This document shows positions 1 through 46,073 of a DNA stretch of 46,073 bases, in pieces. The notes below the pieces were generated by a model. It made no database searches. It was not told the DNA's origin and was given only the letters and a program-made list of their open reading frames with translations. This stretch comes from a virus: the IMG/VR virus record IMGVR_UViG_3300034198_025161, positions 1 through 46,073 of that record; one strand, written 5' to 3'. Numbering within the stretch: the first letter of the stretch is position 1; each line of letters opens with the position of its first letter. The translations under genes were made by a program, and so were the position numbers.

Positions 1-1
1 C

Positions 2-3000
2 GTTACAGGAACCGCTGGAGCATTATCTTTAGGCTTTACTGGAGGTATGCTTGGAGATCAAATAGGACAAGATATAAATTCATATATCTGGAATAAATAT
101 ATTCCAGCATCTATGAAGAAGAGAGTTATGGACAAGATGAAGGCTAGTCCAGAATCATATTCAGGAGGACAGTGGATAGGCTTTGGTGCTGAGTTAATGG
201 GAGGTGCTGCTGCTGATGATATGATCAGAAAGGGTATGACATCAGCTTTTGGTAAAGCGACCTCAGTAAGCTCAAAAATGTTACAGAATGGCGCTATTAC
301 ATCTAATGCTATTAAACTTTCTCCCAATAGTATTCCTATCGCTAATGCTAATGAAATTACTAATAGAAGTTTAGCATTATTTAAAGACGGTACAGAACAA
401 ACTGTTCAAAAATCCAAGAGGGTGGTTGGTGAGGCTGTTGTTAATCCAACGCCAGAAATGATGGCAGAACGTGCAAGATTACTTGAACAGGCTAGAGTAG
501 GTGAAGCAGCTAATGCTGCTAGAAAAGCAGCTAAAGCAAAAGCAGCTAAAACCGGAACCAAAACTAAACCTCCAGAAACTCCAAATGAAGCTGCGGTTGC
601 TCAACAAGCGTCAGACACAAAGCCAACAGCAGCTCCTCCCAAACCAGTCGCACCAAAACCAGAAGCTACTCCAGCAGAACCAAGGGCGGATTCACCAATA
701 GTCCCAATAAAACCAAAATCTACTTTCAAATATGAAGCTAGAGATACACGAGCTGGTTCTAAAACTTTTGGAATGGATGTAAGAGATTCGATAGAAGCGG
801 TTAGTCAAGAGGAAGCGATAGCACTTCTTAAAAAGCAAGGTTTGGATGTTTTGGCTAGTCGCCGTAGTGTAGAGAAGGGTAAACCTAGCATATACAAGCC
901 CAAGTCTTCTGACACAACAAAACCCAAAAAACCTTCGGGTTCAACGAAACCAAAACCTGCTCCAGCAGCAGGAAAAACGCCTCCAAAATCCACTTTTATA
1001 TATGAAGCCCTAGACACACGAACTGGAAGAGAAGTAAGAGACACAATAGAGGCTACTAGTCAAGACGAAGCACTAGATCTTCTGAAAAAGCAGGGTCTTA
1101 ATGTTTTACCTGATCCGAAGAGGAAGGGGAAACTCCTAATAAAACAAAAGAAGGCCCCCAAGGGTCCGTCTTATAAAGATGTTGTTGGTAAATGGGCTTG
1201 GGAAAAATTAAAAATAAAGGGAGATACCACATCAGCAAAAGCGTGGGATGTATTGAGAAAATTAAGCTATACTAGTCTTGCTTTTCAAGCACTGCCTATT
1301 GTATCTGGTATCGGTTCTGCTGCATATAATGCTGTTTTTGGAGAAAGACCAATGCCACCAGATGCTGGAGCTTCTGGATCATCTGGTCCGGTTACTGGAG
1401 GACCATTACCAAAACCAACATGGTCGGCAGACCCAATTGAAGAGATGAAAATTAATGCGGAAGTAGCAAAGAGAGCTTATGAGACAACGCAAAGAGATAG
1501 AACTGAAGAATTTGCTACCAAAGACAATCAGTATATGTTTGGTCAGATGCAACTTGCACAAGCTATGGGACTTAAAGATCCTATGGGGGCGGTTAACTTT
1601 ACTGCTCGTGGAGCAAAAATACCAAAATATGAACTGGGTGATGGCTCTGATCGTGGGCAACTGTTAAGAGCACAAGAAAGAGAAGAAGCAAATAAGAGAC
1701 TTAAAGAGCTCGACGAGAAACTCAAAACAGTGTCAGATGCCAAGACAATATCCCCAGATATGCAAAAGGATATTGACGAAAGAAATGCTTTACGTAAAAA
1801 ATTAGAACGAGATTATATCGCACAAAATAATCTTGGAATACCGAATGTAGATGGAAATACTTTCCCAGCATTTAATGTTACCAGTCCAATAATACCAAAA
1901 CCACAAGATTTTGGCTTTAAAGGAAATAATGAAGACAAATTTGACGGAGAAGATATTTTTGATATGAACGGAAAGCCATTTCCAGCCATTGTTGCCAAAG
2001 CTATGAAAAGTGATGGTAAAATGGATTTTAATGCGTATACGAGAAATGCATCTATTCTTAGTACTCCACTATCTTCAATACCGTCAGATAAGAAAAAACA
2101 AACGAACGAACAGGCATTACAACAATACTTAAGAGAATTTGGTGTTGTTCAACAGGATATTGCTGGTACAGATACTGATGAGAATAGTTTAGTTATTAAT
2201 AAGTTTAATGAATTAAAATCTAGATATCTTAAAGATTTTGCTGGCGGATCCATACCAGACCTAGATAACAGTCCAATATCAAGAGGTCCAGAAGCCGCAC
2301 AACAGGTTACAACACAAAGTAAAATGCTACAAAAACATTTACGAGATAAGTTATCTGATAGTAAATTTAAGTCGCAAAACTTTAGTGGCTCTGGATCTGC
2401 TGGTATTACTGGAGTTACCAAAGAAGATAAAGTTGCTGCACAAAAGGTTATTAATGATTTACTAACCAAGTATGGATACCCTGGAGATTCTGAAGATAAC
2501 CGTAAAAAATTAGTCAGTAAATTAGAAGAAAAAACATCCAAAGCTAATAACATTATTGAATCTAGCAAAGCATGGGATTTCTTTAATAAGCAAAGAGATA
2601 AATATGATGCTGAGCTTGAGAAGTATTGGACTATGAGAGCCAGATGGGAAAACAGAGAAGATTTACAAAACAATCCACTCCAAATGATGACTGGAATGGG
2701 TACTCTTAGCGAAGAAGAAAGAAATCAAGCTACTGTACAAATGCAGAAAATTGACAAAGATATAGCAGAGAAAATTAAAAAAGAAGGCAGAGACTCAGAC
2801 TCTGTTAAACTATTAGAAAGACAAAAACAAGAAGTATTAGATAAACTATACAAAAATCGTGTTGGTGCTGGCGTTAAATTTGAATCTTCTCCATCTATGG
2901 AATACGTATTATTTAATACTCCATTAAAGGGTGGAGCCCATATTAATCCATTCAAAACTTTTAGTAATTTTGATATGGCATATGGCAGACCCGGATCGAT

Positions 3001-5542
3001 GAATGTTGTCGGAGAGTCTGGACCATACATTAGAGATACTAATGAATTAATCAGTACAATGCTAAAGAATTATGGTAGTGCTCTTGGTATTAAAGAAAAA
3101 ATACCAGAAAATAATGAACAATTTAAAGCTTGGATACAAAAAATAGATCCAACTATTGCACAGTCCCTACCATCTGTTAATAGTAGTTTATCGTGGAATT
3201 TGGATAAACTACAAAATATGTATGGTACAGCAAGTGCTAATCCTACCACCGATAGTTTTGCAGATAAGTTTGGTTTATGGAACTTGCAAACAACAGAAAA
3301 AGCATACGATGATAGTTTTGTAGAAAATTATAAGCAAGCATTCCTTAAACAGATTAAGGGGGTTACATCGTCACAAACTGATAATAGATCCAAAGAACAA
3401 TATGTTTTGCCAAAAACTATAAAGAATTATCAGAATGCTATTGCTGCTATGGGCTTGTATACTGGACAAATGGCAGATGGTAATCCTAACATATATAAAA
3501 AAGTAAATCCAGGATTTAAGAAACTAACTATAGATAATAAACCAGAAGGGAAAACAGAAGAAGAACAAATTACTAGTTTACGTAAAAAACTTGGACAAGG
3601 ATATACAACTTGGAAGAGAGCTAATTTAGATAAGGTTTTTGGTGGAATAGCACCAAAAGACATTAAACAATGGAAAAGAATTGACGACAACTATAAACTA
3701 CCCGGAACCCCAGAAGAAGTTAGAAATACAGTTTTAGCAGATGTTAATACTTTGGATAGAATTAAAAATCTTGACACATTTACCATTAATAATAGAGAAT
3801 CTATTACTCCAGGATTAATGAGAGAAATTGCAGCAGGAGCTAATCTATTAAACGGAGCAAATACAGAAATTGGTGACGCAGCAGCGCAGCCTTTCATGGG
3901 TCAGGACAATAAGCCATTATCTGGAGAAACTAAATTTTTAGAATTCTTAGTAGACACTCTTAATTTTAATAAGGATCGTAATGTAAGCGAAAGACAAGCA
4001 AGACTAGAAGCATTAAGTTCAAAAGATTTAAAAGCAACAACACCAGATACGTCTTATCACAAAGCAGCAAAAGGTATACAAGATAGATTAAAAACTCTTA
4101 AAAAGCCATATGAATTCTGGGATTCATTAAGAAGCTATGGCACAGAGCCTGTTGCCGACTTAGTAAATAAGCCAGATCCAAATGCTAATAAAACTATTGT
4201 GCAAACCATTGATAATAATGGAATGCCTAAAATTTACAGGGGAGCAAATCAGGTAGAAATTGCTGACAAACAAATACCAGCAGATACTGTTGATAGATTC
4301 TTTGCTGGATATTCTGGACTATTTACAGAGTATCAACAGCCATATGAAATGATTAAACAACAAGTAGCTAGACTCGGAGGCAAATATACTGGCGAAATTT
4401 CAAATTTCCCAACTATGCCATCACCATTCGGTAATCCAAATTTTATTTACTTGAAAAAACATCTAGATATGCAGTCTGTGGAAGCTAAGGATATTGAAGC
4501 AGCTGGTGCTGGTGGAGACAAGCCAGGAGTAGTTCCTCCCAAAGCCCCAGCAGCATCTCCATCTTTAGGTCAAGACGTTAAAGAGAAAATTCAATTAGCT
4601 CATCAAAGAGTACAACAAAAAGCTCAAGCAATTTTTAATGATGAGACACTTCAACGATCCGAAGCCGAGCAATACACTCCATTATTATCTGATCTGGGTA
4701 AATTATTATTTGAGAATATTCCAACATTTAAAGACAATAGTACCCAAGAGAATTCTTCATGGTTTGGATATCAAAAATATTATAATCGTATGCATAGGTT
4801 TGGAGACGTTGCAGTTAATATGAATGATGTAGCTGCTTATAGGCCAGAAATATTAGAAGAGAAAAAATTAAGAAGCCATCTAGACAATGTTATTAAACCC
4901 AAATACTTATCCTCTGGTGGTTCTGTTTTAGTAAATTATCAACCCAAGGGTACAGATACTATTCCAGCAATGTTAACTCGTGGAGAATATGTTGTAAATA
5001 AACAAGCGACAAATAAACACTTACCACTATTAAATGCTATTAATAATGGAAGTATTGGCAGCGCCCCCAGTATGGGCGGAGTTTCATATGCTCAATCTGG
5101 AGGAATTATTAATCCAATATATAGAAAGGTTGGCGGAGGAAGTAATGTTATGAACGTGGCACAATCTTTTGGTAAGGCTATGGGATTTGATATGACTAGT
5201 GCCAACACAGTATTTGACAGCTTTATCAAATCTTTTGGTGCTGAGACTGCTAATTTAGGAGCTCTTATAAATAATCTAGCAAGAGTTTTCCCTGCATTAG
5301 GTGGTCCCGTTAGCGCTTTTGGAAAACATGTTGATACTTTTATTAGAGGTTTAGATTCTATTAAATCTATTGAAATTAAAGGACCAAGTATTCCAGAAAT
5401 AGTAACCTTTAAAGGGGGTAAGATAGAAGTAGAATTAACATCTCCAGCAGATAGTAGCTATAAATTAAGTCCAGAAGACGAAAAACGACTAGTAGATAAG
5501 ATACAATTAAGAGTTACCGAATTGATTGGATTAGGTAGATAA
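2..5542 (+). CDS. Tail tape measure protein (5' end outside window)
   Basis: This very large protein probably sets tail length and lies inside the tail tube. The frame is open to the left edge, and the glycine-rich residues before the first ATG (47) read like protein, so the true start is upstream; residue numbers here count from that ATG (1831 residues seen). The C-terminal part (about 1620-1645) has the tape-measure signature GTDTIPAMLTRGEYVVNKQA followed by Gly/Ser-rich sequence. Residues 130-215 are Ala/Lys/Pro-rich. Two repeats at about 227-275 and 317-359 (pattern F-x-YEA-x-D ... EA-x-x-LLKKQGL-x-VL) resemble the N-terminal domain of GspF/PilC secretion proteins. A hydrophobic stretch lies near 405-430 and the middle is charged and helical. 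It is the first gene of a plus-strand tail operon. The signature and size make the call firm; the GspF resemblance is by eye. Confidence 0.88.
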   Translation, partial: VTGTAGALSLGFTGGMLGDQIGQDINSYIWNKYIPASMKKRVMDKMKASPESYSGGQWIGFGAELMGGAAADDMIRKGMTSAFGKATSVSSKMLQNGAITSNAIKLSPNSIPIANANEITNRSLALFKDGTEQTVQKSKRVVGEAVVNPTPEMMAERARLLEQARVGEAANAARKAAKAKAAKTGTKTKPPETPNEAAVAQQASDTKPTAAPPKPVAPKPEATPAEPRADSPIVPIKPKSTFKYEARDTRAGSKTFGMDVRDSIEAVSQEEAIALLKKQGLDVLASRRSVEKGKPSIYKPKSSDTTKPKKPSGSTKPKPAPAAGKTPPKSTFIYEALDTRTGREVRDTIEATSQDEALDLLKKQGLNVLPDPKRKGKLLIKQKKAPKGPSYKDVVGKWAWEKLKIKGDTTSAKAWDVLRKLSYTSLAFQALPIVSGIGSAAYNAVFGERPMPPDAGASGSSGPVTGGPLPKPTWSADPIEEMKINAEVAKRAYETTQRDRTEEFATKDNQYMFGQMQLAQAMGLKDPMGAVNFTARGAKIPKYELGDGSDRGQLLRAQEREEANKRLKELDEKLKTVSDAKTISPDMQKDIDERNALRKKLERDYIAQNNLGIPNVDGNTFPAFNVTSPIIPKPQDFGFKGNNEDKFDGEDIFDMNGKPFPAIVAKAMKSDGKMDFNAYTRNASILSTPLSSIPSDKKKQTNEQALQQYLREFGVVQQDIAGTDTDENSLVINKFNELKSRYLKDFAGGSIPDLDNSPISRGPEAAQQVTTQSKMLQKHLRDKLSDSKFKSQNFSGSGSAGITGVTKEDKVAAQKVINDLLTKYGYPGDSEDNRKKLVSKLEEKTSKANNIIESSKAWDFFNKQRDKYDAELEKYWTMRARWENREDLQNNPLQMMTGMGTLSEEERNQATVQMQKIDKDIAEKIKKEGRDSDSVKLLERQKQEVLDKLYKNRVGAGVKFESSPSMEYVLFNTPLKGGAHINPFKTFSNFDMAYGRPGSMNVVGESGPYIRDTNELISTMLKNYGSALGIKEKIPENNEQFKAWIQKIDPTIAQSLPSVNSSLSWNLDKLQNMYGTASANPTTDSFADKFGLWNLQTTEKAYDDSFVENYKQAFLKQIKGVTSSQTDNRSKEQYVLPKTIKNYQNAIAAMGLYTGQMADGNPNIYKKVNPGFKKLTIDNKPEGKTEEEQITSLRKKLGQGYTTWKRANLDKVFGGIAPKDIKQWKRIDDNYKLPGTPEEVRNTVLADVNTLDRIKNLDTFTINNRESITPGLMREIAAGANLLNGANTEIGDAAAQPFMGQDNKPLSGETKFLEFLVDTLNFNKDRNVSERQARLEALSSKDLKATTPDTSYHKAAKGIQDRLKTLKKPYEFWDSLRSYGTEPVADLVNKPDPNANKTIVQTIDNNGMPKIYRGANQVEIADKQIPADTVDRFFAGYSGLFTEYQQPYEMIKQQVARLGGKYTGEISNFPTMPSPFGNPNFIYLKKHLDMQSVEAKDIEAAGAGGDKPGVVPPKAPAASPSLGQDVKEKIQLAHQRVQQKAQAIFNDETLQRSEAEQYTPLLSDLGKLLFENIPTFKDNSTQENSSWFGYQKYYNRMHRFGDVAVNMNDVAAYRPEILEEKKLRSHLDNVIKPKYLSSGGSVLVNYQPKGTDTIPAMLTRGEYVVNKQATNKHLPLLNAINNGSIGSAPSMGGVSYAQSGGIINPIYRKVGGGSNVMNVAQSFGKAMGFDMTSANTVFDSFIKSFGAETANLGALINNLARVFPALGGPVSAFGKHVDTFIRGLDSIKSIEIKGPSIPEIVTFKGGKIEVELTSPADSSYKLSPEDEKRLVDKIQLRVTELIGLGR

Positions 5543-5568
5543 GTATTATAATTATAAGGTCATAAACT

Positions 5569-7176
5569 ATGTTTAAAGTACAAAACGAAACATCTGTAGA
5601 TAATATTAGCGTTCAAAATATTCCTCCCGGTGGAGCTACGGTAACTGTTGGTGGAGTCTCACTAGACCCTGCTCCTTTTGTATCATTATCTATTGAACAA
5701 TATCGTGTTGGCGACTTAATTATTGGTGGTTCACTAATTGTTTCTTTAAATGGCACTGTTTATACTACTGATGGTGGATTTAGCGACATTGCTGGTAAAT
5801 TAAAGAGTAAATTTAAAGATATTGGTCAAAAAGGCGATTGTGTATCTATTAATATTAACTGTAGTGGCTCAATATTAGTAAATGGATACGGTACAGTTAG
5901 ATCTGTAAATATCGAAGAAGGCCCTGAGCCTAGCTGGACACAAGTTGCCGCCTATTCCGTAGAATTAGAAATGTATGAGAATGAGAGTGAGCTTGTAGTA
6001 AAACCTAATGCGAAAGCTACTTCTTATGTGACTTCTAATGAGATCATCAAAGATATATCAGAATCTATAACATTGAATATAGATAATGATGCATTTTCTA
6101 GCGATTCAATACCTGGTGGAAATAAAGCGGGAAGGGCGCATGCTAAGTATAGTTTCAATATTAGTGCTACAGGAGGTGGTGTTGGTTGTGATGCTTCTGT
6201 ATCTAGAAAAACAGGACTAGAAGCAGCTGAGGAGGTTTTAAAGAGAAGACTATCAGCTTTAGAGTCTGGAAGTATTAGTAATGGATTATCAACGTCCAAT
6301 TCTTTAATTAGTGCTTTAGGATCATATCATGCTGGTCCTAAATATATGCATGTTAGAAGTTTGGATGCAGACCCCATTAATGGTACGATAACTGTCAATG
6401 GTGATTTAATTATTAGACCAACAGGAACGCCGTATCCTCAAGCATTTATAGATATTAGCGTCGATTCAAGAGCAGAGACAGCACAAGTTGGTCGTAATGT
6501 GACTGTATCAGGAACAGTAGAAGGTTTATATACAACATCATTTAGTGACTTAATAACTAATGGACAATTTCATCCATCGAGTACTAATAGAATAAGTAAT
6601 GCCGAAAGTGCTTATAGCTCTTTGTCTGGGTCTTTTATAGGTTTAGCAACAATGTACCTATCTGGTGTCTTAACAGATACTGGAGACTGTACTGACGGAG
6701 GTCTATTAGGCATATGTCCTAGTTATGTTCCTCCTCAAGAGTGCGGATTAAGACTAGTTAATAAGAGTGAAACTAGAAATTTTGGACAAGGAACCATAGG
6801 TTTTTCTTTTGAATATTCAACAGCTCAAAATTGTAGTATTCCTGGGGCAACTAAGGTTGAAACAGAAGTTACTCATAATTATCCTACCGACGTATTTGCT
6901 GAATTTACTATACCATTTAGAGGTGAGCCACTTTTACAGGATCTTGGTACAACAACAAAAGAAACCGTAGCAGTAAACGTCACAGCCACCGTAGAAAATC
7001 CAGGATGTGATGTTAGAGATATGTCTGGAGTAATAGGTTGTGCTGTTGGTATAGCAAACAGTCTAGCATCAAGCGAGGGTGCATCTGGATGGTATTTAAC
7101 ACAAAGTTCAATAACAAAAAATAATACTGGAACTCTCAGAGTATCTAAAGAATGGACCAAGCCTCATAATTGTTGA
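5569..7176 (+). CDS. Putative tail/baseplate protein, beta-rich, unknown family
   Basis: This 535-residue protein has no family I can name. It is rich in Ser, Thr, Gly and Val with alternating hydrophobic residues, typical of beta-sandwich tail proteins. It appears to hold an N-terminal domain (about 1-135, with VGGVSLDPAPFVSLSIEQ near the start), a middle region with a short helix (about 215-235), and a C-terminal domain with several Cys (about 370-535). No signal peptide or membrane segment is seen. It starts 26 bases after the tape measure gene with AAGG nine bases before its ATG, and ends 11 bases before the next gene. A distal-tail or baseplate role is inferred only from this position. 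Confidence 0.6.
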   Translation: MFKVQNETSVDNISVQNIPPGGATVTVGGVSLDPAPFVSLSIEQYRVGDLIIGGSLIVSLNGTVYTTDGGFSDIAGKLKSKFKDIGQKGDCVSININCSGSILVNGYGTVRSVNIEEGPEPSWTQVAAYSVELEMYENESELVVKPNAKATSYVTSNEIIKDISESITLNIDNDAFSSDSIPGGNKAGRAHAKYSFNISATGGGVGCDASVSRKTGLEAAEEVLKRRLSALESGSISNGLSTSNSLISALGSYHAGPKYMHVRSLDADPINGTITVNGDLIIRPTGTPYPQAFIDISVDSRAETAQVGRNVTVSGTVEGLYTTSFSDLITNGQFHPSSTNRISNAESAYSSLSGSFIGLATMYLSGVLTDTGDCTDGGLLGICPSYVPPQECGLRLVNKSETRNFGQGTIGFSFEYSTAQNCSIPGATKVETEVTHNYPTDVFAEFTIPFRGEPLLQDLGTTTKETVAVNVTATVENPGCDVRDMSGVIGCAVGIANSLASSEGASGWYLTQSSITKNNTGTLRVSKEWTKPHNC

Positions 7177-7187
7177 TATAGGAAATA

Positions 7188-9125
7188 ATGAATACAAAAT
7201 CTTATTCAATACAAACAGTTAAGCCTAAATGCATAGATCAGAAAACTGGTAGTATTACCATTATCGATAGATCTAATGGTCTACTATCTTTTAGTTGGAC
7301 TAATATTAATACTGATGCTTTGATAGCTGACTATGGTAAAACAGTATACAATCTATCTTGTGGAGTATATACTCTTCAAATTTATAATTTACTTAAAAAA
7401 TCAACAGAAACTATTGATATTGACTTATCTTGTGCAGACGCTTTGTCTATGGACTTGGTTCATGTTGGAGATATACAGTGCTATAACGATAATATTTCTA
7501 TGCATATAGAGTGGTCTGGTGGACTAGCCCCATATATATTAAGTATTAATAATTTTAAAATTAATACATCTCAAACATTTTATGATTATATAATTAAGCC
7601 CAATTATTATTATAACATATCCGTTACTGATAAAAATGGATGTATAGCCGAAAAAAAAGAAATAAGAATTATTACAAAGCCACTATCTGTAGAAATAAAA
7701 TGGGAGCCCATTACACAGTACAATGGGGTTTCGAGCAATGTTTCTTGCAATATTACTGGTGGTGTTGAGCCATATAAAGTAGCATGGTTTAAAGAAGACG
7801 TTCCGCAGCCTATTATAGTAAATCAAACATCTATTAATTATAAGTTAGTTGCTGGGGACTATAAATTAATAGTTACAGATAAAAATAATTGTGAGATTAT
7901 TAGAAATTTTACTATTAGTCAACCAAAACCAATATCTGTTAATGTGAGTAGATTTAATGATTATAGCACCAAGGCATTATTTGATCCTGTAGAAGCTAAA
8001 GTAGTATACAATTTATTGCTGCTACCATTAAGTAAATCCTCAGACTATTCAGATATTCTTTCGTCTGAAATATCTATTAAAAATGGTAATCATCAAATAG
8101 AACAAAAACTATGTATGGATTATGGAAATATTGTTATAAATGATCAAGAATATCAATATTACTATATATCTCCAGGTATAGAGGCCCCACATTTTGTAAA
8201 AAGTAAGCTTTTATTTAATGATAAAGAAATTAATTTAGAACATGTTTTTGGTAGTGGTCGAGCTAAATTAGTTATAGGATCTATGATTATATCTAATGAT
8301 TATAGTTTTGCTTATAAAAATAATGATATTATAAAAATAAATGAATTATCAAACAATAGTTACATAGATACTCAAATTAAACAAGTATTTATTAAAAGCG
8401 GATTGTATTTTTCTAATAATATTTCTACTATATTAAACATTATTCATAATAATACAATAGATATTGAACCAATACTGTTTATTAATAAACACAAAAATTT
8501 AACTACTCAGTCATTAACTACAAAGAGTAATAATAGGCTTGGGTCAATAACCTGTCATGTATCGAATGCTGATAAAAGCTCCTTGATTGCAATATTAACA
8601 AATGAGTTTGGAGATACGCGAACTTTAAATTTTAATGATAAATATCATTTAACAATAAATAATTTAATGTATGGTAAATACATTCTTAAAATTAAAGACA
8701 ATAATAGTAGCGCTTTAATTTATAATAATGAATTTATTAATACTGACTCTTTTGATATAGAGATTTTAGACTCTTCTGAAAAAGAAAGAGAATTATCTAT
8801 GATACAATCAGCAAGCACGTTCGATATTGACGCATCGTTATTAAATGTATATAATAAACCGCCTAATAGGCTATTATTTTCTGATCCAGAATTTAAAAAC
8901 GGGGTATTATTAAATATAAACCCCATCGATGCTTGCTATAAAATAATTGGTCAAAATTATACTTTAGACGATTGTGGATATAAGATTATTAAAGATTTAG
9001 GTTATGGAAAGTACAGTGTGGAAATATTTAAAAAAGGATATGTAACACAAAATATAGAATTTTTTTATAACACAACAAAAGAAACAGTTACAGTAATATT
9101 AGACAAGGATAAAGATAATGCCTAG
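7188..9125 (+). CDS. Tail protein with SprB-like repeats and a PEGA-like C-terminus
   Basis: This 645-residue protein is built from small beta domains. Two clear repeats (about 95-165 and 166-250) carry the SprB-repeat pattern: GG-x-x-PY (near 109 and 191), then a GDY/YYYN-type strand and VTDKNGC or VTDKNNC (near 146 and 229). A more degenerate copy may fill residues 10-85 (CGVYTLQIYN), and another lies near 480-550 (YGKYILKIKDN). The last 60 residues (GYGKYSVEIFKKGY, then TTKETVTVILDK) resemble a PEGA domain. No signal peptide is visible. SprB repeats are known from surface adhesins, so a host-binding or fibre-like role is possible, but this is inferred. The start has AGGA upstream. The gene overlaps the next by 8 bases, suggesting coupled translation. 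Confidence 0.65.
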   Translation: MNTKSYSIQTVKPKCIDQKTGSITIIDRSNGLLSFSWTNINTDALIADYGKTVYNLSCGVYTLQIYNLLKKSTETIDIDLSCADALSMDLVHVGDIQCYNDNISMHIEWSGGLAPYILSINNFKINTSQTFYDYIIKPNYYYNISVTDKNGCIAEKKEIRIITKPLSVEIKWEPITQYNGVSSNVSCNITGGVEPYKVAWFKEDVPQPIIVNQTSINYKLVAGDYKLIVTDKNNCEIIRNFTISQPKPISVNVSRFNDYSTKALFDPVEAKVVYNLLLLPLSKSSDYSDILSSEISIKNGNHQIEQKLCMDYGNIVINDQEYQYYYISPGIEAPHFVKSKLLFNDKEINLEHVFGSGRAKLVIGSMIISNDYSFAYKNNDIIKINELSNNSYIDTQIKQVFIKSGLYFSNNISTILNIIHNNTIDIEPILFINKHKNLTTQSLTTKSNNRLGSITCHVSNADKSSLIAILTNEFGDTRTLNFNDKYHLTINNLMYGKYILKIKDNNSSALIYNNEFINTDSFDIEILDSSEKERELSMIQSASTFDIDASLLNVYNKPPNRLLFSDPEFKNGVLLNINPIDACYKIIGQNYTLDDCGYKIIKDLGYGKYSVEIFKKGYVTQNIEFFYNTTKETVTVILDKDKDNA

Positions 9126-10095
9126 TGCCAAAGCCTTTGGCTGCGAAATTGTTAATCTAACATGTAATTTAGGATTTGGTGGACAAGAGTCTTCTCTGAG
9201 TCTTAAATTAGTTGAGTGTGGTTCTCCATACAATGGATCCTTAGGATGTGTTTATACGATATCTGTTGGAGGATTTAATTTTACTGGAGTATTAGCAGAT
9301 CATACTTACAGTCAATCGGCTTCGGGTTTTATTTGGGATGTTAGATTAACAGACGGTAGACAAAGCTTATCTAACGTATCTGTTATAATGAATGATTATT
9401 ATTGTAATATTAATACTCCTAATTTAATTAATGTATTGGCACTACTTGAGCCATCAGTATGTAATTTAGGCTGCTCAGACTTTATGGCATCTTTAAAAGA
9501 CGATCTCGGTATTCCGATGTTATATGTTTTAAATGCTTTACAGGGACAGCCTTGTATTTTACCAGTTTGTGGCGTTACGATGTCCATAGATGTATCAGCA
9601 ATTATCGCCATATGTCCAGCATATTTAAAAATTAGTGAAACAAGTTCTAATGTACTAAGCATCATCGGTCAGGCTTGTGATGAGGCTGGTTGTGATTTCA
9701 TAGTTACTATTATAGGGAATACGTTTACTGCTATACCTATAGATAAAAGATCGGTACCACCAGATGGAGCACTTGGTACTTTTTTAAATGCTGTTGCTAG
9801 TAGCGCTTGTGGAGGTAGTGGTACTGTAGACTATCGATATGGAGAAGAAACAACATACGAGCCAAGTAAAAAATTGGTAATTGGTGAAAATGTACACTAT
9901 CTCATGGTGGTACATAAGAATTGTGAAGGCAATCCTACAACAGGAGGCAGGGGTGTAGGGGGTGTTGGTAATGATCCCACAACACAAGATCCATACGCAC
10001 CACCACCGCCACCGTCTCCTCCTCCACCAGCTCCTCCACCACCAGTTCCTCCACCACCGGTACCTCCTCCTCCGGGACCGCCCTCTCCTATCTAA
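9118..10095 (+). CDS. Putative baseplate hub-like tail protein with polyproline tail
   Basis: This 325-residue protein has an N-terminal segment (about 40-100: GGFNFTGVLADHTYS, then LTDGRQSLSNVSVIMNDYY) resembling the first barrel of phage tail hub or late-control-D-type proteins. The resemblance is by eye and modest. It holds 14 Cys, many in short hydrophobic contexts, which is unusual for a phage tail protein. The last 30 residues or so are almost all Pro with Ala/Val/Gly/Ser spacers, like a flexible linker or a binding tail. It overlaps the end of the upstream gene by 8 bases, has AAGGA before its ATG, and is followed 10 bases later by the 1030-residue gene. Structural role likely; exact part uncertain. 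Confidence 0.5.
   Translation: MPSAKAFGCEIVNLTCNLGFGGQESSLSLKLVECGSPYNGSLGCVYTISVGGFNFTGVLADHTYSQSASGFIWDVRLTDGRQSLSNVSVIMNDYYCNINTPNLINVLALLEPSVCNLGCSDFMASLKDDLGIPMLYVLNALQGQPCILPVCGVTMSIDVSAIIAICPAYLKISETSSNVLSIIGQACDEAGCDFIVTIIGNTFTAIPIDKRSVPPDGALGTFLNAVASSACGGSGTVDYRYGEETTYEPSKKLVIGENVHYLMVVHKNCEGNPTTGGRGVGGVGNDPTTQDPYAPPPPPSPPPPAPPPPVPPPPVPPPPGPPSPI
9993..10092 (+). repeat. CCA/CCT-rich polyproline-coding tract
   Basis: A run of proline codons (CCA, CCT, CCG, CCC mixed) with single Ala, Val, Gly or Ser codons closes the hub-like gene. Blocks of four Pro plus one small residue recur several times. Synonymous codons vary, which suggests the protein feature is selected rather than a recent DNA slippage product. 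Consecutive prolines normally slow ribosomes and call for EF-P. Confidence 0.85.
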
Positions 10096-10105
10096 GGAAT
10101 AAATT

Positions 10106-13100
10106 ATGGCATGTAATGTTTATCAATATTTAGGCGAAAGATATACAGCTAGTGGATTAAAAGTATATTATACAGAACCCGATGATCTGAACTACCCGGA
10201 TTTTGATTGTTCTATTCTGTCTCAGGCTTTGGACTTGAATTTTAAAACCTTCAAGCTTACAGAGGCAGAGCTTCTTTCGTGCACATCTACAAATATGTGG
10301 CTAAGTTATTGTGCTAGGGCATTTGGTGGAGGAGAAGAAGCTGGGGGAGAAACAGAACTATTAGGAACTAAAGTTTTTGAAGAACTAGCAGGAGAAGACT
10401 GGACAGAGTTTGCAGAAAATACACTTAAAGCATTCGCAGACCTATTAGATCACAAAGCTTTTGCAGTATCTGAAAGCTTTATTAAAAGACAAGCCCCAGA
10501 AATTACAGCAAAAATAGAAATTGCTAGAAATTGGCTGTCAAATATATACAGTGAATATTATGGTCAAAAATATTTAATTGAAGTTGGAGACTCTTCTGTT
10601 GGAATTTGCGTTAAAGATAGATTCGGTAATGTTCCATCTGGAACAATAAAAGTAGATTCTGATGGTGGAATATTTTATAGTTCTGACTCTCCTTCTATAG
10701 CTGGTGGATGGCTGCCTAAGTTTCAAAATCAAGTTATGGGCTTGTCTGTTGGTCCAGAACTATATCCATTCACAGAAAATGATAATAGAATAGGAACTTT
10801 TGTTAAGTTCAATAAAACATTAGGTATATCTAAATATAATCTTATTTGGGATGTTGATCTTGGTAAGCTTGGAGATACAAATTTTTATCAAAAAACTGAC
10901 GAGGAACTATATGTAAAAGCTAGTATAGATCCATCATTATATAAAATTGAAAATAAACAATACGTACTAGTAACATTAGATAGCCCTGGTGAATTAGGAC
11001 TATCCCCAAACTCTGAAGAATGTAAACATGTTTTGGATTCTAATGGAGCTATTGCAATTATAGCATTACATGGCGATGAATTCATAGAACCACTAAGACG
11101 AGCAGCATGTGATGATGCTGACGGAGATCATACTGGACTAATGTTAGAATTTAGTAATCTTAATATTTTTGAAATGAATAAACCAAGAATTACTCCAGAT
11201 AGTTTTTGCCTTCCTTTTAAGAGTAATGTTTTTGTTTATGGTCCATGGTTTTTCCAGGCCAATCCTGTTGGAGGAACAGAAGTAGCGGTTGAAAGAGAAT
11301 TAGCCCCATGGAATTTTTCTAATTTGCAGAATAATGGTTATGATACGATGAGCTATTATGGAGGCCTTATAGCTGGTGATGGACCACGAGGACTACAAAA
11401 GCAAGAGAGTGGATCTATCACTGTAGCAGCATTACCATCCTACGGAATAGGATACGTAGTTGGAGGAAATGCTGCAACACTAACAGATCTACAAATTAAT
11501 ATTGGTGAAAGTGGCTATACAACAACATATAATTTTCAAACATATACTCCTAAGTTTGGTAGACCAGGAAGACACTTATCTGATTTATGGACTAGAAATT
11601 ATAAGTCTATGTCTTATATTAATAAGTTTTTTAAACTAGAAAATCTAAAACTAAAAGAGTTAATAAATAAGACTAGTTCGGAAATTCAGAAACAAAAAGG
11701 TTTGCGTAGAGATCAAAGAGGTGCTTCTGGAGATGTTGTTACAACAGATTCAAAAACCAAAGGCGCTGGTGGTCAAAACACTCCTAATTTATTTATTTAT
11801 GGTGGATATAGACTTAAGACTAGAACCTATAATAGTGGAGGAGGCTTGGATTATTATGACACATCCCCAGCCTTACCGCCGCCCTGTAATCCGTGTAAAC
11901 CAATTGCTCCTCCAGAGGTAACCCCTGCCCCATCAACAATAACTCCTGGCAATTATAATAAAAATCAGCACGTTGTAATGACAGAGGATAGTTTACACAA
12001 CACATGGTTCAAAGAAAATCATTTTGAAAGATTTGCTCTTAATTCATTAGACCTATTATATTGTCCCATTAGTACTAATCAAGAAAATGATCCCGATGCA
12101 GAGTTACCCAGATTGGCTATGTACCATTCTTATTCAGGTAGTTTTTTAGAATTTAAAGACAAAAGTTCTACAGCATTGGGTGACGGAAGAGCCCCAAATT
12201 CAAAACCTCGTCTGGAAATTCCTCCATTTTATTTTAACGACATATTACAGTATGACTTACCCATACATCAAATGTATTTGAATAGTGTTACATCCACAGC
12301 TATGCTTAGCGATTGGTTAAGTAGAATTAATGGCAGTACTGATGGATTTATAACCAATGTTATCACCTACGGAGAAAAAGCTATAGATTTTTCTACTGTA
12401 AACTCAGAAGCTGTTGAAAACACCAAACAAGATCAAACAAATTTTAGATACAATGCTTTAAGGGGCCCATTAACGCTGCAAGCTTGGGGTTACGACACGT
12501 CAGGGAAACCTGTTCCAAACGCCATAGACTCTGCTGCACATGCAGAGAAGGGTAAATTTAGAAGACACGGGTTGCAAGACAAATTTTTAAAAAATTGGCT
12601 TTCTAACCCCAAGACATGGCCCGCTGGGCCTATTGATTTGCGTTGGGATAGAGAGCGTGGGGTGTGGGTATCTCCTCCATCCAATAAGATTGTAGTAGCA
12701 AGACTATTATCAAATTTATCACCATTTGGTACAGCAGAGGCTGAGTTAATTGATCCGCAAGCTGGAAATATCAAATTTTATGAAGAATATTCTATTTGGT
12801 CTAATGATGGAGCTAATATTAAAGGATCTCTACACAAAGCAAAGATTAAAGTTTATGACTTCTTGGGTGTGTCGTTGTGTAAATGTGACCATGTATATGC
12901 TTATTATGATGATAATAGATATATTGTATTAGAAAGTAATAGAGCGTACAAAGATCCAAATCAAGGATGTTGCGTTACAACAAGCACAACAGAAACAATT
13001 TCGACACAAACTCAGCCAAGCCAACCAACACCTACATTATCTACCAACTGTTGGTGCGATCTAGAATGCTTAAAGACATTAAAAAACTTCAAAGAAGGTA

Positions 13101-13198
13101 AGCATCAAGCACTAGTACATAAGCAAGAGACTAGTGGTCCAGATTGTTTGGTGTGGGAGGATATAGTTGAGTGCTATACCCCGCCACCCCAAATATAA
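10106..13198 (+). CDS. Large structural protein of unknown family (tail/baseplate)
   Basis: This 1030-residue protein is not recognised. It starts with AAGGAATAAATT before the ATG, 10 bases after the hub-like gene, and is the last plus-strand gene of the tail operon. Residues 60-150 look helical and acidic; the rest is mainly beta-rich with many Gly, Tyr and Asn. A Pro/Cys-rich segment (PPPCNPCKPIAPPEV) lies near 590-605, and a Cys cluster (CWCDLEC ... CLVWEDIVEC) near the C-terminus looks like a small separate module. No signal peptide or membrane segment is seen. Operon position suggests a baseplate, tail-tip or fibre component. The stop lies two bases from the stop of the convergent minus-strand gene. 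Confidence 0.6.
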   Translation: MACNVYQYLGERYTASGLKVYYTEPDDLNYPDFDCSILSQALDLNFKTFKLTEAELLSCTSTNMWLSYCARAFGGGEEAGGETELLGTKVFEELAGEDWTEFAENTLKAFADLLDHKAFAVSESFIKRQAPEITAKIEIARNWLSNIYSEYYGQKYLIEVGDSSVGICVKDRFGNVPSGTIKVDSDGGIFYSSDSPSIAGGWLPKFQNQVMGLSVGPELYPFTENDNRIGTFVKFNKTLGISKYNLIWDVDLGKLGDTNFYQKTDEELYVKASIDPSLYKIENKQYVLVTLDSPGELGLSPNSEECKHVLDSNGAIAIIALHGDEFIEPLRRAACDDADGDHTGLMLEFSNLNIFEMNKPRITPDSFCLPFKSNVFVYGPWFFQANPVGGTEVAVERELAPWNFSNLQNNGYDTMSYYGGLIAGDGPRGLQKQESGSITVAALPSYGIGYVVGGNAATLTDLQINIGESGYTTTYNFQTYTPKFGRPGRHLSDLWTRNYKSMSYINKFFKLENLKLKELINKTSSEIQKQKGLRRDQRGASGDVVTTDSKTKGAGGQNTPNLFIYGGYRLKTRTYNSGGGLDYYDTSPALPPPCNPCKPIAPPEVTPAPSTITPGNYNKNQHVVMTEDSLHNTWFKENHFERFALNSLDLLYCPISTNQENDPDAELPRLAMYHSYSGSFLEFKDKSSTALGDGRAPNSKPRLEIPPFYFNDILQYDLPIHQMYLNSVTSTAMLSDWLSRINGSTDGFITNVITYGEKAIDFSTVNSEAVENTKQDQTNFRYNALRGPLTLQAWGYDTSGKPVPNAIDSAAHAEKGKFRRHGLQDKFLKNWLSNPKTWPAGPIDLRWDRERGVWVSPPSNKIVVARLLSNLSPFGTAEAELIDPQAGNIKFYEEYSIWSNDGANIKGSLHKAKIKVYDFLGVSLCKCDHVYAYYDDNRYIVLESNRAYKDPNQGCCVTTSTTETISTQTQPSQPTPTLSTNCWCDLECLKTLKNFKEGKHQALVHKQETSGPDCLVWEDIVECYTPPPQI

Positions 13199-13200
13199 CA

Positions 13201-13530
13201 TCACTCTTTTTCTTTATTCCCCTGCCACTTATGCCATCCATGATTTGGCAAGTACTTATTGTCATCGTCTTTTCGTTTGGGAAATAGTGTCCCGCCCTTC
13301 TTATGCTGTCCAAAAGCAAGAACAGCTCCGCACTCATTACATCTTAATTCGTAGTAATCATTCCCTTCAACATTCCTAACTACAAATCGTAGGTTAGTAC
13401 TACCACACAATCCACATTTCTCTTCTGCAAAAATTTCTTGAATAGTTGCCAGCTCTTTGAAAATTTCTTTTTGGCCAGCACCCTCAAGTTCAAACTCTAA
13501 TTTATCTCCAACTTTATATTTTACTTTCAT
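13201..13530 (-). CDS. Small zinc-ribbon protein
   Basis: This 109-residue protein has a four-Cys zinc ribbon in its middle (CGLCGSTN ... LRCNECGA), then a basic patch (FGQHKKGGTLFPKRK) and a Trp/His-rich end. The fold suggests nucleic-acid or protein binding. The first 30 residues (KVGDKLEFELEG) look like a small beta segment. Its ATG overlaps the stop of the upstream gene by 4 bases, so the two are probably co-translated and may act together. It is the last gene of the minus-strand cluster and converges on the tail operon. Function unknown. Confidence 0.65.
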   Translation of the reverse strand: MKVKYKVGDKLEFELEGAGQKEIFKELATIQEIFAEEKCGLCGSTNLRFVVRNVEGNDYYELRCNECGAVLAFGQHKKGGTLFPKRKDDDNKYLPNHGWHKWQGNKEKE

Positions 13531-14261
13531 ATGATACTCCAGTTATTTAGATACCCTTTAACATTATCCGGAATGCCATCTGTCTTTTGTTGATAAGATG
13601 ACAATTCTCTAATAACACTTAGAGCATCATGATGCAATATATTTTTAATATTACTATTATCTATATTGATAGTTTTAAGCAATTCTAATACGTTAATATC
13701 TAATCTTTTAGCTAATACATCAATAAAATTGATTTGATTATTAGTAATTTTTGTTACATTATCACCACTAATATCATCCTCAATATTTTCAGCAAGCTCC
13801 TCTGCTGCTACAACTTTTCTTAATCTCATAGCTCTTCTTAAAGCTCGTCCCTCAGCCCTTGTTTCTGCTACAGCTACCGGATGATTGCGATATGCTTTAT
13901 CACAATTACCCCAATATACATCAGCAGCCCCACTCACCGTTTTAATTTTACAAGCATCATCGGTTTCTGAATTTAAATCATACCATGTTAATGAATGTAC
14001 AACAGATGCCCGCTTTTCATTTGAAGGCTCGGGGGATTGTACGACAGTAGAGTCTGATTGGATTACAGTACAATTCATAACTCTTTCAAAAACTCTACGC
14101 AAACCATCAGTAGTAGGATTACCCTGGATTTTCTCATCATCGGACAACTGATGTAATACAAAATCAGTCCACTCGATATCTCCGATACTAACTTTTGTAA
14201 CTACTGGTGCCTCAGACACTGTATCATTTGTTGCAACGTCAACATTTTTTGTTTTAGCCAT
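13527..14261 (-). CDS. Possible single-strand annealing-type recombination protein
   Basis: This 244-residue protein has a low-complexity Thr/Val start, a central domain (about 30-160) containing the segment AVAETRAEGRALRRAMRL, and a helical C-terminus (about 175-244). The Arg/Ala-rich helix resembles helices of phage annealing proteins of the Erf/Rad52 type, and the downstream zinc-ribbon gene overlapping by 4 bases fits a DNA-binding pair. This is weak evidence; I see no motif unique to a known recombinase family. It overlaps the upstream nuclease gene by 8 bases. If not a recombinase, it is a conserved phage protein of unknown role. Confidence 0.4.
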   Translation of the reverse strand: MAKTKNVDVATNDTVSEAPVVTKVSIGDIEWTDFVLHQLSDDEKIQGNPTTDGLRRVFERVMNCTVIQSDSTVVQSPEPSNEKRASVVHSLTWYDLNSETDDACKIKTVSGAADVYWGNCDKAYRNHPVAVAETRAEGRALRRAMRLRKVVAAEELAENIEDDISGDNVTKITNNQINFIDVLAKRLDINVLELLKTINIDNSNIKNILHHDALSVIRELSSYQQKTDGIPDNVKGYLNNWSII

Positions 14262-15048
14262 CCAAATCTCCTATTTCTATTATATTAGTAGTAACTGTAT
14301 CTTGTATTTCTGTAATAGCACTTAAAAGTTTATCACAAAGTATATTAGCCCTAGCTTTAGAAAAATCTTTTGTTTGTTTGACTCTGATTAACTTATAGCC
14401 TTTACCGATCAATAGTCCCGCTTTCTTTTTATCATAAGCTATATTTTTATTCAGTACCTCTTCCCCCCACACAGGAACAAAATGCGATGGTCCATCAATC
14501 TCAATGGCTATATTCATGGTAGGCAAAAAAATATCAATTTGCAACTTTGTATTTGCTAGCAGTTGTTCCTTATGAAACTCTGTTTTGAAATTGTTTTTCA
14601 CCAGAAACTTTAGAATAAAGTGTTCTAGTTTTGACCCTAGTTTACTACTTTGTCTAACGGCCACGTTAGCTTTATGCAACATATTAGCTTTTTCATCATC
14701 GCTTTTTTTATCCCACAAATCTTTGTATACTGATTTTTTTTGTTCTCTTTGTTGATCATCTAACGATGCCCAGTTTTTCATAACAGATACGCCAATACTG
14801 TGTTTCTCAGCATCTGATCTTTGCCTGCCCTTGGTTGGATGTTTATGTTTTCCTGTTTTAAGAGCATTTTTTTGTGCCTCTGATTTATTTTTAATTTTTA
14901 TACCAAACTTTTTTGCATCCCTTAAGATCTTATTAGTATACGTATCATACTTTATAGCAATGTCTTTAAAGCTTAAATTTTCTTGGCAATATAATTTATT
15001 TATTATGTCTTTTTTAGCTTCATCTGTTAACTGGTCATATTTATTCAT
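14254..15048 (-). CDS. HTH plus Vsr/EDxHD-like nuclease, possible homing endonuclease
   Basis: This 264-residue protein has a helix-turn-helix-like start (about 1-50), a basic segment like NUMOD-type DNA-binding motifs (about 55-90: GKHKHPTKGRQRSDAEKHS), and a nuclease domain (about 135-240). The nuclease part shows Glu142 in an opening helix, Asp172 in IDIFLP, the strand EIDGPSH (183-189), a Lys-rich helix and GYKLIRVKQ, in the order seen in Vsr and the EDxHD homing enzymes (I-Bth0305I type). It probably cuts DNA. It sits inside the operon with 8-base overlaps on both sides, unlike a typical free-standing intruder, so a repair or recombination nuclease is also possible. Confidence 0.6.
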   Translation of the reverse strand: MNKYDQLTDEAKKDIINKLYCQENLSFKDIAIKYDTYTNKILRDAKKFGIKIKNKSEAQKNALKTGKHKHPTKGRQRSDAEKHSIGVSVMKNWASLDDQQREQKKSVYKDLWDKKSDDEKANMLHKANVAVRQSSKLGSKLEHFILKFLVKNNFKTEFHKEQLLANTKLQIDIFLPTMNIAIEIDGPSHFVPVWGEEVLNKNIAYDKKKAGLLIGKGYKLIRVKQTKDFSKARANILCDKLLSAITEIQDTVTTNIIEIGDLDG

Positions 15049-15358
15049 TTAATTTCCTTTTTATTTGTAAAACAATAGTTTCTTTACGTTGGGTTGGATC
15101 GATAGTAATTATTTGTACATTTGGTATATTAAATGATAGTATAATATCAGAATCTTTTTTTGATGAAACTAAAATAATGTCTGATGATTTTAAAACTTTA
15201 GTAACATATAGAGAATGAAATACTGCCATATCTGGAACAGCATGGTACTGATCAACAAAAAGAATTGGGTCTTTATTGAGATCTTTGCATAGCTGTTTAT
15301 ATAAATCAATAAAGGCTAGGTCTTCTTTATAGATATATTGCTTATACAGTGGTAGCAT
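15041..15358 (-). CDS. Hypothetical protein, 105 residues
   Basis: This is an unrecognised small protein. It shows alternating helices and hydrophobic strands (DPILFVDQYH, SSDIILVSSK, VQIITIDPTQR), like one half of a Rossmann-type alpha/beta domain. It has a proper ATG, overlaps the upstream gene by 17 bases and the downstream nuclease by 8, and shares the strand of its neighbours. That supports a real gene. It may be a fragment or a small partner of the adjacent 230-residue protein, which also reads as alpha/beta. Confidence 0.5.
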   Translation of the reverse strand: MLPLYKQYIYKEDLAFIDLYKQLCKDLNKDPILFVDQYHAVPDMAVFHSLYVTKVLKSSDIILVSSKKDSDIILSFNIPNVQIITIDPTQRKETIVLQIKRKLNE

Positions 15359-16034
15359 TATTTATTTTTTTAAATAGTGTTTTGATATAAGGTAGCTGGT
15401 CTATATTAGTGAAGTTTATAATATTAGACTTAATGGTTTCCATACTAATTTTCATTTTATGATGAATCATAGTGTTAATAATTTCAAATAAATACATATT
15501 GTCTTTTATATGGTTTTGTACTATATTCTTGAATATTTTAGTATCTTTTTTATGAATATATAGATACTCACATATTTTATGTTCTAAATCATAAAAGATA
15601 AACTCAACATTATTGTTTGGGTCATGAGTACATCCTATTTTAGATTTAAATTTAGTAGAGTCACTTTTTATGATAGAGGAGTTCTTTGGTTTGATTTGTT
15701 TCATAATCTTTGGATCTATCACCATAGATAAATTAATTATGGTAATATCCTGATCATCTGGTATTGTTTTAATGGCTTCTTTAATCGATTCGCCTATATT
15801 AGAGTATTCATTGTACTCATGGTTAATATACGTTACTCTTTTATTTTTGATGACATGTCCGATTATTCTCTTGCTTTCAAATGCACAAACCACCAAAATT
15901 TTAGAGCGTATATTAACTTTTAATAAATTTTTAATTTGATGGTTAATAAATATGTCTTTATATATTTTAATTAATGCTTTATTTGTGTATTTCATTGATT
16001 TATCTGGCATAGATGCCACTAGTATGTAATACAT
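15342..16034 (-). CDS. Hypothetical alpha/beta protein, possibly a diverged nucleotidyltransferase
   Basis: This 230-residue protein is not confidently recognised. Residues 45-110 alternate strands and helices (KILVVCAFESKRI, then SIKEAIKTIPDDQDITIINLSMVID), the order seen in GlmU/MobA-type sugar nucleotidyltransferases, where a GD motif ends the last strand. Here that acidic motif is replaced by LSMVID and no Lys/Arg signature loop is visible, so activity is doubtful. The C-terminus is helical and Ile/Lys/Asn-rich. It ends inside the 105-residue gene (17-base overlap) and follows the methyltransferase-like fragment by 3 bases. A role in the nearby glycan pathway is only a guess. Confidence 0.45.
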   Translation of the reverse strand: MYYILVASMPDKSMKYTNKALIKIYKDIFINHQIKNLLKVNIRSKILVVCAFESKRIIGHVIKNKRVTYINHEYNEYSNIGESIKEAIKTIPDDQDITIINLSMVIDPKIMKQIKPKNSSIIKSDSTKFKSKIGCTHDPNNNVEFIFYDLEHKICEYLYIHKKDTKIFKNIVQNHIKDNMYLFEIINTMIHHKMKISMETIKSNIINFTNIDQLPYIKTLFKKINNATTV

Positions 16035-16037
16035 AAA

Positions 16038-16457
16038 TTATTCTTTATAACATTTGATATAATATTCAAATACATTAATATATTTTTTATTACTAATTTT
16101 AAATCCTAAAGACTTTAATTTGTCTAGTATTTCAGACATTGTATGGATAGATTTTTTATTAGGATAGAGAACCCTTTTCAATACGCCTTCGTCAACCATA
16201 TTAAACGTAATAGCAATGCCAAGCTGACGAAAATCTGAGCCTTGTACATGTAAAACACCAGAACTTATTAGCTTATTATAAGCTTTTTTAAATAGAATTC
16301 CAACCTCTTCTTCTGTACAATAGTCGCATAAATCTTGATAAACTATTTCTTTGATAGAATTATTCTCATAGTTATCTATATTTGAAATATTGTCATATGT
16401 ACTTTTTGTTGGTGATAGTTCTTGATCTGAGATATGAAATAGTATAGAATTATCCAT
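16038..16457 (-). CDS. Methyltransferase-like protein lacking the SAM-binding half
   Basis: These 139 residues read like the second half of a class I SAM-dependent methyltransferase. About 35-60 (SIKEIVYQDLCDYCTEEEV) corresponds to the strand and helix after motif II, followed by AYNKLISSGVLHVQGSDF (the usual L-x-PGG-x-L ... D) and a closing segment (LKSLGFKISNKKY ... FEYYIKCYKE). The glycine-rich SAM-binding motif I is missing, and only about 30 polar residues precede the conserved part. It is therefore either a remnant or a non-catalytic partner. It overlaps the upstream gene by 8 bases and has its own ATG. The family call is by eye. Confidence 0.5.
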   Translation of the reverse strand: MDNSILFHISDQELSPTKSTYDNISNIDNYENNSIKEIVYQDLCDYCTEEEVGILFKKAYNKLISSGVLHVQGSDFRQLGIAITFNMVDEGVLKRVLYPNKKSIHTMSEILDKLKSLGFKISNKKYINVFEYYIKCYKE

Positions 16458-16920
16458 AGTATTTAAAAACCATTTTTGAAGTTTGAAAAAATATATTACG
16501 CCATAGATTAGTATCGGTCATATCGTTCTTTTCTAATACTTTATTATACTGCATAGACCATGATTGTGCAATTTTTTCATTAGCCGCTATTGTATAAGCC
16601 GATGGAAAATCATATGCATATGGATTAATTTCTTCATTTGATAATTCTTTTGGTTTTAATGAATGATCAATCAGTAAAACTGGGGTATGAAACTGAATAG
16701 AAATATTCTTACATTTTTCATAAAATAAAATTTTATTATTACATATAATCAAGTGCGGTACATCTTGACCAAAATATAAATGATCAAAACCGACCAAGTT
16801 ATATTTCAGTTTCCTGATAGTTTGCTCAAAAATCATATTTTCAGATGGTGTCCACAGTATATTCAATAAACTATTTTCGTTTATAAATTCTCTTGATAAT
16901 ATACCAGTAATAGAGTTCAT
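16450..16920 (-). CDS. Hypothetical protein, possibly a lone glycosyltransferase N-domain
   Basis: This 156-residue protein is not recognised with confidence. It alternates strands and helices (VPHLIICNN, ISIQFHTPVLLIDHSLKP) and contains YDFPSAYTIAANEKIAQSW, which resembles the end of the N-terminal Rossmann domain of GT-B glycosyltransferases, where the acceptor half meets the donor half. The donor-binding half is absent. Its ATG overlaps the stop of the GT4 gene by 4 bases, so it is translated with that enzyme and may partner it. It could also be an unrelated small protein. Confidence 0.4.
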   Translation of the reverse strand: MNSITGILSREFINENSLLNILWTPSENMIFEQTIRKLKYNLVGFDHLYFGQDVPHLIICNNKILFYEKCKNISIQFHTPVLLIDHSLKPKELSNEEINPYAYDFPSAYTIAANEKIAQSWSMQYNKVLEKNDMTDTNLWRNIFFQTSKMVFKYYG

Positions 16921-18026
16921 TTATGTAAAAGACTTTCTATAAAAGATGATTCTGAAAACTGTTGTTTATCAAAATTACTAAGCTTTTGTTTTTTTTCACT
17001 CTCTGTTGTTTCATAAGCTTTTCTCATTTGTTCTCTGATTGAGTCCAAATATGGTTCTCTCCATTGTTCATATATAGTGTATGTATTTTCCATATAAAAA
17101 TCTTTACTATATACATTTGTTAGTATACTGTCTATTTCTAATCCATTATATTTATTTATATATGTATTAGATCCTATTCCAGAATTTACTATAGCTAAAT
17201 TATTAAACAACATAGATTCTATAGCACTAGCCCCAAACGACTCGCAGCGACAAACATTAACGTAACAGCTACACTGATTATGTAGTCTCATCATGTACTC
17301 TTGTTCATAGTATCCTATAACGACATGCGGAGCTTGAACATGTTTACTGTTAACTCTTAGTGTTCGCTCTACTTGTTGTATATCGTATGTTATAATTTTT
17401 TCTACTTCTTGATGATCAAAACCATCCATATTTGTTTTAATAATTAGTTTTACATCATCATGTTTTTTAAATTCTAAAAAAAATGCTGCTAATAAAGCTT
17501 TAATATTATTTTTATCTTGGTGTTTACCTATATAATAAAATACAAAATCATTATTTGGATTAGCAAATAGTGTGTCATAGGATTGATGAAATTTAGTTAA
17601 ATCAAAGGGTTCTGGCAATACCTGTACTTTTGTTGATAGACCAGCTTGAATTAAAGATTTTTTAGACCATTCTGATTGAACTATTACTCTATCCATCATA
17701 TTAATTCTATCTATCCATCCAGTATGCCCTATACCAAGTGTATCAATATCAGTAATAACTACATTTTCACCAAATTCGGATCTATATTCAAAACAATTAG
17801 GCACCCCATGCTGAATAATCATGTCGTAGTAGGAGCTACTATTATCTTCAAACTCACTATAGTCTTTACCAGACTCATTGTTAGTATCTAGGTAAGGAGT
17901 AAAATATACGGGTCTTATACTTAGATTAATATCAAAGTTATATCCTAGTGCATCTATATACCTTCTGGAAGACCTTCCCATGCCGGTATTTTCTTTATAT
18001 GGTCCTATATATAGTATATTTTTCAT
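16917..18026 (-). CDS. GT4-type glycosyltransferase (GT-B fold)
   Basis: This 369-residue enzyme probably moves a sugar from a nucleotide donor to an acceptor in the cytoplasm. It opens with a Rossmann strand and glycine-rich loop (ILYIGPYKENTGMGRSSR), has the domain junction VIVQSEWSKKSLIQAG ... VLPEPFDLTKF (about 114-146), then a donor domain with FVFYYIGKHQDKN and the family E-x7-E motif in CESFGASAIES (Glu262 and Glu270). Length fits a complete GT4 enzyme. It starts 5 bases after the second GT4 gene and overlaps the next small gene by 4 bases, so it belongs to the same transcript. Donor and acceptor cannot be told. Confidence 0.85.
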   Translation of the reverse strand: MKNILYIGPYKENTGMGRSSRRYIDALGYNFDINLSIRPVYFTPYLDTNNESGKDYSEFEDNSSSYYDMIIQHGVPNCFEYRSEFGENVVITDIDTLGIGHTGWIDRINMMDRVIVQSEWSKKSLIQAGLSTKVQVLPEPFDLTKFHQSYDTLFANPNNDFVFYYIGKHQDKNNIKALLAAFFLEFKKHDDVKLIIKTNMDGFDHQEVEKIITYDIQQVERTLRVNSKHVQAPHVVIGYYEQEYMMRLHNQCSCYVNVCRCESFGASAIESMLFNNLAIVNSGIGSNTYINKYNGLEIDSILTNVYSKDFYMENTYTIYEQWREPYLDSIREQMRKAYETTESEKKQKLSNFDKQQFSESSFIESLLHK

Positions 18027-18031
18027 ATTAA

Positions 18032-19645
18032 TTAATAATTAAGAAAATCATTTTGTGCTACAATACTATTGTCTTCTAAAAATCTATTTAGCATAATTTT
18101 ATTATTAAACCACATTTCTAGTGTTTTAAGAGCATCTTTTTGTGTGTATGGGATAATATTTTTATCAGACATGACATATCCATTATCTAATGCCATAATA
18201 AGATGTTGTATGAAAAAACTATGTTTTAGTTCTGGGGTTTCTAAAATATCATCAACCACACTATATACAAATTCTCTATTATTTTTAGTTTCTTGTGTGT
18301 TTTTGGGCACATCTGTGAAGTACGTATTTGGTATATGAGACCACCTATTTGTGTCTGATATATTTATAGCATCAATAATTTTTTCAAACTCCTTAGCAGT
18401 AATATCCCAGGAGTATTCTTTTGATACTTTTTCTAACTGCTTACTAGAGAGAGATGCTTTATCTGATAAAGACATTTCTTTAATTTTTAGAATTAACTCT
18501 ACACAATCTTCATTGGAGGGATAGGCTCTGTCAGAACCAATTTCTTGATCCCTAAATAATCCAGCCAATGGAACCTTGAGTCCATATAAATCATCAGCAA
18601 GTTCTGCCATTGCTCCGTGATCCACTGTTATAAAAGGAATACCGCATGAAGCAGCTTCTAGTGGAGGTATACCGAATCCTTCACAGATAGAATATTGCAC
18701 ATAAATATCTAAAGTATTGTATATTTTACATAAGTCGTTATCCGATATTCCATTTGTAACACTAGCTAATGTCATCTGTCTCTGAGAACATTTTGGACAT
18801 ATACTCTGAGAACCCTTCCATTTCATTGGCTTCCAGTATTTACATTTTTTACAAACATATGTGAATATTACATTATCATATATTTTATGCTCTAATAATA
18901 AATCGGGAATATCCCAACCCATAGTTTCGGGATAGCTTGTGTGCATATACAAAAAGATATTCTGATTAAATTTATATTTTAGATTACTTATGATCTTAAA
19001 TAGGTCTGGTATCAGCTTTCTTTTTTGGTTTCTCATCACAGAACCCACAATAAAAGCGTCCAAATCCAAATCAAGTTCATTTCTACACTGAATCTTATTT
19101 TTAGGTTTAAAGTTATTGGTATCTATAGAGTCTTTAACAACACCAGACACACTTATTCCATGCGATTTCTCTATGACTTCTTTTGCCCAGTTAGTATGTG
19201 TTAATAACGTATCACAATTTTTTAATAACTCTAACCATTCATGTTTTATTGGAAAAGAATCAATAGTTGGCGCTAACACCCAATGAAATTTATTTCTAAA
19301 TACAGATGTTCTTTCAAAAACAGTCATAAATATGTCACGAAAATCAATAACTATATCTGGTTTGAAATGTCCAGCAACAATATCAAATCTCCATTGACCA
19401 AAACCATTATTAGCATTAGAACTATACTGCTGAAATCTTTGGTCTTCCTTTTCTACTGCATTTGGATAAACCTTCCAAGGACAGTCCTTATCCTGATTAA
19501 CGGTTCGGTAACAAGATAATTCAGCTATCTCATATTTTTGAGTTGCAAATAGTCTATCAAGAATAGATCTAGTGTAGTTACCATAGCCAGATCTAATATG
19601 TGTAGACTCTGTACAGAATAGTATTCGTTTTTTATTATTGGTCAT
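18032..19645 (-). CDS. GT4-type glycosyltransferase with inserted zinc ribbon
   Basis: This 537-residue glycosyltransferase has a GT-B layout: N-terminal domain with the glycine-rich loop of STHIRSGYGNYTRS (about 15-28), junction LLTHTNWAKEVIEKS, and donor domain from about 197 (FIVGSVMRNQKRK) with E-x7-E in CEGFGIPPLEA (Glu322 and Glu330). Between two strands of the donor domain sits a four-Cys zinc ribbon (Cys265, 268, 283, 286) in VCKKCKYWKPMKWKG ... ICPKCSQ, which is not part of the usual fold. The C-terminal 110 residues are helical. It is the first gene after the SSB terminator, so it depends on readthrough or a promoter not recognised here. Confidence 0.83.
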   Translation of the reverse strand: MTNNKKRILFCTESTHIRSGYGNYTRSILDRLFATQKYEIAELSCYRTVNQDKDCPWKVYPNAVEKEDQRFQQYSSNANNGFGQWRFDIVAGHFKPDIVIDFRDIFMTVFERTSVFRNKFHWVLAPTIDSFPIKHEWLELLKNCDTLLTHTNWAKEVIEKSHGISVSGVVKDSIDTNNFKPKNKIQCRNELDLDLDAFIVGSVMRNQKRKLIPDLFKIISNLKYKFNQNIFLYMHTSYPETMGWDIPDLLLEHKIYDNVIFTYVCKKCKYWKPMKWKGSQSICPKCSQRQMTLASVTNGISDNDLCKIYNTLDIYVQYSICEGFGIPPLEAASCGIPFITVDHGAMAELADDLYGLKVPLAGLFRDQEIGSDRAYPSNEDCVELILKIKEMSLSDKASLSSKQLEKVSKEYSWDITAKEFEKIIDAINISDTNRWSHIPNTYFTDVPKNTQETKNNREFVYSVVDDILETPELKHSFFIQHLIMALDNGYVMSDKNIIPYTQKDALKTLEMWFNNKIMLNRFLEDNSIVAQNDFLNY

Positions 19646-19654
19646 GTATTTATA

Positions 19655-19689
19655 TATAAAAACATATAGCCCCTCCTTGCGAAGGGGCT
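19655..19689 (-). terminator. Rho-independent terminator after ssb
   Basis: A G+C-rich inverted repeat at 19668-19689 (AGCCCCT and AGGGGCT, 7 pairs around an 8-base loop) is followed, reading the minus strand, by ATATGTTTTTATAT. It lies 19 bases after the ssb stop and before the GT4 gene. The U-rich tail is on the minus strand only, so it ends ssb transcripts. It separates the replication block from the glycosyltransferase block, perhaps with partial readthrough. Confidence 0.8.
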
Positions 19690-19707
19690 ACTGTTCACAC
19701 ACCATCC

Positions 19708-20121
19708 TCAAAACGCTACAACTTCCTCATTCTCCTGCGTATCCACATCAGCGTCTGCATTGGCGGTAGAAGTTTTAGTTTGTCCTCCCTTTACCACCTT
19801 CTGTATACGAGCAAAATTATTAACTCGTACCTTCATCGTTGACCGTTTGACGCCATCCTTTTCCCAGGTATCATTCCTTAGAGATCCTTCGATCATTACC
19901 AAATCGCCCTTTCTAAAAGAAGAAGATATTGCTTCAGCACCAGTGTCCCATGCCTCACAATTCACAAAAGTTGTGACCTTATCATTTTCGCCGTTGTTTT
20001 TGGTAAATTCTCTGGAAACAGCCACAGTAAAATTAACTACGGCAGTCTCTTTGCCAGATGGATTAACGTACCTGATCTCCGGATCTCTGGCTAAATTACC
20101 TCTCAAAATTACTAAATTCAT
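19708..20121 (-). CDS. ssb: Single-stranded DNA-binding protein
   Basis: This 137-residue protein coats single-stranded DNA during replication and recombination. The OB-fold is clear: MNLVILRGNLARDPEIRYV at the start, VNFTVAVSREF, then FVNCEAWDTGAEAI and KGDLVMIEGSLRNDTWEKDG. A polar linker leads to an acidic tail ending in Phe (ENEEVVAF), like the protein-binding tip of bacterial SSB. The frame opens six codons earlier at a TTG, but the ribosome binding site AGGAG lies inside those codons, 5 bases before the ATG at 20121, and the family begins at this Met. It has its own strong promoter and a terminator behind it, so it can be made alone at a high level. Confidence 0.95.
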   Translation of the reverse strand: MNLVILRGNLARDPEIRYVNPSGKETAVVNFTVAVSREFTKNNGENDKVTTFVNCEAWDTGAEAISSSFRKGDLVMIEGSLRNDTWEKDGVKRSTMKVRVNNFARIQKVVKGGQTKTSTANADADVDTQENEEVVAF

Positions 20122-20163
20122 AAATGCTCCTAAAATCAAAAGTGTATGATCGAACCACGGTTT

Positions 20164-20191
20164 ATTGTATCAGAACGCACGAACATGTCAA
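20164..20191 (-). promoter_or_regulatory. Sigma70-type promoter of ssb
   Basis: Reading the minus strand, TTGACA (20186-20191) is followed after 16 bases by TACAAT (20164-20169). The predicted start of transcription is near 20157, leaving a leader of about 36 bases with AGGAG before the ssb ATG. The -35 box matches consensus fully and the -10 in five of six positions. The same boxes precede the reductase and deaminase genes. Confidence 0.8.
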
Positions 20192-20192
20192 G

Positions 20193-21800
20193 TCAGACTT
20201 GCCAACATTTTTTAATAATGAAAGTCTCCTTATCTTTGGACCTGTCTAATTTAATTAGTAATGTATTTCCGTCCATTAATAGGTCTTTATACTGGGAGTA
20301 CTCTTCTGGGAAAACCACTAAATCAGAAGACCCTGTTGAGTCTGTGACTTTTATAAAAGCCATTTCTTGACCAGGATTTACTCCTCTTTTAGTACGAATA
20401 ACATTAATCTCACTTATTTCTGCACCAAGAATTGGTACTTTTGTATTGGTTCCTTGTGCTAAATCTTTACATTCTACATTGGCCGAATATATATCACAGC
20501 CATCAATCTTGTGGCATGTAATAGATGCTCCTAAATAAAACTTTTCATTATTTGCCAACCACTCAGGACTATCCTCAAGATTATATGGAGGATGATTGAT
20601 TGTATTAATTAAAGATCCAATAGTTTGTTTTCTTTTAACTGTAATTTTGATTATATTAGAGTTTACTAATATTTGTAAAGCGCGATCTATCGGATGATTT
20701 TCACAAACCTTAGCTAAAACATCGACCTCTCTATTTGTTAGATTGTTCAATATTTCATAATAAAATAGCATCTTAGTTCTAGAAATAGTAGCATTAGTAA
20801 TAGCACCAGCCGATATTAATCCCTTACAAGCTGTTGAATTTATATGTCTTAATATATAACAGTATATGTGGGTAAAGTTCATCGTCCCAATAGAGTACTG
20901 CTGTAATAATTGATTTAACTTATCATAAACAGAGTCTCCAAGACCCTTTATATTAGTTAATCCAAACCAAATACTATCATCTTCTGTATTAATAAAGAAT
21001 TCTTTTGATGGATTAAGAATAGACGGTAGTCTAACAGTAACACCCATCTCATTTGCATTACTAATTAATTCTTGTATCTCTTTTAGTGGATCTATTTTAT
21101 CCTTAGCAAATTTTAAATAAGAGGCAAAAAACTCTACTGGAAAGTGAGCTTTTGTGTATGCAGATAAGTATGCGTTGTATGCATAGCTTACAGCGTGACT
21201 CTTATTAAAGGAGTATCTTTGACTCTTTTCAATCCATCCGAATAGCTCCTCGGATTCTGCTTTGGAGATAATGTTACTAGCCTCAGATTTATGTAGAAAT
21301 AATTTTTTAATCTTCACCATTTCTTCTGGCTTTTTCTTACCGATAGCTTTTCTTAACTGATCAGCTTCTGTAAGGTCGAAATTAGCTATTTTTTGACAAA
21401 TTTGCATAGCCTGTTCTTGATATACCATTTCTCCGTATGTGGTACTCAGTATAGGCTCTAGTGCTGGATGAAAGAAGTCTACGGCTTCATTCTTATTTTT
21501 TTTATCAATATAGTGATTACTTACAGATTTACCATCACGATATGCTTCTAGACATCCTGGTCTCATAATACTAATAAGCGCAGATAATTGTTCTATATTT
21601 TCTGGCTTTAGTTTTTTAGCCATGCTTTGTCCTAGTCTAGACTCTAACTGAAAACATCCCTTGGTATTACCATCGGATATCATTCTCCATGTTTTAGGAC
21701 AATGAAGATCCATATTTTCTATGTCAATATCTAAGTCAATAGTATCTTCATTATTTAAATGAAATTTACACTTACAATCATCAAATGTAACTGTCTTCAT
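20193..21800 (-). CDS. dnaE: DNA polymerase III alpha, C-terminal part (split DnaE)
   Basis: This 535-residue protein is the second half of a bacterial-type replicative polymerase. It begins just before the fingers region (PKTWRMISDGNTKGCFQLES, about 36-55), continues with ISIMRPGCLEAYRDG, YGEMVYQEQAMQI, LRKAIGKKKPEEM and SHAVSYAYNAYLSAYTKAHF, and ends with a helix-hairpin-helix-like region and an OB-fold (VPILGAEISEIN ... DLVVFPEEY). The catalytic aspartates are in the other gene. Together the halves have 1165 residues, close to E. coli DnaE. It has a normal ATG at 21800 that overlaps the exonuclease stop by 4 bases. No intein sequence is seen at its start, so the halves probably pair without a covalent link. 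Confidence 0.92.
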   Translation of the reverse strand: MKTVTFDDCKCKFHLNNEDTIDLDIDIENMDLHCPKTWRMISDGNTKGCFQLESRLGQSMAKKLKPENIEQLSALISIMRPGCLEAYRDGKSVSNHYIDKKNKNEAVDFFHPALEPILSTTYGEMVYQEQAMQICQKIANFDLTEADQLRKAIGKKKPEEMVKIKKLFLHKSEASNIISKAESEELFGWIEKSQRYSFNKSHAVSYAYNAYLSAYTKAHFPVEFFASYLKFAKDKIDPLKEIQELISNANEMGVTVRLPSILNPSKEFFINTEDDSIWFGLTNIKGLGDSVYDKLNQLLQQYSIGTMNFTHIYCYILRHINSTACKGLISAGAITNATISRTKMLFYYEILNNLTNREVDVLAKVCENHPIDRALQILVNSNIIKITVKRKQTIGSLINTINHPPYNLEDSPEWLANNEKFYLGASITCHKIDGCDIYSANVECKDLAQGTNTKVPILGAEISEINVIRTKRGVNPGQEMAFIKVTDSTGSSDLVVFPEEYSQYKDLLMDGNTLLIKLDRSKDKETFIIKKCWQV

Positions 21801-22495
21801 ACTTTAAACGAGTCCTTGAATTTAATCTTTTGGCTTAATTTTTTATGTAGCTTTAAAAATCTAATTAAAATTTGAGCACAATCCTCAACATCCTTTAAGG
21901 CATTGTGAGCATTTGTTTTATCTATACCCAGATAGTCTCTCATACTATCCAGAGATAGTCCCTTAACTTCTGACACATAGCTCATCCACATACCGAATAC
22001 ATGCATAATATCAATCTTATCTCGTGGATGAAATAAACATGTCTCTTTCTCTTTATTTGTATTACTATATTTATTACTCAGCCTATTCACGATGGGCATA
22101 TCAAATCGTAATATATTATATCCAGCAGCTATTGGTGCTGTGAATTGAGACTTTTTGCCACCATTAGACTTTAGGTGATACTTATCTAAATATGTTACAA
22201 ATTGTGCCCAAGCATATTTCTGCTCTGGATAAGTTTTCCATTCTTCTAATACTTGATCAGAGGATATGTTTCTAATTTTGCCATGCCACTCCAGAATGTC
22301 AGAATCAGTATAAGGATTACTTATTGTTGTATCTATTAATTTATCTGGCTTTAGAAACGTATTAAATTCAGATTTTGGTATAATCTCTAATTTAATCGGA
22401 TCAATAATTAGAGCAGAAAGCTGGACCGGACTACACTCTTCTGGATTTTTTCCATCGGTCTCAAAATCAAAAACGCATATTTTATTATTTATCAT
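21797..22495 (-). CDS. DnaQ-like 3'-5' exonuclease (proofreading)
   Basis: This 232-residue protein is a DEDDh-type exonuclease. Motif I is VFDFETDG (Asp10 and Glu12), motif II is AAGYNILRFDMPIVNRL, and motif III is AHNALKDVEDCAQIL, giving the expected acidic residues and His. It probably proofreads for the polymerase, like the epsilon subunit. It lies between the two polymerase gene halves, overlapping the downstream half by 4 bases and the upstream small gene by 11, so equal expression with the polymerase is likely. No clamp-binding motif was identified by eye. Confidence 0.88.
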   Translation of the reverse strand: MINNKICVFDFETDGKNPEECSPVQLSALIIDPIKLEIIPKSEFNTFLKPDKLIDTTISNPYTDSDILEWHGKIRNISSDQVLEEWKTYPEQKYAWAQFVTYLDKYHLKSNGGKKSQFTAPIAAGYNILRFDMPIVNRLSNKYSNTNKEKETCLFHPRDKIDIMHVFGMWMSYVSEVKGLSLDSMRDYLGIDKTNAHNALKDVEDCAQILIRFLKLHKKLSQKIKFKDSFKV

Positions 22496-22667
22496 CTATA
22501 ATGATCTCCACTTGGGATTTGTATTCGAACAGTGTTTCTTTATTATCTTTTAATCTTATGGCATTAGCTTGAATCTTACAACAAGTCTGTTTAATTTCTG
22601 GTATTTTTAAATACTCGTATTCATTATGTCTGAATCTTTGACCAGCTAAAATTTCTTCAAATAGCAC
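22485..22667 (-). CDS. Small protein at the polymerase split, 60 residues, GTG start
   Basis: This 60-residue protein lies between the polymerase N-terminal gene and the exonuclease, overlapping each by 11 bases. It starts with GTG preceded by AAAAAGGTG at good spacing, and the overlaps match the style of the other genes, so it is probably real. The sequence (EILAGQRFRHNEYEYLKIPEI ... NAIRLKDNKETLFEYKSQVEI) reads as a small all-beta domain, like short phage proteins with an SH3-type barrel. No family is recognised. It might help assemble the split polymerase, but that is a guess from position. Confidence 0.6.
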   Translation of the reverse strand: MLFEEILAGQRFRHNEYEYLKIPEIKQTCCKIQANAIRLKDNKETLFEYKSQVEIIIDDK

Positions 22668-24549
22668 ATTTCACCTTTTTGGTTTTTAGTATATCCCTAA
22701 CACACATAATTTTATCTAACAATGCTATACCAAGAATATCAAACTTGATAACCCCAATAGATTCTAAATCAGCCATTTCAAATCCGGCTATGCTTTGCTC
22801 TGTTTTTGAGTCCCAGATCATTGGACAAATTGTGTTTAGTGACTTGTTGGATATGGCTATACCTGCTGCGTGTTTAGATTGATTGTACTTTGACCCCTCC
22901 AATCTAATAGCCTGTTCAAAACGCTTGGCAAGAGGCCCGTATAAGGCTCCGTCGTCACCTATATAACACCATTCCTTAAGCTTTGCTCCGTTATTCTCTA
23001 GAGCCCACTTTATGATAGAAGCTTCTCCATCTTCTTCTTTCATTTCTTGTAGTTCATCTGCTATTTTAGCTTCATCAGGAATATGTTTTGTGATTCTATT
23101 CATTTCTTCAAATGATATATTACCATATATTCTCAATACTTCCTTGAGAGCACCTCTACCCTTCAGAGTATTAAAAGTAATCATTTGAGACACCTTATCA
23201 TAACCATACTTATTTTTAATATAGTTGATAATTTCTTCTCGATGTTCAATAGGTACGTCAACGTCTATATCTGGCATGGAGATGTTCGTGCTTGTATTCC
23301 TACCTGTATTATAGAATCTTTCAAAGATTAAATCATACCTAATCGGATCTATTCCTGTAATCCCAATAAGATAAGAGACTAAACATCCAGCAGCAGATCC
23401 TCTTCCTGGCCCAGGTAAACAATTCTTATTTTTTACATAACTAACGATATCTCGTATGATTAAAAAATAACTTGCTAGATTAGTGGCCTCAAGAATATCT
23501 AGTTCTTTTTTTACCCTATCTACATAAACGGCCTGTTCTTCTTTTGGAATTTTATTTTGTATTTTACTTAACCAGCCCTGTCTACATAAATGTCTTAGGT
23601 AATCGATAGGCTTTTGCTGGTCTGGACAATGAAAGTTTGGTAATTGTGGAGAAGAAAGTATTTCATACTCCTCACACATACTATTTATTAGAATGGTATT
23701 ATCTAACTCTTCTTTATCGTGTATTTCCTGCATTTCATCTGGAGATAGTATATAATACTTATCAGATATAAAAAAGCTAGATAGTGGAACCTTTTCGTTA
23801 TTAATGATTTTATTAGATATTTCTGGCAAGGTGACTTTCAAAGAACTACACAGTAATACTCTTTGATCAACAGCATCAGATGCTTCGCAATAGTGAGCGT
23901 CAATTGTTGCAACTCTTGGAAGATTATGTGACACCGATAATTTTCTTAATGTTGTTCCTATAGTTTGCTGATGAGTATTTTGTGAATCCATTAGCTGTAT
24001 TTCTATAAATACATTATTTTTGCCAAAAATATCATATAGTTTTTGAATATGTTCCAAGCCTTTATTTTCCCAATTATCTAATAGGCTTGAATTATCAAAA
24101 CTATAGATAGTATCACACAAGGTGGATCCTGGGTGTCCGGTAATACAAATAAGGTTCTGATTACCATTAAGCGTTCTTTTTATAAGATCAAGATCTAGTC
24201 TAGGTTTATAATAGAAATGCTCAGCATTATTAGATAGAGAAACCAAATTGATTAGGTCTTGCCATCCCTTATAATTTTTGCACAACACAACCATATGAGA
24301 TAGATCATTATTTGTTTTATCTTTAATGGTAGCATCATTATTACAAATATATAATTCACAGCCCATAATTGGCTTAATACCATTTTTCTTCATAGTCTTA
24401 TAAAAATTAACATTACCAGATATTGTGCCATGATCAGTCACGGCACAGCTGGTCACACCAATAGCTTGACATCTCTTTGCTATTTGTTCTGGTTTAGATA
24501 GGCCGTCTAATAAACTATAGTGTGTGTGAACATGCAAAGGAATATACAT
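22657..24549 (-). CDS. dnaE: DNA polymerase III alpha, N-terminal part (PHP and palm)
   Basis: This 630-residue protein holds the PHP domain and the catalytic palm of a replicative polymerase. PHP metal ligands all appear present: His6 and His8 (HVHTH), Asp39-His40 (TDHG), Glu65, His85, His139 (ITGHPGS), Asp217 and His219 (IDAHY). The palm shows PGPGRGSAAGCLVSYL, then PDIDVD with Asp429 and Asp431, and Asp604 in IKFDILG, equivalent to the three catalytic aspartates of E. coli DnaE (401, 403, 555). The protein stops 26 residues after Asp604, before the fingers, which the downstream gene encodes. Its ATG shares one base with the stop of the RecB-like nuclease gene. Confidence 0.94.
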   Translation of the reverse strand: MYIPLHVHTHYSLLDGLSKPEQIAKRCQAIGVTSCAVTDHGTISGNVNFYKTMKKNGIKPIMGCELYICNNDATIKDKTNNDLSHMVVLCKNYKGWQDLINLVSLSNNAEHFYYKPRLDLDLIKRTLNGNQNLICITGHPGSTLCDTIYSFDNSSLLDNWENKGLEHIQKLYDIFGKNNVFIEIQLMDSQNTHQQTIGTTLRKLSVSHNLPRVATIDAHYCEASDAVDQRVLLCSSLKVTLPEISNKIINNEKVPLSSFFISDKYYILSPDEMQEIHDKEELDNTILINSMCEEYEILSSPQLPNFHCPDQQKPIDYLRHLCRQGWLSKIQNKIPKEEQAVYVDRVKKELDILEATNLASYFLIIRDIVSYVKNKNCLPGPGRGSAAGCLVSYLIGITGIDPIRYDLIFERFYNTGRNTSTNISMPDIDVDVPIEHREEIINYIKNKYGYDKVSQMITFNTLKGRGALKEVLRIYGNISFEEMNRITKHIPDEAKIADELQEMKEEDGEASIIKWALENNGAKLKEWCYIGDDGALYGPLAKRFEQAIRLEGSKYNQSKHAAGIAISNKSLNTICPMIWDSKTEQSIAGFEMADLESIGVIKFDILGIALLDKIMCVRDILKTKKVKCAI

Positions 24550-25568
24550 TATACTTCTCCGGGTGCTTTGTAGGTACCTACACTATATCCTGGGAGCTGA
24601 TAGATGTCAACAGCCTCATTCATACCATGTAATTCCAAATCGTGCTTAATTTGTTCACACTGTGTCATTGTTGCATTTTTTGGAGTTAACTGATTATCTC
24701 TATATTCCACAATTGGTGATACGTGCTTATCGTTAACGAATGTATTTTTACCAAAATGACATAACTTACTACACATCCAAGATTTTTTAAGTTTTGGCTT
24801 TTGTGTTTTCTGTATATGAATAAACTTTTCTCTAAGCATATACTCGGTCTTAGCAGCATTATCTTCATTATCAAAACATATTGAGAACGGACCACCATCA
24901 TTAATGAAGTTGATTGTCACAATAATATGTTTAAATTCTGGAAATAAACGATGAATAGCATAATGATAAAGCTTTAACTGTGGATCATCCTCCAGCTTTG
25001 CTTGTGTTTTTTCTTCGCCGGTTGCCCAGTTTAGTCTTCTTCCAGTTTTCCAGTCAATTATCTCTAGTGTAGAATCATCTATTTTGGTAACTAAGTCTAT
25101 GGTTCCTTTGATAGCTAAATTACCACTCACCTTTTTTCCGTCTATATCATATACATACTTAGCCCACTCTTTATCTATTACAAGATCAAAGTGTTGCTCA
25201 GCCCTAAAGATATTGCGCTCTCTTGGGTCAAACATGCGATTATGAGATCTAAGAGTTTTGCTCACCCATTCTATACAATCTTTACGGTCTTTTTCTGACC
25301 ATGAGTGATGCTGACACTGAGATGTATAATACTCATAAATAATATTTACTAACGATAAAATGAATTTATCATCATGCATATCTTGTTTTTTAAAGTCTAT
25401 TAGTCCTACAATATCGTCATTGATACTTTCTAGTTTATCTTGATGTGCTTTTTTCATCAAGGCTAGTATTTCTAGTACCTTATGAACTATAGTCCCTTTG
25501 TCTGCTTTTTTATTTGATAGTCCTCGTCTACCAAGAACATATTCAATAAAATATTGTTGCTCGCACAT
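24549..25568 (-). CDS. RecB/Cas4-like PD-(D/E)XK nuclease; true start probably upstream
   Basis: This is a PD-(D/E)XK nuclease of the RecB C-terminal/Cas4 type. Visible motifs are GTIVHKVLE (His29), GTIDLVTKI (Asp158), LEIIDWKTGRR (Asp172 and Lys174) and DPQLKLYHYAI (Gln197). Cys2 plus a C-terminal pair (MCSKLC) could belong to an Fe-S cluster, but the full four-Cys set is not clear. The only ATG (25568) has no ribosome binding site and cuts the conserved start: the codons before it read YFRSSSYNTHS, matching the family's usual opening. Upstream the frame offers only ATT and ATA codons, behind AAAGGA, up to a stop at 25623-25625. It probably processes DNA ends in recombination or replication. 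Confidence 0.82.
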   Translation of the reverse strand: MCEQQYFIEYVLGRRGLSNKKADKGTIVHKVLEILALMKKAHQDKLESINDDIVGLIDFKKQDMHDDKFILSLVNIIYEYYTSQCQHHSWSEKDRKDCIEWVSKTLRSHNRMFDPRERNIFRAEQHFDLVIDKEWAKYVYDIDGKKVSGNLAIKGTIDLVTKIDDSTLEIIDWKTGRRLNWATGEEKTQAKLEDDPQLKLYHYAIHRLFPEFKHIIVTINFINDGGPFSICFDNEDNAAKTEYMLREKFIHIQKTQKPKLKKSWMCSKLCHFGKNTFVNDKHVSPIVEYRDNQLTPKNATMTQCEQIKHDLELHGMNEAVDIYQLPGYSVGTYKAPGEV

Positions 25569-25606
25569 AGAATGCGTATTATATGACGAGCTTCTAAAAT
25601 ATGTAA

Positions 25607-26200
25607 TTATAATTGTAATATTCCTTTATGCTTAAGAAAATCTAATAAAATAGCATTTTGTTGCTGTATAGTCATATGTTTATTATCAATAACCATATCG
25701 AATCTACTATGATCATAATTATTTTCGTCCAGCGCTATTTCGCTACTATGATCAGAATTATATGGATTTCTAGTAAGCTTAATAACTAGTCCACCAGCGC
25801 TCTTAATGGCCTCGACCTCATTTGGAAATCTGCAATCGGCTATTATGCCTAGTCTAGGATTATCTTTTTTAATTCTCCTAATGGTAGCTTCTGACCAAAC
25901 ATTTGTTTGTAGTTTTCTAAACATATCCGTTCCCACCATTTGCATAACTTCCCTTGCGGATAGTTGTTTGTTCTCCCAGTAACAGTCTACTAGTTCATTT
26001 TTTTGATCATCACTACCATAACATTGATCATATGTTAATCCAAGTATATTTATACAGATGTCTTGTTTTAATGGGTCCGCAAAGTTATACACATCATATT
26101 TTTTCATAGTATGCGCTGCAAATATTTCTCCTGCAAATTGAGCGCATGTTGTCTTACCCGACTGCTTTCTTCCCGCAAAAGCTAAAATAAAATTAGACAT
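25607..26200 (-). CDS. Deoxynucleoside monophosphate kinase
   Basis: This 197-residue kinase probably phosphorylates dNMPs to dNDPs. It has a P-loop GRKQSGKTT (Gly10 to Thr17), then YNFADPLKQDI, the SAREVMQMVGTDMFRK segment typical of phage dNMP kinases of the T4 gp1 type, and IIADCRFPNEVEAI with VIKLTRNPY. The length fits the family. It complements the ribonucleotide reductase and dCMP deaminase of this window. It overlaps the primase gene by 8 bases, and its last codons hold the AAAGGA that may serve the downstream nuclease gene. Confidence 0.88.
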   Translation of the reverse strand: MSNFILAFAGRKQSGKTTCAQFAGEIFAAHTMKKYDVYNFADPLKQDICINILGLTYDQCYGSDDQKNELVDCYWENKQLSAREVMQMVGTDMFRKLQTNVWSEATIRRIKKDNPRLGIIADCRFPNEVEAIKSAGGLVIKLTRNPYNSDHSSEIALDENNYDHSRFDMVIDNKHMTIQQQNAILLDFLKHKGILQL

Positions 26201-27350
26201 GTATCTTTTCCATTTCTGGTATAATAGTTCGTTTAACAGTATCTACATCCATATCGGCTATATCGTTAGTAACGATTGATAGTGTTTTAACATTATATGT
26301 TCTATAGCACTTATCGTATATTTGTTTTGTTCCAACCTGTCCAGCTTCGTCGCTGTCTAATAGTACCAATAGAGACATAGCCCCAGAACAATCTAGTAGC
26401 ATTTTTTGTCTATCGCTTAGAGATGTTCCAAATATGGCTACCGAGTTCTTGATTCCTGCTTCTTCTAATCTCCATACATTACCCGGACTTTCAACTATCA
26501 CAGCTATGCCGGTCTTAAGTATATATTCTTTAGAGAACCATAGGTTGTAAAGGTGATCTTTAGACTTAAAGTCTTTATTATGTTTCCATTTAGAGTACTT
26601 CCATCCATACTCATGGCCTACGCAATCTGTTTTAGGATTATGATAATAAGAGCATTTTTGGCATTTTTCATGAATGCTTCTTCCACTACAACCTACCATA
26701 CGACTATGTTGTTGGTCATATACTGGTACTACGATTCTATCAAACATTTCTTTATTTGGATTATCACACAAGCCAATATCGTATTTATCTAGAATATTTG
26801 TAGAGTATCCTCTTTGTAAATAATAATTTGCTGGTATATCTAATGCTTTTCTCACCATTGTTCTACTGGGTAATTTATCAAGATTATTAATAACAGGGGA
26901 TATACTTTGTATATTCTTAATAAATGTTTTTTTCTCTAGATTAACATTATTAGTTTTAATATCCCTAAGATCTTTTTGTAAAATTTTTAATGCCATTGTC
27001 ATAGTATCATCAAAACTATACGTTTCATCTCCATCTTTGTTCCAGTTACTATTTTTAACAGACAGTACGCCTCTTAGAAACCCTATAATTGATGGTTGGA
27101 AAATTCTTTCGCAGTGGTGTGTTCTACACACCCAATTACCTCGATAGGAGTCTCCAACGTAATATAAGTTAAGTGCCGATTCATTATCTCCACCATGAAT
27201 TGGACATGCCATTGTTATCATTTTATTTGTGTGTTTACAATTTAGTTGAAATGTTTCACATAACAAGTCTATATTGTCACACAATTCGTCGCATACAGCC
27301 TTAATCTTGGCCTGACTAAACGAACGGGATTTCTTCTTCGTTTTGCTCAT
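26193..27350 (-). CDS. dnaG: DNA primase, DnaG/Toprim type
   Basis: This 385-residue primase makes RNA primers for the DnaB-type helicase encoded just upstream. It has an N-terminal CHC2-like zinc site (Cys49, His52, Cys75, Cys80 in CPIHGG ... CRTHHC), an RNA-polymerase domain (YLQRGYSTNILDKYDIGL, FDRIVVPVYD) and a Toprim domain with IVESPGNVWRLEEAG and LVLLDSDEAGQVG. A second metal-binding loop (CQKCSYYHNPKTDCVGHE) interrupts the catalytic core, which is not usual in DnaG. It lacks the long helicase-binding C-terminal domain of DnaG and is shorter than the roughly 580 residues of E. coli. Its start lies inside the helicase gene (35-base overlap). Confidence 0.9.
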   Translation of the reverse strand: MSKTKKKSRSFSQAKIKAVCDELCDNIDLLCETFQLNCKHTNKMITMACPIHGGDNESALNLYYVGDSYRGNWVCRTHHCERIFQPSIIGFLRGVLSVKNSNWNKDGDETYSFDDTMTMALKILQKDLRDIKTNNVNLEKKTFIKNIQSISPVINNLDKLPSRTMVRKALDIPANYYLQRGYSTNILDKYDIGLCDNPNKEMFDRIVVPVYDQQHSRMVGCSGRSIHEKCQKCSYYHNPKTDCVGHEYGWKYSKWKHNKDFKSKDHLYNLWFSKEYILKTGIAVIVESPGNVWRLEEAGIKNSVAIFGTSLSDRQKMLLDCSGAMSLLVLLDSDEAGQVGTKQIYDKCYRTYNVKTLSIVTNDIADMDVDTVKRTIIPEMEKIHV

Positions 27351-28797
27351 CTGTTATATCTGTAGTAATTTGGAATGTGTTTCTATTTTTTGGAGAATTA
27401 TTTGTTAGTTCTAGTTTGGTTTGCCCCTCTGTAATTTGTGCACACCAACCCTTCATGTGACAGTTTATATAGTCGTTATCATCGAGTCCGCCACCATGTC
27501 TACTAACAAGAGGTATCAGCTTCCTATTTCCTGCCGCAGGTCCATCTTCGGCAATTTCTTCATCAGACTTGCGTTTAAAAATAGAAAAGTTACTACACAA
27601 CCAGATGATTCTGTCTGATCCGCTTGCTGTGTCTGTACTTTCTTTAGTTATACCATCACGATTTAACTGAACAAAGGCCACTATCGGTATTTTATACTTG
27701 GTCGCAAAATTATGTAATGATGTCATCATAAAGCCTAATACTTGATATTCTTTTAGATCTTGAGACATACCTATAGAATCCATTAGCTTTAAATAATCGT
27801 AAAATATTACACAATCTTTTGCTGTTCCGTCATCATTTAAGCCAACCTCTTTGATAATCCATCTTCTCATAATAGCCAATTGTTCATCAAATGGCTTACC
27901 AGCTATTGACTTGTAATAAAGCTTCATATTTTTTAATCTGGACTTAGCATCATATACTTTGCTTTTTAAGTCCGCAGAGTCTTTGAATTTACCTGTTTCT
28001 ATGGTTCTCAAATCCACCTCTGTCATCATACCAATAATACGATTAATATGATCTTCAGTTGTCATTTCCGTGTCCATATTTAATACAGGAATATTGCTAT
28101 TGGCTAAATAATATCCCATATTATCTGCTAATAATGTTTTGCCAGTTTTGGGTCTGGCCGCAATAACATTTACTGTGCTTTTCCTTAACCCTCCACCTAT
28201 TGCTTGGTCATATATAGGGAATCCAGTAGACAAACCTACTTGATCAACAGGATTATCTTCTAGATTTTGAATATACTCATCTATATTCTTTCCGATAGCT
28301 TCTGGCTCAGATTTACCGTCTCCTAGCAATAGACCCAAATCGAAAACCTTACTCTCTGCTATATTTAGTATTTCCGCAATAGACTCTGATCCTGTTATGT
28401 CACTCAGCTCTTTTTGTGCTATTCCAAGTTGTTCACTAATATTCCTAGCTACTTCAAGCTTCTTGATTTTAGTGGCAAATTTTCTGATATTACTTTGATC
28501 AACAGGGAAATCTAATATAGCCTTGATATGCATGGCTTCATCTTTTGACGATAAAGCATCTTTGCAACCCAGATCTTGAGCTACAGAGTATATATATGCC
28601 AAATCAATAACTGCATTATTGTCATTATTATATATGTGCTGTATGCAACTATATATTAGAGCGTTACTGTCTATGGTGAAAGATTTGCTGGATAAAAGAT
28701 CAGAAATATCTAAATAAGAATTTTCACCATATTTACATAAACCAGATAAAACCGCACGCTCAGCCGAAGGGTCTGCCAAATATTCTGTAGTTTTCAT
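27316..28797 (-). CDS. dnaB: Replicative DNA helicase, DnaB type
   Basis: This 493-residue hexameric 5'-3' helicase unwinds the fork. It has the N-terminal helical domain (AERAVLSGLCKYGENSYLDI ...), a linker, and the RecA-like motor: STGFPIYDQAIGGGLRKSTVNV precedes Walker A ARPKTGKTLL (Lys220), IPVLNMDTEMT follows, Walker B is VIFYDYLKLMD, and VAFVQLNRD is the sensor-type motif. Length is typical of DnaB. The ATG has AAGGA upstream and lies 21 bases after the zinc-ribbon gene. The primase gene starts 35 bases before its end, so the pair is translated together. Confidence 0.93.
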   Translation of the reverse strand: MKTTEYLADPSAERAVLSGLCKYGENSYLDISDLLSSKSFTIDSNALIYSCIQHIYNNDNNAVIDLAYIYSVAQDLGCKDALSSKDEAMHIKAILDFPVDQSNIRKFATKIKKLEVARNISEQLGIAQKELSDITGSESIAEILNIAESKVFDLGLLLGDGKSEPEAIGKNIDEYIQNLEDNPVDQVGLSTGFPIYDQAIGGGLRKSTVNVIAARPKTGKTLLADNMGYYLANSNIPVLNMDTEMTTEDHINRIIGMMTEVDLRTIETGKFKDSADLKSKVYDAKSRLKNMKLYYKSIAGKPFDEQLAIMRRWIIKEVGLNDDGTAKDCVIFYDYLKLMDSIGMSQDLKEYQVLGFMMTSLHNFATKYKIPIVAFVQLNRDGITKESTDTASGSDRIIWLCSNFSIFKRKSDEEIAEDGPAAGNRKLIPLVSRHGGGLDDNDYINCHMKGWCAQITEGQTKLELTNNSPKNRNTFQITTDITDEQNEEEIPFV

Positions 28798-28818
28798 AAA
28801 TCCTTTATATTTTATTAA

Positions 28819-29241
28819 TTAGCCCGGCGTTGTCGAACACTTATTACACTTAAATCTATCTATACCACCATACAATAAAGAGGATTGTACTTTCTCTTGT
28901 TTTCCACAAACTCTACATGTAACACTCACCATTTGTGGCTTTCTACTACGAGCAACGGGAGGCTGCTTATATAGTTTTTGTGCCAGTTCTGGATCTTCTT
29001 TATACATAGCAGCTTCTGGCATAGAAAGAAACTTGTTTTCTCTTGTTGTTTTTTTCTTTTTGGTTTCCTTAGTATTAAATTCTTTACTTTGTAGTGGTTT
29101 TGGTTTTGCTTCAGTTTCTATATCAGTCCCAATAGAAGACGCATTTGTATTTGCTGTCTCTAATAGAGCCGACAATAGTCCTATCATTTGTTTAATCTGA
29201 TCAGGATTTTTTAATAAATCATTAATATTATCAGTTGACAT
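28819..29241 (-). CDS. Hypothetical protein with C-terminal zinc ribbon
   Basis: This 140-residue protein has an acidic helical start (DNINDLLKNPDQIKQMIGLLSALLETA), a disordered Lys/Thr-rich middle (about 45-75), and a four-Cys ribbon at the C-terminus (VTCRVCGKQEKV ... FKCNKCSTTPG). It overlaps the upstream gene by 11 bases and precedes the helicase gene by 21, so it is part of the replication operon. The layout suggests an adaptor binding a protein at one end and nucleic acid or metal at the other. No named family is recognised. Confidence 0.6.
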   Translation of the reverse strand: MSTDNINDLLKNPDQIKQMIGLLSALLETANTNASSIGTDIETEAKPKPLQSKEFNTKETKKKKTTRENKFLSMPEAAMYKEDPELAQKLYKQPPVARSRKPQMVSVTCRVCGKQEKVQSSLLYGGIDRFKCNKCSTTPG

Positions 29242-29719
29242 TTCTCACCTTGTTTCTTTGAATAGCAATTAATATATCTGATAAATTCTTTAAACTATTA
29301 GCTAAATAAGACAATCTATCCATTCTTTGTTTAGCATATTTTTGTATCTTGTGTAAATTGTTAGCTTTTTCATTATTCTTAATAGCCTGATATAACTTTT
29401 CCATATATCCATAGCCTTTATAGTTATTAATATCGTCAGCAATCACAATTTTCACAGTATCTTCAGCCCAATTGTGTCTTGCGATTTCACGATTTAAATT
29501 TCTTTGTATATGGAAAGCCATCTGACCAAGACGATATGCTATTTGAAAACAATCTTCTGGGGTTAATTTTTCAATAGTATTTCTATCCATTGATAAATAT
29601 TGATTAAGCTCATCCGAAGATTCTACGTTGGCCATAACCTTAGGTATACCCAATGAAGATTCATACTCGTCTAAAATTTTATCCCAGTGTTCAAGTTCTT
29701 CCTTGCTCGTTTTATGCAT
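29231..29719 (-). CDS. Hypothetical helical protein, 162 residues
   Basis: This protein is not recognised. It is almost wholly alpha-helical and charged, with LTPEDCFQIAYRLGQMAFHIQRNLNREIA in mid-sequence and long amphipathic helices near the C-terminus (about 120-158). No metal site or catalytic motif is visible. It overlaps the nuclease gene upstream by 8 bases and the zinc-ribbon gene downstream by 11. Its place between recA and dnaB suggests a replication or recombination accessory role, but nothing in the sequence proves this. Confidence 0.6.
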   Translation of the reverse strand: MHKTSKEELEHWDKILDEYESSLGIPKVMANVESSDELNQYLSMDRNTIEKLTPEDCFQIAYRLGQMAFHIQRNLNREIARHNWAEDTVKIVIADDINNYKGYGYMEKLYQAIKNNEKANNLHKIQKYAKQRMDRLSYLANSLKNLSDILIAIQRNKVRNVN

Positions 29720-30116
29720 TATTTATAATCTCTATCCATTCAGATTGTTTGTTGTAAGGTAATTCTACATAAGTTAAATTATTGGTATCACACCACTCTT
29801 GTTTGTCTTTATCTCTCTTTTTTTGTTTTAAAAAATCAAGTTTTGATCTATGATAAAATGCAACAAATCCGTAATGTTGTTCTCCATGAACCTCTATACA
29901 TTTTTTAATTAGAGGTATAAAAAAATCAATGTATAAAATTTCTGATTTTCTAATATAAATAGGTACTTCTTCAATAATTTGTAGTGTCGGATATAATCCC
30001 TTCAAAATATGTCTAGCTTCTAAATGAAAACTAGATTTATTATTCATACTACTTTTAGACGTTAGTCCAGAAAATGTTAACTTGTGCGAAGAACCATCTA
30101 ATCCAATAGTATTCAT
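29712..30116 (-). CDS. Vsr/DUF559-like small nuclease
   Basis: This 134-residue protein has the fold order of very-short-patch-type endonucleases: Glu33 in an opening helix, IIEEVPIYI, ILYIDFFIP (Asp64), KKCIEVHGEQHY (Glu75 and His81), a basic helix (KLDFLKQKKRDKDKQEWC) and LTYVELPYN. These match the PD-(D/E)XK/EDxHD layout by eye. It probably nicks or cuts DNA, perhaps with RecA, whose gene overlaps it by 4 bases. It has no DNA-binding module like that of the larger nuclease at 14254-15048, so a repair or junction-processing role is more likely than homing. Confidence 0.65.
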   Translation of the reverse strand: MNTIGLDGSSHKLTFSGLTSKSSMNNKSSFHLEARHILKGLYPTLQIIEEVPIYIRKSEILYIDFFIPLIKKCIEVHGEQHYGFVAFYHRSKLDFLKQKKRDKDKQEWCDTNNLTYVELPYNKQSEWIEIINNA

Positions 30117-31123
30117 TTAATACCCATAGTGGCCTTGGTTTCTTCTAATATCTTATTATAGCTTTCGGGATGGTCAACTAAGAACTGTCTTAATTTTTCT
30201 GTACCTTGAAACTTTTGTGTTTCTCCGTCAACATCAAAACTATACCACGCACCACCCTTATTAATAATACCTATATCAATAGCTAACATCATAATTTCCG
30301 TAACCTTATCTATACCAGAACCATATCTGATATAAGATGTTGCTACTCCTCCTGGTGGTCCAAGAGCAGAACATATAACTTGCCACTCTACTTCTTGACC
30401 TATCTGCGTATTATCTGCTCCCAAAGTCCACGGCTTAAAAGTCTTGGCTCGTAATTTGATATCTGTTTGATATGCAATAGCCTGACCGCTCTTCTCCTTA
30501 AATTCTGCTCCATAGCCTGTTGGATTACCCATAAGATGCGTAATACCTATTACGATATTACGATTAACAGGAATAACATTAGCAACTTTTCTACAAAATT
30601 TGGCTAATAGCTTAGCTCCGTCAGCTCTTTGCATCTTGTTCATATCAGAAGTTATCTCCGCTTCTGTACATAGCGCAGAGTACGAGTCTATAATGAGTAA
30701 ACATCCAGGTTCCTCGTTAATAATACGTTCAGCTATTTGCAGATATTCTTCTGCATTTAAAATTTTACCTTCTTGTGATCCAATAATATCAAATCTATCA
30801 AGATCTAATCCATTAATACCTTCTAAATCTCTTTTTTTCAATCTACCTTCTATATTAAGGTAATACACATGTCTTGGCTTTTTAAGTGTACCTTTATACA
30901 TTTCCTTTTGTGCCGTGGCTGCAAAGTCCAAAGATGTTGTGGTTTTACCACACTTCGGTTGACCTGTCAATACCACGAAACTACCTTCTGGAACACCTCC
31001 AGAAAGAATCATATCTAATGATGGACAAAGAGGAATAATTACTGACTCTCTATCGATTAGAGCGGTAGCGCTTTGCATAACTTCAGAACCAAAATTTTTC
31101 TTAACATCTTCTTTAAGTGCCAT
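30113..31123 (-). CDS. recA: RecA-type recombinase
   Basis: This 336-residue ATPase forms filaments on single-stranded DNA and drives strand exchange. It shows PLCPSLDMILSGGVPEGSF before Walker A (GQPKCGKTT, Lys60), a Walker B strand CLLIIDSYSAL near 140, the loop region NVIPVNRNIVIGITHL with MGNPTGYGAEFKEKSGQAIAY, and a helical C-terminal domain. It is close to bacterial RecA in length and order, with a shortened N-terminus. The ATG overlaps the upstream gene by 11 bases and the nuclease gene starts at its last codon, so recombination functions are clustered here. Confidence 0.92.
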   Translation of the reverse strand: MALKEDVKKNFGSEVMQSATALIDRESVIIPLCPSLDMILSGGVPEGSFVVLTGQPKCGKTTTSLDFAATAQKEMYKGTLKKPRHVYYLNIEGRLKKRDLEGINGLDLDRFDIIGSQEGKILNAEEYLQIAERIINEEPGCLLIIDSYSALCTEAEITSDMNKMQRADGAKLLAKFCRKVANVIPVNRNIVIGITHLMGNPTGYGAEFKEKSGQAIAYQTDIKLRAKTFKPWTLGADNTQIGQEVEWQVICSALGPPGGVATSYIRYGSGIDKVTEIMMLAIDIGIINKGGAWYSFDVDGETQKFQGTEKLRQFLVDHPESYNKILEETKATMGIK

Positions 31124-31547
31124 TATCTATCTCTCTTAATTTGGAAATAATATTTTTAGGTTGGGTAGTTTTACGGAATTGAGTATTTTGTACTTGTCTG
31201 CTCTCGTCATAATTCTTAGAAACTTGAGGCTGACTGTCGATTAAAGCCTGCTCTTGGTCTATGATAGGAATAAGGTGTGGGGCGCGCAAAGAATAAATAT
31301 TACGAGCTTTTGTATTCTTTAATGCTTTAATAATTGCATTCGGCACATACTTTTGCAATAACTTATGCGCTGTTGCAATCTGACTCCTATAAAATTGTGC
31401 CCACTCCTTATTTGTCCAAAACTTATAATGTAAGTCTTTTTTCTCTCTTATGGCTTTATTCTCACAGATAATTTCTGTAATAAATTGTGCCGCAGATACA
31501 TTTTTCCCATTCGAGTATTTGGATGGATATGAATTATGTTCAGTCAT
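31113..31547 (-). CDS. Hypothetical protein upstream of recA, 144 residues
   Basis: This protein is not recognised. Residues 20-95 look like a helical domain (AAQFITEIICENKAI ... WTNKEWAQFYRSQIATAHKLL ... AIIKALKNTKARNIYSLRAPHLI), followed by a disordered Gln/Ser-rich tail. Trp and basic residues could suit DNA or protein contact. It overlaps recA by 11 bases, so translation is probably coupled, and a helper role for RecA is possible on position alone. Confidence 0.58.
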   Translation of the reverse strand: MTEHNSYPSKYSNGKNVSAAQFITEIICENKAIREKKDLHYKFWTNKEWAQFYRSQIATAHKLLQKYVPNAIIKALKNTKARNIYSLRAPHLIPIIDQEQALIDSQPQVSKNYDESRQVQNTQFRKTTQPKNIISKLREIDNGT

Positions 31548-31875
31548 TTGGTCTAAAAATAAAGTTTTGTGTGTCGTTAGTTTTTCCGGGAAATTTCTTT
31601 TTCAGTTCGTCATTTAGCATTGAAGCCTCAGAAGTCATTATAGCAACACTTTTGCTTTGTTTGGCTGAAGTTTGCGTGATCATTAACGACTTGGACTTGC
31701 TTGTCTTTTTTGTTGCCGATCCCTCATTCGTGGATGCCTTAGGTTCGGAATTTACTCTTATTACAGCTTCTACCTTCTCTATACCGATATTAAGCTCATC
31801 CGCTATATCTCCACTTTTTTTGTTTTGTGAATGAAGCCATAGTATAGCATACTCTTGTGATTTATTTTTCTTCAT
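31540..31875 (-). CDS. Small HTH-like protein, 111 residues
   Basis: The first 40 residues (EYAILWLHSQNKKSGDIADELNIGIEKVEAVI) read like a helix-turn-helix of the sigma-region-4 or recombinase type. The rest is polar and Ser/Lys/Thr-rich, probably disordered. It overlaps its neighbours by 8 and 4 bases and shares their strand. It might bind DNA as a small regulator. No family is assigned. Confidence 0.55.
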   Translation of the reverse strand: MKKNKSQEYAILWLHSQNKKSGDIADELNIGIEKVEAVIRVNSEPKASTNEGSATKKTSKSKSLMITQTSAKQSKSVAIMTSEASMLNDELKKKFPGKTNDTQNFIFRPND

Positions 31876-32213
31876 AAAGAAACCTCTCTTTGAACATTGT
31901 GTAACAGGGACATGTTTTGCGAATTAAGAAACCTAATATACATTTCAAATACTCTTTCGGATACTTTGATAAATTTTTCTTCTTTATTATCAAATAAACT
32001 CTTTGATTTATTTCTTCCATAGATACTAAATGGATTGAAAATTTTATTATTCACAGATAATATCTGATAAATTATTACATTGTTTTCGGAGATTTTTTTA
32101 GCATATATTTCTGACGACCATTTATTAACAACAGCACAATTATTTCCATCTAAATTATGTTTTGATAAGTAACTAGTATAAAAAATACTTTTTGATAAAT
32201 TCAGGTCGGCCAT
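31872..32213 (-). CDS. Hypothetical protein, paralogue of the 137-residue protein at 32550
   Basis: This 113-residue protein is not a known family, but its second half (about 50-108) aligns by eye with the C-terminal half of the protein encoded at 32550-32963: both read N-x-x-(I/L)-(F/Y)-NP, then KSK-(S/F)-(L/V) ... FIKVSERVFEMYIRFLNSQNMSLL versus FFKEVDKSVFDTYVDFLRTKNLRLL. The two genes flank the FmdB-like gene. It overlaps that gene by 13 bases and the next by 4. The role is unknown. Confidence 0.6.
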   Translation of the reverse strand: MADLNLSKSIFYTSYLSKHNLDGNNCAVVNKWSSEIYAKKISENNVIIYQILSVNNKIFNPFSIYGRNKSKSLFDNKEEKFIKVSERVFEMYIRFLNSQNMSLLHNVQREVSL

Positions 32214-32548
32214 TTGGGCTTGTTTGGTTTTTTCATTCTAGACATGCCACTAGGTAGAGGCTTATCAGATGTAACTTCCTTATAGTCATTATGCTTTTCG
32301 TATAATGTTGTTTTTTGATCTTCAGTCATTCTGTCTCTATTACGATTGGCTAAATCTCCTATCGTTTTTAGTTCACTGTCTGATTTTTTAACCGATGCTG
32401 AGAGTGTGGATATGTCTTCATTATAATCTCTATTAGACTTTGCTTTGCATACAGGGCATTTTTGAGGACCATCAGTATAATTACTAATAGAGAAAAACAA
32501 TTCAAAGCCATGCGAACACTTTTCGCACTTATAAGAATAGGTTGGCAC
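32201..32548 (-). CDS. FmdB-like zinc-ribbon protein, GTG start
   Basis: The N-terminus (PTYSYKCEKCSHGFELFFSI ... QKCPVCKAKS) is the FmdB-type zinc ribbon, two CxxC pairs about 20 residues apart. The rest (45-115) is charged and helical with a basic Pro/Lys tail. The start is GTG at 32548, with AGGAG about 10 bases upstream; the conserved PTYSYKC begins at the next codon, which fixes the start. FmdB-like ribbons occur widely in bacteria and phages, often of unknown role, and may bind nucleic acid. Confidence 0.75.
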   Translation of the reverse strand: MPTYSYKCEKCSHGFELFFSISNYTDGPQKCPVCKAKSNRDYNEDISTLSASVKKSDSELKTIGDLANRNRDRMTEDQKTTLYEKHNDYKEVTSDKPLPSGMSRMKKPNKPKWPT

Positions 32549-32549
32549 C

Positions 32550-32963
32550 TTACTTCAAGCTCCTATTAGCCTTTTGTAATAGTCTTAAGTTTTTAGTTCT
32601 TAAAAAATCTACATATGTATCAAAAACTGACTTATCTACTTCTTTAAAAAACCACTCAGTTTTACAAACCTTATCTACAAATTTAGATTTCTCTTTAATA
32701 GTTGAGTGTATCTGTACGGGGTTATATAGTTCGTTCTTTGGATTTAACATAACATAATAAGCATAATATACTTTATTATCAGCAATATGTTTAGGTTTTT
32801 TATTAAGAATTGCTTTTGCATAGACAATATCTGACTGTTCATTCCTGCATGGATTATTGTCCTTGTCTAAGAAATCCTGTTGATCCATAAGAGTATAATA
32901 TCTATTAGTTACAAGCTCATCTTCTTTGTGTTGTATGTCAAAATCTTTGATATTGATTTTCAT
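32550..32963 (-). CDS. Hypothetical protein, paralogue of the 113-residue protein at 31872
   Basis: This 137-residue protein is not recognised. It has a helical/beta N-terminal part with DKDNNPCRNEQSDIVYAKAIL and a C-terminal half that matches the 31872-32213 protein (NP at the start of a shared segment, SVFDTYVDFLRTKNLRLLQ near the end). This version keeps a longer N-terminus. Its start lies inside the end of the HNH gene (26-base overlap). The pairing suggests duplication around the FmdB-like gene. Confidence 0.6.
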   Translation of the reverse strand: MKINIKDFDIQHKEDELVTNRYYTLMDQQDFLDKDNNPCRNEQSDIVYAKAILNKKPKHIADNKVYYAYYVMLNPKNELYNPVQIHSTIKEKSKFVDKVCKTEWFFKEVDKSVFDTYVDFLRTKNLRLLQKANRSLK

Positions 32964-33534
32964 TCGTCTCTTCCGTTTTAATGAAATTTTCCCACTCTGA
33001 AGTATATTCTATATTAGACAGGGCGTGGAACCATGGCAAGTATTTATGATTATAAGTGGGTACTTTGGGTTTATTTAATAGAGCCATACCAGCTTCTTCT
33101 GGTGTTTTATTAGCTTTCTTACGATTACACTTACAACACGCAGTAACTATATTTTGCCAACAGGTTGGGGATGTGTTATTTCTCCATTTAGATTTTGGTA
33201 TAACATGATCATATGTTAATTTAAGATGATGATATTGTTTACCACAATATTGACAAGTATGGTTATCTCTTAAAAATAGATTTTTTCTAGAGAATTTTAC
33301 ATATTTTCTATACGTTTGAATATATGTATTAGACTTAATAACAGATGGAAGTCTGTATTGATTATTTAACCCAATAATATATTCATCATGATATGCTAAA
33401 ATATCAACATTAGGGTATGTTTGTTCTTGTATTTTAATATACCAACAAATAGATTTTTTCCAATCTATTATAGCCACAGGAGTATAGTCTACATTCAGCA
33501 GTAAACATGCTTTATGAATTTTGCTCATGACCAT
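32938..33534 (-). CDS. HNH endonuclease-family protein
   Basis: This protein of about 198 residues begins with the segment typical of a widespread HNH family (KACLLLNVDYTPVAIIDWKKS), then VIKSNTYIQTY ... VKFSRKNLFLRDNHTCQYCGK, the active site LTYDHVIPKSKWRNN and CCKCNRKKANKTPEEAGMALL. The two CxxC pairs bind zinc, and DHV-x10-N is the HNH core. This is the common host and phage family, not an obvious homing enzyme. The start is uncertain: ATG at 33534 or 33528, or TTG at 33537, none with a clear ribbon of purines upstream. All overlap the phoH stop by about 20 bases. Confidence 0.85.
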   Translation of the reverse strand: MVMSKIHKACLLLNVDYTPVAIIDWKKSICWYIKIQEQTYPNVDILAYHDEYIIGLNNQYRLPSVIKSNTYIQTYRKYVKFSRKNLFLRDNHTCQYCGKQYHHLKLTYDHVIPKSKWRNNTSPTCWQNIVTACCKCNRKKANKTPEEAGMALLNKPKVPTYNHKYLPWFHALSNIEYTSEWENFIKTEETNENQYQRF

Positions 33535-34243
33535 CAAGTTTGGATATAATATGTGCTATAATAGGATTTCTAACAATATCAACATATTCTAATCTACTAA
33601 CCCCAATGCCGTTTACTTCGCTAAGAAGTTGTGCCATAGTAGCAAAACCACCACGATATGATCTTTGTAAATCAGATTGTGCGACATCTCCCGTTAATAC
33701 CATTTTACTATCCATCCCTATTCTGGTTAATAACATTTTTAACTGGTCGTAGGAGGCATTTTGACACTCATCAGCAACAATAAAACACTTGTGGAAACTT
33801 CTTCCTCTCATAAGTCCTAGCGGAACTATTTCTATTCTATTTAGAAGTTTAAGTTTATTATATAATGGTGATGTTATAAAATAATTAATTTCATCTAAAA
33901 TAGGTAATAAATATGGATGTAATTTTTCTTCTGCTGTTCCTGGTAAATAGCCAAGCTTTTCTCCAGCTTCTAATACTGGTCTTGTGATTATAATTCTTTC
34001 AATTTTTTGATTCAACAAAGCTTCTAAGGCCATACCTATTGCAATGTGCGTTTTACCACTACCGGCAACACCATGACAAAACGTAATAGTATTTTCTGCA
34101 ACCGTTCTTATATATTCTGCTTGGTTATGTGTTTTCGGCTTTAGTCTATTCTTAAAACTAAAAATAACATGATCTTCTGGCACTAAATTATTGGTTAGAT
34201 CTAGAGCTTTTTTCTGGTTTTTCTTTGTTGTTTTTTTTCTCAA
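33512..34243 (-). CDS. phoH: PhoH-like ATPase, TTG start
   Basis: This 243-residue protein is a PhoH-type P-loop ATPase. Walker A is CHGVAGSGKTHIA (Lys64), followed by RIIITRPVLEAGEKLGYLPG, EEKLHPYLLPILD, and Walker B FIVADECQNAS with LTGDVAQSDL, all family hallmarks. PhoH genes are frequent in marine and other large phages; the role is thought to be RNA- or stress-related but is not settled. The first 25 residues are basic. The start is TTG, preceded by GAAAGG at 7 bases, with no suitable ATG nearby, 22 bases after the reductase gene. Confidence 0.9.
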   Translation of the reverse strand: MRKKTTKKNQKKALDLTNNLVPEDHVIFSFKNRLKPKTHNQAEYIRTVAENTITFCHGVAGSGKTHIAIGMALEALLNQKIERIIITRPVLEAGEKLGYLPGTAEEKLHPYLLPILDEINYFITSPLYNKLKLLNRIEIVPLGLMRGRSFHKCFIVADECQNASYDQLKMLLTRIGMDSKMVLTGDVAQSDLQRSYRGGFATMAQLLSEVNGIGVSRLEYVDIVRNPIIAHIISKLDGHEQNS

Positions 34244-34265
34244 GTTATTACCTTTCGGAATAGAG

Positions 34266-36458
34266 TTAAATCAGACACGCGCCACCGGCACAACTAATTT
34301 CTTCTATTCCTATGGTATTGTCCTCGTCCTCAAATAGTTGTGTATAATCTACTTTCGAGAAACTTTCATATAAATCACAATATAACTTCCAATTATAGAC
34401 ATCTTTCATACAGTATGTCAGTCTTTTAACATCTCCCTCAAAATATTTACCAGCAAAATTCTTCATTTTAGTTATGAATCTAAGTTTATCTTCTCCATCA
34501 GCATCTTTTGCTTGATTAAGATTAACATAGTCACAAGCTGCCCATAAATTATTATTAAAGGCATTTAATCCTAACTCTATTAAACCAGAACACCATAAAG
34601 CAGCATCTCCGTATTCCTTCACCACCTCCCTACTTGTATAAACAGTAGTGAAGGGGGCTTGAGGATAATCTTTATCTCCACTTTGTGGGATTAGGCTAAT
34701 ACCGGCAAAAAACTTTCTATTGTCATAGATATATTTTGTTACAGAGTCCCATTCGTCTGGTTTAACCGTAACAGTATTGCTCACATTATGGCTCAAATAA
34801 GCTTGTGTACACAATGACCTATTTTTACCAGAATATACCCAATTCTTTTGTGTTTCTTTTACTATCGACAACATTTCTACTGCTGGTAATTGATTCTTTA
34901 GTTTAGCGCCATCTGGTACCTCTATGGGGAATTTAATAACCTCATCAGTATTGTTGGCAGACCATGAGGATTTCTCACACGCCTGCGGGTTTACTTTTTT
35001 GAAGTGTTGGTATGGTGCCTCTAAAACATTCGCCTGTACGTGCCTTATATAGCGTTTAGCGTGGTGCGGATGTATGCCAGAGCTTGTACCTAACATACTA
35101 CTACTAGTACCTTCTGGTTTTAAACAAGTTACTCTGGCGGCTTGATTGATACCAATTTTTTTGGCAATTTGCTTGTTAGTCTCCACGGCTATTTGGGCAC
35201 CTTGCTTTAGTATTTTCTCTGTTAGAATAATATCGTGTTTTTCCATAATACCTGTTAGAGACACTCCTAAAAGAGCCTCTCTTTCAAAGATTTTACAACT
35301 AATTTTACCGAGATAATCTAGTTTAGTAAAACCAGCCTGTAAGGTACCTATAATAGCAGCAGCCTTGCATCTTTCATAAAAATCCGCCTCATCTGCTACA
35401 GAAGAGCAATTGATTGTTGATAAATTACATCCTTGCCAACCAGACTTACCAGATTCTTCATCCACAGGCCACATACCCACTTCTACACACGGATTGAAAG
35501 TCATTTCTGTGGAATCACTCCAAATAAATCCTGGCTCACCAAATTCTTTCACGCTAGCCATTAGTTTTTCGAATTGCTCTAATGAAGTATCGTCTTTTAG
35601 CAATAATGCCGAATTATTGCTTCTTGCTCTTTGTGGGTTATCCATATACCAATTACCGGTCTTAGCTTTTGCCATCTCATCGTCATCAGCACTAAAAAGT
35701 GCCAGCGATGCGCTTCTGCGAACGCCGCCAGACAATACGGCATCACTGCTGTGCATAATAATATCATATGCGTCAATTGGTCTTAATTTTTTCTGACCTT
35801 TAGCTATACATCTATCTAGTAGTGCTCGAATTTTTTCCAAACCATTTTGTAGTGGTTCAAAACCAGGAGCTTTACCAACACCAGAACTTAAAGAAGAGCC
35901 TTTTTTGCGTATATTAGAATAATCGAATATAATATGGGCATTCTTATATTCTTTAAATTCTTCTATTGGTTTACTAGAATATGAGCTTAATAATACTCCA
36001 AGAGCATCAGCCCAGCCCTCAATACTATCTTCTACAAAATATTTTGTTCCATTTTCCGATGTTAGATTATGTTCTAGACTTGGAAGTTTTGCAACATGGT
36101 GCTTTTGTACACTAAAGCCCGTGCCACTGCCACACAACAGTAGCCAAAAACACTCTTGGAAGAACCTTAATCTGTCACAATAAGAGCTGGTACAATTATA
36201 AATTTTGGCATGTCTTTTTAGAATAGGCTCTCCACCAAACTGTAAAGCTCTTTGACTGCCAAGCACCTTTTTTTTGTACATTATATCATAAGCCCAATCA
36301 ATATCAGCCGTAATATTTTTGTCAGCATACGTTGTATGCATCATATTTCTAACTCTGTCAACAGCTTCTTTCCACGTTTCCCTTCTGTTTTGATCTTCTA
36401 ACCAACGGGCATATTTACTAACAAAAGTATAATTCTGCAATTCTTGAAGTGCTGACAT
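34266..36458 (-). CDS. nrdJ: Class II (adenosylcobalamin) ribonucleotide reductase
   Basis: This 730-residue enzyme reduces ribonucleotides to deoxyribonucleotides using adenosylcobalamin, so it needs no oxygen or radical-generating subunit. It resembles the monomeric Lactobacillus leichmannii type (about 739 residues). Residues visible: Cys89 (IYNCTSSYC) and Cys344 (GWQGCNLSTIN) as the substrate-reducing pair, FNPCVE with Asn322, Cys324 (thiyl radical) and Glu326, and the C-terminal shuttle CAGGAC (Cys723 and Cys728). The VTCLKPEGTSSSMLGTSSGI loop and LIPQSGDKDYPQAPFTTV support the class. A strong promoter precedes it. The phage relies on host B12 or scavenged cobalamin, since no cobalamin gene is seen here. 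Confidence 0.93.
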   Translation of the reverse strand: MSALQELQNYTFVSKYARWLEDQNRRETWKEAVDRVRNMMHTTYADKNITADIDWAYDIMYKKKVLGSQRALQFGGEPILKRHAKIYNCTSSYCDRLRFFQECFWLLLCGSGTGFSVQKHHVAKLPSLEHNLTSENGTKYFVEDSIEGWADALGVLLSSYSSKPIEEFKEYKNAHIIFDYSNIRKKGSSLSSGVGKAPGFEPLQNGLEKIRALLDRCIAKGQKKLRPIDAYDIIMHSSDAVLSGGVRRSASLALFSADDDEMAKAKTGNWYMDNPQRARSNNSALLLKDDTSLEQFEKLMASVKEFGEPGFIWSDSTEMTFNPCVEVGMWPVDEESGKSGWQGCNLSTINCSSVADEADFYERCKAAAIIGTLQAGFTKLDYLGKISCKIFEREALLGVSLTGIMEKHDIILTEKILKQGAQIAVETNKQIAKKIGINQAARVTCLKPEGTSSSMLGTSSGIHPHHAKRYIRHVQANVLEAPYQHFKKVNPQACEKSSWSANNTDEVIKFPIEVPDGAKLKNQLPAVEMLSIVKETQKNWVYSGKNRSLCTQAYLSHNVSNTVTVKPDEWDSVTKYIYDNRKFFAGISLIPQSGDKDYPQAPFTTVYTSREVVKEYGDAALWCSGLIELGLNAFNNNLWAACDYVNLNQAKDADGEDKLRFITKMKNFAGKYFEGDVKRLTYCMKDVYNWKLYCDLYESFSKVDYTQLFEDEDNTIGIEEISCAGGACLI

Positions 36459-36503
36459 TTGGGCTCCTTAGATTATATTGACTTTTTTCCGAATGATAAA
36501 ACT

Positions 36504-36532
36504 TTTGTATTAGAAAAAGTTATATGTGTCAA
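36504..36532 (-). promoter_or_regulatory. Promoter of the reductase/replication operon
   Basis: Reading the minus strand, TTGACA (36527-36532) is followed after 17 bases by TACAAA (36504-36509). It lies in the 119-base gap between the deaminase and reductase genes; the leader is about 40 bases, with AAGGAG before the ATG. The -35 is perfect, the -10 four of six. No terminator is seen from here to the ssb region, and downstream genes are nearly all overlapping, so it may drive about 16 kb. The rest of the gap shows no gene. Confidence 0.7.
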
Positions 36533-36577
36533 TTTAAAACTCTATGTAAAAGATTATGATTTATATTTTATGACTTA

Positions 36578-37045
36578 CTATACACCATCAACAATATTTT
36601 TTATCCAAGACATATCTGAATCTATTCTAACTATCTCAATACCTGTTTGTTCTACAAAAGTATCAAATCTGCGCTTGGCTTCTTGATCAAAAAGAACTGT
36701 TCCATGACTGTTTGACATTACAACCTTATGAACACCCTCTTGCCATAACGACATGATACAGTCATTACAACTTTGTCCCGTTACATAGGCTATCCCATGA
36801 TCTGGACGAATTGTACAATTAGCCAATGCATTACGTTCTGCGTGTATCATCCAATGATATTTTTCTGGTCTTGTTATTGGCAATAGGTTGTCGTCCATAC
36901 CTCTGGGGAAACCATTGTATCCAACTCCAAGTATACGATTTTGTTGATCTGTTATGATACAGCCGTGTTGGGTGTGTATGTCATGACTACGTTGAGAAAC
37001 AACCTTGGCTAGTCCTAAAAAATAATGATTCCAGGATGGTCGCAT
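36578..37045 (-). CDS. dCMP deaminase
   Basis: This 155-residue zinc enzyme converts dCMP to dUMP, feeding dTMP synthesis. The catalytic site is HAERNALAN (His68 and Glu70) with CNDC (Cys93 and Cys96), and the start shows LAKVVSQRSHDIHTQHGCIITD and GVGYNGFPRGMDDN, as in phage and bacterial dCMP deaminases. Length is typical. Its own promoter lies upstream. No thymidylate synthase is visible in this window, so that step comes from elsewhere in the genome or from the host. Confidence 0.9.
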   Translation of the reverse strand: MRPSWNHYFLGLAKVVSQRSHDIHTQHGCIITDQQNRILGVGYNGFPRGMDDNLLPITRPEKYHWMIHAERNALANCTIRPDHGIAYVTGQSCNDCIMSLWQEGVHKVVMSNSHGTVLFDQEAKRRFDTFVEQTGIEIVRIDSDMSWIKNIVDGV

Positions 37046-37083
37046 AGCAACTATTTACGTTTTTGTATGGGATTTGATACTGT

Positions 37084-37112
37084 ATTGTATCTCATGCCTT
37101 CTATGGTGTCAA
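37084..37112 (-). promoter_or_regulatory. Promoter of the dCMP deaminase gene
   Basis: Reading the minus strand, TTGACA (37107-37112) and TACAAT (37084-37089) are 17 bases apart, eleven of twelve consensus positions. The predicted start is near 37077, giving a leader of about 30 bases. A short inverted repeat (GATAC, 6 bases, GTATC) covers the -10 box and could be an operator, though it is short enough to arise by chance. Confidence 0.78.
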
Positions 37113-37122
37113 GAGAAGATCT

Positions 37123-39318
37123 CTAATGCTTCGATATATTATCTTCGTACGATTTCAGAACAACATTGAGATCTAAATTAGATTTTTTAGCAATCATAAA
37201 TAGGTCTTCTTTTTGATGAGAGCACATTTGAAAGTGCTTTAATTTATTTTTGATATATTCTATATTGATTTCGTTTAGTATACAATAAATATTTATCATT
37301 CTTTCATGCATATATGCTCCAAGATCGCAATCTTTAAACATTGATGCTATTTCATAAAACCAATTATTAAAATTTTCAAGAATATCGTTTCTTACTATAA
37401 AATTAGTAGTACAGTGCCAAAATTTTTCTTTGTATATTTTAGGTGTATTGATATTGTATTTTTTAAAAAAAACATTAAGCCAAGGTGTTGCATCAGAGAA
37501 TACTGGATTATCTATAAGTTCTATAAAATAAGAACACACACCCGCTTTTGAAATAGCTTCTAAGTTTTTTTCATGAAAATCTTGAGATAGTTCAACATCA
37601 TATTCCAATAAACAGCAATATTTTTTCTTAGAAAGACCATTTTTAGACACGGCATACCATGCTGTGAAGCTGCACAATTTCGGATATTGTTCTATGTTGA
37701 ACTCTAGCTTGTTGCAAATAATGACATTTTCTGTATTTTCAATTAAATTAGTCGGTTTATGTCCTACAAACATAAACTTGTAATTTGGGAGTCCAGAGAA
37801 TTTATTTTTTTGCAAAGCATCTATTATGATATCTTGATCGTGACATACTATAAAATAGTCTATATCCTCTTTAGAATTACTTTCTTGAATGGCTGAGCAC
37901 AGATTAATTTTTGTAAAATTATCCATGATATATTTTTTCCCATTTCCAATTCTATTAGTTTTTTCGATAACTCTCCCATTTATTACCTTGCACAAATTTT
38001 TAATTGACACTTCGCCATCAAATTCAAAATATATGTCTTGAGTGTGCTCAGACTTATGGTCTGTATATATGTTGTCTTTGAATGTAATTACTTTATTGTT
38101 TACGTATAAATTTTCAAGTACCACATATGGACAAGGATCTTCTTTGGAAAAAAGCACGAAGTAGTCCATTAGTTTGTAATAAACATATGGCAACTGAACC
38201 ACCGGGACATGGTAAAGATTGTCTATTTTAGCAAAGTAACCTTCTTCGCCTCCAACCCATAAAAAGTTGTATTCCGGGTACAACTTCGATATTTCTGCGA
38301 AGAGGCTTGGGTTCTTTCTGGGTTCTGTTTGTCCGCACATTCCTATGGTTATCTTTGAGAGATCTATGTCTCCATTATGATTTGAAACTTTTGGCAATTC
38401 TTTGCTAAATTCCTCATCTATTAATTCAAGGGCTTCTTTTAAGAATATTGGGGGCTGAATTTCTGGCTTGTGGTTGTATTTGTCTTCAAATTCTTTCTGT
38501 ATTCTTTTTGATACAACATAGGTTGGCAATAAGTCATATCGTCCATATACGTCTGCTATTTCATGACTGTGTGTTACTACATTAGGATTTTTTAGTTTGA
38601 TGAAATCGACGAATATGTCTCTGATCGAGTTCAAGTAGAAAATCTTAGGTTTGATTTTTTCGTAGATATAACAGAGGAGCGTTAGGTCTTGCTCATATGA
38701 AATGACATCTTTTGTGTCTATTTGATATTTTGAGTAAAGTTTCTCATTTACTATCTCGTCCAACAAGCAGACTTTAATGCCTTTGTTTTTTAGCAACTTG
38801 AACAAATTCAAGAGATAGTGTGTTGCTCCATAGGGATTGGAAACATGGTTAACAAGAACGATTGAGCCTTTATGATTTTTATATGCGTCTTGGTTTTCAA
38901 GCAGTTTTTTTCTTATGTCAATAAGCGTGTTTTCTATTGGTATGTTTTCTATTGTTAATTTATTTTCGTCCACAACATCTATAGACATTAACATAAAACC
39001 TAGTCTTCTTGTGTCTTCTTTTGTTGTGGAGTCTTCTACCGTAAGTCGTATTTTGTTTATAAGGTGAACTGGTACGATGGGTTCGTTTGTAGATTTTGCC
39101 AATAGTTCTATTTTTTGAAATAATTCAAAGTGATTATTTTTTCTGATTGAGATCAACAAATTTTTATTTTGATAGCTATTGTTCCAAATGGACAATTTTA
39201 TGAACTTGAAATTATTTTGTTCTAATGAGATATCGCTAGAGTTACAAGACCATACAAATGGTCTCCTTTCACTTCCCAAATATTCTAGGTGATACCAACC
39301 GCAGTCTAGACTTATCAT
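37123..39318 (-). CDS. Multidomain glycosyltransferase (beta domain, GT4, GT-A-like)
   Basis: This 731-residue protein begins with a beta-sandwich-like domain (about 1-120) that opens GWYHLEYLGSERRPFVWS and closes TRRLGFMLMSIDV, a pattern found at the start of some capsule glycosyltransferases. A GT4-type unit follows (about 150-470): NHVSNPYGATHYLLNLFK, then ITIGMCGQTEPRKNPSLFAE, NFLWVGG and SKEDPCPYVVLENL with the E-x-n-E acidic pair. The last 240 residues look like a second, GT-A-like unit (DYFIVCHDQDI, KYCCLLEYDVELSQDF). It probably adds sugars in the cytoplasm. It is read away from the divergent 39416 gene, sharing its promoter region. Confidence 0.75.
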   Translation of the reverse strand: MISLDCGWYHLEYLGSERRPFVWSCNSSDISLEQNNFKFIKLSIWNNSYQNKNLLISIRKNNHFELFQKIELLAKSTNEPIVPVHLINKIRLTVEDSTTKEDTRRLGFMLMSIDVVDENKLTIENIPIENTLIDIRKKLLENQDAYKNHKGSIVLVNHVSNPYGATHYLLNLFKLLKNKGIKVCLLDEIVNEKLYSKYQIDTKDVISYEQDLTLLCYIYEKIKPKIFYLNSIRDIFVDFIKLKNPNVVTHSHEIADVYGRYDLLPTYVVSKRIQKEFEDKYNHKPEIQPPIFLKEALELIDEEFSKELPKVSNHNGDIDLSKITIGMCGQTEPRKNPSLFAEISKLYPEYNFLWVGGEEGYFAKIDNLYHVPVVQLPYVYYKLMDYFVLFSKEDPCPYVVLENLYVNNKVITFKDNIYTDHKSEHTQDIYFEFDGEVSIKNLCKVINGRVIEKTNRIGNGKKYIMDNFTKINLCSAIQESNSKEDIDYFIVCHDQDIIIDALQKNKFSGLPNYKFMFVGHKPTNLIENTENVIICNKLEFNIEQYPKLCSFTAWYAVSKNGLSKKKYCCLLEYDVELSQDFHEKNLEAISKAGVCSYFIELIDNPVFSDATPWLNVFFKKYNINTPKIYKEKFWHCTTNFIVRNDILENFNNWFYEIASMFKDCDLGAYMHERMINIYCILNEINIEYIKNKLKHFQMCSHQKEDLFMIAKKSNLDLNVVLKSYEDNISKH

Positions 39319-39329
39319 ATGATCATGCC

Positions 39330-39357
39330 TTGCTTTTTGCTGATTTTACATTATAAT
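39330..39357 (+). promoter_or_regulatory. Divergent promoter, plus side
   Basis: TTGCTT (39330-39335) and TATAAT (39352-39357) are 16 bases apart, about 58 bases before the start of the GT2-GT9 gene. The -10 is perfect and the -35 half matches. In AT-rich DNA such a match is weaker evidence than the TTGACA promoters. Confidence 0.45.
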
Positions 39358-39381
39358 ATGAACAACTAGTCCGAAAGTCAA
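39353..39381 (-). promoter_or_regulatory. Divergent promoter, minus side
   Basis: Reading the minus strand, TTGACT (39376-39381) and TATTAT (39353-39358) are 17 bases apart, upstream of the multidomain glycosyltransferase. The TTGACT box lies inside the first copy of a 26-bp tandem repeat; the second copy holds another TTGACT 26 bases farther out. The -10 overlaps the -10 of the plus-side promoter. Confidence 0.5.
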
Positions 39382-39417
39382 GGATAAATATCTAGTCCGA
39401 AAGTCAAGGATAAATAT
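39366..39417 (+). repeat. Perfect 26-bp tandem repeat, two copies
   Basis: Two identical 26-base units (39366-39391 and 39392-39417) lie directly head to tail; each reads CTAGTCCGAAAGTCAAGG then ATAAATAT. The second copy supplies the AAGGA ribosome binding site and the first two bases of the ATG of the GT2-GT9 gene. The first copy has the same purine box but no start codon. Minus-strand TTGACT boxes recur in each copy. It may be a recent duplication or a two-copy operator. Confidence 0.95.
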
Positions 39418-41584
39418 GATTAATTTTGATGATTTAGTTATAGATGATGATTTTGACGAAGAACTGTATGAAAAAATAGTCCCATCTGTTGTTGGATACT
39501 ATGGAGATACTATTCCCAAAAAGAAGAGATATTATCATCACTACTTAAACTACGGAAAAGATTATTACGATACAAATAAAGAAAAATTACCAGAAGACTT
39601 CGAATGGGAAGATTACTTGAGTTTAAATCAAGATTTAATTGACGCAGGAGTAATCACAGAACAAAAGGCGTCAGAGCATTTCTTGCACATCGGCAGAAAA
39701 GAAAATAGGAATTTTAAAAAGCCCGTTTTGAAAAAAATAAGTAGGTTTAAAGACAATCCATACAAAATTACTAAAGACTACAAAATATCAATATCAGTTT
39801 TGCTTTTTTATCCCGAGGCTGATTCTGTGAAATTTATTGAAAATACTTGTAGTAAAATATGCTCATATTTATTTGATATTGGTTTTAGTTACGTAAATTT
39901 ACACATCAGAAACAATAGCCTTGATTATAATCACGAAAAAATTAGATCTGTTTGTGATAAGATTAAATCTGCGTCTTTAAACGTGTATCTTTACGACAAC
40001 CATAATATGGGGTACGGAGAAGGACACAATGCTAATTTTTCATCGCAAGAGAGCGATTTCTTCTTGTGTTTAAACGACGATATTGAAATAGAAGAGTTTG
40101 AATGGATCAGCGAGTCTCTGGATCTATTTGAATCAAACCCCAACCTCGCAATAATAGGCTCGTCGGAATCTCCTCAATATGTAAATGATTTTGGTTGTGG
40201 AAATGATATTGGAAAAAGCTACAAAAAAGAGCCAGACTATAGCGAAGGATCCATACTTTTAGTAAGATCAAGTGTATTTGAAAAACTAAAAGGCTTCGAT
40301 AAGATATTTAAGTATTTTTATTTTGAAGATGTAGATTTATGTCTTAGAGCAAAACAAATCGGATTTGACATTGAAAACATACAAATAAACAATGTTCATA
40401 GAAGAAGCGCGAGTGCAAAAAAAATCCCTAGTGAGGTAAGATCTTCAATAATAGAACTAAACAGATCAAGATTTCTTTGTAGGTGGAAAAAGCATTTATC
40501 TTCGAATCAAAAAAAATTTAGCAATAAAGTGCTTATAAATATTATTTGCGATGGACTTGGAGATATAGTTGATTGTTTTTACCCAGTAGCGTGTTGCATA
40601 AAACAACATGAGTCAAATAATATTGATATAGCAATTCCAAAAAAAATGCATTTTTTGTACAACTTTTTTTCAAACGCTAATATTGTAAAAGATTATGAAG
40701 TAGACCAATATGATTCGATCTATAGCATTGGACAATTAAATTATTCGTATCCCATGCATACAATGGATATGATTGCATCTAAGCTAAATGTAATTAGTTT
40801 AGACACTGATGAAAAAAATATCAAGGACTTTGTAAGCAAAAAATTTGCAAAAGAAAAATATGTCGTATTGCATTTGGACTCTCAAAGATCTGGTTTTGAG
40901 GGTAGAATGCCAGATCCATTGAAGCTCATTGATTTAATTAAGTATTTTTCTGTTGGGTACAAGATTGTATTGATAGGACAAACCTTTAAAAAGTTGAATT
41001 GTGTTGAGTATGAAAATGCAGTTCAGTCTCTAAAAGATAGCAATATTTTATATGATCACAGAAATGGTTCTATTGAAGAAATGTTTGGATTAATTAACGA
41101 CGCATTTTTATTTGTAGGTGTTGACTCTGGCCCTTCTCATGTGGCTCAATTGTTGAATGTTCCAAGTTACATAATATACGGACCAATCAATCCTATGACA
41201 AAAATACACAGATATCATAACAGTGGGTGTTGGTACAATTTAAATCACGGTAGTGGCGGTGGTGATTATCATTTGAATTTGAGTCCTTGCTACAATTATG
41301 ATATTAGACGGGATTTTGAATGCATCAACATTAATCCTAAGGAATTAGTTGATTCAATTGACAAATTCATACGATCAGGATTTCAGTTTAATTGGATTCC
41401 TGTATTTGAAAACTTGAGAATATATCATAGGAACATACTAAATCTACAGTTTTCAAATCCTGTTTTCTATAACCCAATTTTAGAAGGACTAGGCACATCT
41501 ACAGAGAACAGAACCAATATGATAATAAACAATCTTTTATCTTATGAAAAGTATGCAGCAGAAATGATAAAAAATACGATTTAA
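39416..41584 (+). CDS. Bifunctional GT2-GT9 glycosyltransferase
   Basis: This 722-residue protein joins two sugar-transferring units. Residues 1-120 hold two modules of the type FDEELY ... YYHHYLNYGKD and FEWEDYLSLNQDL ... HFLHIGRKENR. A GT2 domain follows (about 125-345) with FFLCLNDDIEIEEFEW (the DxD-type site) and KYFYFEDVDLCLRAKQIGF, as in rhamnosyltransferase-like enzymes. The C-terminal half (about 370-650) resembles heptosyltransferases (GT9): YVVLHLDSQRSGFEGR, IVLIGQT and LFVGVDSGPSHVAQLL. It is the only plus-strand gene in this block and converges on the next gene with a 4-base overlap of stops. AAGGA lies 5 bases before the ATG. Confidence 0.82.
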   Translation: MINFDDLVIDDDFDEELYEKIVPSVVGYYGDTIPKKKRYYHHYLNYGKDYYDTNKEKLPEDFEWEDYLSLNQDLIDAGVITEQKASEHFLHIGRKENRNFKKPVLKKISRFKDNPYKITKDYKISISVLLFYPEADSVKFIENTCSKICSYLFDIGFSYVNLHIRNNSLDYNHEKIRSVCDKIKSASLNVYLYDNHNMGYGEGHNANFSSQESDFFLCLNDDIEIEEFEWISESLDLFESNPNLAIIGSSESPQYVNDFGCGNDIGKSYKKEPDYSEGSILLVRSSVFEKLKGFDKIFKYFYFEDVDLCLRAKQIGFDIENIQINNVHRRSASAKKIPSEVRSSIIELNRSRFLCRWKKHLSSNQKKFSNKVLINIICDGLGDIVDCFYPVACCIKQHESNNIDIAIPKKMHFLYNFFSNANIVKDYEVDQYDSIYSIGQLNYSYPMHTMDMIASKLNVISLDTDEKNIKDFVSKKFAKEKYVVLHLDSQRSGFEGRMPDPLKLIDLIKYFSVGYKIVLIGQTFKKLNCVEYENAVQSLKDSNILYDHRNGSIEEMFGLINDAFLFVGVDSGPSHVAQLLNVPSYIIYGPINPMTKIHRYHNSGCWYNLNHGSGGGDYHLNLSPCYNYDIRRDFECININPKELVDSIDKFIRSGFQFNWIPVFENLRIYHRNILNLQFSNPVFYNPILEGLGTSTENRTNMIINNLLSYEKYAAEMIKNTI

Positions 41585-42606
41585 GACCAATATTTTCCGT
41601 TGTCAATCTTTTTACACACTTCTGGGCATTTTTTGGGAATTTTCATGAAACCATCTGTGTTGAACAATTTGGTATTAAATACGGGTTTCTGAATACCGTG
41701 AGAATAAAGCGCAAACATTGTGTATAACATACTTCCCATGTAGATGATATTTTTATTGGGATATTTTTTAGCTAGTGAATTGCTTATTGGTGGTCCATAA
41801 CAACCACAAGCTAACAAAGCAACGTCAAAATCTCCATATTTTTGATCAATTTCATCTAAAATGAGTCTTGTTGTTTCAATGCTATTTTTTTGAGGATATG
41901 GCATTCCTATTGTAGTTTGAGGACTCTCTAGACAATACAATTTAAATTTGGGTATCTTTTGTTTGTAGGCTCTTTGAAGCCCCATGTCAAAAGATTTTTT
42001 CATTGACTCGGCTCCATTGGAAACAACAAGAACTTTCTTAGATTCAAATAGAGTTATTAAATCCACTAAAAAACTAAAATTTATAATACTCCTTTTTATA
42101 TCTAGCAATGAAAATAAGTATAAATCACTATAAAGGAATAAGAAACAAGATGTTAAAGTCGTATTGGGATTTTGTATAAAATCAAGTGTATTATCGCACC
42201 ACCATTTATGAACATTTTGACTATCGTAGACTTCATTGTAATAAAGACCTGCATTATTCCTCATTCTGAAATCATCATTTTTATCTTTGAGTTTTTCAAA
42301 ATCTCCTATCGTGTCTTTATCGAACGCTTGTTTGATTAAAAACCTAGATTCTATATTTCCAAGCCTGATTGTTCTCAGTTCATTTTTTAAAAACAAAGTA
42401 TACAATTCTTCTTTACCAGATTGATGTTCTTTAATCAATAAATCTTTATTGTTTAATCCTCGTTTTATTAGACTCTCATCCATTTCTAAAACACGATCAG
42501 GAAATTTATTAATTGTTTCCAAAAAATTTAAATTTGAATCGCAAGATTCGTATAGTTTTTTGTAATATTTCCATAATTGTTTAATCATTTTGTTTTTACA
42601 AATCAT
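41581..42606 (-). CDS. GT-D-like putative glycosyltransferase
   Basis: This 341-residue protein resembles the GT-D family of sugar transferases by eye. The N-terminal half contains TIRLGNIESRFLIKQAF, where that family has a RxGDGE-like motif, and the second half has KVLVVSNGAESMKKSF, DFDVALLACGCYGPPISNSL and NIIYMGSMLYTMFALYS, which match the strand-loop-strand core of these proteins. The acidic GDGE signature is altered to GNIES, so activity or metal use may differ. It overlaps the sulfotransferase gene by 4 bases. A role in extending the glycan is inferred from its neighbours. Confidence 0.6.
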   Translation of the reverse strand: MICKNKMIKQLWKYYKKLYESCDSNLNFLETINKFPDRVLEMDESLIKRGLNNKDLLIKEHQSGKEELYTLFLKNELRTIRLGNIESRFLIKQAFDKDTIGDFEKLKDKNDDFRMRNNAGLYYNEVYDSQNVHKWWCDNTLDFIQNPNTTLTSCFLFLYSDLYLFSLLDIKRSIINFSFLVDLITLFESKKVLVVSNGAESMKKSFDMGLQRAYKQKIPKFKLYCLESPQTTIGMPYPQKNSIETTRLILDEIDQKYGDFDVALLACGCYGPPISNSLAKKYPNKNIIYMGSMLYTMFALYSHGIQKPVFNTKLFNTDGFMKIPKKCPEVCKKIDNGKYWS

Positions 42607-43286
42607 AGTTTTTTACAGATAGAAGATTCATAAAGTTCTATTTCAAACTTAAGATTATTTTCTAAATATTTTTCAATATTTTTTTTTATTTTAACATCAT
42701 CATTATTTGATAAATTGTTTTTAATATTTGATAGTTTCAAAGAAAATGGATTTAATTCATTAAAATTATTAATACATTCTTCAAAAGTTTCTTGAAAAAA
42801 AATAAAGTTATACTTTTTGACTTCTTTTTTTGCAATTTCTAATTTTTTTTCTATAGTTTCTTTTTTATGCAAATAATCTGTTAGCATCTCTATTCCGACA
42901 AATCCAAATTTTAAAACAAAACGATCCAACTCTTCTTTAGTCAAATCATTAGGATGTTTTTTTTCAAAAAACAGACTGTGACTTATAAATCTTTTTATAG
43001 GATTTCGCATTATAAATATTCTATATGTTTTTTCATAGTTTAATGAAAATTTATCTTCAATAAAGTTTGTAGTACTATGATCTATGAACATCTTAGTTTG
43101 TTCGTGTATTGCCGGTATGCAATCTTTATTTCTATGTAGACTTATATTGCCGTGTGTTAACATAGATATATAAATATTATGTTTAGAGAAATATGGATTG
43201 TTTTTGCAAGCTTCATAAAAAGAATGCCTTAAACTGCTTCCGGCACATTTTGGTAAATGATTTAAAACTAAGTGTGTGTATTGCAT
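42603..43286 (-). CDS. Sulfotransferase-family protein
   Basis: This 227-residue protein looks like a small PAPS-dependent sulfotransferase, which would move sulfate to a sugar hydroxyl. The 5'-phosphosulfate loop is NHLPKCAGSSLRHSFYEA (start of the protein) and the 3'-phosphate site is RIFIMRNPIKRFISHSLFF (about 88-106), followed by a helical half with FIFFQETFEECI. These are the two landmarks of the Sulfotransferase_2-like group. PAPS would have to come from the host. It overlaps the GT-D-like gene by 4 bases and follows the DUF6165 gene by 21 bases. Confidence 0.8.
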   Translation of the reverse strand: MQYTHLVLNHLPKCAGSSLRHSFYEACKNNPYFSKHNIYISMLTHGNISLHRNKDCIPAIHEQTKMFIDHSTTNFIEDKFSLNYEKTYRIFIMRNPIKRFISHSLFFEKKHPNDLTKEELDRFVLKFGFVGIEMLTDYLHKKETIEKKLEIAKKEVKKYNFIFFQETFEECINNFNELNPFSLKLSNIKNNLSNNDDVKIKKNIEKYLENNLKFEIELYESSICKKL

Positions 43287-43307
43287 TTTTTCAGACCTTA
43301 TTTATGT

Positions 43308-43700
43308 TTAATAAGCATAATTAGTATAAGACTTTTCTTCAACTATATCAGACCCATAGGCAATATTGATTTCTTTTTTTATTTTTGATCTTTTATCATT
43401 GAATTCATACACCTTGCGAGCAGTTTCTATGAACAAATCATCAAACTGCTTTTTTGCTTCAAGTTCTCTAATTTCGTTTTCTATATTCCACAAACAGTTG
43501 TTTACTTCATACATCATGTATATGTACTCATTGTACATTTTTTTTTGATTTATTTTAAGGTCTGAAACTATAGAAAGCAATAAGCCCAACTCATTATGTA
43601 TATTTTTAAGTTTATCTTGATCTTTTATCTTAATTGACTTGATTTTTAAGATGCTAATCTTATCGATCAACTCTCCTATAGAAACTGGAATGTTTATCAT
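43308..43700 (-). CDS. DUF6165 family protein
   Basis: This 130-residue helical protein matches the DUF6165 pattern as I know it: VSIGELIDKISILKIKSIKI at the start, NCLWNIENEIRELEAKKQFD in the middle, and FIETARKVYEFNDKRSKIKK with YGSDIVEEKSY at the end. Family members are found beside polysaccharide genes in bacteria, and the function is unknown. Here too it sits among glycan genes, overlapping the RgpF-like gene by 4 bases. The context hints at a helper role in glycan assembly. Confidence 0.8.
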   Translation of the reverse strand: MINIPVSIGELIDKISILKIKSIKIKDQDKLKNIHNELGLLLSIVSDLKINQKKMYNEYIYMMYEVNNCLWNIENEIRELEAKKQFDDLFIETARKVYEFNDKRSKIKKEINIAYGSDIVEEKSYTNYAY

Positions 43701-45052
43701 ATTTTTTCTCCTAGCAAGTGTATTTTCTGATTTTCATTACGGACAATATTGCCGAACAATCTTTCAAAGCCATGGGCTAAGGTTCCGAATGTTTTGTGTC
43801 CATATTCAAAATCATAAGTCTTGTCTTTGTTGAAGTACTTGGTAAGTAATTCAAATCTGCATACGAACATAGTTCCGGCTATGAAACTAATGGATCTATC
43901 TTTGATGCCGAATTCTTCAATTAGTTGATTGAACAATGATATATTATCTTTATCTTCATCCTCGGTAAGTTCCAAGATGCTGTCTGGGGGTCCGACCATG
44001 CCTATGTCCAAGTTTTTATTCATAGTGTCTATACAGTAGTCTAAATTATAGCACAAATTACGATAAAAATGACGCCTAAAAATCATAGAAAATTCTTTGG
44101 TCAAGTGCGTAGATTTTTTTGAATGAAGTTTGAGCAAATAATCATAATGTTTATTTGAATTGAAAATTAGCCTCAGTACTTCAAAAAATGGACCGACATC
44201 GGCTCCTTCATTTGGCACTGCGACCACAATGGCTTTTGAAAAAATGGATAGTATGGCATCTTTTTTCTGCGTAAAGTTATCGCCTTCGGGTAAACTGACG
44301 TATAGGTCATAGGGTATTGTTATTTTTTGTATTGCGGGCGCCATGTCTTGCTCCCACACATCAAAAAAATAAGCGTGTACGATAATGCAAGTTGGGTTGT
44401 CAACAAAAATATCATGGTTTTTTTGAAATAACAAAAGGTTCTTTTCCATGTGTTTATGTGATCTGAATCGCTTGTGTTTGCTTGATAAAAACCAGTGAAA
44501 GTATAGTCTGTATTTATTTTCTATCAGTTGTTCTTCGCAATATGGTTGATAGAAATTTTTAGTGTCTTGGTAGTTGTGGGAATAAAAATCAACATCAAAG
44601 TCTTTGATCAAAGTGTGAGTTGCATAAAAGTATTCTATACTTTCTACGTCTGTCTTGTCTGCGTGTAAGGTCCAATGATAATAAAGCCTGTGTTTATCAT
44701 CTATGTTTTTATCTTTACAATATGGCTGATAGAAGTCTATTGTCTCAGGGTATCGTTCTTGATAAAAATTTTCATCAAAATTTGGATTGACATCATTATT
44801 TCGATAGAAAACATCAATTGAATTCATATTTAAACTTCCATTTATGCTTCCTATTTTTGAAAGTACAACTATTATCTCATCTTTTTGTTGTTGGCCCAAA
44901 GTAATTTCTTTATTTTCTTCATCAACCAGTTTAACATCTATTGAGGTAGAAGAAAACCAAGGTCTTTGAGGATCTGGTCCGTCGAAAATAAATTCTTTGT
45001 CAATATAAATAGCTAAATTATAGTTTGATTTTAAGTTTAATATATGACCCAT
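43697..45052 (-). CDS. RgpF-like (rhamnan synthesis F) glycosyltransferase
   Basis: This protein of 451 residues has a beta-rich N-terminal domain (about 1-85), two repeats of the type FDENFYQERYPETIDFYQPY ... RLYYHW and FDVDFYSHNYQDTKNFYQPY ... RLYFHW (about 90-190), and a C-terminal RgpF-like domain: PTCIIVHAYFFDVWEQDM, VAVPNEGADVGPFFEVL, YDYLLKLHSKKS, DIGMVGPPDS and FIAGTMFVCRFELL. RgpF proteins work in rhamnose-rich polysaccharide synthesis. A TTG seven codons upstream opens the frame, but AAAGG lies 6 bases before the ATG at 45052, which I take as the start. It ends overlapping DUF6165 by 4 bases. Confidence 0.78.
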   Translation of the reverse strand: MGHILNLKSNYNLAIYIDKEFIFDGPDPQRPWFSSTSIDVKLVDEENKEITLGQQQKDEIIVVLSKIGSINGSLNMNSIDVFYRNNDVNPNFDENFYQERYPETIDFYQPYCKDKNIDDKHRLYYHWTLHADKTDVESIEYFYATHTLIKDFDVDFYSHNYQDTKNFYQPYCEEQLIENKYRLYFHWFLSSKHKRFRSHKHMEKNLLLFQKNHDIFVDNPTCIIVHAYFFDVWEQDMAPAIQKITIPYDLYVSLPEGDNFTQKKDAILSIFSKAIVVAVPNEGADVGPFFEVLRLIFNSNKHYDYLLKLHSKKSTHLTKEFSMIFRRHFYRNLCYNLDYCIDTMNKNLDIGMVGPPDSILELTEDEDKDNISLFNQLIEEFGIKDRSISFIAGTMFVCRFELLTKYFNKDKTYDFEYGHKTFGTLAHGFERLFGNIVRNENQKIHLLGEKI

Positions 45053-45062
45053 TGTTTTCCTT

Positions 45063-45968
45063 TTAGTTTTCAAGTCCTAAAAAATCAGTATTATTGGACA
45101 CTATTTCTTGACTATATTTAGTTCCATAAACATAACTATCAATTAGATTAGTTCTGATATACTCTCGCTCGCTTCCATAATATTTTTTAATGTATGAGTA
45201 CTTGTCAGAGTAGTATTGTTGAATTTCTCTTATTTTATGAAGTCCAGTTATCGAATTGTCTTTGAATTGTTTGGTCAAAAATTCTTCATTGTATGTTCCA
45301 TTACGAATAAGGTTTAATTCTTTGTGTATTTCTGGGTGTTTCTCTATAGTATTTGCCATTGCCATGTCCAAACAGTTTTTGATTCTTATTTTTGGGTCTA
45401 TTCGGTCAACGTGCAATAGAAAAAGTCCAGAATCTACAAAGGTATCTTTGCAGCAAGCATTGTGTCCATAGTTGCGAATATCAGAGTATGAAGTTTTATA
45501 TATAGACTTGCCATGGTTTTTGTTATGCTTTGGAGAACATATATAAGGAACTTGATTTATTTTAAAATATTCCTTACTATCTCCAACATGCATATGATCT
45601 AGCCATATAGATCCTAATACTTGTTTGTCGGAACTTTCTAATAATTCTATGACGCCTTCCGCAGAAAAGACTCCGTTCTTATAGACACATAAGAACTCAT
45701 CGGTATCCAAGACGGAAAACCAATCACAACCAGCAAATAACTCATCGTAAAAAAATTTATTGTTTTGGTATTGATGTATACTATTCGGAGATTTAATTTG
45801 CAAGGTTTCTATGCCATGTTCCCTATAAACATCCAGAACTTTTTGACTAGTACTGTTGTTATCGAATATGACTAGATTTTCTTTGCCAACCATTTTGGAG
45901 TAGTATCTTATCCATATGTCTATTAAATCGTCTTCATTTTTTGTTTTCAGTATTATTTTAAATTTCAT
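45063..45968 (-). CDS. GT2/GT92-like glycosyltransferase
   Basis: This protein of 301 residues has a GT-A-type fold: KIILKTKNEDDLIDIWIRYY at the start, NLVIFDNNSTSQKVLDVY, then DWFSVLDTDEFLCVYK with a DxD metal site, a His/Cys loop (RNYGHNACCKDTF) and LLHVDRI. This order matches Glyco_tranf_2_4 and GT92-type enzymes. A TTG three codons upstream opens the frame, but the ATG at 45968 overlaps the stop of the previous gene as ATGA, which favours this start. It precedes the RgpF-like gene by 10 bases, so both are in one operon. Confidence 0.78.
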   Translation of the reverse strand: MKFKIILKTKNEDDLIDIWIRYYSKMVGKENLVIFDNNSTSQKVLDVYREHGIETLQIKSPNSIHQYQNNKFFYDELFAGCDWFSVLDTDEFLCVYKNGVFSAEGVIELLESSDKQVLGSIWLDHMHVGDSKEYFKINQVPYICSPKHNKNHGKSIYKTSYSDIRNYGHNACCKDTFVDSGLFLLHVDRIDPKIRIKNCLDMAMANTIEKHPEIHKELNLIRNGTYNEEFLTKQFKDNSITGLHKIREIQQYYSDKYSYIKKYYGSEREYIRTNLIDSYVYGTKYSQEIVSNNTDFLGLEN

Positions 45969-46073
45969 TTTTCCCAATATTCATCTGGATAGTTATTATT
46001 ATATATCTCAAATTTTACGTATGTAGTGTAATCATCAATTATCTCATAGTTATTAACCGGCATGGCTTTTACA
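45965..46073 (-). CDS. 3' end of a gene cut by the window edge
   Basis: A frame entering from the right edge ends in 35 residues (AMPVNNYEIIDDYTTYVKFE, then IYNNNYPDEYWEK) and a TGA that overlaps the next ATG by one-base-shifted ATGA. Strand and coupling match the glycan operon. The segment is too short to name; it is probably the C-terminus of another glycan gene. Confidence 0.6.
   Translation of the reverse strand, partial: VKAMPVNNYEIIDDYTTYVKFEIYNNNYPDEYWEK

Follow-up and report, generated by a model that had tools for sequence, protein, structure and literature searches.

A probable two-subunit DnaE replicase, with an exonuclease gene at the split, in an uncultured phage lineage

Introduction

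Can a bacterial-type replicase work when its gene is cut in two, and why should an exonuclease gene lie at the cut? The question is raised by a stretch of viral DNA of 46,073 nt (IMG/VR record IMGVR_UViG_3300034198_025161), here called the window, whose - strand carries a dnaE locus divided into an N-terminal and a C-terminal gene (N-half and C-half; Table 1). An earlier note on this DNA had read the locus as a stable two-part polymerase with its proofreader, and not as a gene in decay. We have followed this reading through the sequence of the window and that of its relatives.

Table 1. Genes of the split dnaE locus and its replication neighbours in the window.
Feature	Coordinates	Strand	Description
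DnaE N-subunit (N-half)	22657..24549	-	630 aa; PHP, palm, thumb; catalytic Asp 427, 429, 604
Small 60-aa gene	22485..22667	-	GTG start; slot after N-subunit; own family, dispensable
DnaQ-like DEDDh exonuclease	21797..22495	-	232 aa; D10, E12, D132, H197, D202; between polymerase genes
DnaE C-subunit (C-half)	20193..21800	-	535 aa; short C-x-C head, fingers, HhH, OB fold; no tau-binding domain
Single-strand binding protein (SSB)	19708..20121	-	directly downstream of C-half; conserved neighbour
PD-(D/E)XK exonuclease	24549..25568	-	directly upstream of N-half; conserved neighbour
TOPRIM primase	26193..27350	-	same replication cluster as split dnaE
DnaB-like helicase	27316..28797	-	same replication cluster as split dnaE

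Results

The two genes together hold a contiguous polymerase core

Every number in the earlier note was reproduced from the sequence: the gene lengths, the overlaps of 11, 11 and 4 bases (N-half/60-aa gene, 60-aa gene/exonuclease and exonuclease/C-half respectively), and the 1165 aa to which both DnaE halves sum. Likewise, the N-half stops 26 residues after its third catalytic Asp, as the note had it; this is residue 604, the equivalent of E. coli D555. The GCFQLES motif occupies residues 48-54 of the C-half. Searches with Pfam, PHROG and NCBIfam profiles placed PHP and palm in the first gene, RNase_T in the exonuclease, and fingers, HhH and OB in the last; the domains of a DnaE-type family C polymerase (PHP, palm/thumb, fingers, HhH and OB) are thus present in order, across two genes (Pfam, NCBIfam).

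TIGR00594 (length 1022) was matched back to back, at 1-576 by the N-half and at 577-1022 by the C-half. The halves being contiguous on this profile, the cut falls at the palm/fingers boundary and leaves the core sequence intact. To that extent the earlier statement that nothing is missing was right, but it does not extend to the end of the protein: the full DnaE profile NF004226 ends at 1146 and the C-half match stops at 1052, which means that the tau-binding C-terminal domain expected of a replicative DnaE1 is absent. The total is that of a normal DnaE despite this loss because the N-half is ~50 residues longer than its E. coli counterpart. The C-half opens with a head (residues 1-33, window 21702-21800) that bears a conserved C-x-C-x-F beta hairpin and a Cys before TW; loci L017, L018, L024-L027 and L072 lack the hairpin part. 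Downstream, the SSB start was taken as the first ATG (20121), behind TAGGAGC; the ORF list holds an alternative upstream TTG (20139).

The split and its gene order are shared by a single clade

The earlier note had named two findings that would undo its reading, an assembly error at this point and relatives with one uninterrupted gene. As to the first, an independent contig of 111.7 kb matched the whole window at 99.94-100%, and the split is therefore not a misassembly. As to the second, at least 270 motif-bearing loci, at least 180 of them distinct, were collected by pooling an IMG/VR scan (368 relatives) with a motif scan, and a gene open through the junction was seen in 0 of 270 loci (180 distinct) among the matches listed; the motifs came from the split family itself and the count covers the motif matches listed, so that a close relative with an undivided gene may have escaped notice. 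Patterns designed for an undivided junction, run as a separate scan, hit distant intact polymerases only, and the closest intact DnaEs found were ~35% (N) and ~30% (C) identical. Among isolate phages the best matches were ~35% identical, and neither the exonuclease nor the small protein had a match there; bacterial genomes held relatives of 27-35% only.

Gene order was equally constant. A first IMG/VR scan had given 183 relatives. In all 80 that were retained, the order is N-half, DEDDh exonuclease, C-half, and the upstream exonuclease and SSB adjoin the split locus in nearly all of them. In the larger collection, the exonuclease lay between the halves in 166 of the 166 distinct loci showing all three genes, among the matches listed, and the same split and gene order that the earlier note had suggested looking for in related phages were thereby found. 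All 166 encode the polymerase by two genes in place of the single chain of DnaE, of which this enzyme is a variant.

That the split is an assembly error, a frameshift or a self-splicing intron within an otherwise intact gene therefore has a negligible likelihood. Some contigs do contain sporadic frame errors (e.g. L008 and L038), but complete genes sit between the halves, the independent 111.7-kb contig shows the same arrangement, at least 180 distinct loci share the position of the cut, and no intron family was found: an Rfam scan for self-splicing introns gave a sole match, which was unrelated and scored well under its gathering cut-off.

The split polymerases were monophyletic in a tree of 181 sequences (124 tips, support 0.94); the intact sequences in it were picked by motif, which makes the sister group tentative. 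Identity to the C-half of the window falls to ~38% across the family. The N-half and C-half distance matrices correlate (r=0.89), a comparison from which the upstream exonuclease was left out since some pairs had no shared columns. Split polymerases also occur in a sister clade (L322, L304, L379, L335 and L314), where the N-half is shorter (~530 aa), the PHP domain is reduced and the slot is occupied by different small genes.

Both halves and the exonuclease appear to be maintained by selection

The three catalytic aspartates and the conserved basic residues of the palm, matching E. coli D401, D403, D555, K553, R362 and R390, were invariant in 119 of 119 sequences, and the DEDDh residues of the exonuclease were kept in at least 95% of 154 sequences. 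Between the window and three close relatives, the two polymerase genes and the exonuclease gene have pN/pS values of 0.07-0.18, which indicates strong purifying selection on all three among close relatives. The C-half, modelled alone, reached a mean pLDDT of 91.7 and matched DnaE structures over its full length.

These data bear on the possibility that one half is used alone, or that the genes are decaying in a phage that relies on the host polymerase. The loss of the tau-binding domain would suit such a history, and the activity of the two-part enzyme is a prediction from its sequence. Yet the catalytic residues of both enzymes are invariant or nearly so, pN/pS is low, and neither half has been dropped from any of the 166 loci among the matches listed; we regard single-half use or decay as very unlikely, in agreement with the earlier note.

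No intein is found at the cut

The halves might also be joined after translation by a split intein. Cyanobacteria join their split DnaE in this manner, and some members of the phage family carry a split intein elsewhere in the N-half. At the palm/fingers cut, however, the N-half continues across 118 loci for just 19-31 residues beyond the third Asp, which leaves no room for half an intein, and the C-half heads are short or nearly absent, none with an intein-C ending. The intein-N and intein-C pair of an intein-joined split DnaE is thus lacking at the cut, as the earlier note had seen for the window, and we consider joining by an intein extremely improbable. Collectively, a split intein, a self-splicing intron and an assembly error at the cut were ruled out by the tail and head lengths, the Rfam scan and the independent contig respectively.

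Inteins do interrupt the family at another point. In L230 (= L075, 2041-5130), L200, L253 and L381, intein-like halves that flank an endonuclease-like ORF break the N-half again, between GPGRG and SAAG; in L293 intein halves occupy the same site and the endonuclease-like gene is absent. This second break leaves the polymerase in three pieces. An HNH-type gene immediately follows the N-half stop in L030/L031, where Pfam gave no match. In L358, the C-half is split again within the fingers region, by ~0.9 kb. The window itself has HNH/homing endonuclease genes outside the split locus, at 14254-15048 and 32938-33537.

The region between the halves tolerates insertions

The 60-aa protein forms a family of its own, and its gene was not found in 30 of the 166 distinct loci among the matches listed; a needed role for it was not borne out. 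In eight of these 30 loci the N-half and exonuclease genes are at most 34 bases apart, and in others the slot is taken by a uracil-DNA glycosylase, a homing-type nuclease or unrelated small genes. Seven loci have extra genes between the exonuclease and the C-half (a ThyX/FkbM/DUF1559 cluster, a nuclease, a nucleotidyltransferase-like gene), and in L223 the halves are ~4.5 kb apart. Specifically, DUF1559 (pseudopilin-like) and ThyX genes lie there in L223 (2358-6004) and L250 (3374-6004), with an FkbM methyltransferase in L223 too; DUF1559 hints at a Planctomycetes-type host.

With the small gene absent from some loci and the halves separable, the 60-aa protein is not an essential bridge, and the two genes can do without strict translational coupling. 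The earlier proposal that the exonuclease was placed for equal expression stands insofar as it is at the split in every relative and short gene overlaps are common across the family, but not in its strict form, as other genes can separate the exonuclease from the C-half. The inter-half region tolerates insertions, with small genes, repair genes and homing endonucleases coming and going, and this fits two independent proteins.

The exonuclease is a candidate proofreader

The protein encoded between the halves combines a DEDDh active site with an RNase_T fold; ranked by E-value, the fold closest to its model (pLDDT 94.1) is that of a PolC-type proofreading exonuclease domain, and its tail carries the sequence K-x-K-F-K-x-x-F. 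The position of its gene between the halves makes it a candidate epsilon-type proofreading subunit. It could instead be a mere neighbour of the two-part polymerase, serving repair or recombination, with proofreading left to the PHP domain. PHP metal-binding positions are indeed largely kept (H8, D39, H40, E65, H85, D217 and H219), and the exonuclease fold is also near ExoI and RNase T. Against this, the exonuclease gene is the sole gene always between the halves and its closest fold is that of a proofreading domain, and we judge the neighbour explanation unlikely.

Another partition of dnaE was met in L138 (6291-10749), where a PHP gene (255 aa), a DEDDh exonuclease gene (215 aa) and a PHP-less core (857 aa) follow one another; L115, L149 and L153 share it. 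L138-type loci adjoin RNR, ClpC-like and DUF1501 genes, and may be bacterial sequence filed as viral. Taken with the palm/exonuclease/fingers arrangement of the window, this partition raises the somewhat doubtful possibility that a DEDDh exonuclease gene was placed at a dnaE break more than once and selected, e.g. for ordered replicase assembly.

The split enzyme is the only replicative polymerase found

Contigs of 112-205 kb held a single palm locus each (13 contigs; frame-broken in G003) and a single fingers locus each (11 contigs). No PolA or PolB domain was found in 12 contigs, linear and possibly incomplete, with one Pfam model each. Likewise, no DnaN-type clamp (one Pfam model), clamp loader or tail sheath was found in 12-13 contigs, again possibly incomplete, and hallmark-gene searches gave weak tail and head matches only. 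A 5268-aa protein seen in L103 (160-15966), from the same virus, is cut off at the left end of the window; the part that the window holds (1-5542) has a weak tape-measure match.

Discussion

Sequence, conservation, gene order, a single clade, purifying selection and the lack of a rival polymerase among those searched for all point to a conserved two-part polymerase. We think it very probable that the locus encodes an obligate two-subunit family C (DnaE) replicase of a large uncultured phage lineage with contigs of up to ~205 kb. The break in an ancestral dnaE would probably have occurred a single time, in the loop that leads from the last helix of the palm to the first of the fingers; an origin of this cut via a mobile element is plausible. 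The N-subunit would contribute PHP, palm, thumb and the catalytic aspartates, the C-subunit fingers, HhH and OB. We infer that the two chains fold separately and dock by the native palm/fingers interface, as in ordinary DnaE, with no covalent joining, and that the DEDDh exonuclease acts in trans to proofread for the assembled enzyme, its attachment to the polymerase being suggested by gene position only. The phage encodes its own primase, helicase and SSB beside the split polymerase; clamp and clamp loader would probably be supplied by the host, because neither was found.

If this is true, the fold of the bacterial replicase stays functional when the two sides of its active-site cleft are encoded as free subunits, and this state has persisted while the phages diverged deeply. 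Such a natural split family C polymerase would also be a test case for palm-fingers recognition, and the members fractured again by a split intein would form a natural series on how essential genes break and stay broken.

Several known systems invite comparison. PolC-type Pol III likewise links a polymerase closely with a DEDDh exonuclease. In PolC, however, the exonuclease is a domain within one chain, whereas in the phage each part is a protein by itself, and profile scores place the polymerase with DnaE and not with PolC. Cyanobacteria also encode DnaE by two genes, but DnaE-n and DnaE-c are joined by a split intein (the Npu/Ssp DnaE intein) at a site differing from the phage cut, which has none. 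The split PolB of Methanothermobacter functions without covalent joining. In jumbo phage MIJ3, the intein halves of a split PolB flank an HNH gene (PMC6892783). These two are also replicative polymerases in two genes, but of family B, not C.

A term search of a 2026 survey of bacterial polymerases found no split DnaE. A split phage Pol III alpha came up in a single report in our literature search, other matches being inteins or unrelated, and it is the closest system known: in group 2.2 jumbo phages, a minimal Pol III alpha is split into two stand-alone proteins believed to rebuild the enzyme together (Iyer et al., 2021; PMC7824862). There, the proteins comprise core subdomains only, their genes are far apart, and PolB is present alongside (PMC7824862). 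In Atu_ph07 we found two candidate pieces, a partial palm match (320-aa frame, 241 kb) and a sub-threshold fingers match (192-aa frame, 58 kb), ~182 kb apart. The window shares with group 2.2 a phage family C polymerase made as two stand-alone proteins. In contrast to that reduced core with distant genes, its enzyme is near full length, encoded in one operon with an exonuclease at the cut, and the sole polymerase found. While split phage Pol III itself was already known, what is new here is a two-subunit DnaE that is intein-free and near full length and has an exonuclease at the split.
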